IMG/VR virus record: IMGVR_UViG_3300009593_000026
Span: 1-49,978 of that record
Reading direction: 5' to 3' (one strand)
Origin: a virus
Length of the DNA: 49,978 nt
The notes beneath the pieces are model-generated. The model did not search any database. It was not told the origin of the DNA and was given only the letters and a program-made list of their open reading frames with translations. Positions 1 to 49,978 of the stretch are shown piece by piece. Position 1 is the stretch's first letter. Each line of letters starts with the position of its first letter. The translations under genes were made by a program, and so were the position numbers.

Positions 1-314
1 CCTTGTAGATCGTCGCCTGGCTGCCAGCGAGCATTTGCAGTATTCCACTTAAGAACCTGTCCGTTAGTAACCCCGCTAACGTCCACGTCAGTAAGATTCG
101 ATGCTGCAAGTTGTCCCTCCGTAAACGTACTACCATTCCATTTAAGAACTTGGTTCGTTGAGGGTGAATTAACTGTTATTTGAAGGTTGGTGTTATCTCC
201 AAGGGATGCATATAACTCGTTTATAACATTATTGAGTTTAATAGCACCGTCTCGTAAGGTATCACCTGTTCCGTCATTGGCACTTACGCCAATATTAAGG
301 TTCTGCTTAGCCAT
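1..314 (-). CDS. Tail-fibre-like structural protein, N-terminal part
   Basis: The gene starts at the ATG at 312-314 (MAKQNLNIGVSANDGTGDTL) and runs off the left edge, so only about 104 residues are visible. It holds two copies of a QVLKWN motif (QVLKWNGSTF and QVLKWNTANA), which is common in phage fibre and other virion proteins. The N-terminal NIG.SANDGTGDTLRDG segment is also typical of fibre-like proteins of marine T4-like phages. It is the last gene of the baseplate/fibre block and follows the 581-residue protein by 27 bases. No Shine-Dalgarno sequence is visible: the leader reads CCCCCCTACT just before the ATG. A T4-late-like box lies 25 bases upstream. The exact role is unknown because the C-terminal part is missing. 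Confidence 0.7.
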   Translation of the reverse strand, partial: MAKQNLNIGVSANDGTGDTLRDGAIKLNNVINELYASLGDNTNLQITVNSPSTNQVLKWNGSTFTEGQLAASNLTDVDVSGVTNGQVLKWNTANARWQPGDDLQ

Positions 315-338
315 AGTAGGGGGGTTATTCTACAGTTT

Positions 339-346
339 TATTTATG
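339..346 (-). promoter_or_regulatory. T4-late-promoter-like box
   Basis: The minus strand reads CATAAATA, 7 of 8 matches to the T4 late promoter TATAAATA, about 25 bases before the ATG at 314. It overlaps the last codons of the 581-residue gene. It could give the fibre-like gene its own late transcript. The one mismatch and the AT-rich context keep this tentative. Confidence 0.35.
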
Positions 347-2087
347 TAAGGTCAAATTCATAATTAGTTAGATCAAAACGTACATTATTTCTAGTAAAGT
401 CTGGGTTTGCATTATCCCTATCAAGTGGTATGGATGTCATATCAAATTTACCGACACTACTGTCCCACTTCAAAACCGATGAAGTGTCTTCGCCACTAGT
501 ACCACCAGTGACTGTGAGTATAACAAGGTTAGATGCAAGAGGAGAGTTAGACGCTTGCTGTGATTCACCTAGAGGTCCAGTAACAATACATCTATACCTA
601 TAGCCAGTCATAAAGGCTGCTGCTACAAGTGAATAGGATGTACTATTAGCACCAGTTATATTTGCCCAAGCAAATCCACCATCAGTAGATACTTGCCATT
701 GATATCCTTTAGTACCATCTTCAGGTTCTATAACAGCAATCAAACTAAAGTTTTGAGTACCACCATCAGCAATCGTTGCATTAGTTGGCTGATTGGTAAT
801 GATTATACTTGGAGTAGTTTGGGTCTCTCCACCTCCACTTTCTCCACCACCTGATGATTCCTGACCAATACCTTGATTTGCTGGTATATTTAGAGTTTCT
901 TTAGAAGAAAGACCAAATATATAAGGGAACTTTGGTGTCATATAACGATTAGGTACTACCGTAATAGCACCTCCACCACTAGACATTCCCGAATGATTGA
1001 GGCAATAATAATATAAATTAGGTGCATCAGAAGGTACAGTGATCTCTGTATATGCACCAGACTCACCTGCAGTACCAACAGATGTTACACCACTTGTATA
1101 TTCAACTCCACCACCGTGTATACCATTCTCTGTTGTTGAGAATTTAATAGGATGTGATAAATTAGATGGATCTGATTGTATAAACCTATAAGTACTTCCT
1201 TGAATAAATGTTAAATTTGGATACAAGACTCCATCAAGACGATACTTATTACCATCATTCTCACTTGTAACTGTTACAGTATATTCTTTACTTTCAGTTT
1301 CATCATTCCATAGTGTTATGAAGTAAGCAAAAGTACCATTGGGATACTCAGGAGTATAACAATAGCGACCATTATAAACATCTAGATGCCTTCCAACCTT
1401 ATCTACATTATATTCATAATCCTCCATTAATGCACCTTTAGGAGGATTTGCTGTTGTAGTACCATATGCAGGTCTATTAACAGCAATAGATTCTTTCATC
1501 TGATATCCCGTCTCCATTAAAACTACTGGAGAAGTATTGTCCTGTGGTAAATTATATCCATAAGGACCATAAACAGGATAACCATCAAATGCAAGACCCA
1601 AGATCTTAGAGTGTCCGTCAGGGTGACGCATATTGTCACCAACATACTGACTTAAACCATAGTAATCATTATAAGATCCCATTACCTGATTAGTATTCCA
1701 AGCACTTATAAACTCACCATCAATATAATGGTATTGATCATTAGCGTTAGGACGACCACCAGCAGTATCATCACCAGGATTGTACACACCAAAAGCATCA
1801 GTAGCCACCCAATTAAATCCAGTTGGAGGACTACCAAGAGTACCTGCAGATGGATTATTTAAAACAACTCCATTAGCACTTATTCCAACAACACCTAGTG
1901 GTAAACTACCACCTGCTTGAGTGTTAGTACCACCTCTATATGTAAAAGCGTGACTAAAAGTATAAGACTCAACGTCATTAGAATTGTTTGCATTAGGGAA
2001 AGTACCCTTAGCAACGGGATGAGGTAAACCATCTCCCGTTACTGTGAGTACATCATTGCTTGGATTGTAGCTACCGTTTGCTGCCAT
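342..2087 (-). CDS. Virion-type protein with YHYH, cupredoxin-like and Ig-like domains
   Basis: This 581-residue protein probably sits in the virion near the baseplate. Residues about 120-240 form a YHYH domain, with YHYIDG and LAFDGYPVYGPYGY at about 155-178. Residues about 268-376 look like a cupredoxin: a beta-rich segment with HPIKF and then YYYCLNHSGM, which supplies the Cys, His and Met expected of a type 1 copper site. Residues about 425-530 are Ig-like (YQWQVS...YRYRCIVTG). The start ATG overlaps the stop of the giant gene by one base (TAATG), so translation is likely coupled. The same YHYH and Ig-like modules occur inside the giant protein, which points to domain shuffling between neighbours. 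Copper binding is inferred from motif geometry only. Confidence 0.75.
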   Translation of the reverse strand: MAANGSYNPSNDVLTVTGDGLPHPVAKGTFPNANNSNDVESYTFSHAFTYRGGTNTQAGGSLPLGVVGISANGVVLNNPSAGTLGSPPTGFNWVATDAFGVYNPGDDTAGGRPNANDQYHYIDGEFISAWNTNQVMGSYNDYYGLSQYVGDNMRHPDGHSKILGLAFDGYPVYGPYGYNLPQDNTSPVVLMETGYQMKESIAVNRPAYGTTTANPPKGALMEDYEYNVDKVGRHLDVYNGRYCYTPEYPNGTFAYFITLWNDETESKEYTVTVTSENDGNKYRLDGVLYPNLTFIQGSTYRFIQSDPSNLSHPIKFSTTENGIHGGGVEYTSGVTSVGTAGESGAYTEITVPSDAPNLYYYCLNHSGMSSGGGAITVVPNRYMTPKFPYIFGLSSKETLNIPANQGIGQESSGGGESGGGETQTTPSIIITNQPTNATIADGGTQNFSLIAVIEPEDGTKGYQWQVSTDGGFAWANITGANSTSYSLVAAAFMTGYRYRCIVTGPLGESQQASNSPLASNLVILTVTGGTSGEDTSSVLKWDSSVGKFDMTSIPLDRDNANPDFTRNNVRFDLTNYEFDLT

Positions 2088-5000
2088 TAGTTGTCATCAA
2101 ATATTTGATCTGGGGTGAAGTTATCAACTGTGGTAGAACCTATGTTGATTGTCAGTATGGAAGATTGAGATAGGGTTGGTGTAGCACCTAGTGATGTTAA
2201 TCCGACTCTAAATTCATCTCCTCCGTCACCCTGAGTTGTAGCAGGTGTAGTATATGTTGGTGATGTAGCTCCGTTAATATTTATCCATTCATTAGTACCG
2301 TAATCCTTCTTCTGCCACTGATAGTTAATAACTCCACCAGCAGGAGTTGTGGATGCGATTACAGTAAAGGAAGCAGTCTGACCTTGGTTAACTGTTGTGT
2401 TAACTGGTTGTGATTCAATAGTGATATATGATTCACCTTGTGCTTCAGATTCACCTTGAGGAATGTAGTTAGGATCATAAATGTCAATACCACCATTAAC
2501 ACCAGCACCTGTAGGTCCTAAGAATGTTTCATCAACTGTCGTATGAACATCTACTGAAGGTAGTACATAACCTTGACCAGCATTCTTAACATCAATACGT
2601 GCGAGACCAACTAATGCCTTGATCTTACCACCGAAACCAGAGGAGGAAATCACATCAACTTGAGGACGTGAAGTATAACCATCACCTGAATTTGTTAGAA
2701 TTGCCTCAATAATACGACCTCTCTCGATATTTGCAAGTGCTTGTGCGTTACGTCCACGTACAGATCCTGTGTACTCGAAAGTAATTAGTGAGTTAGAAGA
2801 CTCAATAAGAGCAACTTCTCTTTCAAATTCCTCACCCTCGATTGCTAGTTTGTCACCAGTTTCAATTGGAGGTACAACTGTTGCTGCGATAACGTCAACA
2901 TCAGAACCAATGTAGGAGAATGCAACGAATGTAGAACCCGCACGAGGAACTTCAGAGAAGATAATACGTGAACCAACAAGTTCAAAACCGATACCTGGTT
3001 CCTGTACAACACCATTTAACTGACAGACGATGTTGTTCTCAGGTCTGATAGTGTTAGACTGTACACCTTCAGTCAATGTTAGTGAGTAGAATACTCCACC
3101 TAACTTCAAGTTGAAGGAGTTACGTAATGAATCAAAGTCGAATGAGATATCATCTAATTGTCTCAACTTACCTACGTAAACACCGTGGAATGTTGAGTTA
3201 ATTGCAGGTGCTTCAGTGAACTGAATGTTATCTGAGAATGCGGTGAATGCATTATTACCACCTGGAGGTTGTAGGATTCCATTCACGAAGATCATCATAT
3301 GACCTGCAGGATCTGGGAAGTATGCAGTACCATTTTCAGTGGTCAACTTGAAGTCCTTAGTTTCTCCATCGAATCCTCTGAAGTACCTTCTAACACGTCC
3401 ACGTAAAGTCTTAGCAACTGAACAAGCACCTCTGAATCCATAATCACCAATAATCTGTGAGTTCTTCAGGAAGGTTCCAGCAGTATCACCTAAGTGAAGG
3501 ATTGCACGTAAACCAACTTGCTCAATTCTCTCAATACGTCCATATGCAGTTGTTGCGGTAATTACAACAGAAGAGATAGCGGATGTGTATACACTTGGGA
3601 AGTTAGATCCAGAAGGAATCTTAGCAAGTTGATAAGCAACATCACCAGCAATAACTGTTAAATCATCACCGATAGCAGAGAATCTACCTTCTTCATTTGC
3701 AAGGTAAACGTACTTGTTATCAGCATCGTGTTCAGTAACAACGAATGTGTGACCAACTGACTGACCTGCATTTTGAAGTTGTAGTACATCACCAACCTTA
3801 AATGTATCATCTACACCAAAGTCAGTAATTAATGATGCATATTCAAATCTAGTAATCTCGGTAGAATGGATGTACTCACCAAATCCAGGCATAACATTAA
3901 ATGCCTCAACTTCAATAATTTGATCAGTAACAGAACCGTAGATAACATCTCCAACACCATAGTTACCAGTAACAGTCTCAATATCAAATGTTACACGACC
4001 TGACTGGTTATCAAGTAGAGCACCATCATTATTACGTACGATAAGTGCATTTGCTCTACCAGAATCTTGCTTACTGAATAATAGATCAGTTGCAATAAAT
4101 TCACCCATTCTAAAGTTAACTAATATACGCTTATGGGTAGCATCACTAACAGTACCTTGAGCACCAGATGTTAATCCTTCAATATTATCTCCTTGTACAA
4201 TGTTACCACCAGTAAGAACTAACTTAATGTAAGTAGAATTATCTGTTGCAAGGATGGTTCCTTTATTTCCTGTAGCACCAGTCTTAACAACTTCCTCACC
4301 ATTAACAAATACTTCAGGATCGCTAGTAACTGTAAGTGGTAAGTAAATGACATTATAAAGAACCTTAGCCCAGTTATCTTGTATTCTAATAACTTCAGCA
4401 TATGCACCAGTAGTATCACCGAAGAATATATCTGCAGGTTGTATACCACCAGAGATAGGTGTTGGTACATTACGCTCACCAAATGTTGATGGAGTACGAT
4501 GTATACCAGTCTCATCAACTACAGATAATGTATGAACTTGACCTGCTGTTCCTGGAGATAATAATTCAATCTTATCACCATCAATGTATTCTGAAATCCA
4601 TATTAGATTTTCAGTAGTATCTGGGTGAATGAAATATACTTGCCTGTCTAGTTCAGCAATAGCAGAACCTAGAACTGTGTAAGTAACACGATCATATGCT
4701 TGGAATAAATGTCCATTAGGAGCATCAATAGAACCATCAGTATTAACCATAGTTCCAACATTAAATTGGAACTTAAGGTAAGCTGTAGGTAGAGTTGATC
4801 TCTCAAGTGCAACTTCAATTAAGTGGAATAACTGCCAAACCTTATGTTGTGCTGTTTCAGTAGGACGTAGTTCTCGATTCTCATATGGTACCTCTTGGTT
4901 ATAAGGACCAGGATTATCTGCTTTTTGTTGAAGAACTTTAAGTGTCATATCTTTAACAGCAGCAGTATGATACAACAGATATGTTCTGAAGATATTAGGG

Positions 5001-8000
5001 AACGCTATGAAGTTACCCTCGGCATCAAACCAACTGTTAACTAATTCGAGAGTTTTGATATTACCATCAGTAATTAAGTCATATATCAATGCTTTACGGA
5101 TATTAGTTGCGAATGATTCGTCTCCTGTATATCCACCATAATTTTGCATAGTCTTGTAATATGATTCACGATCAATATACTGATCATTAAACCATATCAA
5201 TCTTGCTGCCTGACGATACATTTCAGGTGCACGACCAAGTGTCATATTAATCATATCTGCTAATGTATTAGAAGCAGATACTACGTTATAACAAATACCA
5301 CCACCAGATTGTAATGTATTATTTTGAAGTGGAGCCTGTCTAAAGACAGATTGATTAGTAAACCAATTACCATTACCTTGAGCAGCAGTGTCAATAACAT
5401 TAATTGGATAATTAAATAACTGCATTATTTGAGATCCAACAACAGCACACTCACCATTACCAGCAGAGTCATAAGTGATTGTTAAATCACGAATTGCAGC
5501 ACGTTCACCTGTTAGTGGCCATTCGCCTGGTAGAGTTCTTGTAATACCACCAATGTATGCATCAGGATTACTAACACCAGAACCAAACAGATTGATAGGA
5601 ATATTCATCAATGTAGTAATAGCAGATGCTTCATTGCTACAACGTGCAGCACCACCACCTGTAAATGAGGTAACAGCATTACTCTGAGAACTAATGAAGG
5701 TATGAGCATAAGCACCACCAGTGTGTACTGCTGCTCTTCTAATTCCGTGAGTAGTAGCACTCACAAATGTATGAGTTGTAGTGTTAGTAGAAGGAGCAGA
5801 TGCTAGAACCTGTACAGTAAATGTGTCAGTTGTGACGTTAGAAATCGTCATAACTCTATTACTGAATGGATCAGTTGGACGTGGATATGGGTGCTCAGTA
5901 TTGTTACTATCTTCTAAGCAAGTAAAGACTAATGAATAATCATCAAGGATAATTCCATCACCATTACTCCATCCGTGATCAGGAACTGTAACTGTCATAA
6001 TACCTGTAGCAGGTAAGTATGAAGCATTAGTTACTGTCTTCTTAGTTGGTCCTTCAAATACGTGTGTATAAAGTCCACCACTACGTACTGCCATTCCCTT
6101 AGAACTTACATACTTGTGCTCATAAACTCCACCACCAAGTACTTGAGGTTTGGTGATTGAATTAGCAGCAGCAGACTGGAATACGTGAGTTGTAGTGTTT
6201 GTAGAAGGAGTTACATCTAATACCTTCACATCAAATGTGTTAGTAGTTACGTTAGAAATGCGAAGCATTCTTCCAGATGCAGGGTCAGTACTACGTGGAT
6301 AAGCGTGGTCAGATGCTTGACCATCTTGATCACAACGGAAAGTTACTGCATTATCAGCAAGATAAATGTACTCACCTTCATAGAACTTATGATTATTAAC
6401 AGTTAACGTAATAACACCTGTTGTTGGGTTGTATGCAGCACTGCTAGGTGTCCAAGTTGTCTGTTGATTGACGAAGTTATGAGTTGTAGTGTTAGAAGAA
6501 ATACCAACGTTGATTGTAATTGTTCCATCAAGATGATGAATACCATTAGAAGTAGCAGATACAAACTGATGAACTGTCTTATCAAGGTTAGCGTGTCCTA
6601 CATATACATCAAAATCGTTTGTACCTACATTAGAAATTGGTAGATACTCATCATATGAAGGATCATTTTCTCTTGGATATGAGTGAAGTGTTTCATTATC
6701 ATCTCTAGCACAAGTAAATGTGATGGAATTTTCAGCCATCTTAATACTATCTCTTGCAACTTCAAGTCCACCAGTAGTTGCAGATACAAATGTATGAGCA
6801 GTCTGGTTAGAAATTGGACCTCTACCGAAGAAATTACCAACGTTAACTTCAAATGTATTGGTACTTGCGTTAGTAACAACTAAGAAACGTTGAGATGCAG
6901 GATCACTTGGTCTTGGATAAGAATGGTTTGTAGCATTACCATCTTGAGCACAAGTGAATGTAATAGAATTATCAGCAATTCTTACTCTGTCACCATTCTT
7001 CATTCCGTGAGCAGCACTTGTTATCCTTAACATACTGGTTGTTACATCGTAAGTAGCACCAGTTACTGTCTTTTGGAGAGAGGTAGTAAACCCGTGATTC
7101 GGTATGGTGAGATTCATCACACCAGTATTGGGGTTATACTTAGCATTGGTTACAGTATGAGTAGTGTATCCAACTTGATCAATGTTAATTCCACGCTGAT
7201 AGAATGGATCCTTCTTATGGATCATACCTCCAGAAGCAATTCCAGTATTGGTATGTGTGTAAATACCACCACCTCTGATTGCAGATCTTGTTATGCAATT
7301 AGCAGTACAAGACTTAAAGATATGTGTTGAAGTATTTGTAGAAGGTGCAGTCTCAAGAACCTTAACATTGAAGGTATCCTGAGTAACAGTATCAATTACC
7401 ATCCACTTATCCCAGAATGGATCTGTTCTTCTTGGATAAACGTGATCACTAGCGTGACTATCTTTATCACAAGTGAATGTGAGTGAGTTCTCAGCGATCT
7501 TGATCATATCACCATCGTTATAACCGTGATTAGCAATAGTCACAGTCATAACACCTGTAATAGGATTGTAATTAATATCAGTTGGTGTCTTACCTACTTG
7601 CTGTACAAACTGATGAGTTGTAGTGTTTGTAGAAGGTTGTGAAGCAAGAACCTGTACAGAAATTGTAGTAGGTGTTGTTGCAATAATAGGAACAGATGTC
7701 TGATAAGTAGGATCTCCTAAACGTGGATAGGTATGATCTGTTTGATAGTTATCCTGAGCACATCTGAAGGTTAATGAATTAGCAGAAATACGAATCTTAT
7801 GATCAGTAGTAAATTCGTGCTCACCAATCTCCATCTCCATAACACCCGAAGTTGGGTTGTAACTTACAGAGATAGGCTCAAATCCTGTGGTTGGTGTTTT
7901 ACCAACTTGAACTTTAAATGTATTTGCTTGTACATCCTCTACTGGTAACCACTTACCGTAAGTAGGATCAGTAGCACGTGGATATGTGTGGCTTGAACCA

Positions 8001-11000
8001 TTGTTATCCATTGTGCAAGTAAATGTAAATGCATTTAACTCAAACTTAACGAAGTCTCCATTAGAGTATCCGTGGTTGTTCAATGTTAGAAGCATATATC
8101 CAGTTTCAGGATCATATGATGCTGCTGTTGGTTGAGTTACTACAGTATTTGCTCTTGGATAAGTATGATTTGTCTGGTTGCTATCTAATCCACAAGTAAA
8201 TGTTAATGAATCAGGTGAAATTCTAATATTGTCGTGCTTGTTAAAGTAATGGTTACCTATACCAAGTACCATTGTACCTGTAATTGCGTTGAAGTTAGCA
8301 GTAGAAACTGTATGTCCAGTTGAAGGAGTAGCACCAACGTTAACAGTAACCCATCCAGTCTGTTCTTTTAATCCACCAGCAGTAGCACCAACAAATGTAT
8401 GGGCAAAGTTACCACCACCAGCAATACCAACATTACAGGTGAATGTATTGGCATCAGGTGTTGATAGAACTTCTAACCAATGTCCTGCTTCTGGATCATC
8501 TGCTCTTGGATATGTGTGGTTAGTAGCGTTGCTATCTTTAGTACAATTGAATGTAATTGAATTAAGATCAAACTTAACTAAAGTAGGAGCAACGTGAATA
8601 CTATTACCATTAGCTGCTTCGAATACGTGAATACTCTGATCAGAGATAGCACCACCTAAAGCATTTGATCCAACATTAACTGTGAATCTATTTCTAGATG
8701 CTTTCTTAACTATTAAGTAAGTTCCTGATGCAGGGTCAGTTGATCTTGGATATGGGTGAGTTGAACTGTATTGGTCTTTAGAACATCTGAATGTAATAGC
8801 ACCATCATCGATCATTACACTATCACCAACAGCAAGTCTGTTGTCTGCAGAATAAACTTCCAAATCACCTGTTGCTGGATCGAACTTAGCAAAGGTTGGA
8901 GATATTGTACGCTTAGACTGGAATCCGTGATTATTAATAGTTGCAGTTAATACACCACTTGTAGGAGTATAAGTTGCACCAGTAATAGTATGAGAGTTAG
9001 AACTTGACTCTTTTATTTTTAAAGCAGTGTTTCTAGCAGGGTCAGTTAGACGTGGATAAACGTGCTCTGAAGCGTGACTATCCATATCACAGGTGAATGT
9101 TAATGCTTCATCTGCAATCTTAATAGTAGTACCATCGATTAACTTATGAGCACCAACCTTAATCATCATATCGCCAGTTTCGCCATCATAATTAGCATCA
9201 CCAACGCTATAGAATACAGCAGGTGTTGTACCAACGTTAACAGTAACAGAACCAGATTCTAGTTCTACACCATCCTTCTCAGCAGAAATAAACTTATGAC
9301 TGTAATTACCACCAGTAGTTACACAATTATTTGTGGCAGATATAAATGTATGCTGAGTTACGTTAGTAGATGGAACAACTGGTAAAACGTTTAGAGTAAT
9401 AGAAGTAGCAGTTGTACCTGTAATTTCTAAAGAGTTACCATATACAGGGTCTTTAGACTTAATAATACAATTAGTTTCAGCACGAACGAATGTGTGAGTG
9501 TAGTTACCACCTGTTGTTATACAAGCAGGTACTGCTTCCTTAAAGATATGAGCAGTTGTATTAGAAGAGATACCAACATTAACTGTAATAGTATCATCCT
9601 TTTTAATAATTCCGTTAGATAGACCAGAAACAAATGTGTGAGTTGTAGTATTTGAAGATGGAATAGCATCTAATACTTGTACACTAAATGTAGTTGCATT
9701 TGGAACAGTCATAACTCTAATCCACTTATCACTAATTGGATCAGTTGCTCTTGGATAAGGATGGTTAGAAGAATTACTATCTTCTAAGCAAGTAAAGGTT
9801 ACTGCACCATCTCTTAACTTAACATAATCTCCAACAACTAATCCGTGATTAGCAGATGTTGTTACCTCAAGAATACCTGTAGTTCCACTGTAAGTAGTAC
9901 CACTTGCAGCAGTCATTGGAGTACCTTCGTACTTAATGTTAACTGATGAATCGTATGTTTGGTCTTTCTTAGCAGTTAGAGAACCAGCAGTTGAAGAAAC
10001 ATAAGCGTGTGTGTAAATACCACCAGCTCTTACAACACATCTCTCAATACTATTAGCAACAGCACTTACAAAGTTGTGAGTTGTAGTATTGGTTGAAGGT
10101 ACATTCTCTAGAACTTGAATACTAAAGGTATTAGCATCAATGTATGTGATAGGAATAAACTTATTAGATACAGGATCTTTTGGTCTTGGATATGAGTGAT
10201 TAGTTTGATCACTATCTTGACCACAAGTAAAGGTTACAAAATTATCATCAACTTTAATATGATCTCCATTTACCATACCGTGTCCAGTAACAGTAAGAGA
10301 CATAACACCTGTTGATGGGTTATATGATGCTCCAGTTGGAGTTAACTTAGTAGGAGCCTGCCAAGTATGAGCAGTTGTGTTAGTAGATGGTTGTGAACTT
10401 AGAACTTGAACTGTAATTGTGTCTGCTGTAGTCTGAGTAATTGCACAAGCAGTATCATAGAATGGGTCATCTTGAGTAGCACCACCTTGACCTGAAGCAC
10501 GAGGATATGAGTGATCAGTAGCATAATTATCAAAGGCACATTTGAATGTAAGTGAATTCTGAGAGAACCTTACAGATTGACCAACAGATAAATTATGTCC
10601 CTGTCCAATGGTCAATGTCATTAAACCTGTTGTTGGATTGTAATCAACCATTGTTGGAGCAAATCCAACAGTAGGAGTCTTACCAACATTAACAGTAAAT
10701 GTTGTATTACCAGTTACATCAATCTCTAACCACTTACCAGATGCAGGGTCAGTTGATCTTGGATATGGATGGTTAGAACCATTACCGTCCATAGAACAAG
10801 TAAATGTAATAGCACCATCAGCAAACTTAACTTTATCACCATCCTGAAGACCGTGATTAGCAGCAGTTGTAACGGTCATTATTCCTGTTTCAGGATCATA
10901 AGAACCGTTATTAATGTCAGATACTGTATAAGTTGTATTTCTAGGATAAGGGTGAAGAGTTTGATGACTATCTTGTGCACAAGTAAATGTAATACCACCT

Positions 11001-14000
11001 TCAGCAATCTTAAGTGCAGTTCCTGCAGTAAGACTATGATTACCAATGGTCATCTTCATATCACCAGTAGTAGGGGTGTAATCCACTGCTGTTGGTGTGA
11101 AACTTACTTTAGGTGATTCACCAACTTTAAAGGTAAATGTATTTGTAGATACTGCTTCAATTCTCATCCAAGAATTGTTTGCAGGGTCATCTTGTCTTGG
11201 ATATGGATGCTCAGAAGCATTTCCGTCCATATCACAAGTCATCACAATTCCGTTCTTCTCAACGTGAACCATTTCACCAACTTTGAATCCGTGGTTAGCA
11301 ACAGTAACAGTTAAGTGACCATTAACAGGATTGTAAGAAGCATCAGATGGAGTAACAGTAGTTGTTTGAGCTCTTGGATATGTGTGGAAGGTAGCATCAT
11401 CATCTTCCTTACAAGTAAATGTTAAGGAGTTAGGTGCTAACTTAATATGAGTACCAGTTGTTAAACCGTGTACACCAAGTATGAGTTCTAAACCACCTGT
11501 TTCAGGATCATAGTTTGCTTGAGATGGTGTGAAGTATTTGATAGGAGTCTTACCAATACTCATATCAAAAGTATTCTTAGTTACGTTTGAGATTGGTAGG
11601 AAACGTCCACTAGCAGGATCAGACAGTCTTGGATATGTTTTCTTGCTGTAATGCTCATCCATATCACAAGTGAATGTCATAGAATCGTTAGCAAGTCTAA
11701 TCTTGTCACCATTCTTAAATCCGTGATTAGGAACGGTAACATTCAACATACCAGTAACAGGGTTGAAGTCTGCCCAAGTTGCTGTATGGTGAGTTGTTCC
11801 AACTGAAACGATATCTAATGCTTTATCAACTGCTGGATCAGTAGCACGAGGATACTTATGAATAGATCTATAATTATCCTGAGAACAACGATAATTTAAT
11901 TCATCCTGAAGAATCTTAAGTGTTTGACCTTCTCTTAAACTATGAGATCCAATATCAAGAGTTAATAGACCTGTTTCAGGATCATAAGTAGAATCTTTAG
12001 CATCAAAGTTAACTCTCTCTGTTATACCAACATTGACTGTAATATCGTTACCACTTACGTTCGTGACGGGTAGTAAAGCAACAGCTGCTGGGTCGGAAAT
12101 TCTTGGATAAGTATGTTGAGTCTGATGATCATCTTGATCACAAGTGAATACAAGTGAATTTGTATTAATTCTAATTGTATCGTTAGTAGTTACATTGTGT
12201 GATGCACCTAAAGTTAAAACTAAATCACCAGTTGCAGGATCATAAGTTGCTGCTGTTGGAGTATGTTGACCAGATGCAGTTTGTTGATCGATAGTAATTT
12301 CATCATCATATACTGGATCACCTTCTGTATAACCATTAGTAGCAACTAACTGTTGTCTCATTACTTGAATAGCAATATCTCTTGCTTGTTCAAATACATA
12401 CTTAACTTCATTTGGTTGACCATTGATATGCTGAACAGCATTAGCATCAGTAACATAGAACTCAGTGGCATACCACATCTTGTTATTACCACCGTGTGAT
12501 AAGTTGAATATCAATGCTTCTAAAATATCAACACAATCATCAACACAAGACTGATAACCATATCCACCAAATCCTAATGATGGGTACTGAGAAACACCAC
12601 GACCAACAGCAGTAGAAGCAATAAATCTTAAGTTATTTCTAATTTCATCAGCAGCGTTATATGCCTTATTACCAGACTCATTATTATCATAATCACCACG
12701 TGCTGCACCACCGCCACCTTGGTTACCACCTTGACCACCGCCACCTCCACCGAAGCCGCCACCGCCACCTTGACCGCCACCAGCTCCACCACCTGCAGAA
12801 TAATCAGGGTAGGGATTAAACCCTAACTTGTTCTGGATCGCCAAAGCAGACATATCCCTAGCCATCTTCATAGCAAAGGCAGTTTCTTCAGTCTCATCAG
12901 TAACGTGCTTCAGTCCATTCTCAGTATTCAGATATAACATCGCTGCATCATAAGTTGCAGAGTTAGAATTGAATCTAAGGTCGTGAATGATAGCTTCGAT
13001 AACGTCAACAATATCATCTTCACAATGATTCTTACCACCTTTAACACTGAAGTGATAATGTTTAAATGCAGAACACTTAAGCATAAGATCAACTGCTTCA
13101 CCTGCAATAGCACGCTTATTAGTTTCAAGCATATCAGCAGCATCTAATGCTCTCTGAGAACCTGCATAGATTTGAGGATCGTGTAAGAAGGTAGATTCAG
13201 TTGCCTGATCCTTACGGAATGCAGTGAAATCTGTATATTGGAATTGGAAGAAGTCGTCAATAGTTTGAGCAGTTGTACCAGCAAGATTTGCAAGGTTTTC
13301 ACTACGTCCAACTAAAGCATTCTGTAGTGCCTTCTCCATCAACATCTTAGAGTAACCAATTGCATCAAGCATTGGAAGTAATTCTTCTTCAACTTGAATG
13401 ATCTTACCTGTAGAATCTAAGTATTGATCAATAATACCTTGAACGTTAGCATTACCACCAGTTAATAAGTCACCAGCAATAGCAGGTATAATATGATCTC
13501 TAAGGTCACGAACACACTTATCACGACCTGGAGTACCACCAGGAATGTCAAACTTATCTTCCTGAATGAAGTTAATAGTTACGTTATACTGTTCTTCTAA
13601 CCAGAAAGCAACTTCATCAGCGATACACTTACGGTTGAAGTATAGTAAATCAGCACCATCTCTAAATCTGTTACCTGTAGGACCAAGAACTAATAGTAAA
13701 CTATCTACTAGATCAGTAATAAAGGTCTGTATACCAGCAGCTGCAGGAGATGAGAAGTAGTTAGGAATACGAATACGTGTTGTATGCTCACCAGTTAGGT
13801 CATCAGCATTAGCAGTAATAACAGTATTGCAAAGTTTACCAACTTCTCTCCAAGCATAGATGGATTGAAGCAATTCTCCGTTAACGTGTGCTAATTGTCC
13901 TTCTTGGTTAGCAAGATATCCTCTTGCAGCAACGATACTATTAAAGTTACCACCATACCTTAGATCATTAACGATAGCAGGTATAATGTATTCATAAGTA

Positions 14001-17000
14001 TCTCTTAAGCAAGTTTGTGTACCTTGATCTGAAGTACCAGTATCACCAGGTATCACAAAGTCAGGATACATAGCCTTCATTCTACCGACTGCTTCTTCAG
14101 CAATCCAGTACTTGTTCTTGTCAATAATATCGGCACAATCAACATAATCATCACGAGAAAGATCAACTCCCTCAGTCATAATCTCATCACGCCATAGTTC
14201 TACACCCTCAGCAGTAGCAGTAGAAGTTATAGTTTGTTGGAATGTAGCATAAATTTCACCCTTAATAATAGGAATAGGTGCTTCACCATTAAATCCAAAC
14301 TTAAGATTTATATCTGTATCATCATAAGTTCCACTAGGAGTAAAGTCGCTAGTATAATCAACAGCAGTAGAACCTAACTTAATCATTAGGTTCTCCATAT
14401 TACCTGTAAATGCTTGAGCATTAGCAGCATTAGCACCAATCTTAACTGGCATATTGCCATAATTGGTGTTATCAGTATAAGTTGTGGTTTGTTTAGTACC
14501 ACCAACGTACATATTTGTAGCACCACTATTTCTTACGATAGCGATATGAGTCCAAGTATTTGCTGCTAGATTTGCACTTGATGTTATTCTGTCAACATTA
14601 CCAGTGTTCCAACGAACAGTGTTATTGACCATAATCAAGTAAGCAGAACTTGTATCACCAGTTGAAGTACGGAAATCTAATAATGTTTGGTTACCACTAA
14701 CACCTGTTGCTTTAACCCATAATTCTATAGTGAAGTTACCATCAGGAATAGATCCATCACCAAATGCAACTTTCTCAGTAGATGGATGTGTTAGATATGC
14801 ACTACCATTAAATTCAAGAGATCCAGCACCAGCAGCATAATCTAAATTATCTACAGTTACGTTAGTATTAACTAAAAGACTATTAGTAATGTATTCTCCA
14901 TCATTGAATGCTCCTGAAGGTTGTTTACTATAGATCCACTTATTACCTGCATTAGAACCAATGATCTCAGCAGTAGATCCAGATGTTATACCTTTAACAA
15001 TTTCACCGAAGACAAAGAATCCACCAGAAGACTTATCTTTATAAGCGTGCTTAATAGACTTAAGTGTCTCAGAATCACTGAATGAATATGGAGGTGCAAC
15101 TCTAGTTACATTTGAAATAGACCAAGGATAAGTTCCAGGTGCAGCACCAGTTGGATCCTGTAATGAATCAGTGATAATTGCAAAGTAATTAGTAATAGCA
15201 GATGTTACGTTTACACAAGCAGTTGTAGAAGGATTTGCCATCAAAGCAGTAGATGGTTCAGTCTTCGTTGTTCCAGCTTGGAATGCTGCTCTAGTTCCAG
15301 GTGATGCAGTAGTACCTAGGGCATTAATCAGAATATTCGCTAGGGTGGTTATTGTTGCAGCAGGTGCCTGACAAGCAGGAGATGCACCATCAGCAGTAAT
15401 ACCACTATCAGTAAATTGTGTCCAACCGTGTGAAGTATCTTGCTTGGCATATACAACGTTCCTCTGAACATTAATTGCTATATCTCTTGCCTTAGTAAAG
15501 GCATCTACCATAGTATCGATATCACCAGTTACAGTACCATAATGAAGAATACGATCTGTTGCTTCCCAAACAAAGTCATTACCACCAACAGCAGTGTTAT
15601 ATGCAATTGCTTCAACAACATCAACTATATCTGACAAGCAATGTGAGTCACCACCAGATACTGTATAACCAGGATTCTGTTGTTTAGCATAATACAATGC
15701 TTCGTGAGCGATATACCACTTGTTAGCAAGTAATAGTGCTCTAGCATCAGCGTGACTATTATCAGTTACACTATACTCACCAGTAACAGTTAAGTCTCTC
15801 CACTGCTGTAATGTAGTAAATGAAGTATCAATATCCTCCATTCTTATGCACTGGAGTGCTAAGTCTCGTGCTTTATTCATTGCCCAAACTGTTTGAGATT
15901 CAGCACCATCAACGTGATATACAGTGTTACCTTGAACGTAAGTATTAGCAATATCCCAAACTTCAGAGTTACCATCAAACTCTAACTGCCAAGCCATCAT
16001 ATTGATAGCATCTACAATATCATCTTCACAATCTGCATTTCTACCAGTATTGATTTGGAAGGAGGGGTAGAAATCTAACATTGCTCCCACGGCTTCTTCA
16101 GCGATAAATCTCGCATTACGCTGCAAAGCGTTAGAAGCATCATTAAGACGTACATCGTGAGTCCTTCTTAGAGATGAATTACCAAAGTAAATCTTCTTAA
16201 GACGAATGTCAGAACCAGCAGCAAAGTCAGTACCAGTTAAATTGTCATAACGTATCTCTTGGTTACGAACTCTCTCAAAGTCTAGGAAGTCTTGGTTATT
16301 AGCTGTCTCAGGATCATATAGTTCAACAGGGTTAATAACTGTTTCTGATATGTTATCAAGTATCTTATTAGGGAAGGTAATAGAAGGTACCCTCTGGAAT
16401 ACTAATCCAAAGAAGGAAGAACTAGGTGATAGGTCTACCTGATCAATAATTTGGTTAGATATATCATCCTGATAAGGTGCAATACTTGTAATAGTTGCTG
16501 CAATCTTAGAACGTGCAGAATAAATGATATCATTGAACTTGATATTAAATTCACCAGTCTCATACTTAGCAGTACCAGAAGTACGTGAAAGAACTAGTTC
16601 ATTAGTAATAACACCATCTTGTAAGTTATTCTCTTCAATAATAGCAAAATTACCAGCCAAATTAGTGATTCTCTCACCTTGTTCGTAGATAGTCTTAGAA
16701 GTTAAAGGAGAAATATCACCTAAAGTAGAATTGAATCCAGTCTGTGAACCCATTATACTTTCATTAAGTTGGAAGGTTCCTTGTATGTCAATAACGTCAA
16801 TATAGTCAACACCTGAATCTATGCAAGTTGCAGTTGCTTCTGATACCAAACCACGAACAGTATTACCTAAAAGTGGGAAAATACCACCAATAGAACTGAA
16901 TGTCATTCTAGTGATTACTTTCTGAGCATAAACTGCTTCACGGAACTTAATTCTAGAAGGTGCTTTAGGTGCTTCAGTAAAGACAACAGAAGGTCCAGCT

Positions 17001-20000
17001 GTTGAGAATGCAGTACCTGGTGACTGTGCAACACCATTAATCAAGATAAACATCTGATTATCTGCTGCAGTTATGGAACTACCTTCTACATTAAGAGGGA
17101 ATTGGGTTTTAATTCCATCAAAGTCATCAGAGATGTTATCAATCTTCTTAACGATAGAGGTTAAGATTTCCTCTGAGTTAGTTAATCTCTTCTGTCTGAA
17201 CAGTACCTCAGTATTATTAAACTGAGTATAAATGGGTTGTGCGTTAGCAAATGATGTAATTTGATTAATATTAGTGAAACTATTGATATTAACTTCTTTA
17301 ATAAGGTCAGATACAACCTTTCTTCCAGAAATATCCTTACCACCAGTGATTGCTAGTTCACCGAAGAGGTTGAAACCAACAGGGTGGTTTGTTTCTAATA
17401 CAGGCTTTCTCCACTGGTTAATAGGTGTTTGAGACTTAATAACGTATGAGAAGTTCTGATAGAAGTAAGAATCTTGTATTTTTTGAACAATTTCAGATGG
17501 TTTACCAACGTCATCGATAAATTGACCAGGAGTATTGGTTAGAGAAGCAATATTCAGTGTACCAGTAGCGATTGATAGGTTATCAATCAAACCAGATGCA
17601 CGAGAAACTTCACCAGTTACACGCTCTCCAGATCTCCAAACACCATCATAGTTCTCAAGTTTAAGGATTCTAGGTCCAATCTGCCAACCTTCGTTAGTAG
17701 AAACATAACCAGTAGCAGATGCGAGTTCAAGTGAAGTACCCTGATAAACAAGTTCACCTGCAAGGAATCTAGAAGTTTCAACGATAGCAGTTGCTTTACC
17801 ACCAAATACCTCGGTGAGTAGTACCTGTCTACCTTCACCTTGAGTCAAGAATGTGATATAAGAACCAGATTCAGCATCTAACTTGGTTAGAGAGATACGT
17901 AATTGGTCTGATTCAAGTGAATTTGCTTCACCAGCAATAGCATAGTATGTCTGATTTGAGTTCAAGCTAACCAAACCTGCAGAACTAGGTTTTGGAAGAA
18001 TACCTACGGTTGATCCTAGGTCTTCTGCTCTTAACTGAACTTCAGCACCAGTTGTGATACCGTGTGGGAAGTTGAACTGTAAATAACCTAAGTCAACGTT
18101 AACAACGTAGTTAAATTCTGATTTAAGTGTAACTGAAGGTTCAGAACTGTATCCTGAGCCAGGATCCTTAATAATAACCTCAGATAGACGATTGTTCTTA
18201 ACAATTGCTTCTGCCTTAGCACCTGATCCACCACCACCTTCGATTACAACAGCAGGAACTGAAGTATATCCAGCACCTGGGTCAGTTATCTTGATCTGTG
18301 CGAGTAAAGCGGTATTAAACAGCTGAAGGTTCACAGGGAAAGTTATTTCAGGTCTCAGTGTATAATCGTGAGAATAACCGAAACCAAACTCATTATTCTT
18401 AAGTTTCTTGATCTTACCGATTGATTTACCTTGTAAGAACACAGAAGCACCCGATCCTTCATCAGGAATCACAACATCTAGTACTGCACCAGAACCTGCA
18501 AGTAAAGGTCCTAGGATACCTGGTATAGCATCTACATCAATAGAAGCAGTCTTATAACCTTTACCTGCAGATGTAAGGACAACATCAGTGATAACACCTT
18601 CAAAGTCTCCGTCATCTTGAACAGTGATGTTACAAGTAGCACCTTCACCATCTCCATCAATAGGAACGTTATAGTAAACACCATTTACGTACTCAGTACC
18701 ACCATTTGTGATTCTAACCTTCTCAATTTCTCTGTTAGATGCAATATCAGTAACGATTGGTAGTCTCTGATAGAATCCACCTGCATTTACAAGTTTGATA
18801 TCAGATATTGGACCAATTGCCTTAACTGAGGTTGTTGAGTAAGAAGAACGAGCATTGCCAAATTCATTATTACCAACAGGAGCATTTGTCTTTTCAGGTT
18901 CATTTAATAGTCTAAAGGCGAATTTTTTACCAGCATCGGTTACAGAAGTAACTCTGAATGTGCCATCATAAGGAGATTTAATAACGTCAATGAAGGATCC
19001 TTCTCCAACTGGTGAATCTGCACCTGTTCTAGATGGGTCAAAGTAATATGAAATATTAGTAACATCCTCATTAATGACGAATTTAACCAACGGAGTTGGT
19101 GAATCATCATCAGTAAATCCAGGTGTACCCTCTCTAATAATGTTAATGAATGGATATTCCAGTTTATACTGGTTATCTCTAGAGAATGATAGGAAGTATC
19201 CAAGGTTAGATTCATCATCAAGGTCAAATATGTACTGATGACCTCTAACAAAGAGGAATTTAGGATGTTTTGCGTAGATATTAACGTTAGATACTGAATT
19301 TCCACTACCAGCAAAGGTTGGATCCTGTACAGCAGTACCTCTCATACGGAATGAGAAGTCTCTTGAGTTAAAGACCTCTTCTACGAAGAACGAACCATTA
19401 TAGTCATTTGTAGCAAAGTTCTCTGTAAATATGATCTCATTTTCTACAAAATTGTGTCTACTAGAAGCAGAACAGTAAACAAGGTCAGTATTTACTAATG
19501 AACCACTAGGAATTACGTCCTTATTAAGTTGTGCAATCAAGGATATCTTCTTAACACCAGTCAAACCAGTGAATGTTGCAATCTTACCAGTAGCATCAAC
19601 AGCAAACTGAAGATTAACAGCATCGGCATCAATGGTATCTCCTTTAATGAATGAAGAGTCTTGATATATTTCTTCGATCTTGATAGTGTAATCCTCAGCT
19701 GAGAATTCTTTCCAAGAAGCAAATGCACCTAAAGTAGAACCACTATATGAAGTATTTGCTAAATCTACCTCATATATGCCAGATGCAGACAAATATGCCC
19801 AAGAAACAGCACCATCAGATACAATACCAGTTGTATGAGTAGGTGCAATAGTACCAGATGTACCAGGAGAGGTACACTGATATAGCTTCTTATCGTTGTA
19901 AACTATGTCTTCTTGTGCATATACAAAGTTAGTTGCCCAAATTGGGTCAGTCTTTTGCTCTGTAAAGTTCCATTCAAGGTCATTTACATCATTAGCAGTT

Positions 20001-23000
20001 GATTTTACTAGTTTTGTAGTGTCAAAACTACCTGCAATCTTACCAATCTTGCAAGATTGAGTTCCAACTTCAACAATTGTTCCATATCCAGAGACAACAT
20101 CGTTACCACCAATGACTGAATACTGTTGTAATATTGCTCCTTTAGTGAAAGTAGCGTCCTGATTGAAGTTAATTGTCTTAACAAGGTCAATTAACTGATA
20201 TTTTGCGTCTCTAAAGTAGAATTTTGGTACAACAGTCGTTGTAAGAAGTAGTTTCTTACCACCAGGAGTCGGAATAGTAGCAGTTCTGTTACCAAATGAC
20301 TGATCTGTTGACGATACAGTGAATATACCAGGCTGATGTGTAGAAATAACATCACCATAATCAAGTATTTGAATACCTGCAGGACCAAGAATCCAAGGAT
20401 TCATTGCTACGTTCTGGGTATTAAACGTATAATTGCTCTCAGAGGCGATATTAAAGGTATGTCCTGTCTCAACATCGTTAAGATTGAATGATCCTAATGC
20501 TGTCTTGTCCTTATCAATCTTATAAACAAATCCTTGTGCAATACTATTAGTACCAGTAACTAAAGCAGAGGTAAATGTATCATCATACTTAGCAGTAGGT
20601 GAGACAACTAGGTTATCAATCCATCCAATCCAGTTATTTGTTGCGTTAGGAGTTGAATTAGATCCAATTGTTACATCTTTAAGGTTAATATCAACTGTTG
20701 TACTTGTAAGTACCTGTGTTTCAATACCATTAACATATACACGATACTTGTAATCACCAACACCTACACGATCTTTAACTAAAGCAACGTGAATAAACTC
20801 CTCGTTATTAAAGATTGCTAGGTAGTTTGCAGCAGTGGAGAATGTTGTAGTACCAGTTATATCAATCCAAGTCTTACCATAGTTGGGACTTGTCTGATCT
20901 GCATCAAGACCAGCTTTAACTGTATTACCTATAGCATCAGTTACAGTGAAGAATTCTGGTTTTGTGTTAGCAGCAGTATACTGAGCAGTTGAAAGTGCCC
21001 AAAATGCTTCTACAGTATAGCTTGTAGCAACATCTGATCCATAGAGCATCGTCATAGCATTAGATGCATCTAGTTTTACTGAAGAAGCACCATCATACTT
21101 CTTAGTATCATCAATTACAGCATTACCAGTTGCATACCACTGTTTGTTAGTTCCAGTAGCAAGAGTATCATTATATGTGTCATCAGCAAGGTTATCAGCA
21201 GTATTCCAGTTAAATATCGCTAACTGATCTGCTTCTACCTTATTACCAACAACAATTGTGTCACCAGAACTGTCGTTAGATACAGCAATTGCTTTAAATC
21301 CAATACCATCAGTCTCAGTTGCAGTTGAAGCAGTAATTACTGTACCTGTATTCCAACCAATCTTAAGAGTAGTGGATTCAACTTGATTAAATGCTCTTTC
21401 TACAGAACAAGATACATCAACATTACCAAAGATATCAAACTCTACACCACCATTATGAACAGCATTATAGGTTCCAGTAGGAACAAATATTCTACTTTGC
21501 TCAGCTTCTGTAAAGTCACCATCATCAAACTTGGTGTATAAAACACCATAATCCTTACCATTAGTATCTTCTGCTGTAGCAGTTACATGTACAGCACCAT
21601 ATTCATCAATGGTGAATGTTGGGTTCTTAAACTTATAACTGGCATTAGTGATTTTTTTAGACCATACAACCTCAATAGTTGCAGTATCATAATAAGTTTC
21701 ACCAATTATGATGTCAGATGTATTATCAGGTTCAGATACACCACAGAATAGGAAGGTATCCTTAGATTTCCACTTTATCTGATGTAAATGCTCACTAACA
21801 TCAGTAGAAGCAATCTTACGCTTCTCCATCATAGATCCATCAAGATCTAATAATGCAACCCACATATCATCTGGTTGCAAGGAGTTAGCATCGGTATAAC
21901 CACCGATCATAGTTCTACCGTCTTGATCTAATGAAATAGTAGTTGCATAATCTCTTCTTGTAGCACCAGAGATACCAGCAATATCACGTTGCCACTGAAG
22001 AATACCATCAGGGTTATTTGCATTATCAAATCCTGAAGTATACTTAGCAACAACAATATCTGGGTTGTAAGTAATATTTGTGATGTTAGTAACTGTCTCA
22101 CCAATTACGTAGATATTATGAGGATTACTATTCTCAACATATAAAGACTTCCATCTTAGTGATTTTGGACCAGAAGGTACTGTAGGTACTAGGGTTCTCT
22201 GCCAAAGTAAACGACCATCACTATTAAACTTAGCAAGAATACCACAAGTATCACCATCAGCAAGATTTCTTTCAGCAGCAACGTAGATAGTACGATCATC
22301 AGCAACTTGAACGTCATTTATAGAAACAGTACCAGTTGCTTCATTCAAGAATGATAAGAAGTAATTTGCCTTCTTATATCTCTGTGGATGTGATACACGA
22401 ATCTTAGGTGGATTTGTTGAGTCATATCCAGAACCAGAGTTGATTATATTTGCTTTCTTAACAGCACCCGCTTCAGTTCTTTCTAAAGTTAACTTGAAAT
22501 CTTGTCCAATTGTAGAAATTAGTTCATATGTTGGAGGAAGTTCAGAAGAATAACCAACACCTTCCTGTGTAATGTTTAATTGCTCTACACCAGCAATAAC
22601 CTTAACTTTAAGAGTTTTATTAGTATCATCAAGAACAGGTGTGCTCTTAACGATAATTTCATCGTTAGCACGTAATTCGTGTTCAGTAGCAGTTGTAATT
22701 TGTCCGTAAGGTACGTCATTAGTCATATAAGACGAATAACCTGCTACATCAAGACCTTTAACTGAATTAACCTTAGCAGATGCACCAAATCCTTGTGTAT
22801 CTGTATTATCAAAGTATAGTTTGTCACCAACCTTATAAGAGATACCTGGGTTCTCAACAACGAATCCATCAACTTGAGCATCCTCAAACTTGGTAGTAGT
22901 CTCAATATCAATGTCCACCTCAGATCTTGTAGATACTCTAGGGTAGTAATCAAATAATTGTAATACGGGTTCTTCAGCGATATTGATTGGTGTAGTATCT

Positions 23001-26000
23001 TCAAGGTTATTGATTACACCGTCTCTATTAGTATCTTCAATTTCAAAGATAAGTTCCTCACCAAGTTCAGTTACAAGGATATCAGTGTCTTGGTTTGGTT
23101 GACGTTCAATATCAATATCAACATCTTCGTAAGGATCACGGAAACGAACAACATCATCAGGAATATTTGTCTGTACAGCATCCTGACTGTAGTTCCACTC
23201 ATCTGCCTTAGAATATAACTGAGGACCAGCAATATATGGGAATACTGGATTACCTGCATCAGATGCGTCAATTGAGATAAAGTATGCGTATACACCTTCA
23301 GGGAATTGAGGTGTCTTACAGAAACGACCATTATACTGGTCTAGATCACCATATTGGAAAGTATACTCAAAATCTTCGATAAATGAACCTGCAGGATAGT
23401 CACTTAGTAAAGGACCATCTAAACGAACTGGATTAGGGTTGGTTGCTAGGTCATATATTAGAATTGGCTTGATACGGTAAGAAGATCTAATACGACGTAT
23501 ACCAGAAGACTGGTCAGTAGCATCTATGTAACCATAAGGACCATAAATGGGGTTACCATCAAATGCCCATCCGAGGATTGGTGAGTGTTGCCATCCTGTA
23601 GATAATTCTTGTAATTGTTGTGTTGCTTGGTTCTTAAAGACATTATCACCCAAAACATAACGCAACTGCTTAGGATCTGATAAATGTGCGTATTCACCAC
23701 CATATTGAGTGTTATATCCTGCAAATACGTAACCACGTGCTGTATCGAAAGATTGACCTAACTCATCTTGTAGGTTTCTTGTCCACTCAAATACATTAGC
23801 GGTAAACTCTGCCATTTCACCGACTGCTTCTAATCTAACAGTTGTGAGTCCAGTAGTGTAACCAATACCTCTATTGACCACAGTAACACCAATGACCTTA
23901 CCTCTATCTTCACCAACAGTACCAATACTTGCTTTTGCAACAGCACCATAACCATCACCATTGATTACAATCTCAGGAGCAGTGGTATATCCCTTACCTG
24001 CAGCAATGATAGCAATAGAAACTATACGACCGTTAATAATGATTGCTTGTGCAACAGCACCTTCACCAGAGTTTAACTTAATAGTAGGAGATTCAGTATA
24101 AGATGAACCTGCACTATCTACACTTACAGATTGAATTGGACCTCTTACACGTGCAGTTGCGGTAGCACCTGTACCATTTCCACCTGAAATAGAGACATCA
24201 GGTTGAGAAGTGTATCCTTGACCTGGGTTTTCAACCAGAATCTTAGAAACTATACCATTAGTAATAACAGCAGTAGCAGTTGCACCGAATCCACCACCAC
24301 CAACGATAGAAACAAGAGGACTAGAAGTGTAACCAGTACCCCCCGCAGAAACATCAATTTCACTTAATTGTCCGTTAACAACAACACTAGCAGTAGCACC
24401 TGTACCATTTCCTCCACTAATTTCAATAATAGGAGGATTCGCTGCATCATATCCCTGTCCAACATTAGTAATATTAATTCCAATTACACCACCATACTTA
24501 ATCTTGGTTTCTGACTTATATGACCACGCAGATACACCATTAACCCACGCACCAATAGGACCAAAGTCAGTATCTTCCCGTTTGGAAATCGTATTGATAA
24601 CTCTAGGAATACGGATTAACTTACGCTGGTTACCTGGAAGTAGTGCAGATCCAACAAAAGGACCAACCTCATAGTTAGGAATACCAGAAGATGCTATGTA
24701 AGCATACGTATTGTTGAAGAATGTATTCTGTACGTTTGTAGTAAAATCTCTAATTGCAATACTAATTCCCTCTTCTGGAGACTTACCTTTGTTCAAGTCA
24801 ACAGATAAGAGGATATTACCTTGAGGTGAAGCATCTGCAGGTGCAGGAATGTTATACTCAAAGATAAAATCACTAATACGTGATGTTACTAGGAACGTAC
24901 CGTTGAACACAGTTGGGTTTGCACCGTAGATAGTAACAGTGTCACCAACAAGAAGACCGTGCTTATTAGAGCAAGTTACGGTTGCAGTCTGGTTATTAAG
25001 TCCGCCAGGTACAATTCCAGTAACATTGATCAGTTTCTTAACGTTATACAACCAAGAAGTGATACGTTGATCAACAGAAGTAGATCCAAGAGAAGCAACG
25101 TTTAGTTTGTCACCTGGTAAGTAATATGATCCTGTGTTGGTCAATACGGTGGATTTTGCATCTGCAATACCCAAAACACGCATTTTTATCTCATTTGGAA
25201 GACCACGATTCACATATACAAAAATTTGTGAGTAAATTGTGGTACCTGCGTCCCAATCCTCCACAACACCGTTCTCAGAACGTGTACATTCGATGAACTG
25301 GTTAAGAGTCTTCTCCTTGTACTGTACCTCCTCATTGTCATCAATAAGGATTGTACCGTTTCTTTCAGGCCAACCAATCGTAGAGTCAACAGTAATAATA
25401 GATTCTGTAGCATCAAGTGATTCTACAAGAGTAGTTTTGTAGGGTATAGTGAATGAACCCTGTAGAGTTTCCTCAGATATAGCAAGTTCATATATGGTTC
25501 CTACACCAGTATTGATGGATATAACGTTCTCAATCAGTGCAGATGCACCTTTAACATTGATATCTACCTGATCTACATACTGAATTAACTGTGCATCTAG
25601 AAGATCAGCTGGATCTCCACTCATAAGTTCCGCACGAAGTACTGTATCTACGTTCCAAGATGCAGCAGATGGCTTAATAACCTCATCTTTTGGATAAGAT
25701 ACATCCACATTTTCAGAGAATAGCATCTTAAAGAGGTACTGTGTAGAGATCTTCGTACCTTTAGATGCGTAGAAATCACTAATAGTCTTGATAATTTGCG
25801 GAGCATTTACCTTTTCATAGTCAATTTCCGCATTAGGAAGATATTGATTTACGTACCTTCTGTATAATTCCTTAGCAAATAGTGTATCGAGGTTATGTAT
25901 TGTAGACCCAACCTCGTGAGAAGACTGAACAGTATCCGCTTCTTTAGAGTAAACTTGATTACCTTTCTGATCAAATGAACTTACAGATGAAACACCACGC

Positions 26001-27877
26001 TTACAATTAACAAAAGCAGATGGTTGATATCCAGATCCACCATTATGGATGGTAAATCCAGTAATCTCACCAAATCCAACGTCACAAGACGCTTCTGGAG
26101 CAGGTGGAGCAGCAATAAAGACTTTAGGTGGTTCTGCAGAAGAGTATCCACTTCCAAAACTGGTTATATTGATATCAGTAATCTCTCCGTTGAATATGGT
26201 TGCAACAGCAGTTGCTCCAGTACCACCAGCTGGTTCACCAGCAATATCCTTCCTATTATCAACAATATACACAGATGGAGCATCAGTATAACCTGCACCA
26301 CCAGTTAATAGTTCAATATTAGTAACTCTACCACCAGTAACTGAAACATCAAGTATTTGAGCACCTACAGGGTCAATAATCTTTGCCCTAGGTACTGTTT
26401 CATATCCTTGTCCACCAGATACAACATTAATACCATTAACACGTCCATCTACATCAATAGTTGCAACAACGTTTGCTCTTATAGCATTATCACCAGTTGG
26501 AAGATCCAAATACACTAATGGAGGTGTTGTATACCCTGAACCACTATCTACAACAGTGATAGACCCATCTTGGATGGATCCTGTGTGAAGTGTTGGTTGA
26601 GTAATGGTTGCACCACCAGGATTAACAAAACTGATAGATGGAATCTTATCGTAACCACTTCCAGAACTGTCTACAATGAGTTGTGAGACCCCTTCAATAG
26701 AATCATCAACAATTGCCCTAATTTGAGCAGTCTTGCCTTCAGGATCCACTGGAGGGTCAACTACAACGATAGGAGGGTTGTTAGCAGAGTAACCTTGTCC
26801 TGAAAAGAGTAATCTAGTATCTTTAATACCATTTACTAATGCTTCAGCAGTAGCACCGAATCCTGGACCTTTAGTAGACGCAATACTGATCTTTGGAGCA
26901 AAACTTAGTCTATATCCACTACCACCATTCTTAACAATAACCTTATCTACAACACCTTGTTCAATATCTGCAATAGCAGTAGCACCAGCACCGAACTCAG
27001 GTGCTATCATCTCAATAGATCTGAGATTTATGACTGAATTCTCTGCAACATCATTCTTGAATATTAACTTATCTTCGAAGATAGTAAAATCTTCATAAGG
27101 ACGCTTTTCTACTCTGTCTACAACAACTATAGTTGAAACAGTTGATAATGGAGTATATTTGTTATTATTGTTCGTTAAATTAAATTCTTTAGAATCACCA
27201 CTAACAGTAATAGTGTCTATAGAACGTACTGGGATGCTTGTGTAACCAATAAGGTACCGAATAGTATTAATAGCACCTGTAAGTTCTCCTGTAGGGGGAG
27301 CAGGAGGGTTCTGAAGACGTATCTTATCACCTTCGATAAAATAGTCGATATTTGGGAATAAAAATTCGTTATTTACAACAACTAAGAGATGATCAGCAGT
27401 TTGTGGTGAAACTGGCTTACCTAAAAGTCTAAGATTAAATAAAGTCTGACTACTATCAAATTGTGAAGATATTGGTTCAAATTCTTGTATCTTACGATCA
27501 AATTCTGCCTTATTAACACCAGGAGTGAATACAATGTCAGGAGAATGAGTAACAGACTCGTAATAAATTACCTCATTATCAATTTGTACCGTACCATCTT
27601 TCTCTAAGAAATAATTAACGTTCTCAGCAACAATATCCTTTTGAGTAGGATCAACCTTCTCCAACACAGCAGATTGTGAAGATAGGAAATTAGGATCAAA
27701 CTCTCCAGAACCTATATCAGTGTATCTTAAGATATTATTCAGTATGTCATACGGACGACCTGATTTCTCTTGAGATCTATAGTATTCTGAAAGAAGATTG
27801 ACAAATTGTTCGTTATCTTCTCTTATGAATGCAGGTATCTGGTCCTGCACCCTATTTGAGACGGTAATAGCCTTCAT
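2087..27877 (-). CDS. Giant 8596-residue baseplate-associated mosaic protein
   Basis: One uninterrupted frame of 8596 codons directly follows gp6. T4-like cyanophages often carry large VrlC-type virion proteins here, and this may be an extreme counterpart. Approximate residues: 1-220 N-terminal domain (MKAITVSNRVQDQIPAFIRE); 300-630, 1125-1350, 3010-3260 and 8385-8440 GGSGY beta repeats; 1430-1475 YHYH domain (FDGNPIYGPYGY); 1605-1630 EF-hand/dockerin-like loop DTNRDGVINNLED; 1850-2225 beta-propeller-like repeats; 2250-2435 and 4350-4530 LamG-like folds; 3910-5175 six alpha-helical repeats; 5025-5065 glycine-rich hinge; 5205-7400 array of 21 C-D-H-YPR repeats; 7550-7650 a seventh helical repeat; 8485-8590 Ig-like domain. 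No frameshift or stop interrupts it. No clear Shine-Dalgarno sequence precedes the ATG. It is likely a long host-contact or baseplate-decorating fibre; adhesion is inferred from the LamG and Ig folds. Confidence 0.9.
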   Translation of the reverse strand: MKAITVSNRVQDQIPAFIREDNEQFVNLLSEYYRSQEKSGRPYDILNNILRYTDIGSGEFDPNFLSSQSAVLEKVDPTQKDIVAENVNYFLEKDGTVQIDNEVIYYESVTHSPDIVFTPGVNKAEFDRKIQEFEPISSQFDSSQTLFNLRLLGKPVSPQTADHLLVVVNNEFLFPNIDYFIEGDKIRLQNPPAPPTGELTGAINTIRYLIGYTSIPVRSIDTITVSGDSKEFNLTNNNNKYTPLSTVSTIVVVDRVEKRPYEDFTIFEDKLIFKNDVAENSVINLRSIEMIAPEFGAGATAIADIEQGVVDKVIVKNGGSGYRLSFAPKISIASTKGPGFGATAEALVNGIKDTRLLFSGQGYSANNPPIVVVDPPVDPEGKTAQIRAIVDDSIEGVSQLIVDSSGSGYDKIPSISFVNPGGATITQPTLHTGSIQDGSITVVDSGSGYTTPPLVYLDLPTGDNAIRANVVATIDVDGRVNGINVVSGGQGYETVPRAKIIDPVGAQILDVSVTGGRVTNIELLTGGAGYTDAPSVYIVDNRKDIAGEPAGGTGATAVATIFNGEITDINITSFGSGYSSAEPPKVFIAAPPAPEASCDVGFGEITGFTIHNGGSGYQPSAFVNCKRGVSSVSSFDQKGNQVYSKEADTVQSSHEVGSTIHNLDTLFAKELYRRYVNQYLPNAEIDYEKVNAPQIIKTISDFYASKGTKISTQYLFKMLFSENVDVSYPKDEVIKPSAASWNVDTVLRAELMSGDPADLLDAQLIQYVDQVDINVKGASALIENVISINTGVGTIYELAISEETLQGSFTIPYKTTLVESLDATESIITVDSTIGWPERNGTILIDDNEEVQYKEKTLNQFIECTRSENGVVEDWDAGTTIYSQIFVYVNRGLPNEIKMRVLGIADAKSTVLTNTGSYYLPGDKLNVASLGSTSVDQRITSWLYNVKKLINVTGIVPGGLNNQTATVTCSNKHGLLVGDTVTIYGANPTVFNGTFLVTSRISDFIFEYNIPAPADASPQGNILLSVDLNKGKSPEEGISIAIRDFTTNVQNTFFNNTYAYIASSGIPNYEVGPFVGSALLPGNQRKLIRIPRVINTISKREDTDFGPIGAWVNGVSAWSYKSETKIKYGGVIGINITNVGQGYDAANPPIIEISGGNGTGATASVVVNGQLSEIDVSAGGTGYTSSPLVSIVGGGGFGATATAVITNGIVSKILVENPGQGYTSQPDVSISGGNGTGATATARVRGPIQSVSVDSAGSSYTESPTIKLNSGEGAVAQAIIINGRIVSIAIIAAGKGYTTAPEIVINGDGYGAVAKASIGTVGEDRGKVIGVTVVNRGIGYTTGLTTVRLEAVGEMAEFTANVFEWTRNLQDELGQSFDTARGYVFAGYNTQYGGEYAHLSDPKQLRYVLGDNVFKNQATQQLQELSTGWQHSPILGWAFDGNPIYGPYGYIDATDQSSGIRRIRSSYRIKPILIYDLATNPNPVRLDGPLLSDYPAGSFIEDFEYTFQYGDLDQYNGRFCKTPQFPEGVYAYFISIDASDAGNPVFPYIAGPQLYSKADEWNYSQDAVQTNIPDDVVRFRDPYEDVDIDIERQPNQDTDILVTELGEELIFEIEDTNRDGVINNLEDTTPINIAEEPVLQLFDYYPRVSTRSEVDIDIETTTKFEDAQVDGFVVENPGISYKVGDKLYFDNTDTQGFGASAKVNSVKGLDVAGYSSYMTNDVPYGQITTATEHELRANDEIIVKSTPVLDDTNKTLKVKVIAGVEQLNITQEGVGYSSELPPTYELISTIGQDFKLTLERTEAGAVKKANIINSGSGYDSTNPPKIRVSHPQRYKKANYFLSFLNEATGTVSINDVQVADDRTIYVAAERNLADGDTCGILAKFNSDGRLLWQRTLVPTVPSGPKSLRWKSLYVENSNPHNIYVIGETVTNITNITYNPDIVVAKYTSGFDNANNPDGILQWQRDIAGISGATRRDYATTISLDQDGRTMIGGYTDANSLQPDDMWVALLDLDGSMMEKRKIASTDVSEHLHQIKWKSKDTFLFCGVSEPDNTSDIIIGETYYDTATIEVVWSKKITNASYKFKNPTFTIDEYGAVHVTATAEDTNGKDYGVLYTKFDDGDFTEAEQSRIFVPTGTYNAVHNGGVEFDIFGNVDVSCSVERAFNQVESTTLKIGWNTGTVITASTATETDGIGFKAIAVSNDSSGDTIVVGNKVEADQLAIFNWNTADNLADDTYNDTLATGTNKQWYATGNAVIDDTKKYDGASSVKLDASNAMTMLYGSDVATSYTVEAFWALSTAQYTAANTKPEFFTVTDAIGNTVKAGLDADQTSPNYGKTWIDITGTTTFSTAANYLAIFNNEEFIHVALVKDRVGVGDYKYRVYVNGIETQVLTSTTVDINLKDVTIGSNSTPNATNNWIGWIDNLVVSPTAKYDDTFTSALVTGTNSIAQGFVYKIDKDKTALGSFNLNDVETGHTFNIASESNYTFNTQNVAMNPWILGPAGIQILDYGDVISTHQPGIFTVSSTDQSFGNRTATIPTPGGKKLLLTTTVVPKFYFRDAKYQLIDLVKTINFNQDATFTKGAILQQYSVIGGNDVVSGYGTIVEVGTQSCKIGKIAGSFDTTKLVKSTANDVNDLEWNFTEQKTDPIWATNFVYAQEDIVYNDKKLYQCTSPGTSGTIAPTHTTGIVSDGAVSWAYLSASGIYEVDLANTSYSGSTLGAFASWKEFSAEDYTIKIEEIYQDSSFIKGDTIDADAVNLQFAVDATGKIATFTGLTGVKKISLIAQLNKDVIPSGSLVNTDLVYCSASSRHNFVENEIIFTENFATNDYNGSFFVEEVFNSRDFSFRMRGTAVQDPTFAGSGNSVSNVNIYAKHPKFLFVRGHQYIFDLDDESNLGYFLSFSRDNQYKLEYPFINIIREGTPGFTDDDSPTPLVKFVINEDVTNISYYFDPSRTGADSPVGEGSFIDVIKSPYDGTFRVTSVTDAGKKFAFRLLNEPEKTNAPVGNNEFGNARSSYSTTSVKAIGPISDIKLVNAGGFYQRLPIVTDIASNREIEKVRITNGGTEYVNGVYYNVPIDGDGEGATCNITVQDDGDFEGVITDVVLTSAGKGYKTASIDVDAIPGILGPLLAGSGAVLDVVIPDEGSGASVFLQGKSIGKIKKLKNNEFGFGYSHDYTLRPEITFPVNLQLFNTALLAQIKITDPGAGYTSVPAVVIEGGGGSGAKAEAIVKNNRLSEVIIKDPGSGYSSEPSVTLKSEFNYVVNVDLGYLQFNFPHGITTGAEVQLRAEDLGSTVGILPKPSSAGLVSLNSNQTYYAIAGEANSLESDQLRISLTKLDAESGSYITFLTQGEGRQVLLTEVFGGKATAIVETSRFLAGELVYQGTSLELASATGYVSTNEGWQIGPRILKLENYDGVWRSGERVTGEVSRASGLIDNLSIATGTLNIASLTNTPGQFIDDVGKPSEIVQKIQDSYFYQNFSYVIKSQTPINQWRKPVLETNHPVGFNLFGELAITGGKDISGRKVVSDLIKEVNINSFTNINQITSFANAQPIYTQFNNTEVLFRQKRLTNSEEILTSIVKKIDNISDDFDGIKTQFPLNVEGSSITAADNQMFILINGVAQSPGTAFSTAGPSVVFTEAPKAPSRIKFREAVYAQKVITRMTFSSIGGIFPLLGNTVRGLVSEATATCIDSGVDYIDVIDIQGTFQLNESIMGSQTGFNSTLGDISPLTSKTIYEQGERITNLAGNFAIIEENNLQDGVITNELVLSRTSGTAKYETGEFNIKFNDIIYSARSKIAATITSIAPYQDDISNQIIDQVDLSPSSSFFGLVFQRVPSITFPNKILDNISETVINPVELYDPETANNQDFLDFERVRNQEIRYDNLTGTDFAAGSDIRLKKIYFGNSSLRRTHDVRLNDASNALQRNARFIAEEAVGAMLDFYPSFQINTGRNADCEDDIVDAINMMAWQLEFDGNSEVWDIANTYVQGNTVYHVDGAESQTVWAMNKARDLALQCIRMEDIDTSFTTLQQWRDLTVTGEYSVTDNSHADARALLLANKWYIAHEALYYAKQQNPGYTVSGGDSHCLSDIVDVVEAIAYNTAVGGNDFVWEATDRILHYGTVTGDIDTMVDAFTKARDIAINVQRNVVYAKQDTSHGWTQFTDSGITADGASPACQAPAATITTLANILINALGTTASPGTRAAFQAGTTKTEPSTALMANPSTTACVNVTSAITNYFAIITDSLQDPTGAAPGTYPWSISNVTRVAPPYSFSDSETLKSIKHAYKDKSSGGFFVFGEIVKGITSGSTAEIIGSNAGNKWIYSKQPSGAFNDGEYITNSLLVNTNVTVDNLDYAAGAGSLEFNGSAYLTHPSTEKVAFGDGSIPDGNFTIELWVKATGVSGNQTLLDFRTSTGDTSSAYLIMVNNTVRWNTGNVDRITSSANLAANTWTHIAIVRNSGATNMYVGGTKQTTTYTDNTNYGNMPVKIGANAANAQAFTGNMENLMIKLGSTAVDYTSDFTPSGTYDDTDINLKFGFNGEAPIPIIKGEIYATFQQTITSTATAEGVELWRDEIMTEGVDLSRDDYVDCADIIDKNKYWIAEEAVGRMKAMYPDFVIPGDTGTSDQGTQTCLRDTYEYIIPAIVNDLRYGGNFNSIVAARGYLANQEGQLAHVNGELLQSIYAWREVGKLCNTVITANADDLTGEHTTRIRIPNYFSSPAAAGIQTFITDLVDSLLLVLGPTGNRFRDGADLLYFNRKCIADEVAFWLEEQYNVTINFIQEDKFDIPGGTPGRDKCVRDLRDHIIPAIAGDLLTGGNANVQGIIDQYLDSTGKIIQVEEELLPMLDAIGYSKMLMEKALQNALVGRSENLANLAGTTAQTIDDFFQFQYTDFTAFRKDQATESTFLHDPQIYAGSQRALDAADMLETNKRAIAGEAVDLMLKCSAFKHYHFSVKGGKNHCEDDIVDVIEAIIHDLRFNSNSATYDAAMLYLNTENGLKHVTDETEETAFAMKMARDMSALAIQNKLGFNPYPDYSAGGGAGGGQGGGGGFGGGGGGQGGNQGGGGAARGDYDNNESGNKAYNAADEIRNNLRFIASTAVGRGVSQYPSLGFGGYGYQSCVDDCVDILEALIFNLSHGGNNKMWYATEFYVTDANAVQHINGQPNEVKYVFEQARDIAIQVMRQQLVATNGYTEGDPVYDDEITIDQQTASGQHTPTAATYDPATGDLVLTLGASHNVTTNDTIRINTNSLVFTCDQDDHQTQHTYPRISDPAAVALLPVTNVSGNDITVNVGITERVNFDAKDSTYDPETGLLTLDIGSHSLREGQTLKILQDELNYRCSQDNYRSIHKYPRATDPAVDKALDIVSVGTTHHTATWADFNPVTGMLNVTVPNHGFKNGDKIRLANDSMTFTCDMDEHYSKKTYPRLSDPASGRFLPISNVTKNTFDMSIGKTPIKYFTPSQANYDPETGGLELILGVHGLTTGTHIKLAPNSLTFTCKEDDDATFHTYPRAQTTTVTPSDASYNPVNGHLTVTVANHGFKVGEMVHVEKNGIVMTCDMDGNASEHPYPRQDDPANNSWMRIEAVSTNTFTFKVGESPKVSFTPTAVDYTPTTGDMKMTIGNHSLTAGTALKIAEGGITFTCAQDSHQTLHPYPRNTTYTVSDINNGSYDPETGIMTVTTAANHGLQDGDKVKFADGAITFTCSMDGNGSNHPYPRSTDPASGKWLEIDVTGNTTFTVNVGKTPTVGFAPTMVDYNPTTGLMTLTIGQGHNLSVGQSVRFSQNSLTFKCAFDNYATDHSYPRASGQGGATQDDPFYDTACAITQTTADTITVQVLSSQPSTNTTAHTWQAPTKLTPTGASYNPSTGVMSLTVTGHGMVNGDHIKVDDNFVTFTCGQDSDQTNHSYPRPKDPVSNKFIPITYIDANTFSIQVLENVPSTNTTTHNFVSAVANSIERCVVRAGGIYTHAYVSSTAGSLTAKKDQTYDSSVNIKYEGTPMTAASGTTYSGTTGILEVTTSANHGLVVGDYVKLRDGAVTFTCLEDSNSSNHPYPRATDPISDKWIRVMTVPNATTFSVQVLDAIPSSNTTTHTFVSGLSNGIIKKDDTITVNVGISSNTTAHIFKEAVPACITTGGNYTHTFVRAETNCIIKSKDPVYGNSLEITGTTATSITLNVLPVVPSTNVTQHTFISATNNCVTTGGNYSHKFISAEKDGVELESGSVTVNVGTTPAVFYSVGDANYDGETGDMMIKVGAHKLIDGTTIKIADEALTFTCDMDSHASEHVYPRLTDPARNTALKIKESSSNSHTITGATYTPTSGVLTATINNHGFQSKRTISPTFAKFDPATGDLEVYSADNRLAVGDSVMIDDGAITFRCSKDQYSSTHPYPRSTDPASGTYLIVKKASRNRFTVNVGSNALGGAISDQSIHVFEAANGNSIHVAPTLVKFDLNSITFNCTKDSNATNHTYPRADDPEAGHWLEVLSTPDANTFTCNVGIAGGGNFAHTFVGATAGGLKEQTGWVTVNVGATPSTGHTVSTANFNAITGTMVLGIGNHYFNKHDNIRISPDSLTFTCGLDSNQTNHTYPRANTVVTQPTAASYDPETGYMLLTLNNHGYSNGDFVKFELNAFTFTCTMDNNGSSHTYPRATDPTYGKWLPVEDVQANTFKVQVGKTPTTGFEPISVSYNPTSGVMEMEIGEHEFTTDHKIRISANSLTFRCAQDNYQTDHTYPRLGDPTYQTSVPIIATTPTTISVQVLASQPSTNTTTHQFVQQVGKTPTDINYNPITGVMTVTIANHGYNDGDMIKIAENSLTFTCDKDSHASDHVYPRRTDPFWDKWMVIDTVTQDTFNVKVLETAPSTNTSTHIFKSCTANCITRSAIRGGGIYTHTNTGIASGGMIHKKDPFYQRGINIDQVGYTTHTVTNAKYNPNTGVMNLTIPNHGFTTSLQKTVTGATYDVTTSMLRITSAAHGMKNGDRVRIADNSITFTCAQDGNATNHSYPRPSDPASQRFLVVTNASTNTFEVNVGNFFGRGPISNQTAHTFVSATTGGLEVARDSIKMAENSITFTCARDDNETLHSYPRENDPSYDEYLPISNVGTNDFDVYVGHANLDKTVHQFVSATSNGIHHLDGTITINVGISSNTTTHNFVNQQTTWTPSSAAYNPTTGVITLTVNNHKFYEGEYIYLADNAVTFRCDQDGQASDHAYPRSTDPASGRMLRISNVTTNTFDVKVLDVTPSTNTTTHVFQSAAANSITKPQVLGGGVYEHKYVSSKGMAVRSGGLYTHVFEGPTKKTVTNASYLPATGIMTVTVPDHGWSNGDGIILDDYSLVFTCLEDSNNTEHPYPRPTDPFSNRVMTISNVTTDTFTVQVLASAPSTNTTTHTFVSATTHGIRRAAVHTGGAYAHTFISSQSNAVTSFTGGGAARCSNEASAITTLMNIPINLFGSGVSNPDAYIGGITRTLPGEWPLTGERAAIRDLTITYDSAGNGECAVVGSQIMQLFNYPINVIDTAAQGNGNWFTNQSVFRQAPLQNNTLQSGGGICYNVVSASNTLADMINMTLGRAPEMYRQAARLIWFNDQYIDRESYYKTMQNYGGYTGDESFATNIRKALIYDLITDGNIKTLELVNSWFDAEGNFIAFPNIFRTYLLYHTAAVKDMTLKVLQQKADNPGPYNQEVPYENRELRPTETAQHKVWQLFHLIEVALERSTLPTAYLKFQFNVGTMVNTDGSIDAPNGHLFQAYDRVTYTVLGSAIAELDRQVYFIHPDTTENLIWISEYIDGDKIELLSPGTAGQVHTLSVVDETGIHRTPSTFGERNVPTPISGGIQPADIFFGDTTGAYAEVIRIQDNWAKVLYNVIYLPLTVTSDPEVFVNGEEVVKTGATGNKGTILATDNSTYIKLVLTGGNIVQGDNIEGLTSGAQGTVSDATHKRILVNFRMGEFIATDLLFSKQDSGRANALIVRNNDGALLDNQSGRVTFDIETVTGNYGVGDVIYGSVTDQIIEVEAFNVMPGFGEYIHSTEITRFEYASLITDFGVDDTFKVGDVLQLQNAGQSVGHTFVVTEHDADNKYVYLANEEGRFSAIGDDLTVIAGDVAYQLAKIPSGSNFPSVYTSAISSVVITATTAYGRIERIEQVGLRAILHLGDTAGTFLKNSQIIGDYGFRGACSVAKTLRGRVRRYFRGFDGETKDFKLTTENGTAYFPDPAGHMMIFVNGILQPPGGNNAFTAFSDNIQFTEAPAINSTFHGVYVGKLRQLDDISFDFDSLRNSFNLKLGGVFYSLTLTEGVQSNTIRPENNIVCQLNGVVQEPGIGFELVGSRIIFSEVPRAGSTFVAFSYIGSDVDVIAATVVPPIETGDKLAIEGEEFEREVALIESSNSLITFEYTGSVRGRNAQALANIERGRIIEAILTNSGDGYTSRPQVDVISSSGFGGKIKALVGLARIDVKNAGQGYVLPSVDVHTTVDETFLGPTGAGVNGGIDIYDPNYIPQGESEAQGESYITIESQPVNTTVNQGQTASFTVIASTTPAGGVINYQWQKKDYGTNEWININGATSPTYTTPATTQGDGGDEFRVGLTSLGATPTLSQSSILTINIGSTTVDNFTPDQIFDDN
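4925..5230 (-). repeat. Seventh copy of the alpha-helical repeat, isolated
   Basis: Residues about 7551-7650 of the giant protein (RLIWFNDQYIDRESYY...IRKALIYDLITDGNIKT) match the pattern of the six helical repeats coded at 12345-16160: an initial N.ryIa.Ea helix, a D(I/L).....I..DL..GGN core and a final A.KDM.LKVLQ helix. This copy lies on the far side of the YPR array. It is preceded by three segments of the type C..V.S....L..I (CSNEASAITTLMNI, CAVVGSQIMQLFNY, CYNVVSASNTLADM). A similar segment follows the second helical copy. Confidence 0.65.
5670..12265 (-). repeat. Array of 21 in-frame C-D-H-YPR protein repeats
   Basis: By reading, there are 21 units averaging about 104 residues (about 314 bases). 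Each has the core F.C..D.....H.YPR, for example FTCDMDGNASEHPYPR. In most units it is preceded by a YDP.TG.M.LTI..HG...GD.I strand pattern and followed by DP......L.I..V....F.V.VG. Unit edges carry a looser GG.YTH.FVSA segment. The Cys, Asp, His and YPR positions are almost invariant (one unit has Lys for His: HYSKKTYPR), while loops and lengths vary. All units stay in frame. The strict C..D.....H spacing suggests a metal site or a structural knot; this is inference. Confidence 0.9.
12345..16160 (-). repeat. Six alpha-helical repeats of about 100-115 residues, with a LamG-like insert
   Basis: Six related helical modules are coded at about 16150-15845, 15750-15460, 14150-13810, 13660-13320, 13155-12830 and 12660-12350. 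The shared pattern is N.R.IA.EAV, a Cys-Asp-D(I/C)VD or C.RD segment, AI..DL..GGN, then a helix such as MARDMSALAIQ. A LamG-like domain (about 14830-14290) sits between copies two and three. The modules look like a helical scaffold that has received beta-rich inserts. Confidence 0.75.
12695..12800 (-). repeat. Glycine-rich hinge in the giant protein
   Basis: Residues about 5026-5060 are mostly Gly with some Gln and Asn (GGGFGGGGGGQGGNQGGGG). They lie between helical repeats five and six. The DNA is a run of CCACC and CCGCC triplets, more GC-rich than its surroundings. The segment is probably a flexible linker that separates two arms of the fibre. Confidence 0.85.
23830..24480 (-). repeat. GQGY/GATA glycine-rich beta repeats, second block
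   Basis: Residues about 1130-1350 hold at least six short repeats of the form V...GQGYT..P.V.I.GG.G.GATA.A.V.NG.I, for example ISGGNGTGATATARV. This repeat type is common in virion proteins of marine T4-like phages. It probably forms a regular beta structure along the fibre shaft. Confidence 0.8.
25985..26965 (-). repeat. GGSGY beta repeats, first block
   Basis: Residues about 305-630 hold eight or so copies of a ..V.NGGSGY...P.V.I pattern (GGSGYRLSFAPKISI, GSGYDKIPSISFV, GSGYTTPPLVYLD, GGAGYTDAPSVYI). Shorter or single copies recur at residues about 3010-3260 and 8385-8440, and in the separate 1253-residue protein. Confidence 0.8.
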
Positions 27878-27904
27878 CTGCTGTTATTCTGCTATTTTAT
27901 TGTC

Positions 27905-29980
27905 TTAGAAACAAGAATTAAATTCTGGGATCTCAAAGACAGTGGTTGGGTAATCAATGATATTTATTGAGCTTCCATCGAAGTTAATAGCGTTGAAATC
28001 GAACGGATCGAAGGTTGGAACGTTAGTTCCATCAATTGTGTAGTCGATGGTTTGTACAGTTGGGTTAAAGATCGTAGGATCTAAACCTGTACCGACGTTA
28101 ATATTGCCAGAAGCAGGGATAACTGTAACAGGAACCCTGTTAGTACCATCAGGAGTACTAGCAATGTCAACAGGTCCAACACAGACCTGTCCACTCTTAT
28201 AATCAACGGTTCCTACATTCTTTTTAAGAGTAACTTCAGTTTCATCAACTTTAGTTACCATAATTAGAGTTCCGTAACCGTCATCTCTTATATTTACGGG
28301 TAATAATGCTGTAGTATCATTTGTAAGTAAACTTGTTGATGATATCTGGTTAGCATTAACACCACCCTGTATATTTAACAGTCCTTCCGTATAACCTGTG
28401 GAATAGAAGGTACCTGTCTTCACTGAGGAGTATTTTGGTACACAAGTACCATCTCCAGAACCTTTATTTCCACCTGAAAGGTCATTTGGATTTGCTATTT
28501 CATTATTAAAGTCAATACACTGTGTAAATGTTTGACCAAAATTGAATCCCTCAATGTTCATACCTAATGACATATGAGTGATATTTCCACTGATCGAAGG
28601 ATCAGAGGAATCTATCATCGATTGGTAAGCACTGAGGTCAATGCGACCATTGAATCTAGTAGATTCTGCTTGACTATTGTATTGATCGACAGCTCCCAAA
28701 ACTTTAGACGCAACTTCATTATTTGAGAGTGTAGTTTTATTACCGTCAAAGAACGCCCAAGTTTTTGGTCTAATGTATAGGGTAATTGGATCGACAATAA
28801 CAGGTTCGATTGCTGCAATCGAGTATTTAAGCAGATTGTTCTTGATTCTCTTCTTGGTTGTTGTATTAAGTAAGGCACCTGATTTCGTACGAATGGATAT
28901 GTAGACTTTTCCGTAAACTGGTGGACTTAAACGTTCACCACCGTAAGCAGTAACGGATTTTGCCTGTGGATATACTTTTTTAGTAATAAATTCATAGTCA
29001 GATTCAGTTACTGCTCTGTTTTGACTATTAAACGCTCTAGGAGCGTTGAATTTTATACTTAAGGTAGTTTCTACGTCTTCACCATCCTGAGCACCGTCTA
29101 TGGTCACCAGAGAGATATTAGACGAAGATACAAAGCGACCTTCTGAGTCTATCACACGACCAATGAAACTAAATTGCTTACATCCGTTAGCTTTTGTTCC
29201 TTCAGTACGTACATACTTTAATTTAATGACTTCACCCGCAATTAACTGACGACAGATAACTCCATCACCAAAAACTACGCTATAACGTTGATCATCAGTC
29301 TCCTCAAGGAAGTATCCACGAGTAGTACCATCAACATCAACAATATTTTGTACCAAATTATATGTATCAATCTCTTCAGACTGTGCATTGGGTGAAATAG
29401 AGACCGATAAAAGGTCTGTATCTACCTGATCAGCAGGAATTAAGTAATCTCGCTTCTTAACATCGTCAACAGTGTACTGATACTCTATAGTGTTACCTTG
29501 ATTGATAACCACCTTACTAAAAACAGCAATACCATTAGTTTGATCAACTGATGCTTGTAAAGCTGATGGTAAAGTAAATGTAAATCCTTGTCCACTTACA
29601 GAAGATACAAAAACATCACCAGCTTGTAAAGTTACTGTACTAGGATAGGTTGTACCAGATCCAACAGTTTCTGTTTGTATAGCAAATCGTACACAAGCTT
29701 TTGGTGCTTTAATAGATCTAGGTGTATAATTTAATTGCTTTGCAATCTTTACAACATTATCTCTAATAGTTGCAGACTCTAGAAATGCCTCATTCATCGC
29801 CATATTAGCGTTGAAAGAAGCGTAGTATGTGTTATATGATAAAACGTCAAGTAAATATGATGCTGCAGATCCGTCAAAATCATAATCTGTGAACTCATCT
29901 CTAGTTCTCAGGTACGATCTAATGGATTCACGTATCTCCGTAAAGTCTAAAGACGTTAAATTTGATGGTATTGCTGCCAT
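27905..29980 (-). CDS. 6: Baseplate wedge protein gp6
   Basis: This 691-residue protein resembles T4 gp6, the wedge subunit that joins into an inner ring and holds the baseplate together (T4 gp6 is about 660 residues). The N-terminus (LDFTEIRESIRSYLRTRDEFTDYDFDGSAASYLLDVLSYNT) and the following NANMAMNEAFLESATIRDNVVKIAKQLNYTPRS are hallmark gp6 and baseplate-J-type sequence. The gene follows gp25 with a one-base TAATG overlap, the gene pair usual in T4-like phages, and precedes the giant gene by 27 bases. The C-terminal half is beta-rich. The assignment is firm from sequence pattern and context. Confidence 0.93.
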   Translation of the reverse strand: MAAIPSNLTSLDFTEIRESIRSYLRTRDEFTDYDFDGSAASYLLDVLSYNTYYASFNANMAMNEAFLESATIRDNVVKIAKQLNYTPRSIKAPKACVRFAIQTETVGSGTTYPSTVTLQAGDVFVSSVSGQGFTFTLPSALQASVDQTNGIAVFSKVVINQGNTIEYQYTVDDVKKRDYLIPADQVDTDLLSVSISPNAQSEEIDTYNLVQNIVDVDGTTRGYFLEETDDQRYSVVFGDGVICRQLIAGEVIKLKYVRTEGTKANGCKQFSFIGRVIDSEGRFVSSSNISLVTIDGAQDGEDVETTLSIKFNAPRAFNSQNRAVTESDYEFITKKVYPQAKSVTAYGGERLSPPVYGKVYISIRTKSGALLNTTTKKRIKNNLLKYSIAAIEPVIVDPITLYIRPKTWAFFDGNKTTLSNNEVASKVLGAVDQYNSQAESTRFNGRIDLSAYQSMIDSSDPSISGNITHMSLGMNIEGFNFGQTFTQCIDFNNEIANPNDLSGGNKGSGDGTCVPKYSSVKTGTFYSTGYTEGLLNIQGGVNANQISSTSLLTNDTTALLPVNIRDDGYGTLIMVTKVDETEVTLKKNVGTVDYKSGQVCVGPVDIASTPDGTNRVPVTVIPASGNINVGTGLDPTIFNPTVQTIDYTIDGTNVPTFDPFDFNAINFDGSSINIIDYPTTVFEIPEFNSCF

Positions 29981-30387
29981 TATGTTTTCTCCAACAAGAA
30001 GTCTACAGTTTGGGTAAGAGTTTCACCGATAATAGTGTAATCAACCTCAACTTCAAGATCATTGGTATCAGCTACCTCTAATCTAACTTCATTAATAACA
30101 ACACGTGGTTCAAATCGTGCACATACGTTAAATATTTCTTCTTTTAATTCCTCAGACATAAAGACATCGAAATTTTCAAAGAGCATTTGACGTAACCGTG
30201 ATCCTTTAGTTGGTTGGAAAGGTCTCTCTCCAAACCCAGTCAGGATCAGGTTTTTGATGGATTGCTTAATAGCGTTCTCATTTTTAACCACAGAAAAATC
30301 CTCAGTATTGGGGTTGTTTTTCATCCCTATACTGAGGTCACGGAACTGTCTCGACAAGTTCCTTTCTGCTTTAAACCTATACGCCAT
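29980..30387 (-). CDS. 25: Baseplate wedge protein gp25
   Basis: The product has 135 residues, close to T4 gp25 (132 residues), the sheath-initiating wedge protein with a GPW/gp25 fold. Visible family features are NAIKQSIKNLILTGFGERPFQPTKGSRLRQMLFENFD and the closing VEVDYTIIGETLTQTVDFLLEKT. It is coupled to gp6 by TAATG. Its ATG lies in the middle of a perfect 12-base palindrome, CGCCATATGGCG (30382-30393). No clear Shine-Dalgarno sequence is seen. Confidence 0.93.
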   Translation of the reverse strand: MAYRFKAERNLSRQFRDLSIGMKNNPNTEDFSVVKNENAIKQSIKNLILTGFGERPFQPTKGSRLRQMLFENFDVFMSEELKEEIFNVCARFEPRVVINEVRLEVADTNDLEVEVDYTIIGETLTQTVDFLLEKT

Positions 30388-30421
30388 ATGGCGGTATTAT
30401 TGTATTCGTATTTCTATTTAG

Positions 30422-30574
30422 TCACTTTCCTTGTCCTCGGTACTTCTTCCTTGCTTTATTTCTTGAAGTTGCACTCAATTTAGTGTGCTTACCCATCCCT
30501 TGACGGGTCTTTTTAGGTGTTGCTTCAACAAAGGTAGAAGAACCCCAAGCACCTGATTTGGTTTTTACTGCCAT
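30422..30574 (-). CDS. Small basic conserved-type protein, 50 residues
   Basis: The frame starts at ATG 30574 (MAVKTKSGAWGSSTFVEATP) and ends ...KKYRGQGK with TGA at 30422. It is rich in Lys and Arg and has the pattern WGSSTFVEATPKKTRQG...KH.K...RNKARKKYRGQG. As far as I recall, small proteins of this pattern recur in T4-like marine phages. It sits between the PAAR gene and gp25 with no competing frame. The function is unknown; a nucleic-acid or virion-binding peptide is possible. Confidence 0.75.
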   Translation of the reverse strand: MAVKTKSGAWGSSTFVEATPKKTRQGMGKHTKLSATSRNKARKKYRGQGK

Positions 30575-30590
30575 AATGCGTTTGCTGTTT

Positions 30591-31124
30591 CTATGATGCT
30601 AACACATTTGGACTACCAAATGCAACCACTGATGAACAAGGCCAACTTTTACCTGGTTTTCCAAACCCAAGGGGATCCATAATACGTCCTATTGGGATCT
30701 TAAATGCTAAAACTGTTTTTGTAGTAGCATAAAGGAGTCTCCAATGTCCTTTACCTAGCATATCCTCTGTTGTAAGGAGACTGCAAATGGTTGGAGTTGG
30801 AATAATACAAGTTGCTTTACCACAAGGACAAAGATAATTGATAATATTGGTTGTTGGTGATAAATGTGGTATAAATTGATCACCAAAAATCATAATTGGT
30901 AAACCATTGACGAGAACCGTTGCCCTCATTGGGTTTATGGCAGTAAGTGGGACTAGTGGCATTGGGGGCCACATACAAGTCTTCTCCTTAACAATAATAG
31001 GCAGTTGAATCGGTGGTGTACCGCAAGTCTGTGTACTGTGTATTGTTGAAGGAATAGGCACACCGTGCCCTGAACAGGGTAGTCCATTATGGTGTGCAAC
31101 TGGTCGTAAGAGTCCTAATGCCAT
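30591..31124 (-). CDS. PAAR-type spike-tip protein candidate
   Basis: This 177-residue protein has the layout of PAAR proteins, which cap the central spike of contractile tails (T4 gp5.4 is one). Near the N-terminus it has PCSGHGVPIPS..H, then TVLVNGLPIMIFGDQFIPH, a CPCGK segment, and at the end SSVVAFGSPNVLAS, which resembles the usual ATGSP.V..NG. Cys and His residues that could hold the metal ion are present. It is coupled to the 1253-residue gene by TAATG. The gene order, spike tip near gp25 and gp6, supports a baseplate role. The family match is by motif only. Confidence 0.65.
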   Translation of the reverse strand: MALGLLRPVAHHNGLPCSGHGVPIPSTIHSTQTCGTPPIQLPIIVKEKTCMWPPMPLVPLTAINPMRATVLVNGLPIMIFGDQFIPHLSPTTNIINYLCPCGKATCIIPTPTICSLLTTEDMLGKGHWRLLYATTKTVLAFKIPIGRIMDPLGFGKPGKSWPCSSVVAFGSPNVLAS

Positions 31125-34100
31125 TATTGATCTTGGTTAGTTAAATCACATTCATCGAAATATGGGTTACCCCATCTCTTAATTGAATCTTCTAATAGGT
31201 TTGTTGCTCCAGGTAAGTAGTTTGCCCAGTGCATCTTGCCATTCCACGGTCCTATTTCTATGTATGGATTGTCTTCTGTAGTTTTACCTGTATCAAATGC
31301 AACTGTAGAGTGTACAACCTCACTGAGAGCAGAGCAATTACCATATTGACCGAATATACTACTCTGAATCCACGTAGTAGGTGACGTAAAAGGTGATCCT
31401 GAGCAAATATCATCACTTGCCTGACCATTTCCACTATTGTCATATGCACTATACACATCCAAAACACCATCTGCAACAAAATTATGCCAACAAAGATCTG
31501 GAAACTTATTACCACTACATCCATCTAACTGGATAGTATTGTAATCGTGCGTTTCAGACGTTCCATTGTTAGTAACAGTTACAGAACCAGGTGCATACGC
31601 CGTATAGTTGTCAGGACCAACCCAAGTAGCGAGTTTCTCGAGCTCTGTCCCATAGAAATCGAATGTAGTTTCATCACCAGCACTAGGAACGAACGTATAA
31701 TTACCACCACCTGAACTAAAACACCGTCCTTTTACCGAAGAACCACGTGTACAGGAGTGAGATTTATCATTTGGACCAGCTGGGCGTGGTTTTGTGTAAG
31801 AAGGCTTGGGTAAAGACTCCAACCAATCTAAGAATCTCTGGTTAATTACCTCACCTTTTTGGGAAACATCACCTTCACACCATATTGATACACGTACTTG
31901 AGCGAATTCTTCCTTACTTCCGCAATATTTGTAAGGTAGATACCCATAAGTTGTGCTTTCACCGTACTGATTGAATGCAACATATGGACAAGGTATGTCA
32001 AAGAAACGCCTAACTTGATAAAATTTGGTCTGAAATGTCTCTAAACACTCTCCACCAAACATTCCAGGCATTCCAGCAGCCATTTTACTCTCAACAAAAT
32101 CAGCATTGTCAACAGAATGCGATACAGAATCCGAAATAAACGCATCATTCTGTCCCCAAGTTGCATCAGCGTTCAAAATTTGACTCTGATATTCTTTTGG
32201 ATCAAGATATGTGCTTAAATTTGTCCATCCTTTACCTACACCTGGGTTTAAACACGCAACAGGTACCTGATCACAGAATTTTGTCTTTTCATCAGGGTCA
32301 TAATCAGTAGCTTTAATGTACCCAGAGACATATTCAGACTGAATAGGTTGGTTAAATTGTTTAAATGACTCTTTTGCGTATCCTAAACCTTCACCCCAAG
32401 CATCTAATGCTGCTTTATCTGGTATATTTTCACCTTCAGTATCAGATTTTAGTGATCTATCCAATTCTTCTTCAAGTCCTACAGCACTTTCAGCAACATA
32501 TGAGTCACTACGAGTCTTTGTATCACGTTGTACTACAGAGATCTGTACTTCTTCACCAGGTTGATAACCAGCACCTGGGTCAGTAATGGTTACTGTCTTG
32601 ACACAACCTAATGCATCTATAGTAACAGTCGCTTCTGCTTGCTTAATATTACCAGTATATCCAGCTTCAGTGATATATTGTTGATTTTTTACGTTACCTG
32701 CAACGTTTGTAGCATCATAACCTGCCTCTTTAAAGTCATCATTAGTCTGATAACTGATTGCAATCTCTCCAGATACGTTATCTTCGAAGGTTTCTGGTAT
32801 ATGAGACGCAGTATCAGAGTATCCTTCTTGTCTTGCAAGGTCAGGAATAGAAATAACCACCTGTGGGACTTTATAATCTCTACCACCATTGATGATTTCA
32901 ATAGATCCTATTTGTCCTGCATCATTAACTGTTGCTTCTAGTATAGCTTCATCAAAATCTCTTAAGGGTATCTTTGCTTCATTGTCAATTTCTACCTTAT
33001 AATATGACAATTTCTTTGGAAATTCATATACTCCAAAGAATGCTGCTTTGTCCTTTATACCGTATCCAGCTAAAATTGAAGCAATTGCACCATTCTCAGA
33101 GTTAAATGTCTGTTGATATTGGAAAGTATTGCCATTTTGACCTGCTATAGGTTGTAATCTCATATAACCACATCTTAATTCATCACCAAAATACCTTACA
33201 TTTTGGATCAACCACCCATTTATAGTCTCACCAATCGTATAGAACCCATCTTCGTTCGTATATCTGAAGAATAGCATCAAATCATCGGTTCCTACAGCCC
33301 AAAATGACTCTTGAAGACCACTTCCAGCTGGTGCATCGACTGAAATATGTGTTTTTTGGGTTACCCACGCATCTTGACGCATCTCATAGTAATAAGAATG
33401 GTAATTAAACGTTGGTTCAACATTAGATCCTGATTGTGGTAAGCAAGGAGCATTAGTAGTGATCAAATTGATGCCATATATGGGTCCAGAGAAGGGAAAT
33501 ACGGTATCATACAGATAATATACGAATTGACCCTCAAAAGCGTCGTGAAAACCCAAAAATCGGGGTAAAGCTGCCTTTACAGCACCATTTTTGCCATAAT
33601 ACCACTCAAAATTGCCTTTTTCATCGATTAATTCGGCATTATCGGGGTTTCCCCAACCTAAAGTGCTTGCTGGACTGCTTTGTCGCTCATAACTTCTTAA
33701 TCTAAACTGTCCACCTGAGTTCTCTGCCTCAAATTCGTACCAAGTTGACCTATCTACCTCTCCAGTATTGATAGGTTTGCCTGATTCAACAACCTGCTTT
33801 TTCTTACGTGGTGCATTTCTAGAGAACACATACCCCAATATACCTTGATACTTGTATGCCTGATCTAGTGGTAACTTACAGTTAGGGACACCAGGAATGT
33901 CCATCTCTAGGTTGTACTCATTGGCTGGGTCTGTAGTATAGAAATCATCGATGATATCTAACCTCTTATAATGATACAAAGGTATTAGTGACTCACCAGG
34001 ATGTGTTACACCTGCAGAGACTGCTGCAGCAGATGAAGACCAGATATGTCCTAGACTAGCAACTGAGGGACCTGGGTCATTAAGTATACTTGTAGTAAGT

Positions 34101-34885
34101 GAAGCATTGCAATCACTACCGTTTCCATCCTTAAAGCATATCTTAGTATTACTATCTTGTAAGGTAAACCCTGCAGCATTACCATTAGTAATGGTACAGT
34201 TGTATGTTTGACCACCTGTAATCGTAGCAGTCTGTGGAACTGCAGTACCAGTCCTTCCACTTTGGGTAAATGATATATTCAGACCAGGAATTGCATATGT
34301 TCCTAATGCAGTACCAGCAGTACTAGGATTATCGTTCCAACTAAAGTTAAATGTAATCGTAGCGGTACCTGATCCTGTACAAACTAGATTACCACTTGCA
34401 TCAAATGATGCTGCTACTGTACTAGCACCACTAACTGTGGAGAAGTAACTATTAAAGTTTGCAGCGTCATATAATAAGAATAATTCTTGATTACCAGTCA
34501 GACTCTTCTCTGATGTATAAAAGACCTCCCTCTTATTCCTAGGTTCTGCATTATAACGTCTAGGATTAAAAGGAACGCTATCAGGTAGTTCTTTTAAGTA
34601 ATGCCAAGTATGATCTACTCTCCTACAAGAGAACCATCTCCATATAGGTCTTCTTTCCGCATCGCAGTTAGCAACGCAAGTCTCAACCTGTGTTCCGATA
34701 TAATAAACTTCATCTTTTCCAAATTCATATGATCCAGGACCACTTCCTTCCACCTTAATCTGATACCCACCAGGACCGAACTGGGCAAATGCTTGATGAT
34801 CTTCAGTTGTATATGAACGGGAGTATTCGTGTGAATCTACGGGATTCTGATAACTACGTCCTGTCTCTATCAGGTAAGCTGGCAT
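31124..34885 (-). CDS. Large structural protein, 1253 residues
   Basis: The protein is probably a baseplate or tail-fibre component. Residues about 290-355 (IPLYHYKRLDIIDDFYTTDP...YQGILGYVF) match the DUF5648-like module often found in extracellular and phage proteins. Around 660-690 and 760-785 there are GGRDY and GAGY beta repeats (IEIINGGRDYKVPQVVISI, ITDPGAGYQPGEEVQISV) of the kind found in the giant protein. The C-terminal 300 residues are rich in Cys, Trp and Tyr. It starts inside the upstream 87-residue gene (32-base overlap) and ends coupled to the PAAR gene. No enzyme motif is visible. Confidence 0.75.
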   Translation of the reverse strand: MPAYLIETGRSYQNPVDSHEYSRSYTTEDHQAFAQFGPGGYQIKVEGSGPGSYEFGKDEVYYIGTQVETCVANCDAERRPIWRWFSCRRVDHTWHYLKELPDSVPFNPRRYNAEPRNKREVFYTSEKSLTGNQELFLLYDAANFNSYFSTVSGASTVAASFDASGNLVCTGSGTATITFNFSWNDNPSTAGTALGTYAIPGLNISFTQSGRTGTAVPQTATITGGQTYNCTITNGNAAGFTLQDSNTKICFKDGNGSDCNASLTTSILNDPGPSVASLGHIWSSSAAAVSAGVTHPGESLIPLYHYKRLDIIDDFYTTDPANEYNLEMDIPGVPNCKLPLDQAYKYQGILGYVFSRNAPRKKKQVVESGKPINTGEVDRSTWYEFEAENSGGQFRLRSYERQSSPASTLGWGNPDNAELIDEKGNFEWYYGKNGAVKAALPRFLGFHDAFEGQFVYYLYDTVFPFSGPIYGINLITTNAPCLPQSGSNVEPTFNYHSYYYEMRQDAWVTQKTHISVDAPAGSGLQESFWAVGTDDLMLFFRYTNEDGFYTIGETINGWLIQNVRYFGDELRCGYMRLQPIAGQNGNTFQYQQTFNSENGAIASILAGYGIKDKAAFFGVYEFPKKLSYYKVEIDNEAKIPLRDFDEAILEATVNDAGQIGSIEIINGGRDYKVPQVVISIPDLARQEGYSDTASHIPETFEDNVSGEIAISYQTNDDFKEAGYDATNVAGNVKNQQYITEAGYTGNIKQAEATVTIDALGCVKTVTITDPGAGYQPGEEVQISVVQRDTKTRSDSYVAESAVGLEEELDRSLKSDTEGENIPDKAALDAWGEGLGYAKESFKQFNQPIQSEYVSGYIKATDYDPDEKTKFCDQVPVACLNPGVGKGWTNLSTYLDPKEYQSQILNADATWGQNDAFISDSVSHSVDNADFVESKMAAGMPGMFGGECLETFQTKFYQVRRFFDIPCPYVAFNQYGESTTYGYLPYKYCGSKEEFAQVRVSIWCEGDVSQKGEVINQRFLDWLESLPKPSYTKPRPAGPNDKSHSCTRGSSVKGRCFSSGGGNYTFVPSAGDETTFDFYGTELEKLATWVGPDNYTAYAPGSVTVTNNGTSETHDYNTIQLDGCSGNKFPDLCWHNFVADGVLDVYSAYDNSGNGQASDDICSGSPFTSPTTWIQSSIFGQYGNCSALSEVVHSTVAFDTGKTTEDNPYIEIGPWNGKMHWANYLPGATNLLEDSIKRWGNPYFDECDLTNQDQ

Positions 34886-35117
34886 TTAGGTAATGTACCT
34901 CCAACTTATTTAGTCGGTCATATAGATCATCAAATACTTCTTTTAGATTAGAATACTTGTCTGTTCCTGGTATCTTATACTGTATCATCTCTGCTCCACG
35001 CTTTAAGAACGCTTCGTGAGACTGAGCTTGTTTGGCAAGAGTCTTGATGGATTCAGCAATCCTTTCAAACCTCCATTCCAACTCGGCTTCATATGATTCA
35101 AATTCAGGGATTTCCAT
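34854..35117 (-). CDS. Small helical protein upstream of the structural block
   Basis: The 87-residue product is highly charged and predicted helical. Its pattern is MEIPEFESYEAELEWRFERI...LKEVFDDLYDRLNKLEVHYLN, which could form a coiled coil. It is the first gene of the structural block and overlaps the 1253-residue gene by 32 bases. I do not recognise the family. A small virion or chaperone role is a guess from position. Confidence 0.65.
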   Translation of the reverse strand: MEIPEFESYEAELEWRFERIAESIKTLAKQAQSHEAFLKRGAEMIQYKIPGTDKYSNLKEVFDDLYDRLNKLEVHYLNASLPDRDRT

Positions 35118-35119
35118 AA

Positions 35120-35677
35120 TTAACTTAATAGTGCTAAATCTGAGAAATCACGCTTGATACGTGGTTTCTTCAGTCTTTCTTGTTCTTCCTTAAACCATAG
35201 GTCTGCTTTACCGTCCCAATACGTATCATTGAAGTCACGCTTGATACGATTAAGTTTCGTTCCTCTAGCTCGTAAGCATTTGGATATACTGTTAAAACCT
35301 ACTCCCACCTCTTCTCTAATCTCTATCCATTTCTTACCTTCATCGTACATCTTATAGATCATATCACGTTTTTCATCAGCAAGTCTAGGTGCACCAGGTA
35401 ATCTACCTTCTGCTCTTGCCTTTGCTTGACCTCTTCTAACACTCTCAGACCAAGCTTTATCTCTTAATGAGTATCTCAAACCGTGTACCCACTTATGATG
35501 TGGGACGCATACTGTAATCTGGTTATGTGGGTGGTTATTAATCCAATCCCTGTCTATAGTAGAACCTTCATACTCTTTGCCGATCATATCATCAGCTAGT
35601 TTCGAATTTCTTTGTATAATATGGTGGTGATGTAGGTTCTCAGTGGTGCCACAAATGACACAACAATCCATTTGCAT
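35120..35677 (-). CDS. HNH endonuclease with C-terminal helix-turn-helix
   Basis: The 185-residue protein has an HNH-type zinc/catalytic module at residues 6-61: C6..C9, HHHH at 16-19, an Asn at 52 and C57..HH 60-61. A basic stretch follows (RRGQAKARAEGRLPGAPR) and then a resolvase-like helix-turn-helix at about 117-136 (EIREEVGVGFNSISKCLRARG). This layout suits a free-standing homing endonuclease that cuts near its own gene. It sits between the structural block and a 2OG oxygenase gene. An ATG two codons downstream is an alternative start. No Shine-Dalgarno sequence is visible. Confidence 0.75.
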   Translation of the reverse strand: MQMDCCVICGTTENLHHHHIIQRNSKLADDMIGKEYEGSTIDRDWINNHPHNQITVCVPHHKWVHGLRYSLRDKAWSESVRRGQAKARAEGRLPGAPRLADEKRDMIYKMYDEGKKWIEIREEVGVGFNSISKCLRARGTKLNRIKRDFNDTYWDGKADLWFKEEQERLKKPRIKRDFSDLALLS

Positions 35678-35679
35678 TT

Positions 35680-36195
35680 TTAAAAGTAGTTTAAGTTTAT
35701 TACAATACGTCTTTCGTCAGTTGAAGTTGTTCCGCAATGCATCATAGACTCAGGAAATGTTACTAACCTGTTCCCTACTGATTCAATTTTCGAACCATCT
35801 TCAAATAAGGAAAAACCATCGTTATCATTTATATAGTAGATTGAGGTCTTTGATTCCCCTTTTTTATCATCGTTTATGTCGTTATGCATTTCAAACTCAC
35901 GGACAGCATCCGCAACTGGGGTCATATTCGCCTTCACTCGTATAATTGCCCTCGGTTTAATCTTGTTTATTAATCCTAGTATAAGGTCGTACTCAGGGGT
36001 CATAGGAACCCCATTAGAGTACATTAGGTTAAACATATGCCAGTTATACTTCTCCTTCTCAATTAAGTCAGGATCAAACATCTGGGCAATATGATTGGTC
36101 TTCCTCCCATAGTACCAAGGGAAGGTATCTGCTTCTATAGCCGTTCTTAGATGATCATATTCATACGGATCTAAGAATCTATCATTAATCTCCAT
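35680..36195 (-). CDS. 2-oxoglutarate/Fe(II) oxygenase
   Basis: The 171-residue protein carries the full facial triad of this superfamily: H104-N-D106 (FEMHNDIN), then H153 (MMHCGTTSTDERRIVINLN) and R162/R163 for the 2-oxoglutarate carboxylate. Such enzymes hydroxylate proteins, nucleobases or small molecules and are frequent in T4-like cyanophages; the substrate here is unknown. The leader contains CCTCCTCCGCC rather than a Shine-Dalgarno sequence. Its neighbours are an HNH gene downstream and small unknown genes upstream. Confidence 0.85.
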   Translation of the reverse strand: MEINDRFLDPYEYDHLRTAIEADTFPWYYGRKTNHIAQMFDPDLIEKEKYNWHMFNLMYSNGVPMTPEYDLILGLINKIKPRAIIRVKANMTPVADAVREFEMHNDINDDKKGESKTSIYYINDNDGFSLFEDGSKIESVGNRLVTFPESMMHCGTTSTDERRIVINLNYF

Positions 36196-36237
36196 AATGT
36201 TGCGTCGCTCGGCGGAGGAGGGGTTTTAAGGGGTTTA

Positions 36238-36435
36238 CTACTCTAAGAAATCATCACCAGATTCCAACTTTGTTCTTATACTTCTCCATATCCTCTGTAC
36301 ATTTTCAAGGGGTTTGCCACCACAGACCTCAGCCTTGTATAACAAACACCATTTGCCAGAGTTGCATATTAACTGACGTTCTTCCTTAGTGAACGTAGCA
36401 GTCCATTCAGTCTGCGGTTCCGACTGCTTGCTCAT
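36238..36435 (-). CDS. Hypothetical protein, 65 residues
   Basis: The frame stays open upstream, but the first ATG is at 36435 (MSKQSEPQTEWTATFTKEER). It overlaps the end of the 58-residue gene by 29 bases. The product is polar with a C-terminal helix (NVQRIWRSIRTKLE). I do not recognise it. There is no strong Shine-Dalgarno sequence, so the start is uncertain. Confidence 0.55.
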   Translation of the reverse strand: MSKQSEPQTEWTATFTKEERQLICNSGKWCLLYKAEVCGGKPLENVQRIWRSIRTKLESGDDFLE

Positions 36436-36583
36436 TATAATAGGGTTGCGTGTGTTCAAGTTTTCTGAGAATGCTGTTGCAAGTCTCGTATGCTGCGTGT
36501 TTGAAAGGACCAATGTGGTTCATTTGGTAATACCTAACAGCATCATAACACAATTTTTCCTCTTGTGAAGTAAAATCACTCAT
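36407..36583 (-). CDS. Hypothetical protein, 58 residues
   Basis: The frame starts at ATG 36583 (MSDFTSQEEKLCYDAVRYYQ) with TTGGAGAAAACCAACA just upstream, a good Shine-Dalgarno sequence, and ends at TGA 36407. It overlaps the stop of the AbrB-like gene (ATGAGTGA). The sequence YYQMNHIGPFKHAAYETCNS suggests a small helical protein. Function unknown. Confidence 0.7.
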   Translation of the reverse strand: MSDFTSQEEKLCYDAVRYYQMNHIGPFKHAAYETCNSILRKLEHTQPYYNEQAVGTAD

Positions 36584-36740
36584 TGTTGGTTTTCTCCAAT
36601 AAAATGGTTTCGTTATCTACACTATATTCTACCTCATCACCTGCCATTAAGTCAGCTTCTGCGAATATAGTGTCTGGTAGAATAACGTACAGATCCCCTG
36701 TATGGTCATCCTCCAATATCTTAGTGGTAAATCTATGCAT
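36576..36740 (-). CDS. AbrB/MazE-like small protein, 54 residues
   Basis: Starts at ATG 36740 (MHRFTTKILEDDHTGDLYVI). The pattern ILEDDHTGDLYVILPD...LMAGDEVEYSVDNETILLEK is that of swapped-hairpin AbrB/SpoVT-type domains: paired strands, a P-D/E turn, a G-D-x-V/L-E turn and a last strand. Such domains bind DNA or act as antitoxins. No partner toxin gene is recognised next to it. It overlaps the NlpC/P60-like gene by 8 bases and the 58-residue gene by 8 bases, so it belongs to one operon. Confidence 0.6.
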   Translation of the reverse strand: MHRFTTKILEDDHTGDLYVILPDTIFAEADLMAGDEVEYSVDNETILLEKTNNE

Positions 36741-37149
36741 CTTTTCTTATCACGTAGAGTGTCTTCGGTATATAGGATTGAACTGACTCTATCTTTGAGA
36801 CATCAAATGCTAGATGATGTAATAAGTAACCTTCTCCAATGTATACAGCACAATGATTGAGACGTTTATCCAATCTCATCACCAATATATCAAACTTCTG
36901 CAGATCGTCTATATCAAAGACTTCTCCCATCTCTGATGTTTTCAGTACAGACCACCCTTCTGCCTCCCACAGGTCTTTGAGGAACTCTTTGGCGGTGAAA
37001 CTGTAGTCTTCTTTGCAGGTATGGTAGCCAATGTCCTTACCCATATCATAAAGAAGGGTGAAGCAACCCCCACCCTTAGTCTTAGACCATTCTCTGCCAA
37101 GGTAGTGGTAGTACTGGTCTTCTAATTTCTTTTTAACCTTTTTGGTCAT
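36733..37149 (-). CDS. NlpC/P60-like cysteine peptidase
   Basis: The 138-residue product looks like the NlpC/P60 papain-like fold used by phages to cut peptidoglycan stem peptides or in tail assembly. The likely nucleophile is C29 in KGGGCFTLLYDMGKDIG. The likely base is H99 in RLNHCAVYIGEGYLLHHL, and the C-terminal LYVIRK strand matches the family. It starts after AGGAAAAAA, a usable Shine-Dalgarno sequence, at the head of an operon with the AbrB-like and 58- and 65-residue genes. Other cyanophage-like genomes carry similar short NlpC/P60 proteins, as far as I recall. Confidence 0.7.
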   Translation of the reverse strand: MTKKVKKKLEDQYYHYLGREWSKTKGGGCFTLLYDMGKDIGYHTCKEDYSFTAKEFLKDLWEAEGWSVLKTSEMGEVFDIDDLQKFDILVMRLDKRLNHCAVYIGEGYLLHHLAFDVSKIESVQSYIPKTLYVIRKDA

Positions 37150-37150
37150 T

Positions 37151-37371
37151 TTTTTCCTGCGGAATTTTTTATATATCTAGGTACCATTTATTGCGATTTC
37201 GATAATATATGCCATCCTATACTTTTGTAGGTTACACTAACTCGAAAAATTAATATACAGTTCTTATCACATAGTGGTGCTAATTGCAACTGAATTGTTA
37301 ACACTTTGCAACGCTACGGGTTTGTGTTAATTAGTGTTGACAATCGTCTCACTATGTGTTAGTTAGTGTCG
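37151..37371 (-). other. Intergenic region upstream of the NlpC/P60-like operon
   Basis: These 221 bases hold no gene. They are AT-rich and carry direct repeats: TTTGTGTTAATTAGTGTT at 37321-37338 (again at 37867-37884) and CGCTACG at 37312-37318 and 37370-37376. A plus-strand TTGACA occurs at 37337-37342. On the minus strand, which reads into the NlpC/P60-like gene, I see no strong promoter, only weak TATATT and TATATA boxes. Confidence 0.6.
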
Positions 37372-37587
37372 CTACGAGTTGTTAATACTTTCCTCCTCAT
37401 ATTGCACGTCATAACATAACCCTTCCGCAATGAAATAATCGCATAATTGTTGATACTGAAGCAACTGCTCATTTAGTCCACAATCTATTAAGAACTGTGC
37501 CAGGTCTATTTGTTCATCAGGGGGTAAATTACCCTCGTCTAATAGATCCAAATAGATCGCATATTTACTGGGAATGTGTATAGTCAA
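37372..37587 (-). CDS. Hypothetical acidic protein, about 71 residues
   Basis: The protein core is PSKYAIYLDLLDEGNLPPDEQIDLAQFLIDCGL, a pattern I associate with a small conserved protein of marine T4-like phages. The frame has no ATG. TTG at 37587 is preceded nine bases upstream by GGAG, while GTG at 37614 has a badly spaced GAGG, so I chose TTG. It overlaps the preceding 47-residue gene by 23 bases. Function unknown. Confidence 0.6.
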   Translation of the reverse strand: MTIHIPSKYAIYLDLLDEGNLPPDEQIDLAQFLIDCGLNEQLLQYQQLCDYFIAEGLCYDVQYEEESINNS

Positions 37588-37708
37588 GATCCAAATCTCC
37601 AAATGAACTATCACTAACCTCGACTAGATTAGCGTCTTGATTATCACTATTATCAAGCATATATTCCACCCATTCTTTACTATTAGTGGGTTTAATTTGT
37701 TTGTCCAT
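37565..37708 (-). CDS. Hypothetical acidic protein, 47 residues
   Basis: Starts at ATG 37708 (MDKQIKPTNSKEWVEYMLDN), overlapping the end of the 52-residue gene by 17 bases. AGGA lies about 11 bases before the ATG. The C-terminal half is strongly acidic (DNQDANLVEVSDSSFGDLDLD). I do not recognise the family. Confidence 0.5.
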   Translation of the reverse strand: MDKQIKPTNSKEWVEYMLDNSDNQDANLVEVSDSSFGDLDLDYTHSQ

Positions 37709-37850
37709 TTGTGTTAGTTTCCTGGAATGATTGTGAGTTGGATTGTTTATAATCAAGTGCCTTATTACGCCTTGATTTGTTTCTCTTTTCTCTCAAACTT
37801 TTTGGTCTATTTGATACATACGTGTCGTTACGTTTGTAAGTCCTTCCCAT
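37692..37850 (-). CDS. Small basic protein, 52 residues
   Basis: Starts at ATG 37850 (MGRTYKRNDTYVSNRPKSLR) and ends at TAA 37692. The first 35 residues are very rich in Arg, Lys and Asn (REKRNKSRRNK), so it may bind nucleic acid. Small MGRTY.R.D proteins of this type recur in marine T4-like phages, as far as I recall. It is the first gene after the strong minus-strand promoter at 37894-37922. No Shine-Dalgarno sequence is seen. Confidence 0.65.
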   Translation of the reverse strand: MGRTYKRNDTYVSNRPKSLREKRNKSRRNKALDYKQSNSQSFQETNTNGQTN

Positions 37851-37893
37851 TGGAAATTAGAGCGAGTTTGTGTTAATTAGTGTTCATACAGTT

Positions 37894-37922
37894 AGTATAA
37901 ACGAATTGTGGAAAAATGTCAA
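37894..37922 (-). promoter_or_regulatory. Consensus-like sigma70-type promoter, minus strand
   Basis: The minus strand reads TTGACA (37922-37917), 17 bases, then TATACT (37899-37894). This is a perfect -35 box and a 5-of-6 -10 box at the best spacing. It would start transcription near 37887 and drive the 52-, 47- and 71-residue genes. Such promoters are used for early genes by host RNA polymerase. Confidence 0.7.
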
Positions 37923-37957
37923 TGGTTTGTGTCACAAATATGTGTGTCCCCTATGTG

Positions 37958-37986
37958 TTGACAACTGTTCCGTTCTTATATATACT
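37958..37986 (+). promoter_or_regulatory. Consensus-like sigma70-type promoter, plus strand
   Basis: The plus strand reads TTGACA (37958-37963), 17 bases, then TATACT (37981-37986), the same boxes and spacing as the minus-strand promoter 36 bases away. It would transcribe to the right, antisense to the HNH gene at 38125-38454. There is no plus-strand gene downstream, so its product would be a non-coding or antisense RNA. Confidence 0.5.
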
Positions 37987-38074
37987 CCTAACACCGCTAT
38001 TCCTCGTGGGGTTTATAACATTTAAGAGCATCAATATAAAACACTAAAGTATGTTTATTTAACCATTTATTTAA

Positions 38075-38111
38075 TCCACAAAATATTACTTAGTTGTGGA
38101 ATATCTGTGGA
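38075..38111. repeat. TGTGGA/TCCACA repeats and hairpin
   Basis: TCCACAA (38075-38081) and TTGTGGA (38094-38100) form a 7-base-pair inverted repeat with a 12-base loop, followed by a further TGTGGA at 38106-38111. Another TGTGGA lies at 37907-37912, in the spacer of the minus promoter. The hexamer resembles part of a DnaA box (TTATCCACA). The region 37851-38124 holds no gene. Confidence 0.5.
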
Positions 38112-38124
38112 AAACTAATACAAA

Positions 38125-38454
38125 CTATACCCATTTTAAGTTATTACTTTGATCGTTTAATTTGTCTTTGTCAATGTGAATAACGTTCTGGTAATCTGTT
38201 CCGCCTGGATGATAAGCAAGAGCACATAATCGTGCACATCTTCTTACAACTGTCTTACCATTTTGTCTTAAAGTAACACGTCTATATCCATTTTCGTTTA
38301 AATGTATCTTTAATTTCTTCCATTTTCCCCACTTAGTTGAATATATCTGTCCTTCGTTAGATACAAAATAGTCCTCGTAATTAGGGATAGGTTTGTATAA
38401 AATACCAGCATCATCTTGATAGGTATCGTTATCAATTTTTTTAAAGGGATTCAT
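38125..38454 (-). CDS. NUMOD4/HNH homing-endonuclease-like protein, short
   Basis: In this 109-residue protein, residues about 20-65 fit the NUMOD4 DNA-binding motif (YKPIPNYEDYFVSNEGQIYS...LKIHLNENGYRRVTL). The C-terminal part fits the HNH_3 core: CALAYHPGG..., then H93, D95, N100 and N104 in VIHIDKDKLNDQSNNLKWV. It ends directly after the WV, where longer homing endonucleases continue with a basic tail, so it may be shortened. It sits alone beside an intergenic hub. It is probably a selfish nuclease gene. Confidence 0.8.
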   Translation of the reverse strand: MNPFKKIDNDTYQDDAGILYKPIPNYEDYFVSNEGQIYSTKWGKWKKLKIHLNENGYRRVTLRQNGKTVVRRCARLCALAYHPGGTDYQNVIHIDKDKLNDQSNNLKWV

Positions 38455-38477
38455 AGCGTTAAATGATAATTAAGGGG

Positions 38478-39134
38478 TCAAAGTCCAATGTTAAATGTTA
38501 ATGAGATTCTATTACCTTCGTTGTTTTGTTGATACCCTCGCACCATATTTGATGGATATAAACATAAACAACCCTCTGTAATTGGTACTGTTCCATCTAA
38601 CATATTGAAAGGGGTAATTTGTGTTTGATTGTATTGAATAACTGGGTAATGAGTTGATGTTACATTGCGTTTAAATTGTAATGGTGAATGTAAATTAATA
38701 TCCCAATTTACAAAATAAGTTGCACTATAAAGGCAATTACTTTGTTCGTGTGGTGCATACATTCCTCCCTTATTTGTCAATTCTAAAGTATCATCAATTA
38801 TATTAGGATTGTCTCCTAGATCATAACATAGTGATTTAGAGTTTATATCAACAACTGCTTCAATTATGTCCTCCTTAAGTGTTAGGAACTGTTCTAGGTT
38901 AAGTAAACCTAATTGACCTAATTGTAGCACCCCATTGTTTATATCTTTCCTGGAAGAGTTTGTGACATCTTCAGGCGACAATTTGCTGATATAATCTAAT
39001 ATAGTCTGTTTGTGTTGTTGATGATTAGTGAGAGATTTTACCCCTACAGGTGTCATAAACATACCGTAAACTGTGCTTTCATTCTTATCACTTATGGTTG
39101 AAAGATCGTCCGATAAAATGTTACTATTGTCCAT
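38478..39134 (-). CDS. Divergent 2OG oxygenase-like protein, iron site altered
   Basis: The 218-residue product follows the layout of the putative 2OG-Fe(II) oxygenase family with a C-terminal double-stranded beta helix: GGMYAPHEQSNCLYSATYFVN, a middle strand, then LCLYPSNMVRGYQQNNEGNRISLTFN. In the family the first motif is H.H or H.D and the second is LFPS...H.V.P.....RISI.FN. Here the first reads H129-E-Q131 and the expected distal His is R199, while R209 remains. The iron site therefore looks broken or changed. It starts just after a terminator, and no Shine-Dalgarno sequence is visible. Confidence 0.6.
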   Translation of the reverse strand: MDNSNILSDDLSTISDKNESTVYGMFMTPVGVKSLTNHQQHKQTILDYISKLSPEDVTNSSRKDINNGVLQLGQLGLLNLEQFLTLKEDIIEAVVDINSKSLCYDLGDNPNIIDDTLELTNKGGMYAPHEQSNCLYSATYFVNWDINLHSPLQFKRNVTSTHYPVIQYNQTQITPFNMLDGTVPITEGCLCLYPSNMVRGYQQNNEGNRISLTFNIGL

Positions 39135-39148
39135 AACGAGTTTGTAAT

Positions 39149-39175
39149 AAAAAAGAGGGGTTATTTACTCCCCTC
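39149..39175 (-). terminator. Intrinsic terminator after the 38-residue gene
   Basis: On the minus strand GAGGGG (39175-39170) pairs with CCCCTC (39160-39155) across a nine-base loop and is followed by six U. It lies between the 38-residue gene and the oxygenase-like gene. Confidence 0.75.
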
Positions 39176-39201
39176 ATTATATATCATAGTTTGATACCTT
39201 G

Positions 39202-39318
39202 TCAACGTTTGTTATACTTAACCCGATCATTTATTAAGAAGTAATACTTAATAATTGGGGTAGGATTGCAAAGTTGTTTGTAAGTTTCTTCAGTCATTTT
39301 GTAGTTAGTTTGTGACAT
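39202..39318 (-). CDS. Hypothetical protein, 38 residues
   Basis: Starts at ATG 39318 (MSQTNYKMTEETYKQLCNPT), which overlaps the stop of the 105-residue gene by one base (TAATG), and ends at TGA 39202, just before a terminator. The C-terminal half is PIIKYYFLINDRVKYNKR. Coupling and terminator placement support a real gene. Function unknown. Confidence 0.55.
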   Translation of the reverse strand: MSQTNYKMTEETYKQLCNPTPIIKYYFLINDRVKYNKR

Positions 39319-39635
39319 TAAAGTGCTACCTCGTAACCTGAAATGAAATCGTCAGATCCATTGCTAGTAGATACGAACCACTCCCAATTCTTTTGAAATA
39401 CGGATGTGCCATAAGCAAATTCGTAGCAAAGAGCGTTTAGACGTGATTTCGTGGTGTTGGACTGCCAACCGCCGTCAAATAGTGTAACAACTGACTGAGA
39501 GATCTTACCGATTAGATTAGAATGAAGATAAACAAGAGCATCATTTTCAGGTGTGATTTCAACCCTAGTGTTACCTGATTGCCAGTTAACTCTGTTTCTT
39601 GCTGCTCTGTTCATTGCTGCTTCAATCTTTCTCAT
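39318..39635 (-). CDS. Conserved-type hypothetical protein, 105 residues
   Basis: Features include MRKIEAAMNRAARN, W.SGNTRVE, VYLHSNLIGKI, VTLFDGGWQSNTTKSRLNAL and a closing FQKNWEWFV. The pattern LFDGGW.T.TTKSRLNAL is one I associate with a small protein shared by many marine phages. No function is known to me. It is the first gene after a terminator and a TATAAT box, with CAAGGATT before the ATG. Confidence 0.75.
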   Translation of the reverse strand: MRKIEAAMNRAARNRVNWQSGNTRVEITPENDALVYLHSNLIGKISQSVVTLFDGGWQSNTTKSRLNALCYEFAYGTSVFQKNWEWFVSTSNGSDDFISGYEVAL

Positions 39636-39664
39636 AAGTTTTAATCCTTGTTTGTTACTCTCTT

Positions 39665-39670
39665 ATTATA
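39665..39670 (-). promoter_or_regulatory. TATAAT box directly after a terminator
   Basis: The minus strand reads TATAAT followed by AAGAGAGT, 30 bases before the ATG at 39635. No good -35 box is present because that position falls in the terminator stem. The AAGAGAGT extension recurs upstream of the gene at 43078, which suggests a shared promoter type. Confidence 0.45.
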
Positions 39671-39674
39671 AAGG

Positions 39675-39698
39675 AAAAACCCCTCGTTGAGAGGGGTT
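39675..39698 (-). terminator. Intrinsic terminator after the 36-residue gene
   Basis: On the minus strand AACCCCTC (39698-39691) pairs with GAGGGGTT (39685-39678) across the loop TCAAC and is followed by TTT. It ends the transcript of the 36-residue gene. Confidence 0.75.
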
Positions 39699-39718
39699 AG
39701 TGTGCACTAATTCAACTG

Positions 39719-39829
39719 TCACCCTACTGGGTAGAGTTCATCAAGTAACGCTAGAATGTCGTTACCTGTATCACATTCATTAAACAATTCAAGTAAATAA
39801 GGGTTGTTTTCAAGAATTGATTCAGTCAT
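39719..39829 (-). CDS. Hypothetical acidic protein, 36 residues
   Basis: Starts at ATG 39829 (MTESILENNPYLLELFNECD) and ends at TGA 39719. It is acidic, with a likely helix ending TGNDILALLDELYPVG. A terminator follows 21 bases later. Short proteins of this shape are common in T4-like marine phages. Function unknown. Confidence 0.55.
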   Translation of the reverse strand: MTESILENNPYLLELFNECDTGNDILALLDELYPVG

Positions 39830-39883
39830 TTTAAAGATGCAAGTTTACATTTAGTGGACTTATTGGCATTGCCACAATAACAA

Positions 39884-40096
39884 TTAATCCTCAAATAAAC
39901 TATCTAAATGTTGTAAAAACATCCAGGAATAGTTACCATCTTCGGGATCAATTCCATCCACTAAGTATTCTAAACATAGTGCTTCTGCATTGCGTGGGTT
40001 ATTATTATCAACGTGTACTTTCATACGATTGTAATAAGTTTCAGCAATAAGATCAATGGAAGTTTCTCTCTCTGGGTTTAATTGTTCAATGCTCAT
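39884..40096 (-). CDS. Hypothetical acidic protein, 70 residues
   Basis: Starts with MSIEQLNPERETSIDLIAET, overlapping the nuclease gene stop by four bases (ATGA). It is acidic and helical, with AEALCLEYLVDGIDPEDGNYSWMFLQHLDSLF. Function unknown; it shares an operon with a nuclease candidate. Confidence 0.65.
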   Translation of the reverse strand: MSIEQLNPERETSIDLIAETYYNRMKVHVDNNNPRNAEALCLEYLVDGIDPEDGNYSWMFLQHLDSLFED

Positions 40097-40611
40097 AATA
40101 CTTTAGTTCCGTAAGTTTGGATGAGTTTGTTAGAAATAGTGTACCCAAGTCTGGGATCTTTCTTATTACCAACTGTCTTAAATTGTCTCTCTAGGTTATC
40201 AATTAAGATGCGTAATACGTCATCAGCATTCATAACCCAAACTTCAACTACCTTGCCTAAATGATACCTAGCAAAGAAGTGTTTGTGATACTTTCCTATC
40301 TTATCTTCCTGGAGATACTTAACTTGATCCTCCCACGAGTTTTGTACACTTATGCCGTTATATGTTGCTGTGAGTTTCTTACCAATAGTTGACTTATATT
40401 CAACTGGTAAGTTATTCTCATCATAGGCATCTGCACCTGATAAAGTATCACTAACTCGGTGCCCAAGTATGCTCGCTAAATGTATCTCTCTGCTTCGTGC
40501 ATAACTGAAAGGATCTCCCCAGTTATTTTCGTCACAAAGTTGATACATTGCTTCGAACAGTTGTTGATACTTTGCTTCGGGTGATTGCATCTTGTCAATA
40601 ACAACATTCAT
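40093..40611 (-). CDS. PD-(D/E)xK-type nuclease candidate
   Basis: The 172-residue protein has the spacing of a PD-(D/E)xK nuclease core. E42 is in SREIHLASILGHRVSD, the acidic D61 and D64 are in SGADAYDENNLP, and E71-Y-K73 is in VEYKSTIGKKL. A helix and the segment NGISVQNSWEDQVKYL follow. This is the layout of many type II restriction enzymes and phage DNA-degrading or repair nucleases. No partner methyltransferase is adjacent; the one in this window lies about 2.5 kb away at 43145-44059. It is coupled to its neighbours on both sides (TAATG upstream, ATGA downstream). Confidence 0.6.
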   Translation of the reverse strand: MNVVIDKMQSPEAKYQQLFEAMYQLCDENNWGDPFSYARSREIHLASILGHRVSDTLSGADAYDENNLPVEYKSTIGKKLTATYNGISVQNSWEDQVKYLQEDKIGKYHKHFFARYHLGKVVEVWVMNADDVLRILIDNLERQFKTVGNKKDPRLGYTISNKLIQTYGTKVL

Positions 40612-40850
40612 TAGAACATTACCTCGTTAAATTGAATCGGGTCATTGAGTAACATATCAACACCATTTGAGACCATTAGACGGATTTGTCTAAATGTTGT
40701 CATTTTGATGGTGTCCTTGTCAAAGTTGTCACATAGATCAATTACCTGAAATACTGCGTTGGTGATCTCTTTAACTGAAATTGATTCACCCTTGTCGTAT
40801 CCTTGAAAATTGTCTCTTACAACTGTTGGGACTGCATCAAATAAATTCAT
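40611..40850 (-). CDS. Hypothetical protein, 79 residues
   Basis: Starts at ATG 40850 after AGGAGTTTAA, a good Shine-Dalgarno sequence (MNLFDAVPTVVRDNFQGYDK). The middle reads VFQVIDLCDNFDKDTIKMTTFRQIR. It is coupled to the nuclease candidate by TAATG, so both are probably made together. Function unknown. Confidence 0.65.
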   Translation of the reverse strand: MNLFDAVPTVVRDNFQGYDKGESISVKEITNAVFQVIDLCDNFDKDTIKMTTFRQIRLMVSNGVDMLLNDPIQFNEVMF

Positions 40851-40871
40851 TTAAACTCCTGTAAAATTGAT

Positions 40872-40982
40872 TGTGGGAATGACCTAGTAATTTCGTGCTT
40901 TCTCTTCTTAGAAGCAGTTCACGAATCTTTAGACCTAGATCTTCGTATCCACGTTAGTGATGGAATCGAACCATCCCCCACA
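40872..40982 (-). other. Gene-free leader with a tRNA T-arm-like hairpin
   Basis: The stretch 40851-41000 holds no gene. On the minus strand UGUGGGG (40982-40976) can pair with UUCCCACA (40879-40872), enclosing a hairpin GATGG-TTCGATT-CCATC (40975-40959) that matches a tRNA T-arm exactly. An ACGA..ATCT/AGAT.TCGT hairpin and a CTTC-TAA-GAAG hairpin lie further in. No full tRNA can be folded. It may be a structured 5' leader of the 79-residue gene. Confidence 0.4.
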
Positions 40983-41000
40983 TTTATAATATACTTGATT

Positions 41001-41147
41001 TTAGGGTTGAATGGGATTTGGTTGTGTCAGTTCTTGAAGTGTCCTGTTCCTCTCTTCCCAACTGTCAACCATTGTGCTATTCATAACATTGATTAGAATG
41101 TTAGCACCCATAAAGATGCACACACATCCAAAAATGAATCTAATCAC
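41001..41147 (-). CDS. Small single-span membrane protein, 48 residues
   Basis: Starts at GTG 41147, inside the stop of the gene before it (GTGATTAG), with GAGG about 10 bases upstream. The product (MIRFIFGCVCIFMGANILIN...) has one hydrophobic segment at residues about 3-21 followed by a polar tail (STMVDSWEERNRTLQELTQP). Two small membrane proteins in a row suggest a paired role at the host membrane. Confidence 0.55.
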   Translation of the reverse strand: MIRFIFGCVCIFMGANILINVMNSTMVDSWEERNRTLQELTQPNPIQP

Positions 41148-41244
41148 GTTTGTTAACCTCGTAATAGTCTAAATTTGTTGCAATAGCAACTCCACACACA
41201 TAAAGAGCGTATGCACCTCCAACAATAACAAATAATTCAATCAT
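41140..41244 (-). CDS. Small single-span membrane protein, 34 residues
   Basis: Starts at ATG 41244 with GGAGG 11 bases upstream (MIELFVIVGGAYALYVCGVA). Residues 4-22 are hydrophobic and the tail is short and polar (TNLDYYEVNKRD). It overlaps the 69-residue gene by 8 bases and the next small membrane gene by 8 bases. Confidence 0.55.
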   Translation of the reverse strand: MIELFVIVGGAYALYVCGVAIATNLDYYEVNKRD

Positions 41245-41446
41245 TGTCAATTTCCTCCTTAATGTTTATTTGAAATGAAAATTTATCGTGGTCATCAAAT
41301 AGACCACAATTTGCTATAGTATCAAATATTATTTCTGATACTACTCTTAAATCCTCTGGAAGTAGGTTACCATTGAGATTAATGGTTCCGTCATCATTGT
41401 AGTTAATTTCACCATTAAATCCATCTGGCATTAAATCATTACTCAT
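41237..41446 (-). CDS. Hypothetical acidic protein, 69 residues
   Basis: The product is MSNDLMPDGFNGEINYNDDG followed by a strand and helix (LPEDLRVVSEIIFDTIANCG) and an acidic tail (KEEIDND). It is coupled by TAATG to the 85-residue gene. Function unknown. Confidence 0.6.
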   Translation of the reverse strand: MSNDLMPDGFNGEINYNDDGTINLNGNLLPEDLRVVSEIIFDTIANCGLFDDHDKFSFQINIKEEIDND

Positions 41447-41703
41447 TAATACTTACCTCCATTGTTGTTAATGTCAAGTACAGTTTCATTAGTTACGTTA
41501 TCAACTAACTCATTCAATGTTTCATCATCAAATGTTAAACTAATCTCATCACATAACTCTTCTCTAGACTCAATTTCTCTTAAATCTTGTGTTAGAGTTT
41601 GTGTTACAAATGCTTCTAAAGATTGGTAGTCCATACTATCAACTTGTAACTGAACATACTGGTCAATTAGTTCATCCCATTGTTGTGAAGTTAGTTGTCT
41701 CAT
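41446..41703 (-). CDS. Hypothetical acidic helical protein, 85 residues
   Basis: The product is strongly acidic and mostly helical (SQQWDELIDQYVQLQVDSMD, LREIESREELCDEISLTFDD). It overlaps its neighbours by four bases upstream (ATGA) and one base downstream (TAATG). I do not recognise it. Such acidic small proteins may act on host enzymes, but nothing here shows that. Confidence 0.6.
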   Translation of the reverse strand: MRQLTSQQWDELIDQYVQLQVDSMDYQSLEAFVTQTLTQDLREIESREELCDEISLTFDDETLNELVDNVTNETVLDINNNGGKY

Positions 41704-41855
41704 TGTGATACCTCTGGGTTAATAAATTTGCTATCTAATACTTTCTCAAACACACTTGCTTGATTAGGTGTTAACTCAAAGTCCATATCTCTGAGTATAT
41801 CGTATAACTTAATGAACTCGTATTGTTCATCAAATGTTAAATTAAATGTGTGCAT
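41700..41855 (-). CDS. Hypothetical protein, 51 residues
   Basis: Starts at ATG 41855 after AGGAGGAGTATTA, one of the best Shine-Dalgarno sequences in the window (MHTFNLTFDEQYEFIKLYDI). It ends at TGA 41700, overlapping the next start. A helical stretch covers residues 8-45. Function unknown. Confidence 0.65.
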   Translation of the reverse strand: MHTFNLTFDEQYEFIKLYDILRDMDFELTPNQASVFEKVLDSKFINPEVSQ

Positions 41856-42040
41856 TAATACTCCTCCTGATAAAAGAATGGGACTTGTTTATCAACTTCT
41901 AATTTATAACTTAACACTTTAGTGTCAATGTAACTCTCATTATGATTAGAGTTTAAGTATGCTTGAATTTCTTCACATAAATGAAGTGGATTTACTCCTT
42001 CATCATCACATACTATGGATGCTGTAAAGTTTACTATCAT
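41855..42040 (-). CDS. Hypothetical protein, 61 residues
   Basis: The frame could start at GTG 42046, but GAGG lies five bases before ATG 42040, so I chose the ATG (MIVNFTASIVCDDEGVNPLH). The layout is beta strand, helix (LHLCEEIQAYLNS), beta strand. It is coupled to the following gene by TAATG. Function unknown. Confidence 0.6.
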   Translation of the reverse strand: MIVNFTASIVCDDEGVNPLHLCEEIQAYLNSNHNESYIDTKVLSYKLEVDKQVPFFYQEEY

Positions 42041-42219
42041 TGGCACCTCGCTTCAAATAGTCTCTGTGCTTGCTTTTCTATTGCAAGTAATGTGCCTGAA
42101 GTTTGTCTCCAACATAACTCATTTAACTGATCTTCAGTCAATTTATTATGTACTCTGAAACTCTCCCACGCTTCATCGTGACATTGTTCCATTATTGACT
42201 CGTGATGTAATGTTGACAT
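42037..42219 (-). CDS. Hypothetical protein, 60 residues
   Basis: Starts at ATG 42219 with GGAGG upstream (MSTLHHESIMEQCHDEAWES). It is rich in His, Gln and Glu and probably all helical. It is part of a run of overlapping small genes. Function unknown. Confidence 0.6.
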   Translation of the reverse strand: MSTLHHESIMEQCHDEAWESFRVHNKLTEDQLNELCWRQTSGTLLAIEKQAQRLFEARCQ

Positions 42220-42375
42220 TTAGTTGACCTCCTTAGCGTCTATAACTGCATCCCATAGGGAATCGAATTCTGTAGAGTCCTCGCAATGCTCTTGCAAGTC
42301 TAGATCAGCGATTGAAGAGAATAGATCCACAAGTAGTGAATGCTGCTGATCTGAAAGTGTGATTGTTTTGTTCAT
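42220..42375 (-). CDS. Hypothetical acidic protein, 51 residues
   Basis: Starts at ATG 42375 (MNKTITLSDQQHSLLVDLFS) and ends at TAA 42220, next to the following ATG. An acidic helical tail follows (DLQEHCEDSTEFDSLWDAVI). Its last codons include the GGAGG that serves the next gene. The region directly upstream reads TAATATAAGAATATG. Confidence 0.55.
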   Translation of the reverse strand: MNKTITLSDQQHSLLVDLFSSIADLDLQEHCEDSTEFDSLWDAVIDAKEVN

Positions 42376-42384
42376 ATTCTTATA

Positions 42385-42675
42385 TTACACGAAATTTGGT
42401 AGGTTTGGTGATTTTGTGGACACTTTGCCAACTGGTTCTTCTGTGATCCATCCACCTTGCTTTATTGCTCTGGACTCTATTACAATGTTGCGTACACGCT
42501 CTCTGTCTAGTGAATCGCCATCACCCCACTCAATATCGGATGATGCACATAGGTCAAGATACTTGAGAGTTGCAAGTGCTAACTCTTCCTCTGTTAGTTT
42601 GTCGATAGGATAGAGTCCATCAACGTCATTGTAGAATGACATACAGTAATCAATGAATTCAGAGAAGTTGTGCAT
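42385..42675 (-). CDS. Hypothetical protein, 96 residues
   Basis: Starts at ATG 42675 with AAGGAAATTT upstream (MHNFSEFIDYCMSFYNDVDG). The sequence has a helical middle (EEELALATLKYLDLCASS) and a basic RERVRNIVIESRAIKQGGWITEEP. It follows a terminator and a TATAAT box, so it probably starts a transcript. Function unknown. Confidence 0.6.
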   Translation of the reverse strand: MHNFSEFIDYCMSFYNDVDGLYPIDKLTEEELALATLKYLDLCASSDIEWGDGDSLDRERVRNIVIESRAIKQGGWITEEPVGKVSTKSPNLPNFV

Positions 42676-42692
42676 AAATTTCCTTAACTATT

Positions 42693-42698
42693 ATTATA
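42693..42698 (-). promoter_or_regulatory. TATAAT box directly after a terminator
   Basis: The minus strand reads TATAAT seven bases after the U tract of the terminator at 42706-42728 and 17 bases before the ATG at 42675. No -35 box fits, since it would fall in the terminator stem. Confidence 0.4.
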
Positions 42699-42705
42699 TT
42701 ACATC

Positions 42706-42728
42706 AAAAAGCACCCATATAGGGTGCT
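42706..42728 (-). terminator. Intrinsic terminator after the 108-residue gene
   Basis: On the minus strand AGCACCC (42728-42722) pairs with GGGTGCT (42716-42710) across the loop TATAT and is followed by a U tract. It lies 23 bases after the 108-residue gene. Confidence 0.8.
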
Positions 42729-42751
42729 AGTGTGTCAGTAATTCAAGTGGT

Positions 42752-43078
42752 CTAGTTGAATGCTCTGTTGTATGAATTCTTGCAATAATCAATAATAACA
42801 ACTGATTGCTTGACAAGATACTCATAACCAAATTTGAGATCCTTGCCTAGTTCGTTGATCTCATACTGATGTACTGACCAACGTGCTTTGATGTCTTGAA
42901 TGTACTGATCTCTTGATATCAACTCAACTTGTGGACGTGACACTTGTGGAACTGCAACTACCTTATTTAGTTTTGGTGTTGCTGCCTTCTTTGTGACAGT
43001 CTTTGAAGTGGTTGCTGCTTTGCGTCTTGCTCTCTTGCGTGGTGTTGTAGTCGCTTGAGTAGCAGTTGCAGTTGGCAT
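42752..43078 (-). CDS. Protein with a histone-tail-like basic N-terminus, 108 residues
   Basis: Residues 1-45 are Thr, Ala, Lys and Arg rich (TTTPRKRARRKAATTSKTVTKKAATPK), like a disordered DNA-binding tail. Residues 52-106 form a compact helical part (LISRDQYIQDIKARWSVHQYEINELGKDLKFGYEYL). This layout suggests a DNA- or RNA-binding protein, but the family is not recognised. It has its own promoter-like box and terminator, so it is probably a single-gene transcript. Confidence 0.65.
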   Translation of the reverse strand: MPTATATQATTTPRKRARRKAATTSKTVTKKAATPKLNKVVAVPQVSRPQVELISRDQYIQDIKARWSVHQYEINELGKDLKFGYEYLVKQSVVIIDYCKNSYNRAFN

Positions 43079-43097
43079 AGATCAATAAAATCGTTTG

Positions 43098-43114
43098 AAC
43101 TCTCTTATAATAAT
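43098..43114 (-). promoter_or_regulatory. Promoter-like box shared with the 39.6-kb gene
   Basis: The minus strand reads ATTATTATAAGAGAGTT, 20 bases before the ATG at 43078. The AAGAGAGT extension after a TATAAT or TATTAT box is shared with the site at 39654-39671 (TTATAATAAGAGAGTAAC). Confidence 0.4.
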
Positions 43115-43144
43115 GGTAAATGAGTGAAATGGGTGTAAATGTGT

Positions 43145-44059
43145 TCAGTTTGTGAACTGGAACAACCCTAATCGCTTCTGAACTAGGTTAGAATAGTCGT
43201 TATGTAACTCACATCCTATGTAATGCCTACCCAGTTCCCTTGCTACCATTGCAGTTGTGCCTGATCCCATAAATGGATCAAGAATTATGTCATTTTGTGA
43301 AGATCCTGCCTTGATACAAGGTTCTATCAAATCAGGTGGGAAAGTAGCGAAGTGAGCACCTTTATAAGGTTTGGACGTGACTGACCACACACTTCTTTTA
43401 TTCTTCATAGGATATGATTTGGTCAATCCTGAATGTGGTTGCAGTCCAGTTCCTTTATTGTGATACTTGCCATTGGTTCTATCTCTGGTTCCCCAGTCCT
43501 TAGCAGGTTCTTTGATTGCTTCATTATCATAATAATATCTCTTATTCTTTGATAATAAGAAGATATATTCGTGAGATTTAGTGCATCTATCTCTAACACT
43601 TTCAGGCATTGGATTTGGTTTATGCCATATTATATCTTGACGTAAGAACCATCCATCATCCCTCAAAGCAAATGCCAACATCCAAGGTATACCAATTAAA
43701 TCCTTAGATTTTAAGTTATCAAACTTGTTACCTCTAACTGGTGTAAATGTTGGTAAATCTTGATTAGTTTTAGATACTGTTTGCTTAGGATAATTACCAT
43801 CTGATCTGTAATTATAGTATGTGTCACCTATGTTCACCCATAGTGTTCCATCATCCGTAAGTACATCACGAACTGACCTGAATACTTCAACTAATTGTTT
43901 AATGTATTCTTCAGGTGTTTGTTCTAATCCAATTTGATTGTCCTCGTTACCATAGTTTCTTAAACCATAATAAGGCGGTGATGTTACACACATCCTCGCC
44001 TTTTCATCAAATTGTTTGAGAGTCTCTCGACAATCTCCATATAATATGGTATCTTTCAT
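43145..44059 (-). CDS. DNA methyltransferase, N4-cytosine or N6-adenine type
   Basis: The 304-residue enzyme has the amino-methyltransferase catalytic motif TSPPY at 26-30 (CVTSPPYYGLRNYG) before the AdoMet-binding motif DPFMGSGTT at 261-269, which places it in the beta class. The segments IGIPWMLAFALRDDGWFLRQDIIWHKPNPMPES and CTKSHEYIFLLSKN are typical. It probably methylates phage DNA at a short site and so protects it from host or phage nucleases. TSPPY is somewhat more frequent in N4-cytosine enzymes, but the base cannot be decided by reading. No restriction gene adjoins it. It follows a 39-residue gene by one base. Confidence 0.88.
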   Translation of the reverse strand: MKDTILYGDCRETLKQFDEKARMCVTSPPYYGLRNYGNEDNQIGLEQTPEEYIKQLVEVFRSVRDVLTDDGTLWVNIGDTYYNYRSDGNYPKQTVSKTNQDLPTFTPVRGNKFDNLKSKDLIGIPWMLAFALRDDGWFLRQDIIWHKPNPMPESVRDRCTKSHEYIFLLSKNKRYYYDNEAIKEPAKDWGTRDRTNGKYHNKGTGLQPHSGLTKSYPMKNKRSVWSVTSKPYKGAHFATFPPDLIEPCIKAGSSQNDIILDPFMGSGTTAMVARELGRHYIGCELHNDYSNLVQKRLGLFQFTN

Positions 44060-44060
44060 A

Positions 44061-44180
44061 TTATTCTTTTAGGTTGCCTTCTTCATCATACCACTCATCA
44101 GTCACATTTTCAAGTTCGACACCTGTGCCGATTTTTAATGTGTCTTGTGCTATGAGTTCTTTGTATTCTTCAATGGTCAT
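44061..44180 (-). CDS. Hypothetical acidic protein, 39 residues
   Basis: Starts at ATG 44180, coupled to the gene before it by TAATG (MTIEEYKELIAQDTLKIGTG), and ends at TAA 44061, one base before the methyltransferase start. It is acidic with VTDEWYDEEGNLKE at the end. It may be a small partner of the methyltransferase; function unknown. Confidence 0.55.
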   Translation of the reverse strand: MTIEEYKELIAQDTLKIGTGVELENVTDEWYDEEGNLKE

Positions 44181-44356
44181 TAGTCTGCATTCTCCACTAC
44201 GATATCCCACACCTTACCATATTGCTCTAACCAATTCTCTTGATACTTTGTTAGAGTAATTTGATAGTTGTGACGTAAGTCATCTGCTGACTGAAATGGT
44301 AAACCATTGTTTGAACAGAAGTTGTTCAAGACTGTTGTCAAAAACTGTAAAGTCAT
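44180..44356 (-). CDS. Hypothetical protein, 58 residues
   Basis: Upstream codons stay open, but ATG 44356 has GGAG five bases before it and is the likely start (MTLQFLTTVLNNFCSNNGLP). The pattern C..N.LP..SADDL...Y..TLTK.QENWLEQY resembles a small protein of T4-like marine phages. It heads a unit with the 39-residue gene and the methyltransferase. Confidence 0.65.
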   Translation of the reverse strand: MTLQFLTTVLNNFCSNNGLPFQSADDLRHNYQITLTKYQENWLEQYGKVWDIVVENAD

Positions 44357-44376
44357 CAAATCTCCAATAATGTTTG

Positions 44377-44440
44377 ATATGGAAGAGGTTCGAATTAAAG
44401 AGCATTTTCCTCTGGGGTCGCTCACCCTTGCCTTCCATAT
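44377..44440 (-). promoter_or_regulatory. Structured leader, three-way junction candidate
   Basis: On the minus strand ATATGGAAG (44440-44432) pairs with CTTCCATAT (44385-44377). Inside lie the hairpins GGGT-GAGCG-ACCC (44427-44415) and AGAG-GAAAATG-CTCT (44413-44399). The fold lies between a TATAAT box and the Shine-Dalgarno sequence of the 58-residue gene. It could be a riboswitch-like or protein-binding leader of the methyltransferase operon. I do not match it to a known class. Confidence 0.4.
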
Positions 44441-44444
44441 ATTC

Positions 44445-44450
44445 ATTATA
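44445..44450 (-). promoter_or_regulatory. TATAAT box directly after a terminator
   Basis: The minus strand reads TATAAT four bases after the U tract of the terminator at 44454-44489. It would start the methyltransferase unit and place the structured leader near the 5' end of the RNA. No good -35 box is seen. Confidence 0.45.
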
Positions 44451-44453
44451 CAC

Positions 44454-44489
44454 AAAAAAACTGCCTAGCAACCTAATGTTAGACAGTTT
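44454..44489 (-). terminator. Intrinsic terminator after the late 139-residue gene
   Basis: On the minus strand AAACTGTCTA (44489-44480) pairs with TAGGCAGTTT (44467-44458), ten pairs with one G-U, across a 12-base loop. It is followed by a run of seven U, which overlaps the last bases of the stem. It lies 23 bases after the 139-residue gene. Confidence 0.85.
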
Positions 44490-44512
44490 AATGAGTGGCA
44501 CATATTATATGA

Positions 44513-44932
44513 TTATCCCCATCCGAATTGATTAACCTTATCAAAGAATGCTGCACGATATGTGTCACCTAATGAATTGGCATCCACATAAGGGTCACTT
44601 GTTGACTTTCTTACATATCCTTCATTATCACCACTTGTGCCTTCTATTATTCCCCATACTTTAGTATGTCCACCTCTATCAACTGGTGCTGTTGCTGATA
44701 TTACTACATCATCACCACTTGCTGCATCCGCTTTGCTGAATGTCCATTTGACACTAGCGTCATCCGCTTCAATCTTTGCTTTCTTATTTGTAAAGCGATA
44801 TTCTGCTGCTCCTGCTTGAGCACTTACTCTGGTGATGCTATCATTTACTGCTTTCAATCTATATGCCTTAGCGTTTGCTGCTAGTTGAGCAAGCAATAAA
44901 TCTGCCCAATTATTTACTTGAGTAGTTGCCAT
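44513..44932 (-). CDS. Late-expressed unknown protein, 139 residues
   Basis: The product is Ala, Asp and Ser rich (MATTQVNNWADLLLAQLAAN), with a short N-terminal helix followed by beta-type sequence (AAEYRFTNKKAKIEADDASVKWTFSKADAASGDDVVISATAPV). It has a perfect T4 late promoter box 32 bases before its ATG, TTAGGATTTAACA as a Shine-Dalgarno region and a strong terminator behind it. This single-gene late unit suggests a virion or assembly protein made in quantity. It does not match a family I know. It lies amid non-structural genes, which is unusual for a late gene. Confidence 0.75.
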   Translation of the reverse strand: MATTQVNNWADLLLAQLAANAKAYRLKAVNDSITRVSAQAGAAEYRFTNKKAKIEADDASVKWTFSKADAASGDDVVISATAPVDRGGHTKVWGIIEGTSGDNEGYVRKSTSDPYVDANSLGDTYRAAFFDKVNQFGWG

Positions 44933-44962
44933 TGTTAAATCCTAATTAATACTGTGCCTGAT

Positions 44963-46195
44963 TTATTTATACGATAGAGGAAGTGGTGGGATACCTTTAA
45001 CAAATATGTCGTCCACTACTCTTTGTAATCTTGCTACTGTTGCTTTACTGCTCATAGGTACACACACATAACCAGTTGACTTGCGATAGAACTGCACTTG
45101 ACCAGATTTCAGTTTATTTGAACTAATATCTGCCTTATCTTGTGGATCCATCCTTATAACTCTACCTATTGTCTGTGCCATTTCTATGAGATTCAACTGT
45201 CTCAACATAATACTGTGAGTCAATCCACTAACTGATATACCTTCAGATAGTATAGAGTAATGAAATACGATAAACTTCTTATCATCATCAGTTCCCCACT
45301 CATTTAATGTGGTCATAAACTGAGACCGTGATACTTTCTTATCGTTAACGTATGCACCAAACTTGCTAGTGACGTGTAACACATCATAACCACGATCTTT
45401 CAACTCTTGTAATAGTGGTGTTCTACCTAGCATTGCCTGAAGAACCTTAGAAGATCCAATACTGACAACCACTTTAGGGGTCAATTCATTATCATCTATC
45501 TCATCAAGTAGGTCTAGTGTTGCATCAACATCAAACTCGTGAGCATTCTGTCTAGTCCTTGTGCCATTAACATTAAATGGTACTATAGTTGGTGGTATGA
45601 TCGAACCATTGTCAATCAATTCATTAGCAGTAACATTCTCTATTACTTCACCATAAATGCTAGGTATGTTCATACCTATGAAATTAGATCTAGTTCCATA
45701 CTTAGGTGTTGCTGTGAAATAATAGTCCTTAGTTTGTTCTCTTTGACTAAACTCCTGAACAGCAGGAAAAAATGATTTAGTTGTGCTATTGTGTGCTTCA
45801 TCATAATATACTATATCAACATCATCTAATACACATACCTTATGAAGAGAATGATATGTTGTAAAGATTAGTATATTATTTGTATTGTTATCTACCCACT
45901 CTTGAATAACTTTAGGGTCAGTAGTATTCTTATACTCATTCTTACCACTATGGACGTGTAACACATCAGCATCAATCAATGATGTGAACTCAGTACATAG
46001 TTGTTGTGCCAATAGAATACGAGGTGCAACTACAACTATAGTCTGTGGTACTGGACTCTCTTCAAAATGCTTGATAGCGTGCTGTATCATTATCATTGTC
46101 TTACCACCACCAGTAGGCACAATGATCTGTCCTTTATCATTGTCACCCATTGCTTCGAGTGCTCTTTTCTGGTGTGGTCTTAGTGTGATACTCAA
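44963..46195 (-). CDS. SF2 DNA/RNA helicase (DEAH box)
   Basis: The 410-residue protein has all core motifs: LRPHQKRAL near the N-terminus, Walker A PTGGGKT (27-33), motif Ia APRILLAQQL, DEAH (132-135), TAT (161-163), and in the second domain FHYSILSEGISVSG and QTIGRVIRMD (341-350). It resembles type III restriction/UvsW-like helicases, which unwind branched DNA in repair, recombination or replication restart. There is no ATG before Walker A except at residue 16, which would remove the LRPHQ motif, so TTG 46195 is the likely start. The AAGG before it lies in an inverted repeat. The late promoter of the next gene is inside its last codons. Confidence 0.88.
   Translation of the reverse strand: MSITLRPHQKRALEAMGDNDKGQIIVPTGGGKTMIMIQHAIKHFEESPVPQTIVVVAPRILLAQQLCTEFTSLIDADVLHVHSGKNEYKNTTDPKVIQEWVDNNTNNILIFTTYHSLHKVCVLDDVDIVYYDEAHNSTTKSFFPAVQEFSQREQTKDYYFTATPKYGTRSNFIGMNIPSIYGEVIENVTANELIDNGSIIPPTIVPFNVNGTRTRQNAHEFDVDATLDLLDEIDDNELTPKVVVSIGSSKVLQAMLGRTPLLQELKDRGYDVLHVTSKFGAYVNDKKVSRSQFMTTLNEWGTDDDKKFIVFHYSILSEGISVSGLTHSIMLRQLNLIEMAQTIGRVIRMDPQDKADISSNKLKSGQVQFYRKSTGYVCVPMSSKATVARLQRVVDDIFVKGIPPLPLSYK
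44964..44971 (-). promoter_or_regulatory. T4-type late promoter, perfect TATAAATA
   Basis: The minus strand reads TATAAATA, the full T4 late promoter -10 sequence recognised by gp55-type late sigma factors. It overlaps the end of the helicase gene and lies 32 bases before the ATG at 44932. Confidence 0.7.
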
Positions 46196-46197
46196 AT

Positions 46198-46236
46198 GCC
46201 TTGCTTAACTGTATTAATCATACAGGCAAACAAGGC
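46198..46236 (-). promoter_or_regulatory. Nested inverted repeat over the helicase Shine-Dalgarno
   Basis: On the minus strand GCCTTG-5-CTGTAT-5-ATACAG-5-CAAGGC forms two stacked six-pair stems separated by a 5x5 internal loop. The last stem contains AAGG, the only Shine-Dalgarno-like sequence, and ends two bases before the TTG start codon. Folding would hide the ribosome site, so helicase translation is probably repressed unless the hairpin opens or a protein binds. Confidence 0.55.
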
Positions 46237-46259
46237 AAAATGCTAGTTATATGTGACAG

Positions 46260-46478
46260 TTACACGTTTGTCACTCTCTCTTGATAGAATATACTACCAC
46301 CATACCCTATCATCTTATGTAACCACTCGTTACTGTCCTTTAGATATAGTTCAACTATGGACTCCTTGCCATCATTTGTAGTCCATACACGTTCATAGCA
46401 ATGGTGATGTGAGTTGTATTCATATCCACCAGTTAATAACTCTTCAATGAAATTGAGTTCGCTATCGGTTACGGTCAT
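46260..46478 (-). CDS. Hypothetical protein, 72 residues
   Basis: The likely start is ATG 46478 (MTVTDSELNFIEELLTGGYE), though an ATG at 46511 is possible. The pattern GGYEYNSHHHCYERVWTTNDGKESIVELYLKDSNEW is beta-rich with clustered His. It overlaps the 84-residue gene by 17 bases. Function unknown. Confidence 0.55.
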   Translation of the reverse strand: MTVTDSELNFIEELLTGGYEYNSHHHCYERVWTTNDGKESIVELYLKDSNEWLHKMIGYGGSIFYQERVTNV

Positions 46479-46716
46479 AATCGTAGTAGTGCTTAGAGTG
46501 CTCGATATCATCTATTATAGCAGTTCTTTGTATCTCTGCTCCTCCAGTCTGATTATCATAACAATCAGAGTCGAGTGCATCAAGATCTTTACCAACTCGT
46601 GTTTCAGTTCTGTATAGTATTTGTCTGAGATCATCTGATTTAAGCATTGTGTTAATACGTTTGAGTTGTTCCAACTCATTTTCAAGGTTACGGATAACCT
46701 TATCAAGGTGAGTCAT
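46462..46716 (-). CDS. Hypothetical coiled-coil protein, 84 residues
   Basis: The likely start is ATG 46716 (MTHLDKVIRNLENELEQLKR), with GAGGGA about six bases upstream. Residues 2-35 have heptad spacing of Leu and Ile suited to a coiled coil. The C-terminal part is acidic with Tyr (DDIEHSKHYYDYDRNR). Function unknown. Confidence 0.55.
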   Translation of the reverse strand: MTHLDKVIRNLENELEQLKRINTMLKSDDLRQILYRTETRVGKDLDALDSDCYDNQTGGAEIQRTAIIDDIEHSKHYYDYDRNR

Positions 46717-46873
46717 AATCATCCCTCGCTGCTTGAATGAATGCTTCAACTTGTTCATCAGTTGCTTTACTTAACCAACTCCAATGTGGGTCGTTAGGGT
46801 CAAACTCAAGAGCAACCTTACCATTCTCATCAACAGTAACCTTGAGTGATTCACCTGCTTTAGCGTCAGTCAT
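46703..46873 (-). CDS. Hypothetical protein, 56 residues
   Basis: Starts at ATG 46873 with GAGGTAGT upstream (MTDAKAGESLKVTVDENGKV) and ends at TGA 46703. It has a strand pair (LKVTVDENGKVALEFDPNDP) and then a helix (SWLSKATDEQVEAFIQAAR). The FDPNDP.WSWL pattern recurs in small proteins of T4-like marine phages, as far as I recall. Function unknown. Confidence 0.6.
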   Translation of the reverse strand: MTDAKAGESLKVTVDENGKVALEFDPNDPHWSWLSKATDEQVEAFIQAARDDYDSP

Positions 46874-47082
46874 ACTACCTCTTCAAACCTCCAATGTGGA
46901 TCATCATTACCATCTGACCAAAACCAAAAGTCGTGATTGTGATTAGATGATAAGAATGTCCTACCATCTTCTCTACGATCTTCAATGGTTGCCATATTAT
47001 TACTGTTCATTGCTTCAACGAACTGTAATTTAGCACGATCACTAATTGGTCTTACTTTCGCCAATTTCCTCAATGGTGGCAT
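46870..47082 (-). CDS. Hypothetical protein, 70 residues
   Basis: GGAGG lies six bases before ATG 47082, which I chose over an upstream TTG (MPPLRKLAKVRPISDRAKLQ). The N-terminus is basic. The C-terminus is rich in aromatic, Asp and His residues (NHNHDFWFWSDGNDDPHWRF). The DPHWRF end resembles DPHWSW in the next gene. Function unknown. Confidence 0.55.
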   Translation of the reverse strand: MPPLRKLAKVRPISDRAKLQFVEAMNSNNMATIEDRREDGRTFLSSNHNHDFWFWSDGNDDPHWRFEEVV

Positions 47083-47293
47083 CATCAACCTCCTGTCTAA
47101 TAGTATTGTAAATGTCAGAGTATTTAACTCCGTGGATATTCTCACTAGGTCGTTGTAACTCAAGTGGGAAGTGTTGTAAAGCAGTTAATAATGCTTCTGC
47201 TTCATTCTTTGATAGGTTAATGTTAACCCAAGGTACAATAACCTTACCAGCAAACTCACTTTGTGTTGCATTTGGATTTGCTTTAATCATCAT
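47042..47293 (-). CDS. Hypothetical protein, 83 residues
   Basis: The gene starts at one of two neighbouring ATG codons (47293 or 47290), overlapping the previous stop. The sequence has VIVPWVNINLSKNEAEALLTALQHFPLE and ENIHGVKYSDIYNTIRQEV. It overlaps the following gene by 41 bases, long for this region. Function unknown. Confidence 0.55.
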   Translation of the reverse strand: MMIKANPNATQSEFAGKVIVPWVNINLSKNEAEALLTALQHFPLELQRPSENIHGVKYSDIYNTIRQEVDDATIEEIGESKTN

Positions 47294-47619
47294 CTTTCTT
47301 CAATAGGTGGTAGTAGGTCATTTCCTGGATGTTCAACTATCTTTCCGTGATAGTTTCTGACATTGCGAGGGAATAGACTTTCATCTATCTCAATGTCCAA
47401 CCAGTCTCCATTGTATATTAGCACATTACAGAACTTTTTACCGTGCATTGCGTCTGGATCGTCAGTCTCGTGAGTACACATTGTAATATACTCATCACAT
47501 ACAAATGATATGTAACCAGTCTCACCTTTAAATTTGATGTAGTTACCTAATTCAAGAGATTTTAGAATGTTACGCATTTCAAGTTGAATAGAGTTTGCAA
47601 GTAATATGTTGATGGTCAT
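47290..47619 (-). CDS. Hypothetical protein, 109 residues
   Basis: The product starts MTINILLANSIQLEMRNILK and continues with a beta-rich part (LGNYIKFKGETGYISFVCDEYITMCTHE) that looks like a small barrel. A proline-rich end follows. No family is recognised. It lies between the 65-residue and 83-residue genes in one operon. Confidence 0.6.
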   Translation of the reverse strand: MTINILLANSIQLEMRNILKSLELGNYIKFKGETGYISFVCDEYITMCTHETDDPDAMHGKKFCNVLIYNGDWLDIEIDESLFPRNVRNYHGKIVEHPGNDLLPPIEER

Positions 47620-47620
47620 A

Positions 47621-47818
47621 TTATTCTAAATTCTCAACATACTTTAGATATAACAGATCAGTAATTTCTTCTACAGTATGTAACAACTCGTGCAGTTGTC
47701 CTTCATCTATTCTCCCTTCACTATGTGATTGATATGTTTTAGATATGAACATACCAAGAGATTTACGCAAGATGTCTTTGCTCTCGCTATTTAATATTTG
47801 TGTCTTGATTCCTAACAT
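47621..47818 (-). CDS. Hypothetical helical protein, 65 residues
   Basis: The ATG at 47818 overlaps the oxygenase stop by one base (TGATG); the GTG one codon earlier is less likely. The protein is helical (MLGIKTQILNSESKDILRKS and LHELLHTVEEITDLLYLKYV). Function unknown. Confidence 0.6.
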   Translation of the reverse strand: MLGIKTQILNSESKDILRKSLGMFISKTYQSHSEGRIDEGQLHELLHTVEEITDLLYLKYVENLE

Positions 47819-48486
47819 CACAGTAAAGGGATAAGAGAGAACTGGTCGTCTGGTAAGTCACCTCGTGTTTCTATATCAAATCCTAGGGTAATTCTATTAC
47901 CTTCGTATTCTTCATTAACACATACTTTGTGCATTCGTTCCCATCCAGGTCCGAAATAAATGTTACCAACTTCATTATTTATTTCATATAATGGACCTCT
48001 ACTATCTCTAAATTTTGTTATGCTGTTCTTTGGATCAATACTTACATATCCGTGATAATCAAACTTATGATCGTGCCAATTTAATACTTCATTTGGTTTG
48101 TGCATATTAACCCAACATTGCATCCATAATGGTTCATCAGTTCCTAACGTTGTTCTAACTACTGTCCTTATATCTTGTAGCAATAACCAGAATAGTGGTG
48201 ATGGTGCAGTCAATGAAAATAGATTATAGAACCGATAACCAGAATAGTTAGTGTCCATATTATCTAAGTGCTCTCTATCCTTCTTAACGTGGTCTACATT
48301 GAACAGAGATGGCAGTGCACCGAGTGTTAAACCCTCTTGCCTTAAAGAACTATCAAGACCAGTAAATGTCTCTTTGAAGAGTCTATAACCACGTCCTAGT
48401 TGACGTAGCATTTCTTCTTGCTCGTGCTCTACAACTGGTGATCTGTACAATACCCAGTCCTCACCATCTTTAATTTTATAGGTCAT
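47818..48486 (-). CDS. 2OG/Fe(II) oxygenase-like protein A
   Basis: The 222-residue product has H138-D-H140 in NWHDHKFDYHGYVSI, distal H186 in GWERMHKVCVN, and R198 in EGNRITLGFDIE, the layout of the double-stranded beta helix fold with an H.H iron pair. An N-terminal helical part of about 120 residues precedes it. It overlaps the next oxygenase gene by four bases. The substrate is unknown; products of such phage genes may modify proteins or nucleotides. Confidence 0.75.
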   Translation of the reverse strand: MTYKIKDGEDWVLYRSPVVEHEQEEMLRQLGRGYRLFKETFTGLDSSLRQEGLTLGALPSLFNVDHVKKDREHLDNMDTNYSGYRFYNLFSLTAPSPLFWLLLQDIRTVVRTTLGTDEPLWMQCWVNMHKPNEVLNWHDHKFDYHGYVSIDPKNSITKFRDSRGPLYEINNEVGNIYFGPGWERMHKVCVNEEYEGNRITLGFDIETRGDLPDDQFSLIPLL

Positions 48487-49148
48487 TTTTTGTTTGGATT
48501 GTAAATGATGTCATTAGCAGTAGGTGGTTGCTCTGCTAAATTGATGTTAACAACAGGTCGCCAAGTACCTACTGGTGTTGTTGATGAGTGAAATAAATCA
48601 CCCTTGAATGCCACTGCTCTACCCTTCTTAGGTGATACTCGTGTCATTTCTGTGAATTTATCCTGTTTTGCTAACTCAACATATTGTTGGGGATCTTGTG
48701 TCCTCTCGTTGTAGATAATAGTGTCACCATTTGAATTATCAATATAATATACCACATTCCAAGAGTTTTTGACATAACTGTCAACGTGTGGTAACTGAAT
48801 GATGCTAGAGCACCAAGCAGGTACGTGGTTAACTCTCATCCTAAGCAATGATTCTGCCTTTAACTTATCTCTGAACTGTAATGCTAGAGGCATAAATGCG
48901 TTGCATAATGGTGATAACTCACCCTGTTCTACTTCATACAAATAATGGAAATTACAATATCCATTGCGAGGGTCATCTTCAAATAAATCACTAATTGCAT
49001 TGTCCTTAATCATCCATTTGAGATCAGGGTTCTTAATACAATCTATTAACCAATTCTGATATACTGGTGGGATTATATCATCAAAGACAATAACGTCTTG
49101 CATATTATTAAATTGTGTCTTAAATGGTGACTGTACTGTGAACTTCAT
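48483..49148 (-). CDS. 2OG/Fe(II) oxygenase-like protein B
   Basis: The 221-residue product shows the full triad: H121-V-D123 (QLPHVDSYVKNSWNVVYYID), H187 (FKGDLFHSST) and R197 (GTWRPVVNINL). The PKKGRAVAFKGDLFHSS segment is typical of prolyl-4-hydroxylase-like oxygenases. It lies in a run of four such genes. The substrate cannot be told from sequence. Confidence 0.82.
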   Translation of the reverse strand: MKFTVQSPFKTQFNNMQDVIVFDDIIPPVYQNWLIDCIKNPDLKWMIKDNAISDLFEDDPRNGYCNFHYLYEVEQGELSPLCNAFMPLALQFRDKLKAESLLRMRVNHVPAWCSSIIQLPHVDSYVKNSWNVVYYIDNSNGDTIIYNERTQDPQQYVELAKQDKFTEMTRVSPKKGRAVAFKGDLFHSSTTPVGTWRPVVNINLAEQPPTANDIIYNPNKK

Positions 49149-49149
49149 A

Positions 49150-49812
49150 TTATGTGTAGTAGGGTGATGAGTTAATCATTGCTTGTTCTTCTTTAATGAA
49201 GTCTGCTGCTGACTCCCAAGGCATTGATAACATTGGTCGTCCATCATATTTGTTATTAGCATATTTTCCATTTGCATCAACATAAGATACGAATGCTTGT
49301 ATCTGTAACTCACCTGTGTACTTAGGTCTCCAGTGGAAATCTTTATGTCCTCGGAAGATACATATATCTCCTTGATTCATAAGAACTTGATGTGATTTAC
49401 CATCCATTTCTAAGTACAAGGGCCAATCAGTATCATCTCTTGTTATACACACATTAGCAACCCATTCACCACTTGTTCTATCTCTATGTCTTACTAAATT
49501 TGTTCCTTTAACATATACTCTGGCATAACTAAATGTTTGATGTAATTGTGTATCTAACACCTGTTCAATCTGTGGTTGTATGTGTTGTCCCATTGCTTCA
49601 AAACATACTGGTGAATACATTGCAAATGCACCTGGCATTATAGGATCAGAAGTTGGTCCCGAATACTGTGTTTCGACAACATCCTTAATCATCATATATT
49701 CTATTTTTAATTGTTCACAAGTCTCGATTGATAAACCATTACGAATGACATATAATTTGCCATCACATATAGTATCAACCTTCAAATCTTGCGTCATATG
49801 ATTGGTAGTCAT
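49150..49812 (-). CDS. 2OG/Fe(II) oxygenase-like protein C
   Basis: With the start at ATG 49812, chosen because GGGGA lies five bases before it (an upstream TTG is possible), the protein has 220 residues. The motif H109-R-D111 (NLVRHRDRTSGEWVANVCIT) and distal H160 in GDICIFRGHKDFHWRP are clear. The usual distal Arg is replaced: the segment reads GELQIQAFVSYVDANG, so cosubstrate binding may differ. It overlaps the preceding partial gene by 38 bases. Confidence 0.75.
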   Translation of the reverse strand: MTTNHMTQDLKVDTICDGKLYVIRNGLSIETCEQLKIEYMMIKDVVETQYSGPTSDPIMPGAFAMYSPVCFEAMGQHIQPQIEQVLDTQLHQTFSYARVYVKGTNLVRHRDRTSGEWVANVCITRDDTDWPLYLEMDGKSHQVLMNQGDICIFRGHKDFHWRPKYTGELQIQAFVSYVDANGKYANNKYDGRPMLSMPWESAADFIKEEQAMINSSPYYT

Positions 49813-49978
49813 TAATTCCCCTGCCAAAGAATACTAGAGTTAGTCTTGCATCATCAGATGTAGAACCATAGAAGTTCTGTCCTCCGTGATACTTACGTCC
49901 ATCAAATAGTATAGCACGATTGTAACGTGCTTGCACCTTGATAGACTCATTAAAATATGAATTACACTCCTCCTTATA
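49775..49978 (-). CDS. DUF6445-like, oxygenase-fold protein, C-terminal part
   Basis: The gene enters from the right edge and only its last 67 residues are visible, ending ...DYQSYDARFEG at TGA 49775. The visible part (YNRAILFDGRKYHGGQNFYG, then ARLTLVFFGRGI) matches the end of a family with the pattern FNR...Y....H...NYFG....RLTQVFF. It supplies the distal His and Arg of a 2OG-oxygenase-like fold. Together with the next three genes it makes a four-gene run of related folds. Confidence 0.6.
   Translation of the reverse strand, partial: YKEECNSYFNESIKVQARYNRAILFDGRKYHGGQNFYGSTSDDARLTLVFFGRGINDYQSYDARFEG

Follow-up and report, generated by a model that had tools for sequence, protein, structure and literature searches.

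Marine T4-like phages are already known to carry several oxygenase genes each (PMC3037559, PMC9602691, PMC9964418, PMC10436341). In abundant ocean phages few kinds of unexplained genes are as numerous as these 2OG oxygenases, which are usually classed with host-metabolism genes; S-CREM1 has 10 of them and S-SCSM1 has 24. The closest described systems are found in the phages syn9 and Syn10, where about ten tandem, overlapping and mostly 2OG-type genes (gp45-gp54 in syn9) come after tail-fibre genes and a pair of Trp halogenases. The array of syn9 is publicly available, and one of its genes, gp49, matches JmjC_2 (1e-16); the bacterial proteins known from this family are protein hydroxylases. In S-CREM1 a collagen-like adhesin and one Trp halogenase precede nine tandem genes (ORF72-ORF80), which are followed by small genes and a helicase. 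In Syn10 two genes at the halogenase position lie between the adhesin and the oxygenase genes, and the 530-aa product of one of them, CPUG_00131, is presumably VirX1, as it fits by protein length. VirX1, the flavin-dependent halogenase of Syn10 (PDB 6qgm), has an active site described as large and open (PMC8407142). Hypervariable islands of marine phages furthermore often contain Fe(II) oxygenases, which have been listed under host recognition (PMC3909814).

The window analysed here is the whole record IMGVR_UViG_3300009593_000026 (49,978 bp, genes on the minus strand). It comes from a marine T4-like phage of the Kyanoviridae, probably a cyanophage; the placement is supported by baseplate-wedge genes of the gp25-like and gp6-like kinds and by the protein relatives, which are nearly all found in Synechococcus, Prochlorococcus and Pelagibacter phages. 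Rfam and tRNA scans gave no matches. A preliminary description of this DNA had proposed six oxygenase-fold genes, four in tandem (47818-49978) and two lone, and gene calls together with family profiles confirmed six genes of the 2OG/Fe(II) oxygenase type in this arrangement. Most Pfam scores given below lie under the curated cut-offs, and the fold was checked by motif conservation as well.

49775..49978, minus strand: DUF6445-like 2OG-type oxygenase, 3' part, gene cut by the record end (phrog_1644 6.5e-12, PF20043 5e-5)
49150..49827, minus strand: 2OG-type oxygenase of the phrog_2954 family (2.2e-43)
48483..49148, minus strand: 2OG-type oxygenase of the phrog_274 family (phrog_274 6e-29, PF20043 4e-5)
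47818..48486, minus strand: 2OG-type oxygenase of the Oxy_5 kind, phrog_2696 (phrog_2696 1.8e-41, phrog_81 3e-8, PF13759 0.012, below cut-off)
44963..46195, minus strand: DEAD/ResIII helicase (phrog_16), neighbour outside the array
43145..44059, minus strand: N6/N4 DNA methyltransferase (phrog_67), neighbour outside the array
38478..39134, minus strand: lone Oxy_5/phrog_81 relative (phrog_81 5.4e-18)
35680..36195, minus strand: lone 2OG-type oxygenase, phrog_274 (phrog_274 3.8e-39, PF13640 8.4e-5)

The array genes had also been said to overlap, which holds for two of the joins (53 bp between 49775 and 49150, less if the 49150 gene begins at an inner ATG, and 4 bp between 48483 and 47818) but not for 49150 and 48483, which are separated by a 1-bp gap. 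The lone gene 35680-36195 adjoins an HNH-type gene and the baseplate-wedge block, and an NlpC/P60-like peptidase gene (36733-37149, minus strand; PF00877 4e-5) is located between the two lone oxygenases. The PHROG labels 'DNA endonuclease V' (phrog_274), 'ferrochelatase' (phrog_2954) and 'minor coat protein' were discarded as functional assignments on the grounds of 2OG ligands or fold; the misleading labels of phrog_274, phrog_2954 and phrog_1644 have been propagated into many GenBank cyanophage records.

As the window is the whole record, the cut gene can be completed from sister contigs only, which show about 89-98% nucleotide identity to the window. In one of them, L005 (90-92%), the DUF6445 gene is present in full length (220 aa; PF20043 1.4e-12), and the window's partial product shares 94-99% amino acid identity with the sister contigs. 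The upstream run of L005 leads back, through genes that are no more than about 120 bp apart, to a Gly-rich adhesin and two Trp halogenases:

L005:151: late-type motif NATAAATA, 34 bp before the adhesin gene
L005:185-985: Gly-rich tail-fibre tip adhesin (phrog_863 7e-51, Gly_rich_2)
L005:995-1519: small protein
L005:1526-3025: Trp halogenase 1
L005:3029-4711: Trp halogenase 2, full-length match to VirX1 (E 3e-138)
L005:4608-5495: phrog_7084 conserved protein, then small genes
L005:6230-6808: haem oxygenase (PF01126 2e-19), between halogenases and oxygenases
L005:6931-7545: oxygenase (PF13759 1.6e-13)
L005:7532-8050: oxygenase (PF13640 9e-7)
L005:8034-8723 and 8708-9403: two phrog_17480 conserved proteins, the first also a weak match to phrog_7084
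L005:9391-10053: full DUF6445 gene, followed up to 12003 by the three tandem genes of the window

Extending the sequence beyond 49978, as the preliminary description had advised, thus added more oxygenases; a glycosyltransferase, which it had considered possible there, was not found among the scanned genes of the array and its extension. The window and its sister contigs have in common at least three tandem genes of the phrog_1644, phrog_274 and phrog_2954 kind between adhesin and helicase, with the adhesin, the halogenases and the other upstream parts, the VirX1 relative included, being read from the sister contigs and not from the window. The phrog_7084 and phrog_17480 conserved proteins are interwoven with the island. 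Scans of L005 for sigma-70 promoters and terminators gave no excess over shuffled sequences.

Compared to syn9 and Syn10 the locus is clearly of the same kind, as gp52, gp53 and gp54 of syn9 match phrog_1644, phrog_274 and phrog_2954, the families of the window array, but the amino acid identity is only about 31-37%. At the 3' end the order of phrog_2954 and phrog_274 is swapped relative to syn9 and phrog_2696 comes last, no JmjC_2 protein was identified in the sister contig, and the DNA methyltransferase of syn9 is a different enzyme (25% identity). S-CREM1 (33-37% amino acid identity) differs from the window lineage in having one halogenase and no methyltransferase near its array. A helicase downstream of the oxygenase array is also present in syn9, S-CREM1, P-TIM40, S-TIM4 and S-SSM7.

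All five intact oxygenase genes are under purifying selection, with dN/dS values of 0.05-0.28 in nearly all comparisons of sister-contig orthologues with dS above 0.1, which shows that these are real genes; for the 49150 gene the values are 0.06-0.25 in most pairs. The five motifs given in the preliminary description (HRD, HVD, HDH, HND and HEQ) had been read correctly, and the oxygenases are indeed diverged 2OG-type enzymes and not recent copies; HEQ in 38478, however, is no working iron motif. In 35680 (HND) and 48483 (HVD) the H, D, H and the 2OG-binding Arg are invariant among 18 sequences. The 49150 product possesses an HRD...H motif with H114, D116 and H165 invariant, and its alignment shows a Gln at the usual site of the 2OG-binding Arg or Lys after the distal His, so that sequence does not settle 2OG binding by this protein. 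In 47818 HxH...H...R (HDH) replaces HxD in all relatives including syn9 and S-CREM1, with H138 and H140 being invariant. Thus, the iron ligands of the 2OG/Fe(II) superfamily are found in the array genes and in 35680 but not in 38478, where the third position of the motif is non-acidic and the distal His is changed to Arg in the window's clade, whereas three relatives with 46% identity to the 38478 product (L017, L018 and L020) retain this His. Judged from these residues the product of 38478-39134 probably lacks normal iron chemistry and has a changed or silent active site. It is a candidate pseudoenzyme, since its iron ligands are degenerate yet the gene is conserved (dN/dS 0.17-0.28).

AlphaFold2 and Foldseek were applied to two of the proteins, 49150 and 47818; for the other oxygenases the double-stranded beta-helix fold is assigned from profiles. 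The 49150 model (pLDDT 78.9) has this fold (Foldseek E 2e-7, probability 1.00), and its best PDB matches are PHD2, the HIF prolyl hydroxylase, whose many PDB entries inflate the match list, and a Pseudomonas P4H acting on EF-Tu. With PHD2/EGLN and the Pseudomonas P4H it shares the fold and the HxD...H ligands, but at about 16% identity and with Gln in place of the downstream Arg or Lys this is a structural likeness only. A resemblance to EGLN3 has been described earlier for 2OG proteins of marine phages (PMC12774648). The 47818 model has a pLDDT of only 66 and matches HrmJ (1.4e-5), 3bvc, 2rg4 and the collagen hydroxylase P3H1. A sequence search of the PDB for A2-A5 (A2 being 38478, A3 49150 and A5 the phrog_274 genes) found no convincing relative.

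Taken together we tentatively favour, as the best reading though with somewhat less than even confidence, that the array belongs to a late-expressed set of enzymes hydroxylating, and in part halogenating, tail-fibre or baseplate proteins. The window would then hold the 3' part of an island of late tailoring genes. In this lineage the island begins with the Gly-rich adhesin and also comprises two halogenases, the haem oxygenase, conserved proteins and six or more oxygenases of the 2OG/Fe(II) type. Late in infection the oxygenases would hydroxylate side chains of tail-fibre adhesins or further distal-tail proteins soon after their synthesis, in halogenase-bearing phages the halogenases would act on side chains of the same proteins, and the modification could change the stability or the receptor binding of the adhesin. 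This reading draws on gene content, tandem order, purifying selection, the iron ligands of the array, the adjacency to adhesin genes in many phages, the promoter-like sites and the prolyl-hydroxylase-like model, and from these we infer catalytic activity, the adhesin as substrate and a consequence for host binding. The lone oxygenases 35680 and 38478 are closer to the baseplate block and may act on a different substrate from that of the array.

The timing is read from a T4-late-type motif, NATAAATA. Of its 26 occurrences in four annotated phage stretches 24 are on the gene strand and two on the other. Among the 24 gene-strand sites 20 are followed by a start codon at a distance of 25-60 bp (for each phage, binomial P 1e-4 to 4e-9), among them sites preceding the adhesin gp38 and gp40 of syn9, the latter followed by the halogenases and oxygenases, and ORF68 and ORF71 of S-CREM1. 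The motif is not more common than in shuffled sequences, so that the evidence lies in strand and spacing only. It suggests that the arrays are expressed late together with structural genes. Within the window the motif also occurs at 44971 (minus strand), and the gene 44513-44932 starts 39 bp further on.

In order to judge the neighbourhood we counted oxygenases in phages that had been picked partly for carrying relatives of these array genes, using match lists cut at weak E-values. In 16 records 58 of the 171 oxygenases have a Gly_rich_2 adhesin within 10 kb, compared to 21.4 ± 6.6 expected (0 of 20,000 rotations, and 5 of 20,000 after removal of the window's kin, syn9 and S-CREM1). For full-length halogenases the corresponding count is 59 of 161 against 20.3 ± 6.5 (15 records; 0 of 20,000 rotations, and 11 of 20,000 after the same removal). 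In three phages that have no intact halogenase 13 of 27 oxygenases are still close to the adhesin (3.4 expected; 73 of 20,000 rotations). All of these rotation controls leave a shared hot-spot effect in the counts. Among 25 records examined, all ten with a strong phrog_863 match have a full-length halogenase 390-1190 bp from the adhesin, and the oxygenases of S-TIM4 and the second array of S-SSM7 are likewise downstream of tail-fibre genes. The region 3270-17380 of S-SSM7 (L077) is a larger version of the island, in which oxygenases, Nol-like carbamoyltransferases, heptose genes and a halogenase come after Cys/Trp/Gly-rich adhesin-like genes. On the other hand, tail-fibre regions are variable hot spots that gather accessory genes, so that proximity need not mean a shared function; about two thirds of the oxygenases in the surveyed phages are away from any adhesin, and the halogenase of S-PM2 has no oxygenase nearby. 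P-SSM2 departs from the pattern: its oxygenases stand among head and replication genes, alternating at L083:28378-41224 with gp45, gp44 and a dam methylase, and none is found within 10 kb of the adhesin-like gene; in this replication-side setting they may have another function. Perhaps a third of such oxygenases are in the tail-side setting.

A rival idea is that these are unrelated accessory metabolic genes collected in a variable region, which would draw down or respond to 2-oxoglutarate (NtcA and nitrogen) or act on assorted small molecules. A link between 2OG and NtcA has been proposed by Sullivan et al. 2010 (PMC3037559), and the oxygenases are spread all over the genomes as well as in known hot-spot regions. 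We regard this explanation as rather unlikely, as the clustering with adhesins and halogenases exceeds the rotation controls, the dN/dS values are low, and the same families recur, with phrog_1644, phrog_274 and phrog_2954 being adjacent in the syn9 array too.

The preliminary description had left the target between DNA, a sugar and a host protein. None of these is shown, and the phage's own tail-fibre proteins fit the neighbourhood best. Hydroxylation of proteins of the host, such as EF-Tu or those of the ribosome, would redirect translation or stress sensing, with the tail-fibre site being just a place where the genes settled. The match of 49150 to a bacterial P4H solved with EF-Tu and the JmjC_2 protein of ribosomal-oxygenase type in the syn9 array point in this direction. 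It is nevertheless an unlikely explanation, given that the late-promoter-like sites before the arrays suggest co-expression with structural genes and that the adjacency to adhesin and tail genes is kept across diverse phages and genome positions.

Several related enzymes standing together had been taken to suggest a stepwise modification, and the tight run does suggest that they act together; DNA bases as the target are not supported. Stepwise base oxidation in concert with the nearby methyltransferase appears very improbable. The methyltransferase, earlier described as next to the array, is 3.8 kb off, beyond the helicase and several small genes, and is no constant partner, as its presence and position differ between relatives (in L009 it is found across the helicase, besides the differences from S-CREM1 and syn9 mentioned above). 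Tet_JBP (PF12851) was found over its cut-off neither in the window genes nor in 26 related records, TET and AlkB are missing from the top 50 Foldseek matches of the 49150 and 47818 models, and a glycosyltransferase was, as stated, not found among the scanned array genes. The 3.8 kb distance is still a neighbourhood, and the P-SSM2 oxygenases among replication genes and dam mean that other members of the superfamily may have a role on DNA. An AlkB-like direct DNA repair, as proposed for genes 141 and 176 of Syn9 beside UvsY and UvsX (reviewed in PMC2984593), is the most remote of the explanations, since those are other genes elsewhere in the genome while the array adjoins tail fibres, and the best matches of the two models include no AlkB.

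Coming back to the modification of tail proteins, one gene of the array is swapped between near-identical phages. The window and the record 3300026292_000016 are 96-100% identical over 49978-44579 except for the 48483 gene and its 3' edge (60-88%), with the nucleotide identity being 60-77% at 49178-48579. In L004 and L011, which are elsewhere 94-100% identical, 48483-49148 is replaced by an allele of 68% identity. When S-TIM4 evolved on poor hosts, mutations arose mainly in tail-fibre and baseplate genes and in the 2OG gene ORF23 (PMC6224464). In the S-TIM4 genome ORF23 sits inside the baseplate block.

The literature that we searched contains no explicit statement linking oxygenases or halogenases to tail-fibre modification, and the listing under host recognition in PMC3909814 comes nearest. 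As far as this literature goes, it is new to assign a common function to the adhesin, the VirX1-type halogenase and the oxygenase array. The neighbourhood evidence points to the host-recognition apparatus and offers a candidate substrate for VirX1. In its most specific form, which we consider possible but doubtful, the adhesins would be both hydroxylated and halogenated by the late oxygenases and VirX1-type halogenases of the phage, and host range would be tuned by modification as well as by swaps of enzymes and adhesins. If this is true, the adhesin would be the missing natural substrate of VirX1. The virion of S-CREM1 has been analysed by mass spectrometry, and we found no search for such modifications in these data.

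At the other end of the window an open frame at 2087-27877 (minus strand) encodes 8,596 aa. It is located directly after the gp6-like gene, at the place of gp7 in T4-like phages, and contains YHYH and Laminin_G_3 domains, suggesting a giant baseplate or fibre protein as its product. About 90 bp before this gene a further NATAAATA is present at 27968 (minus strand).
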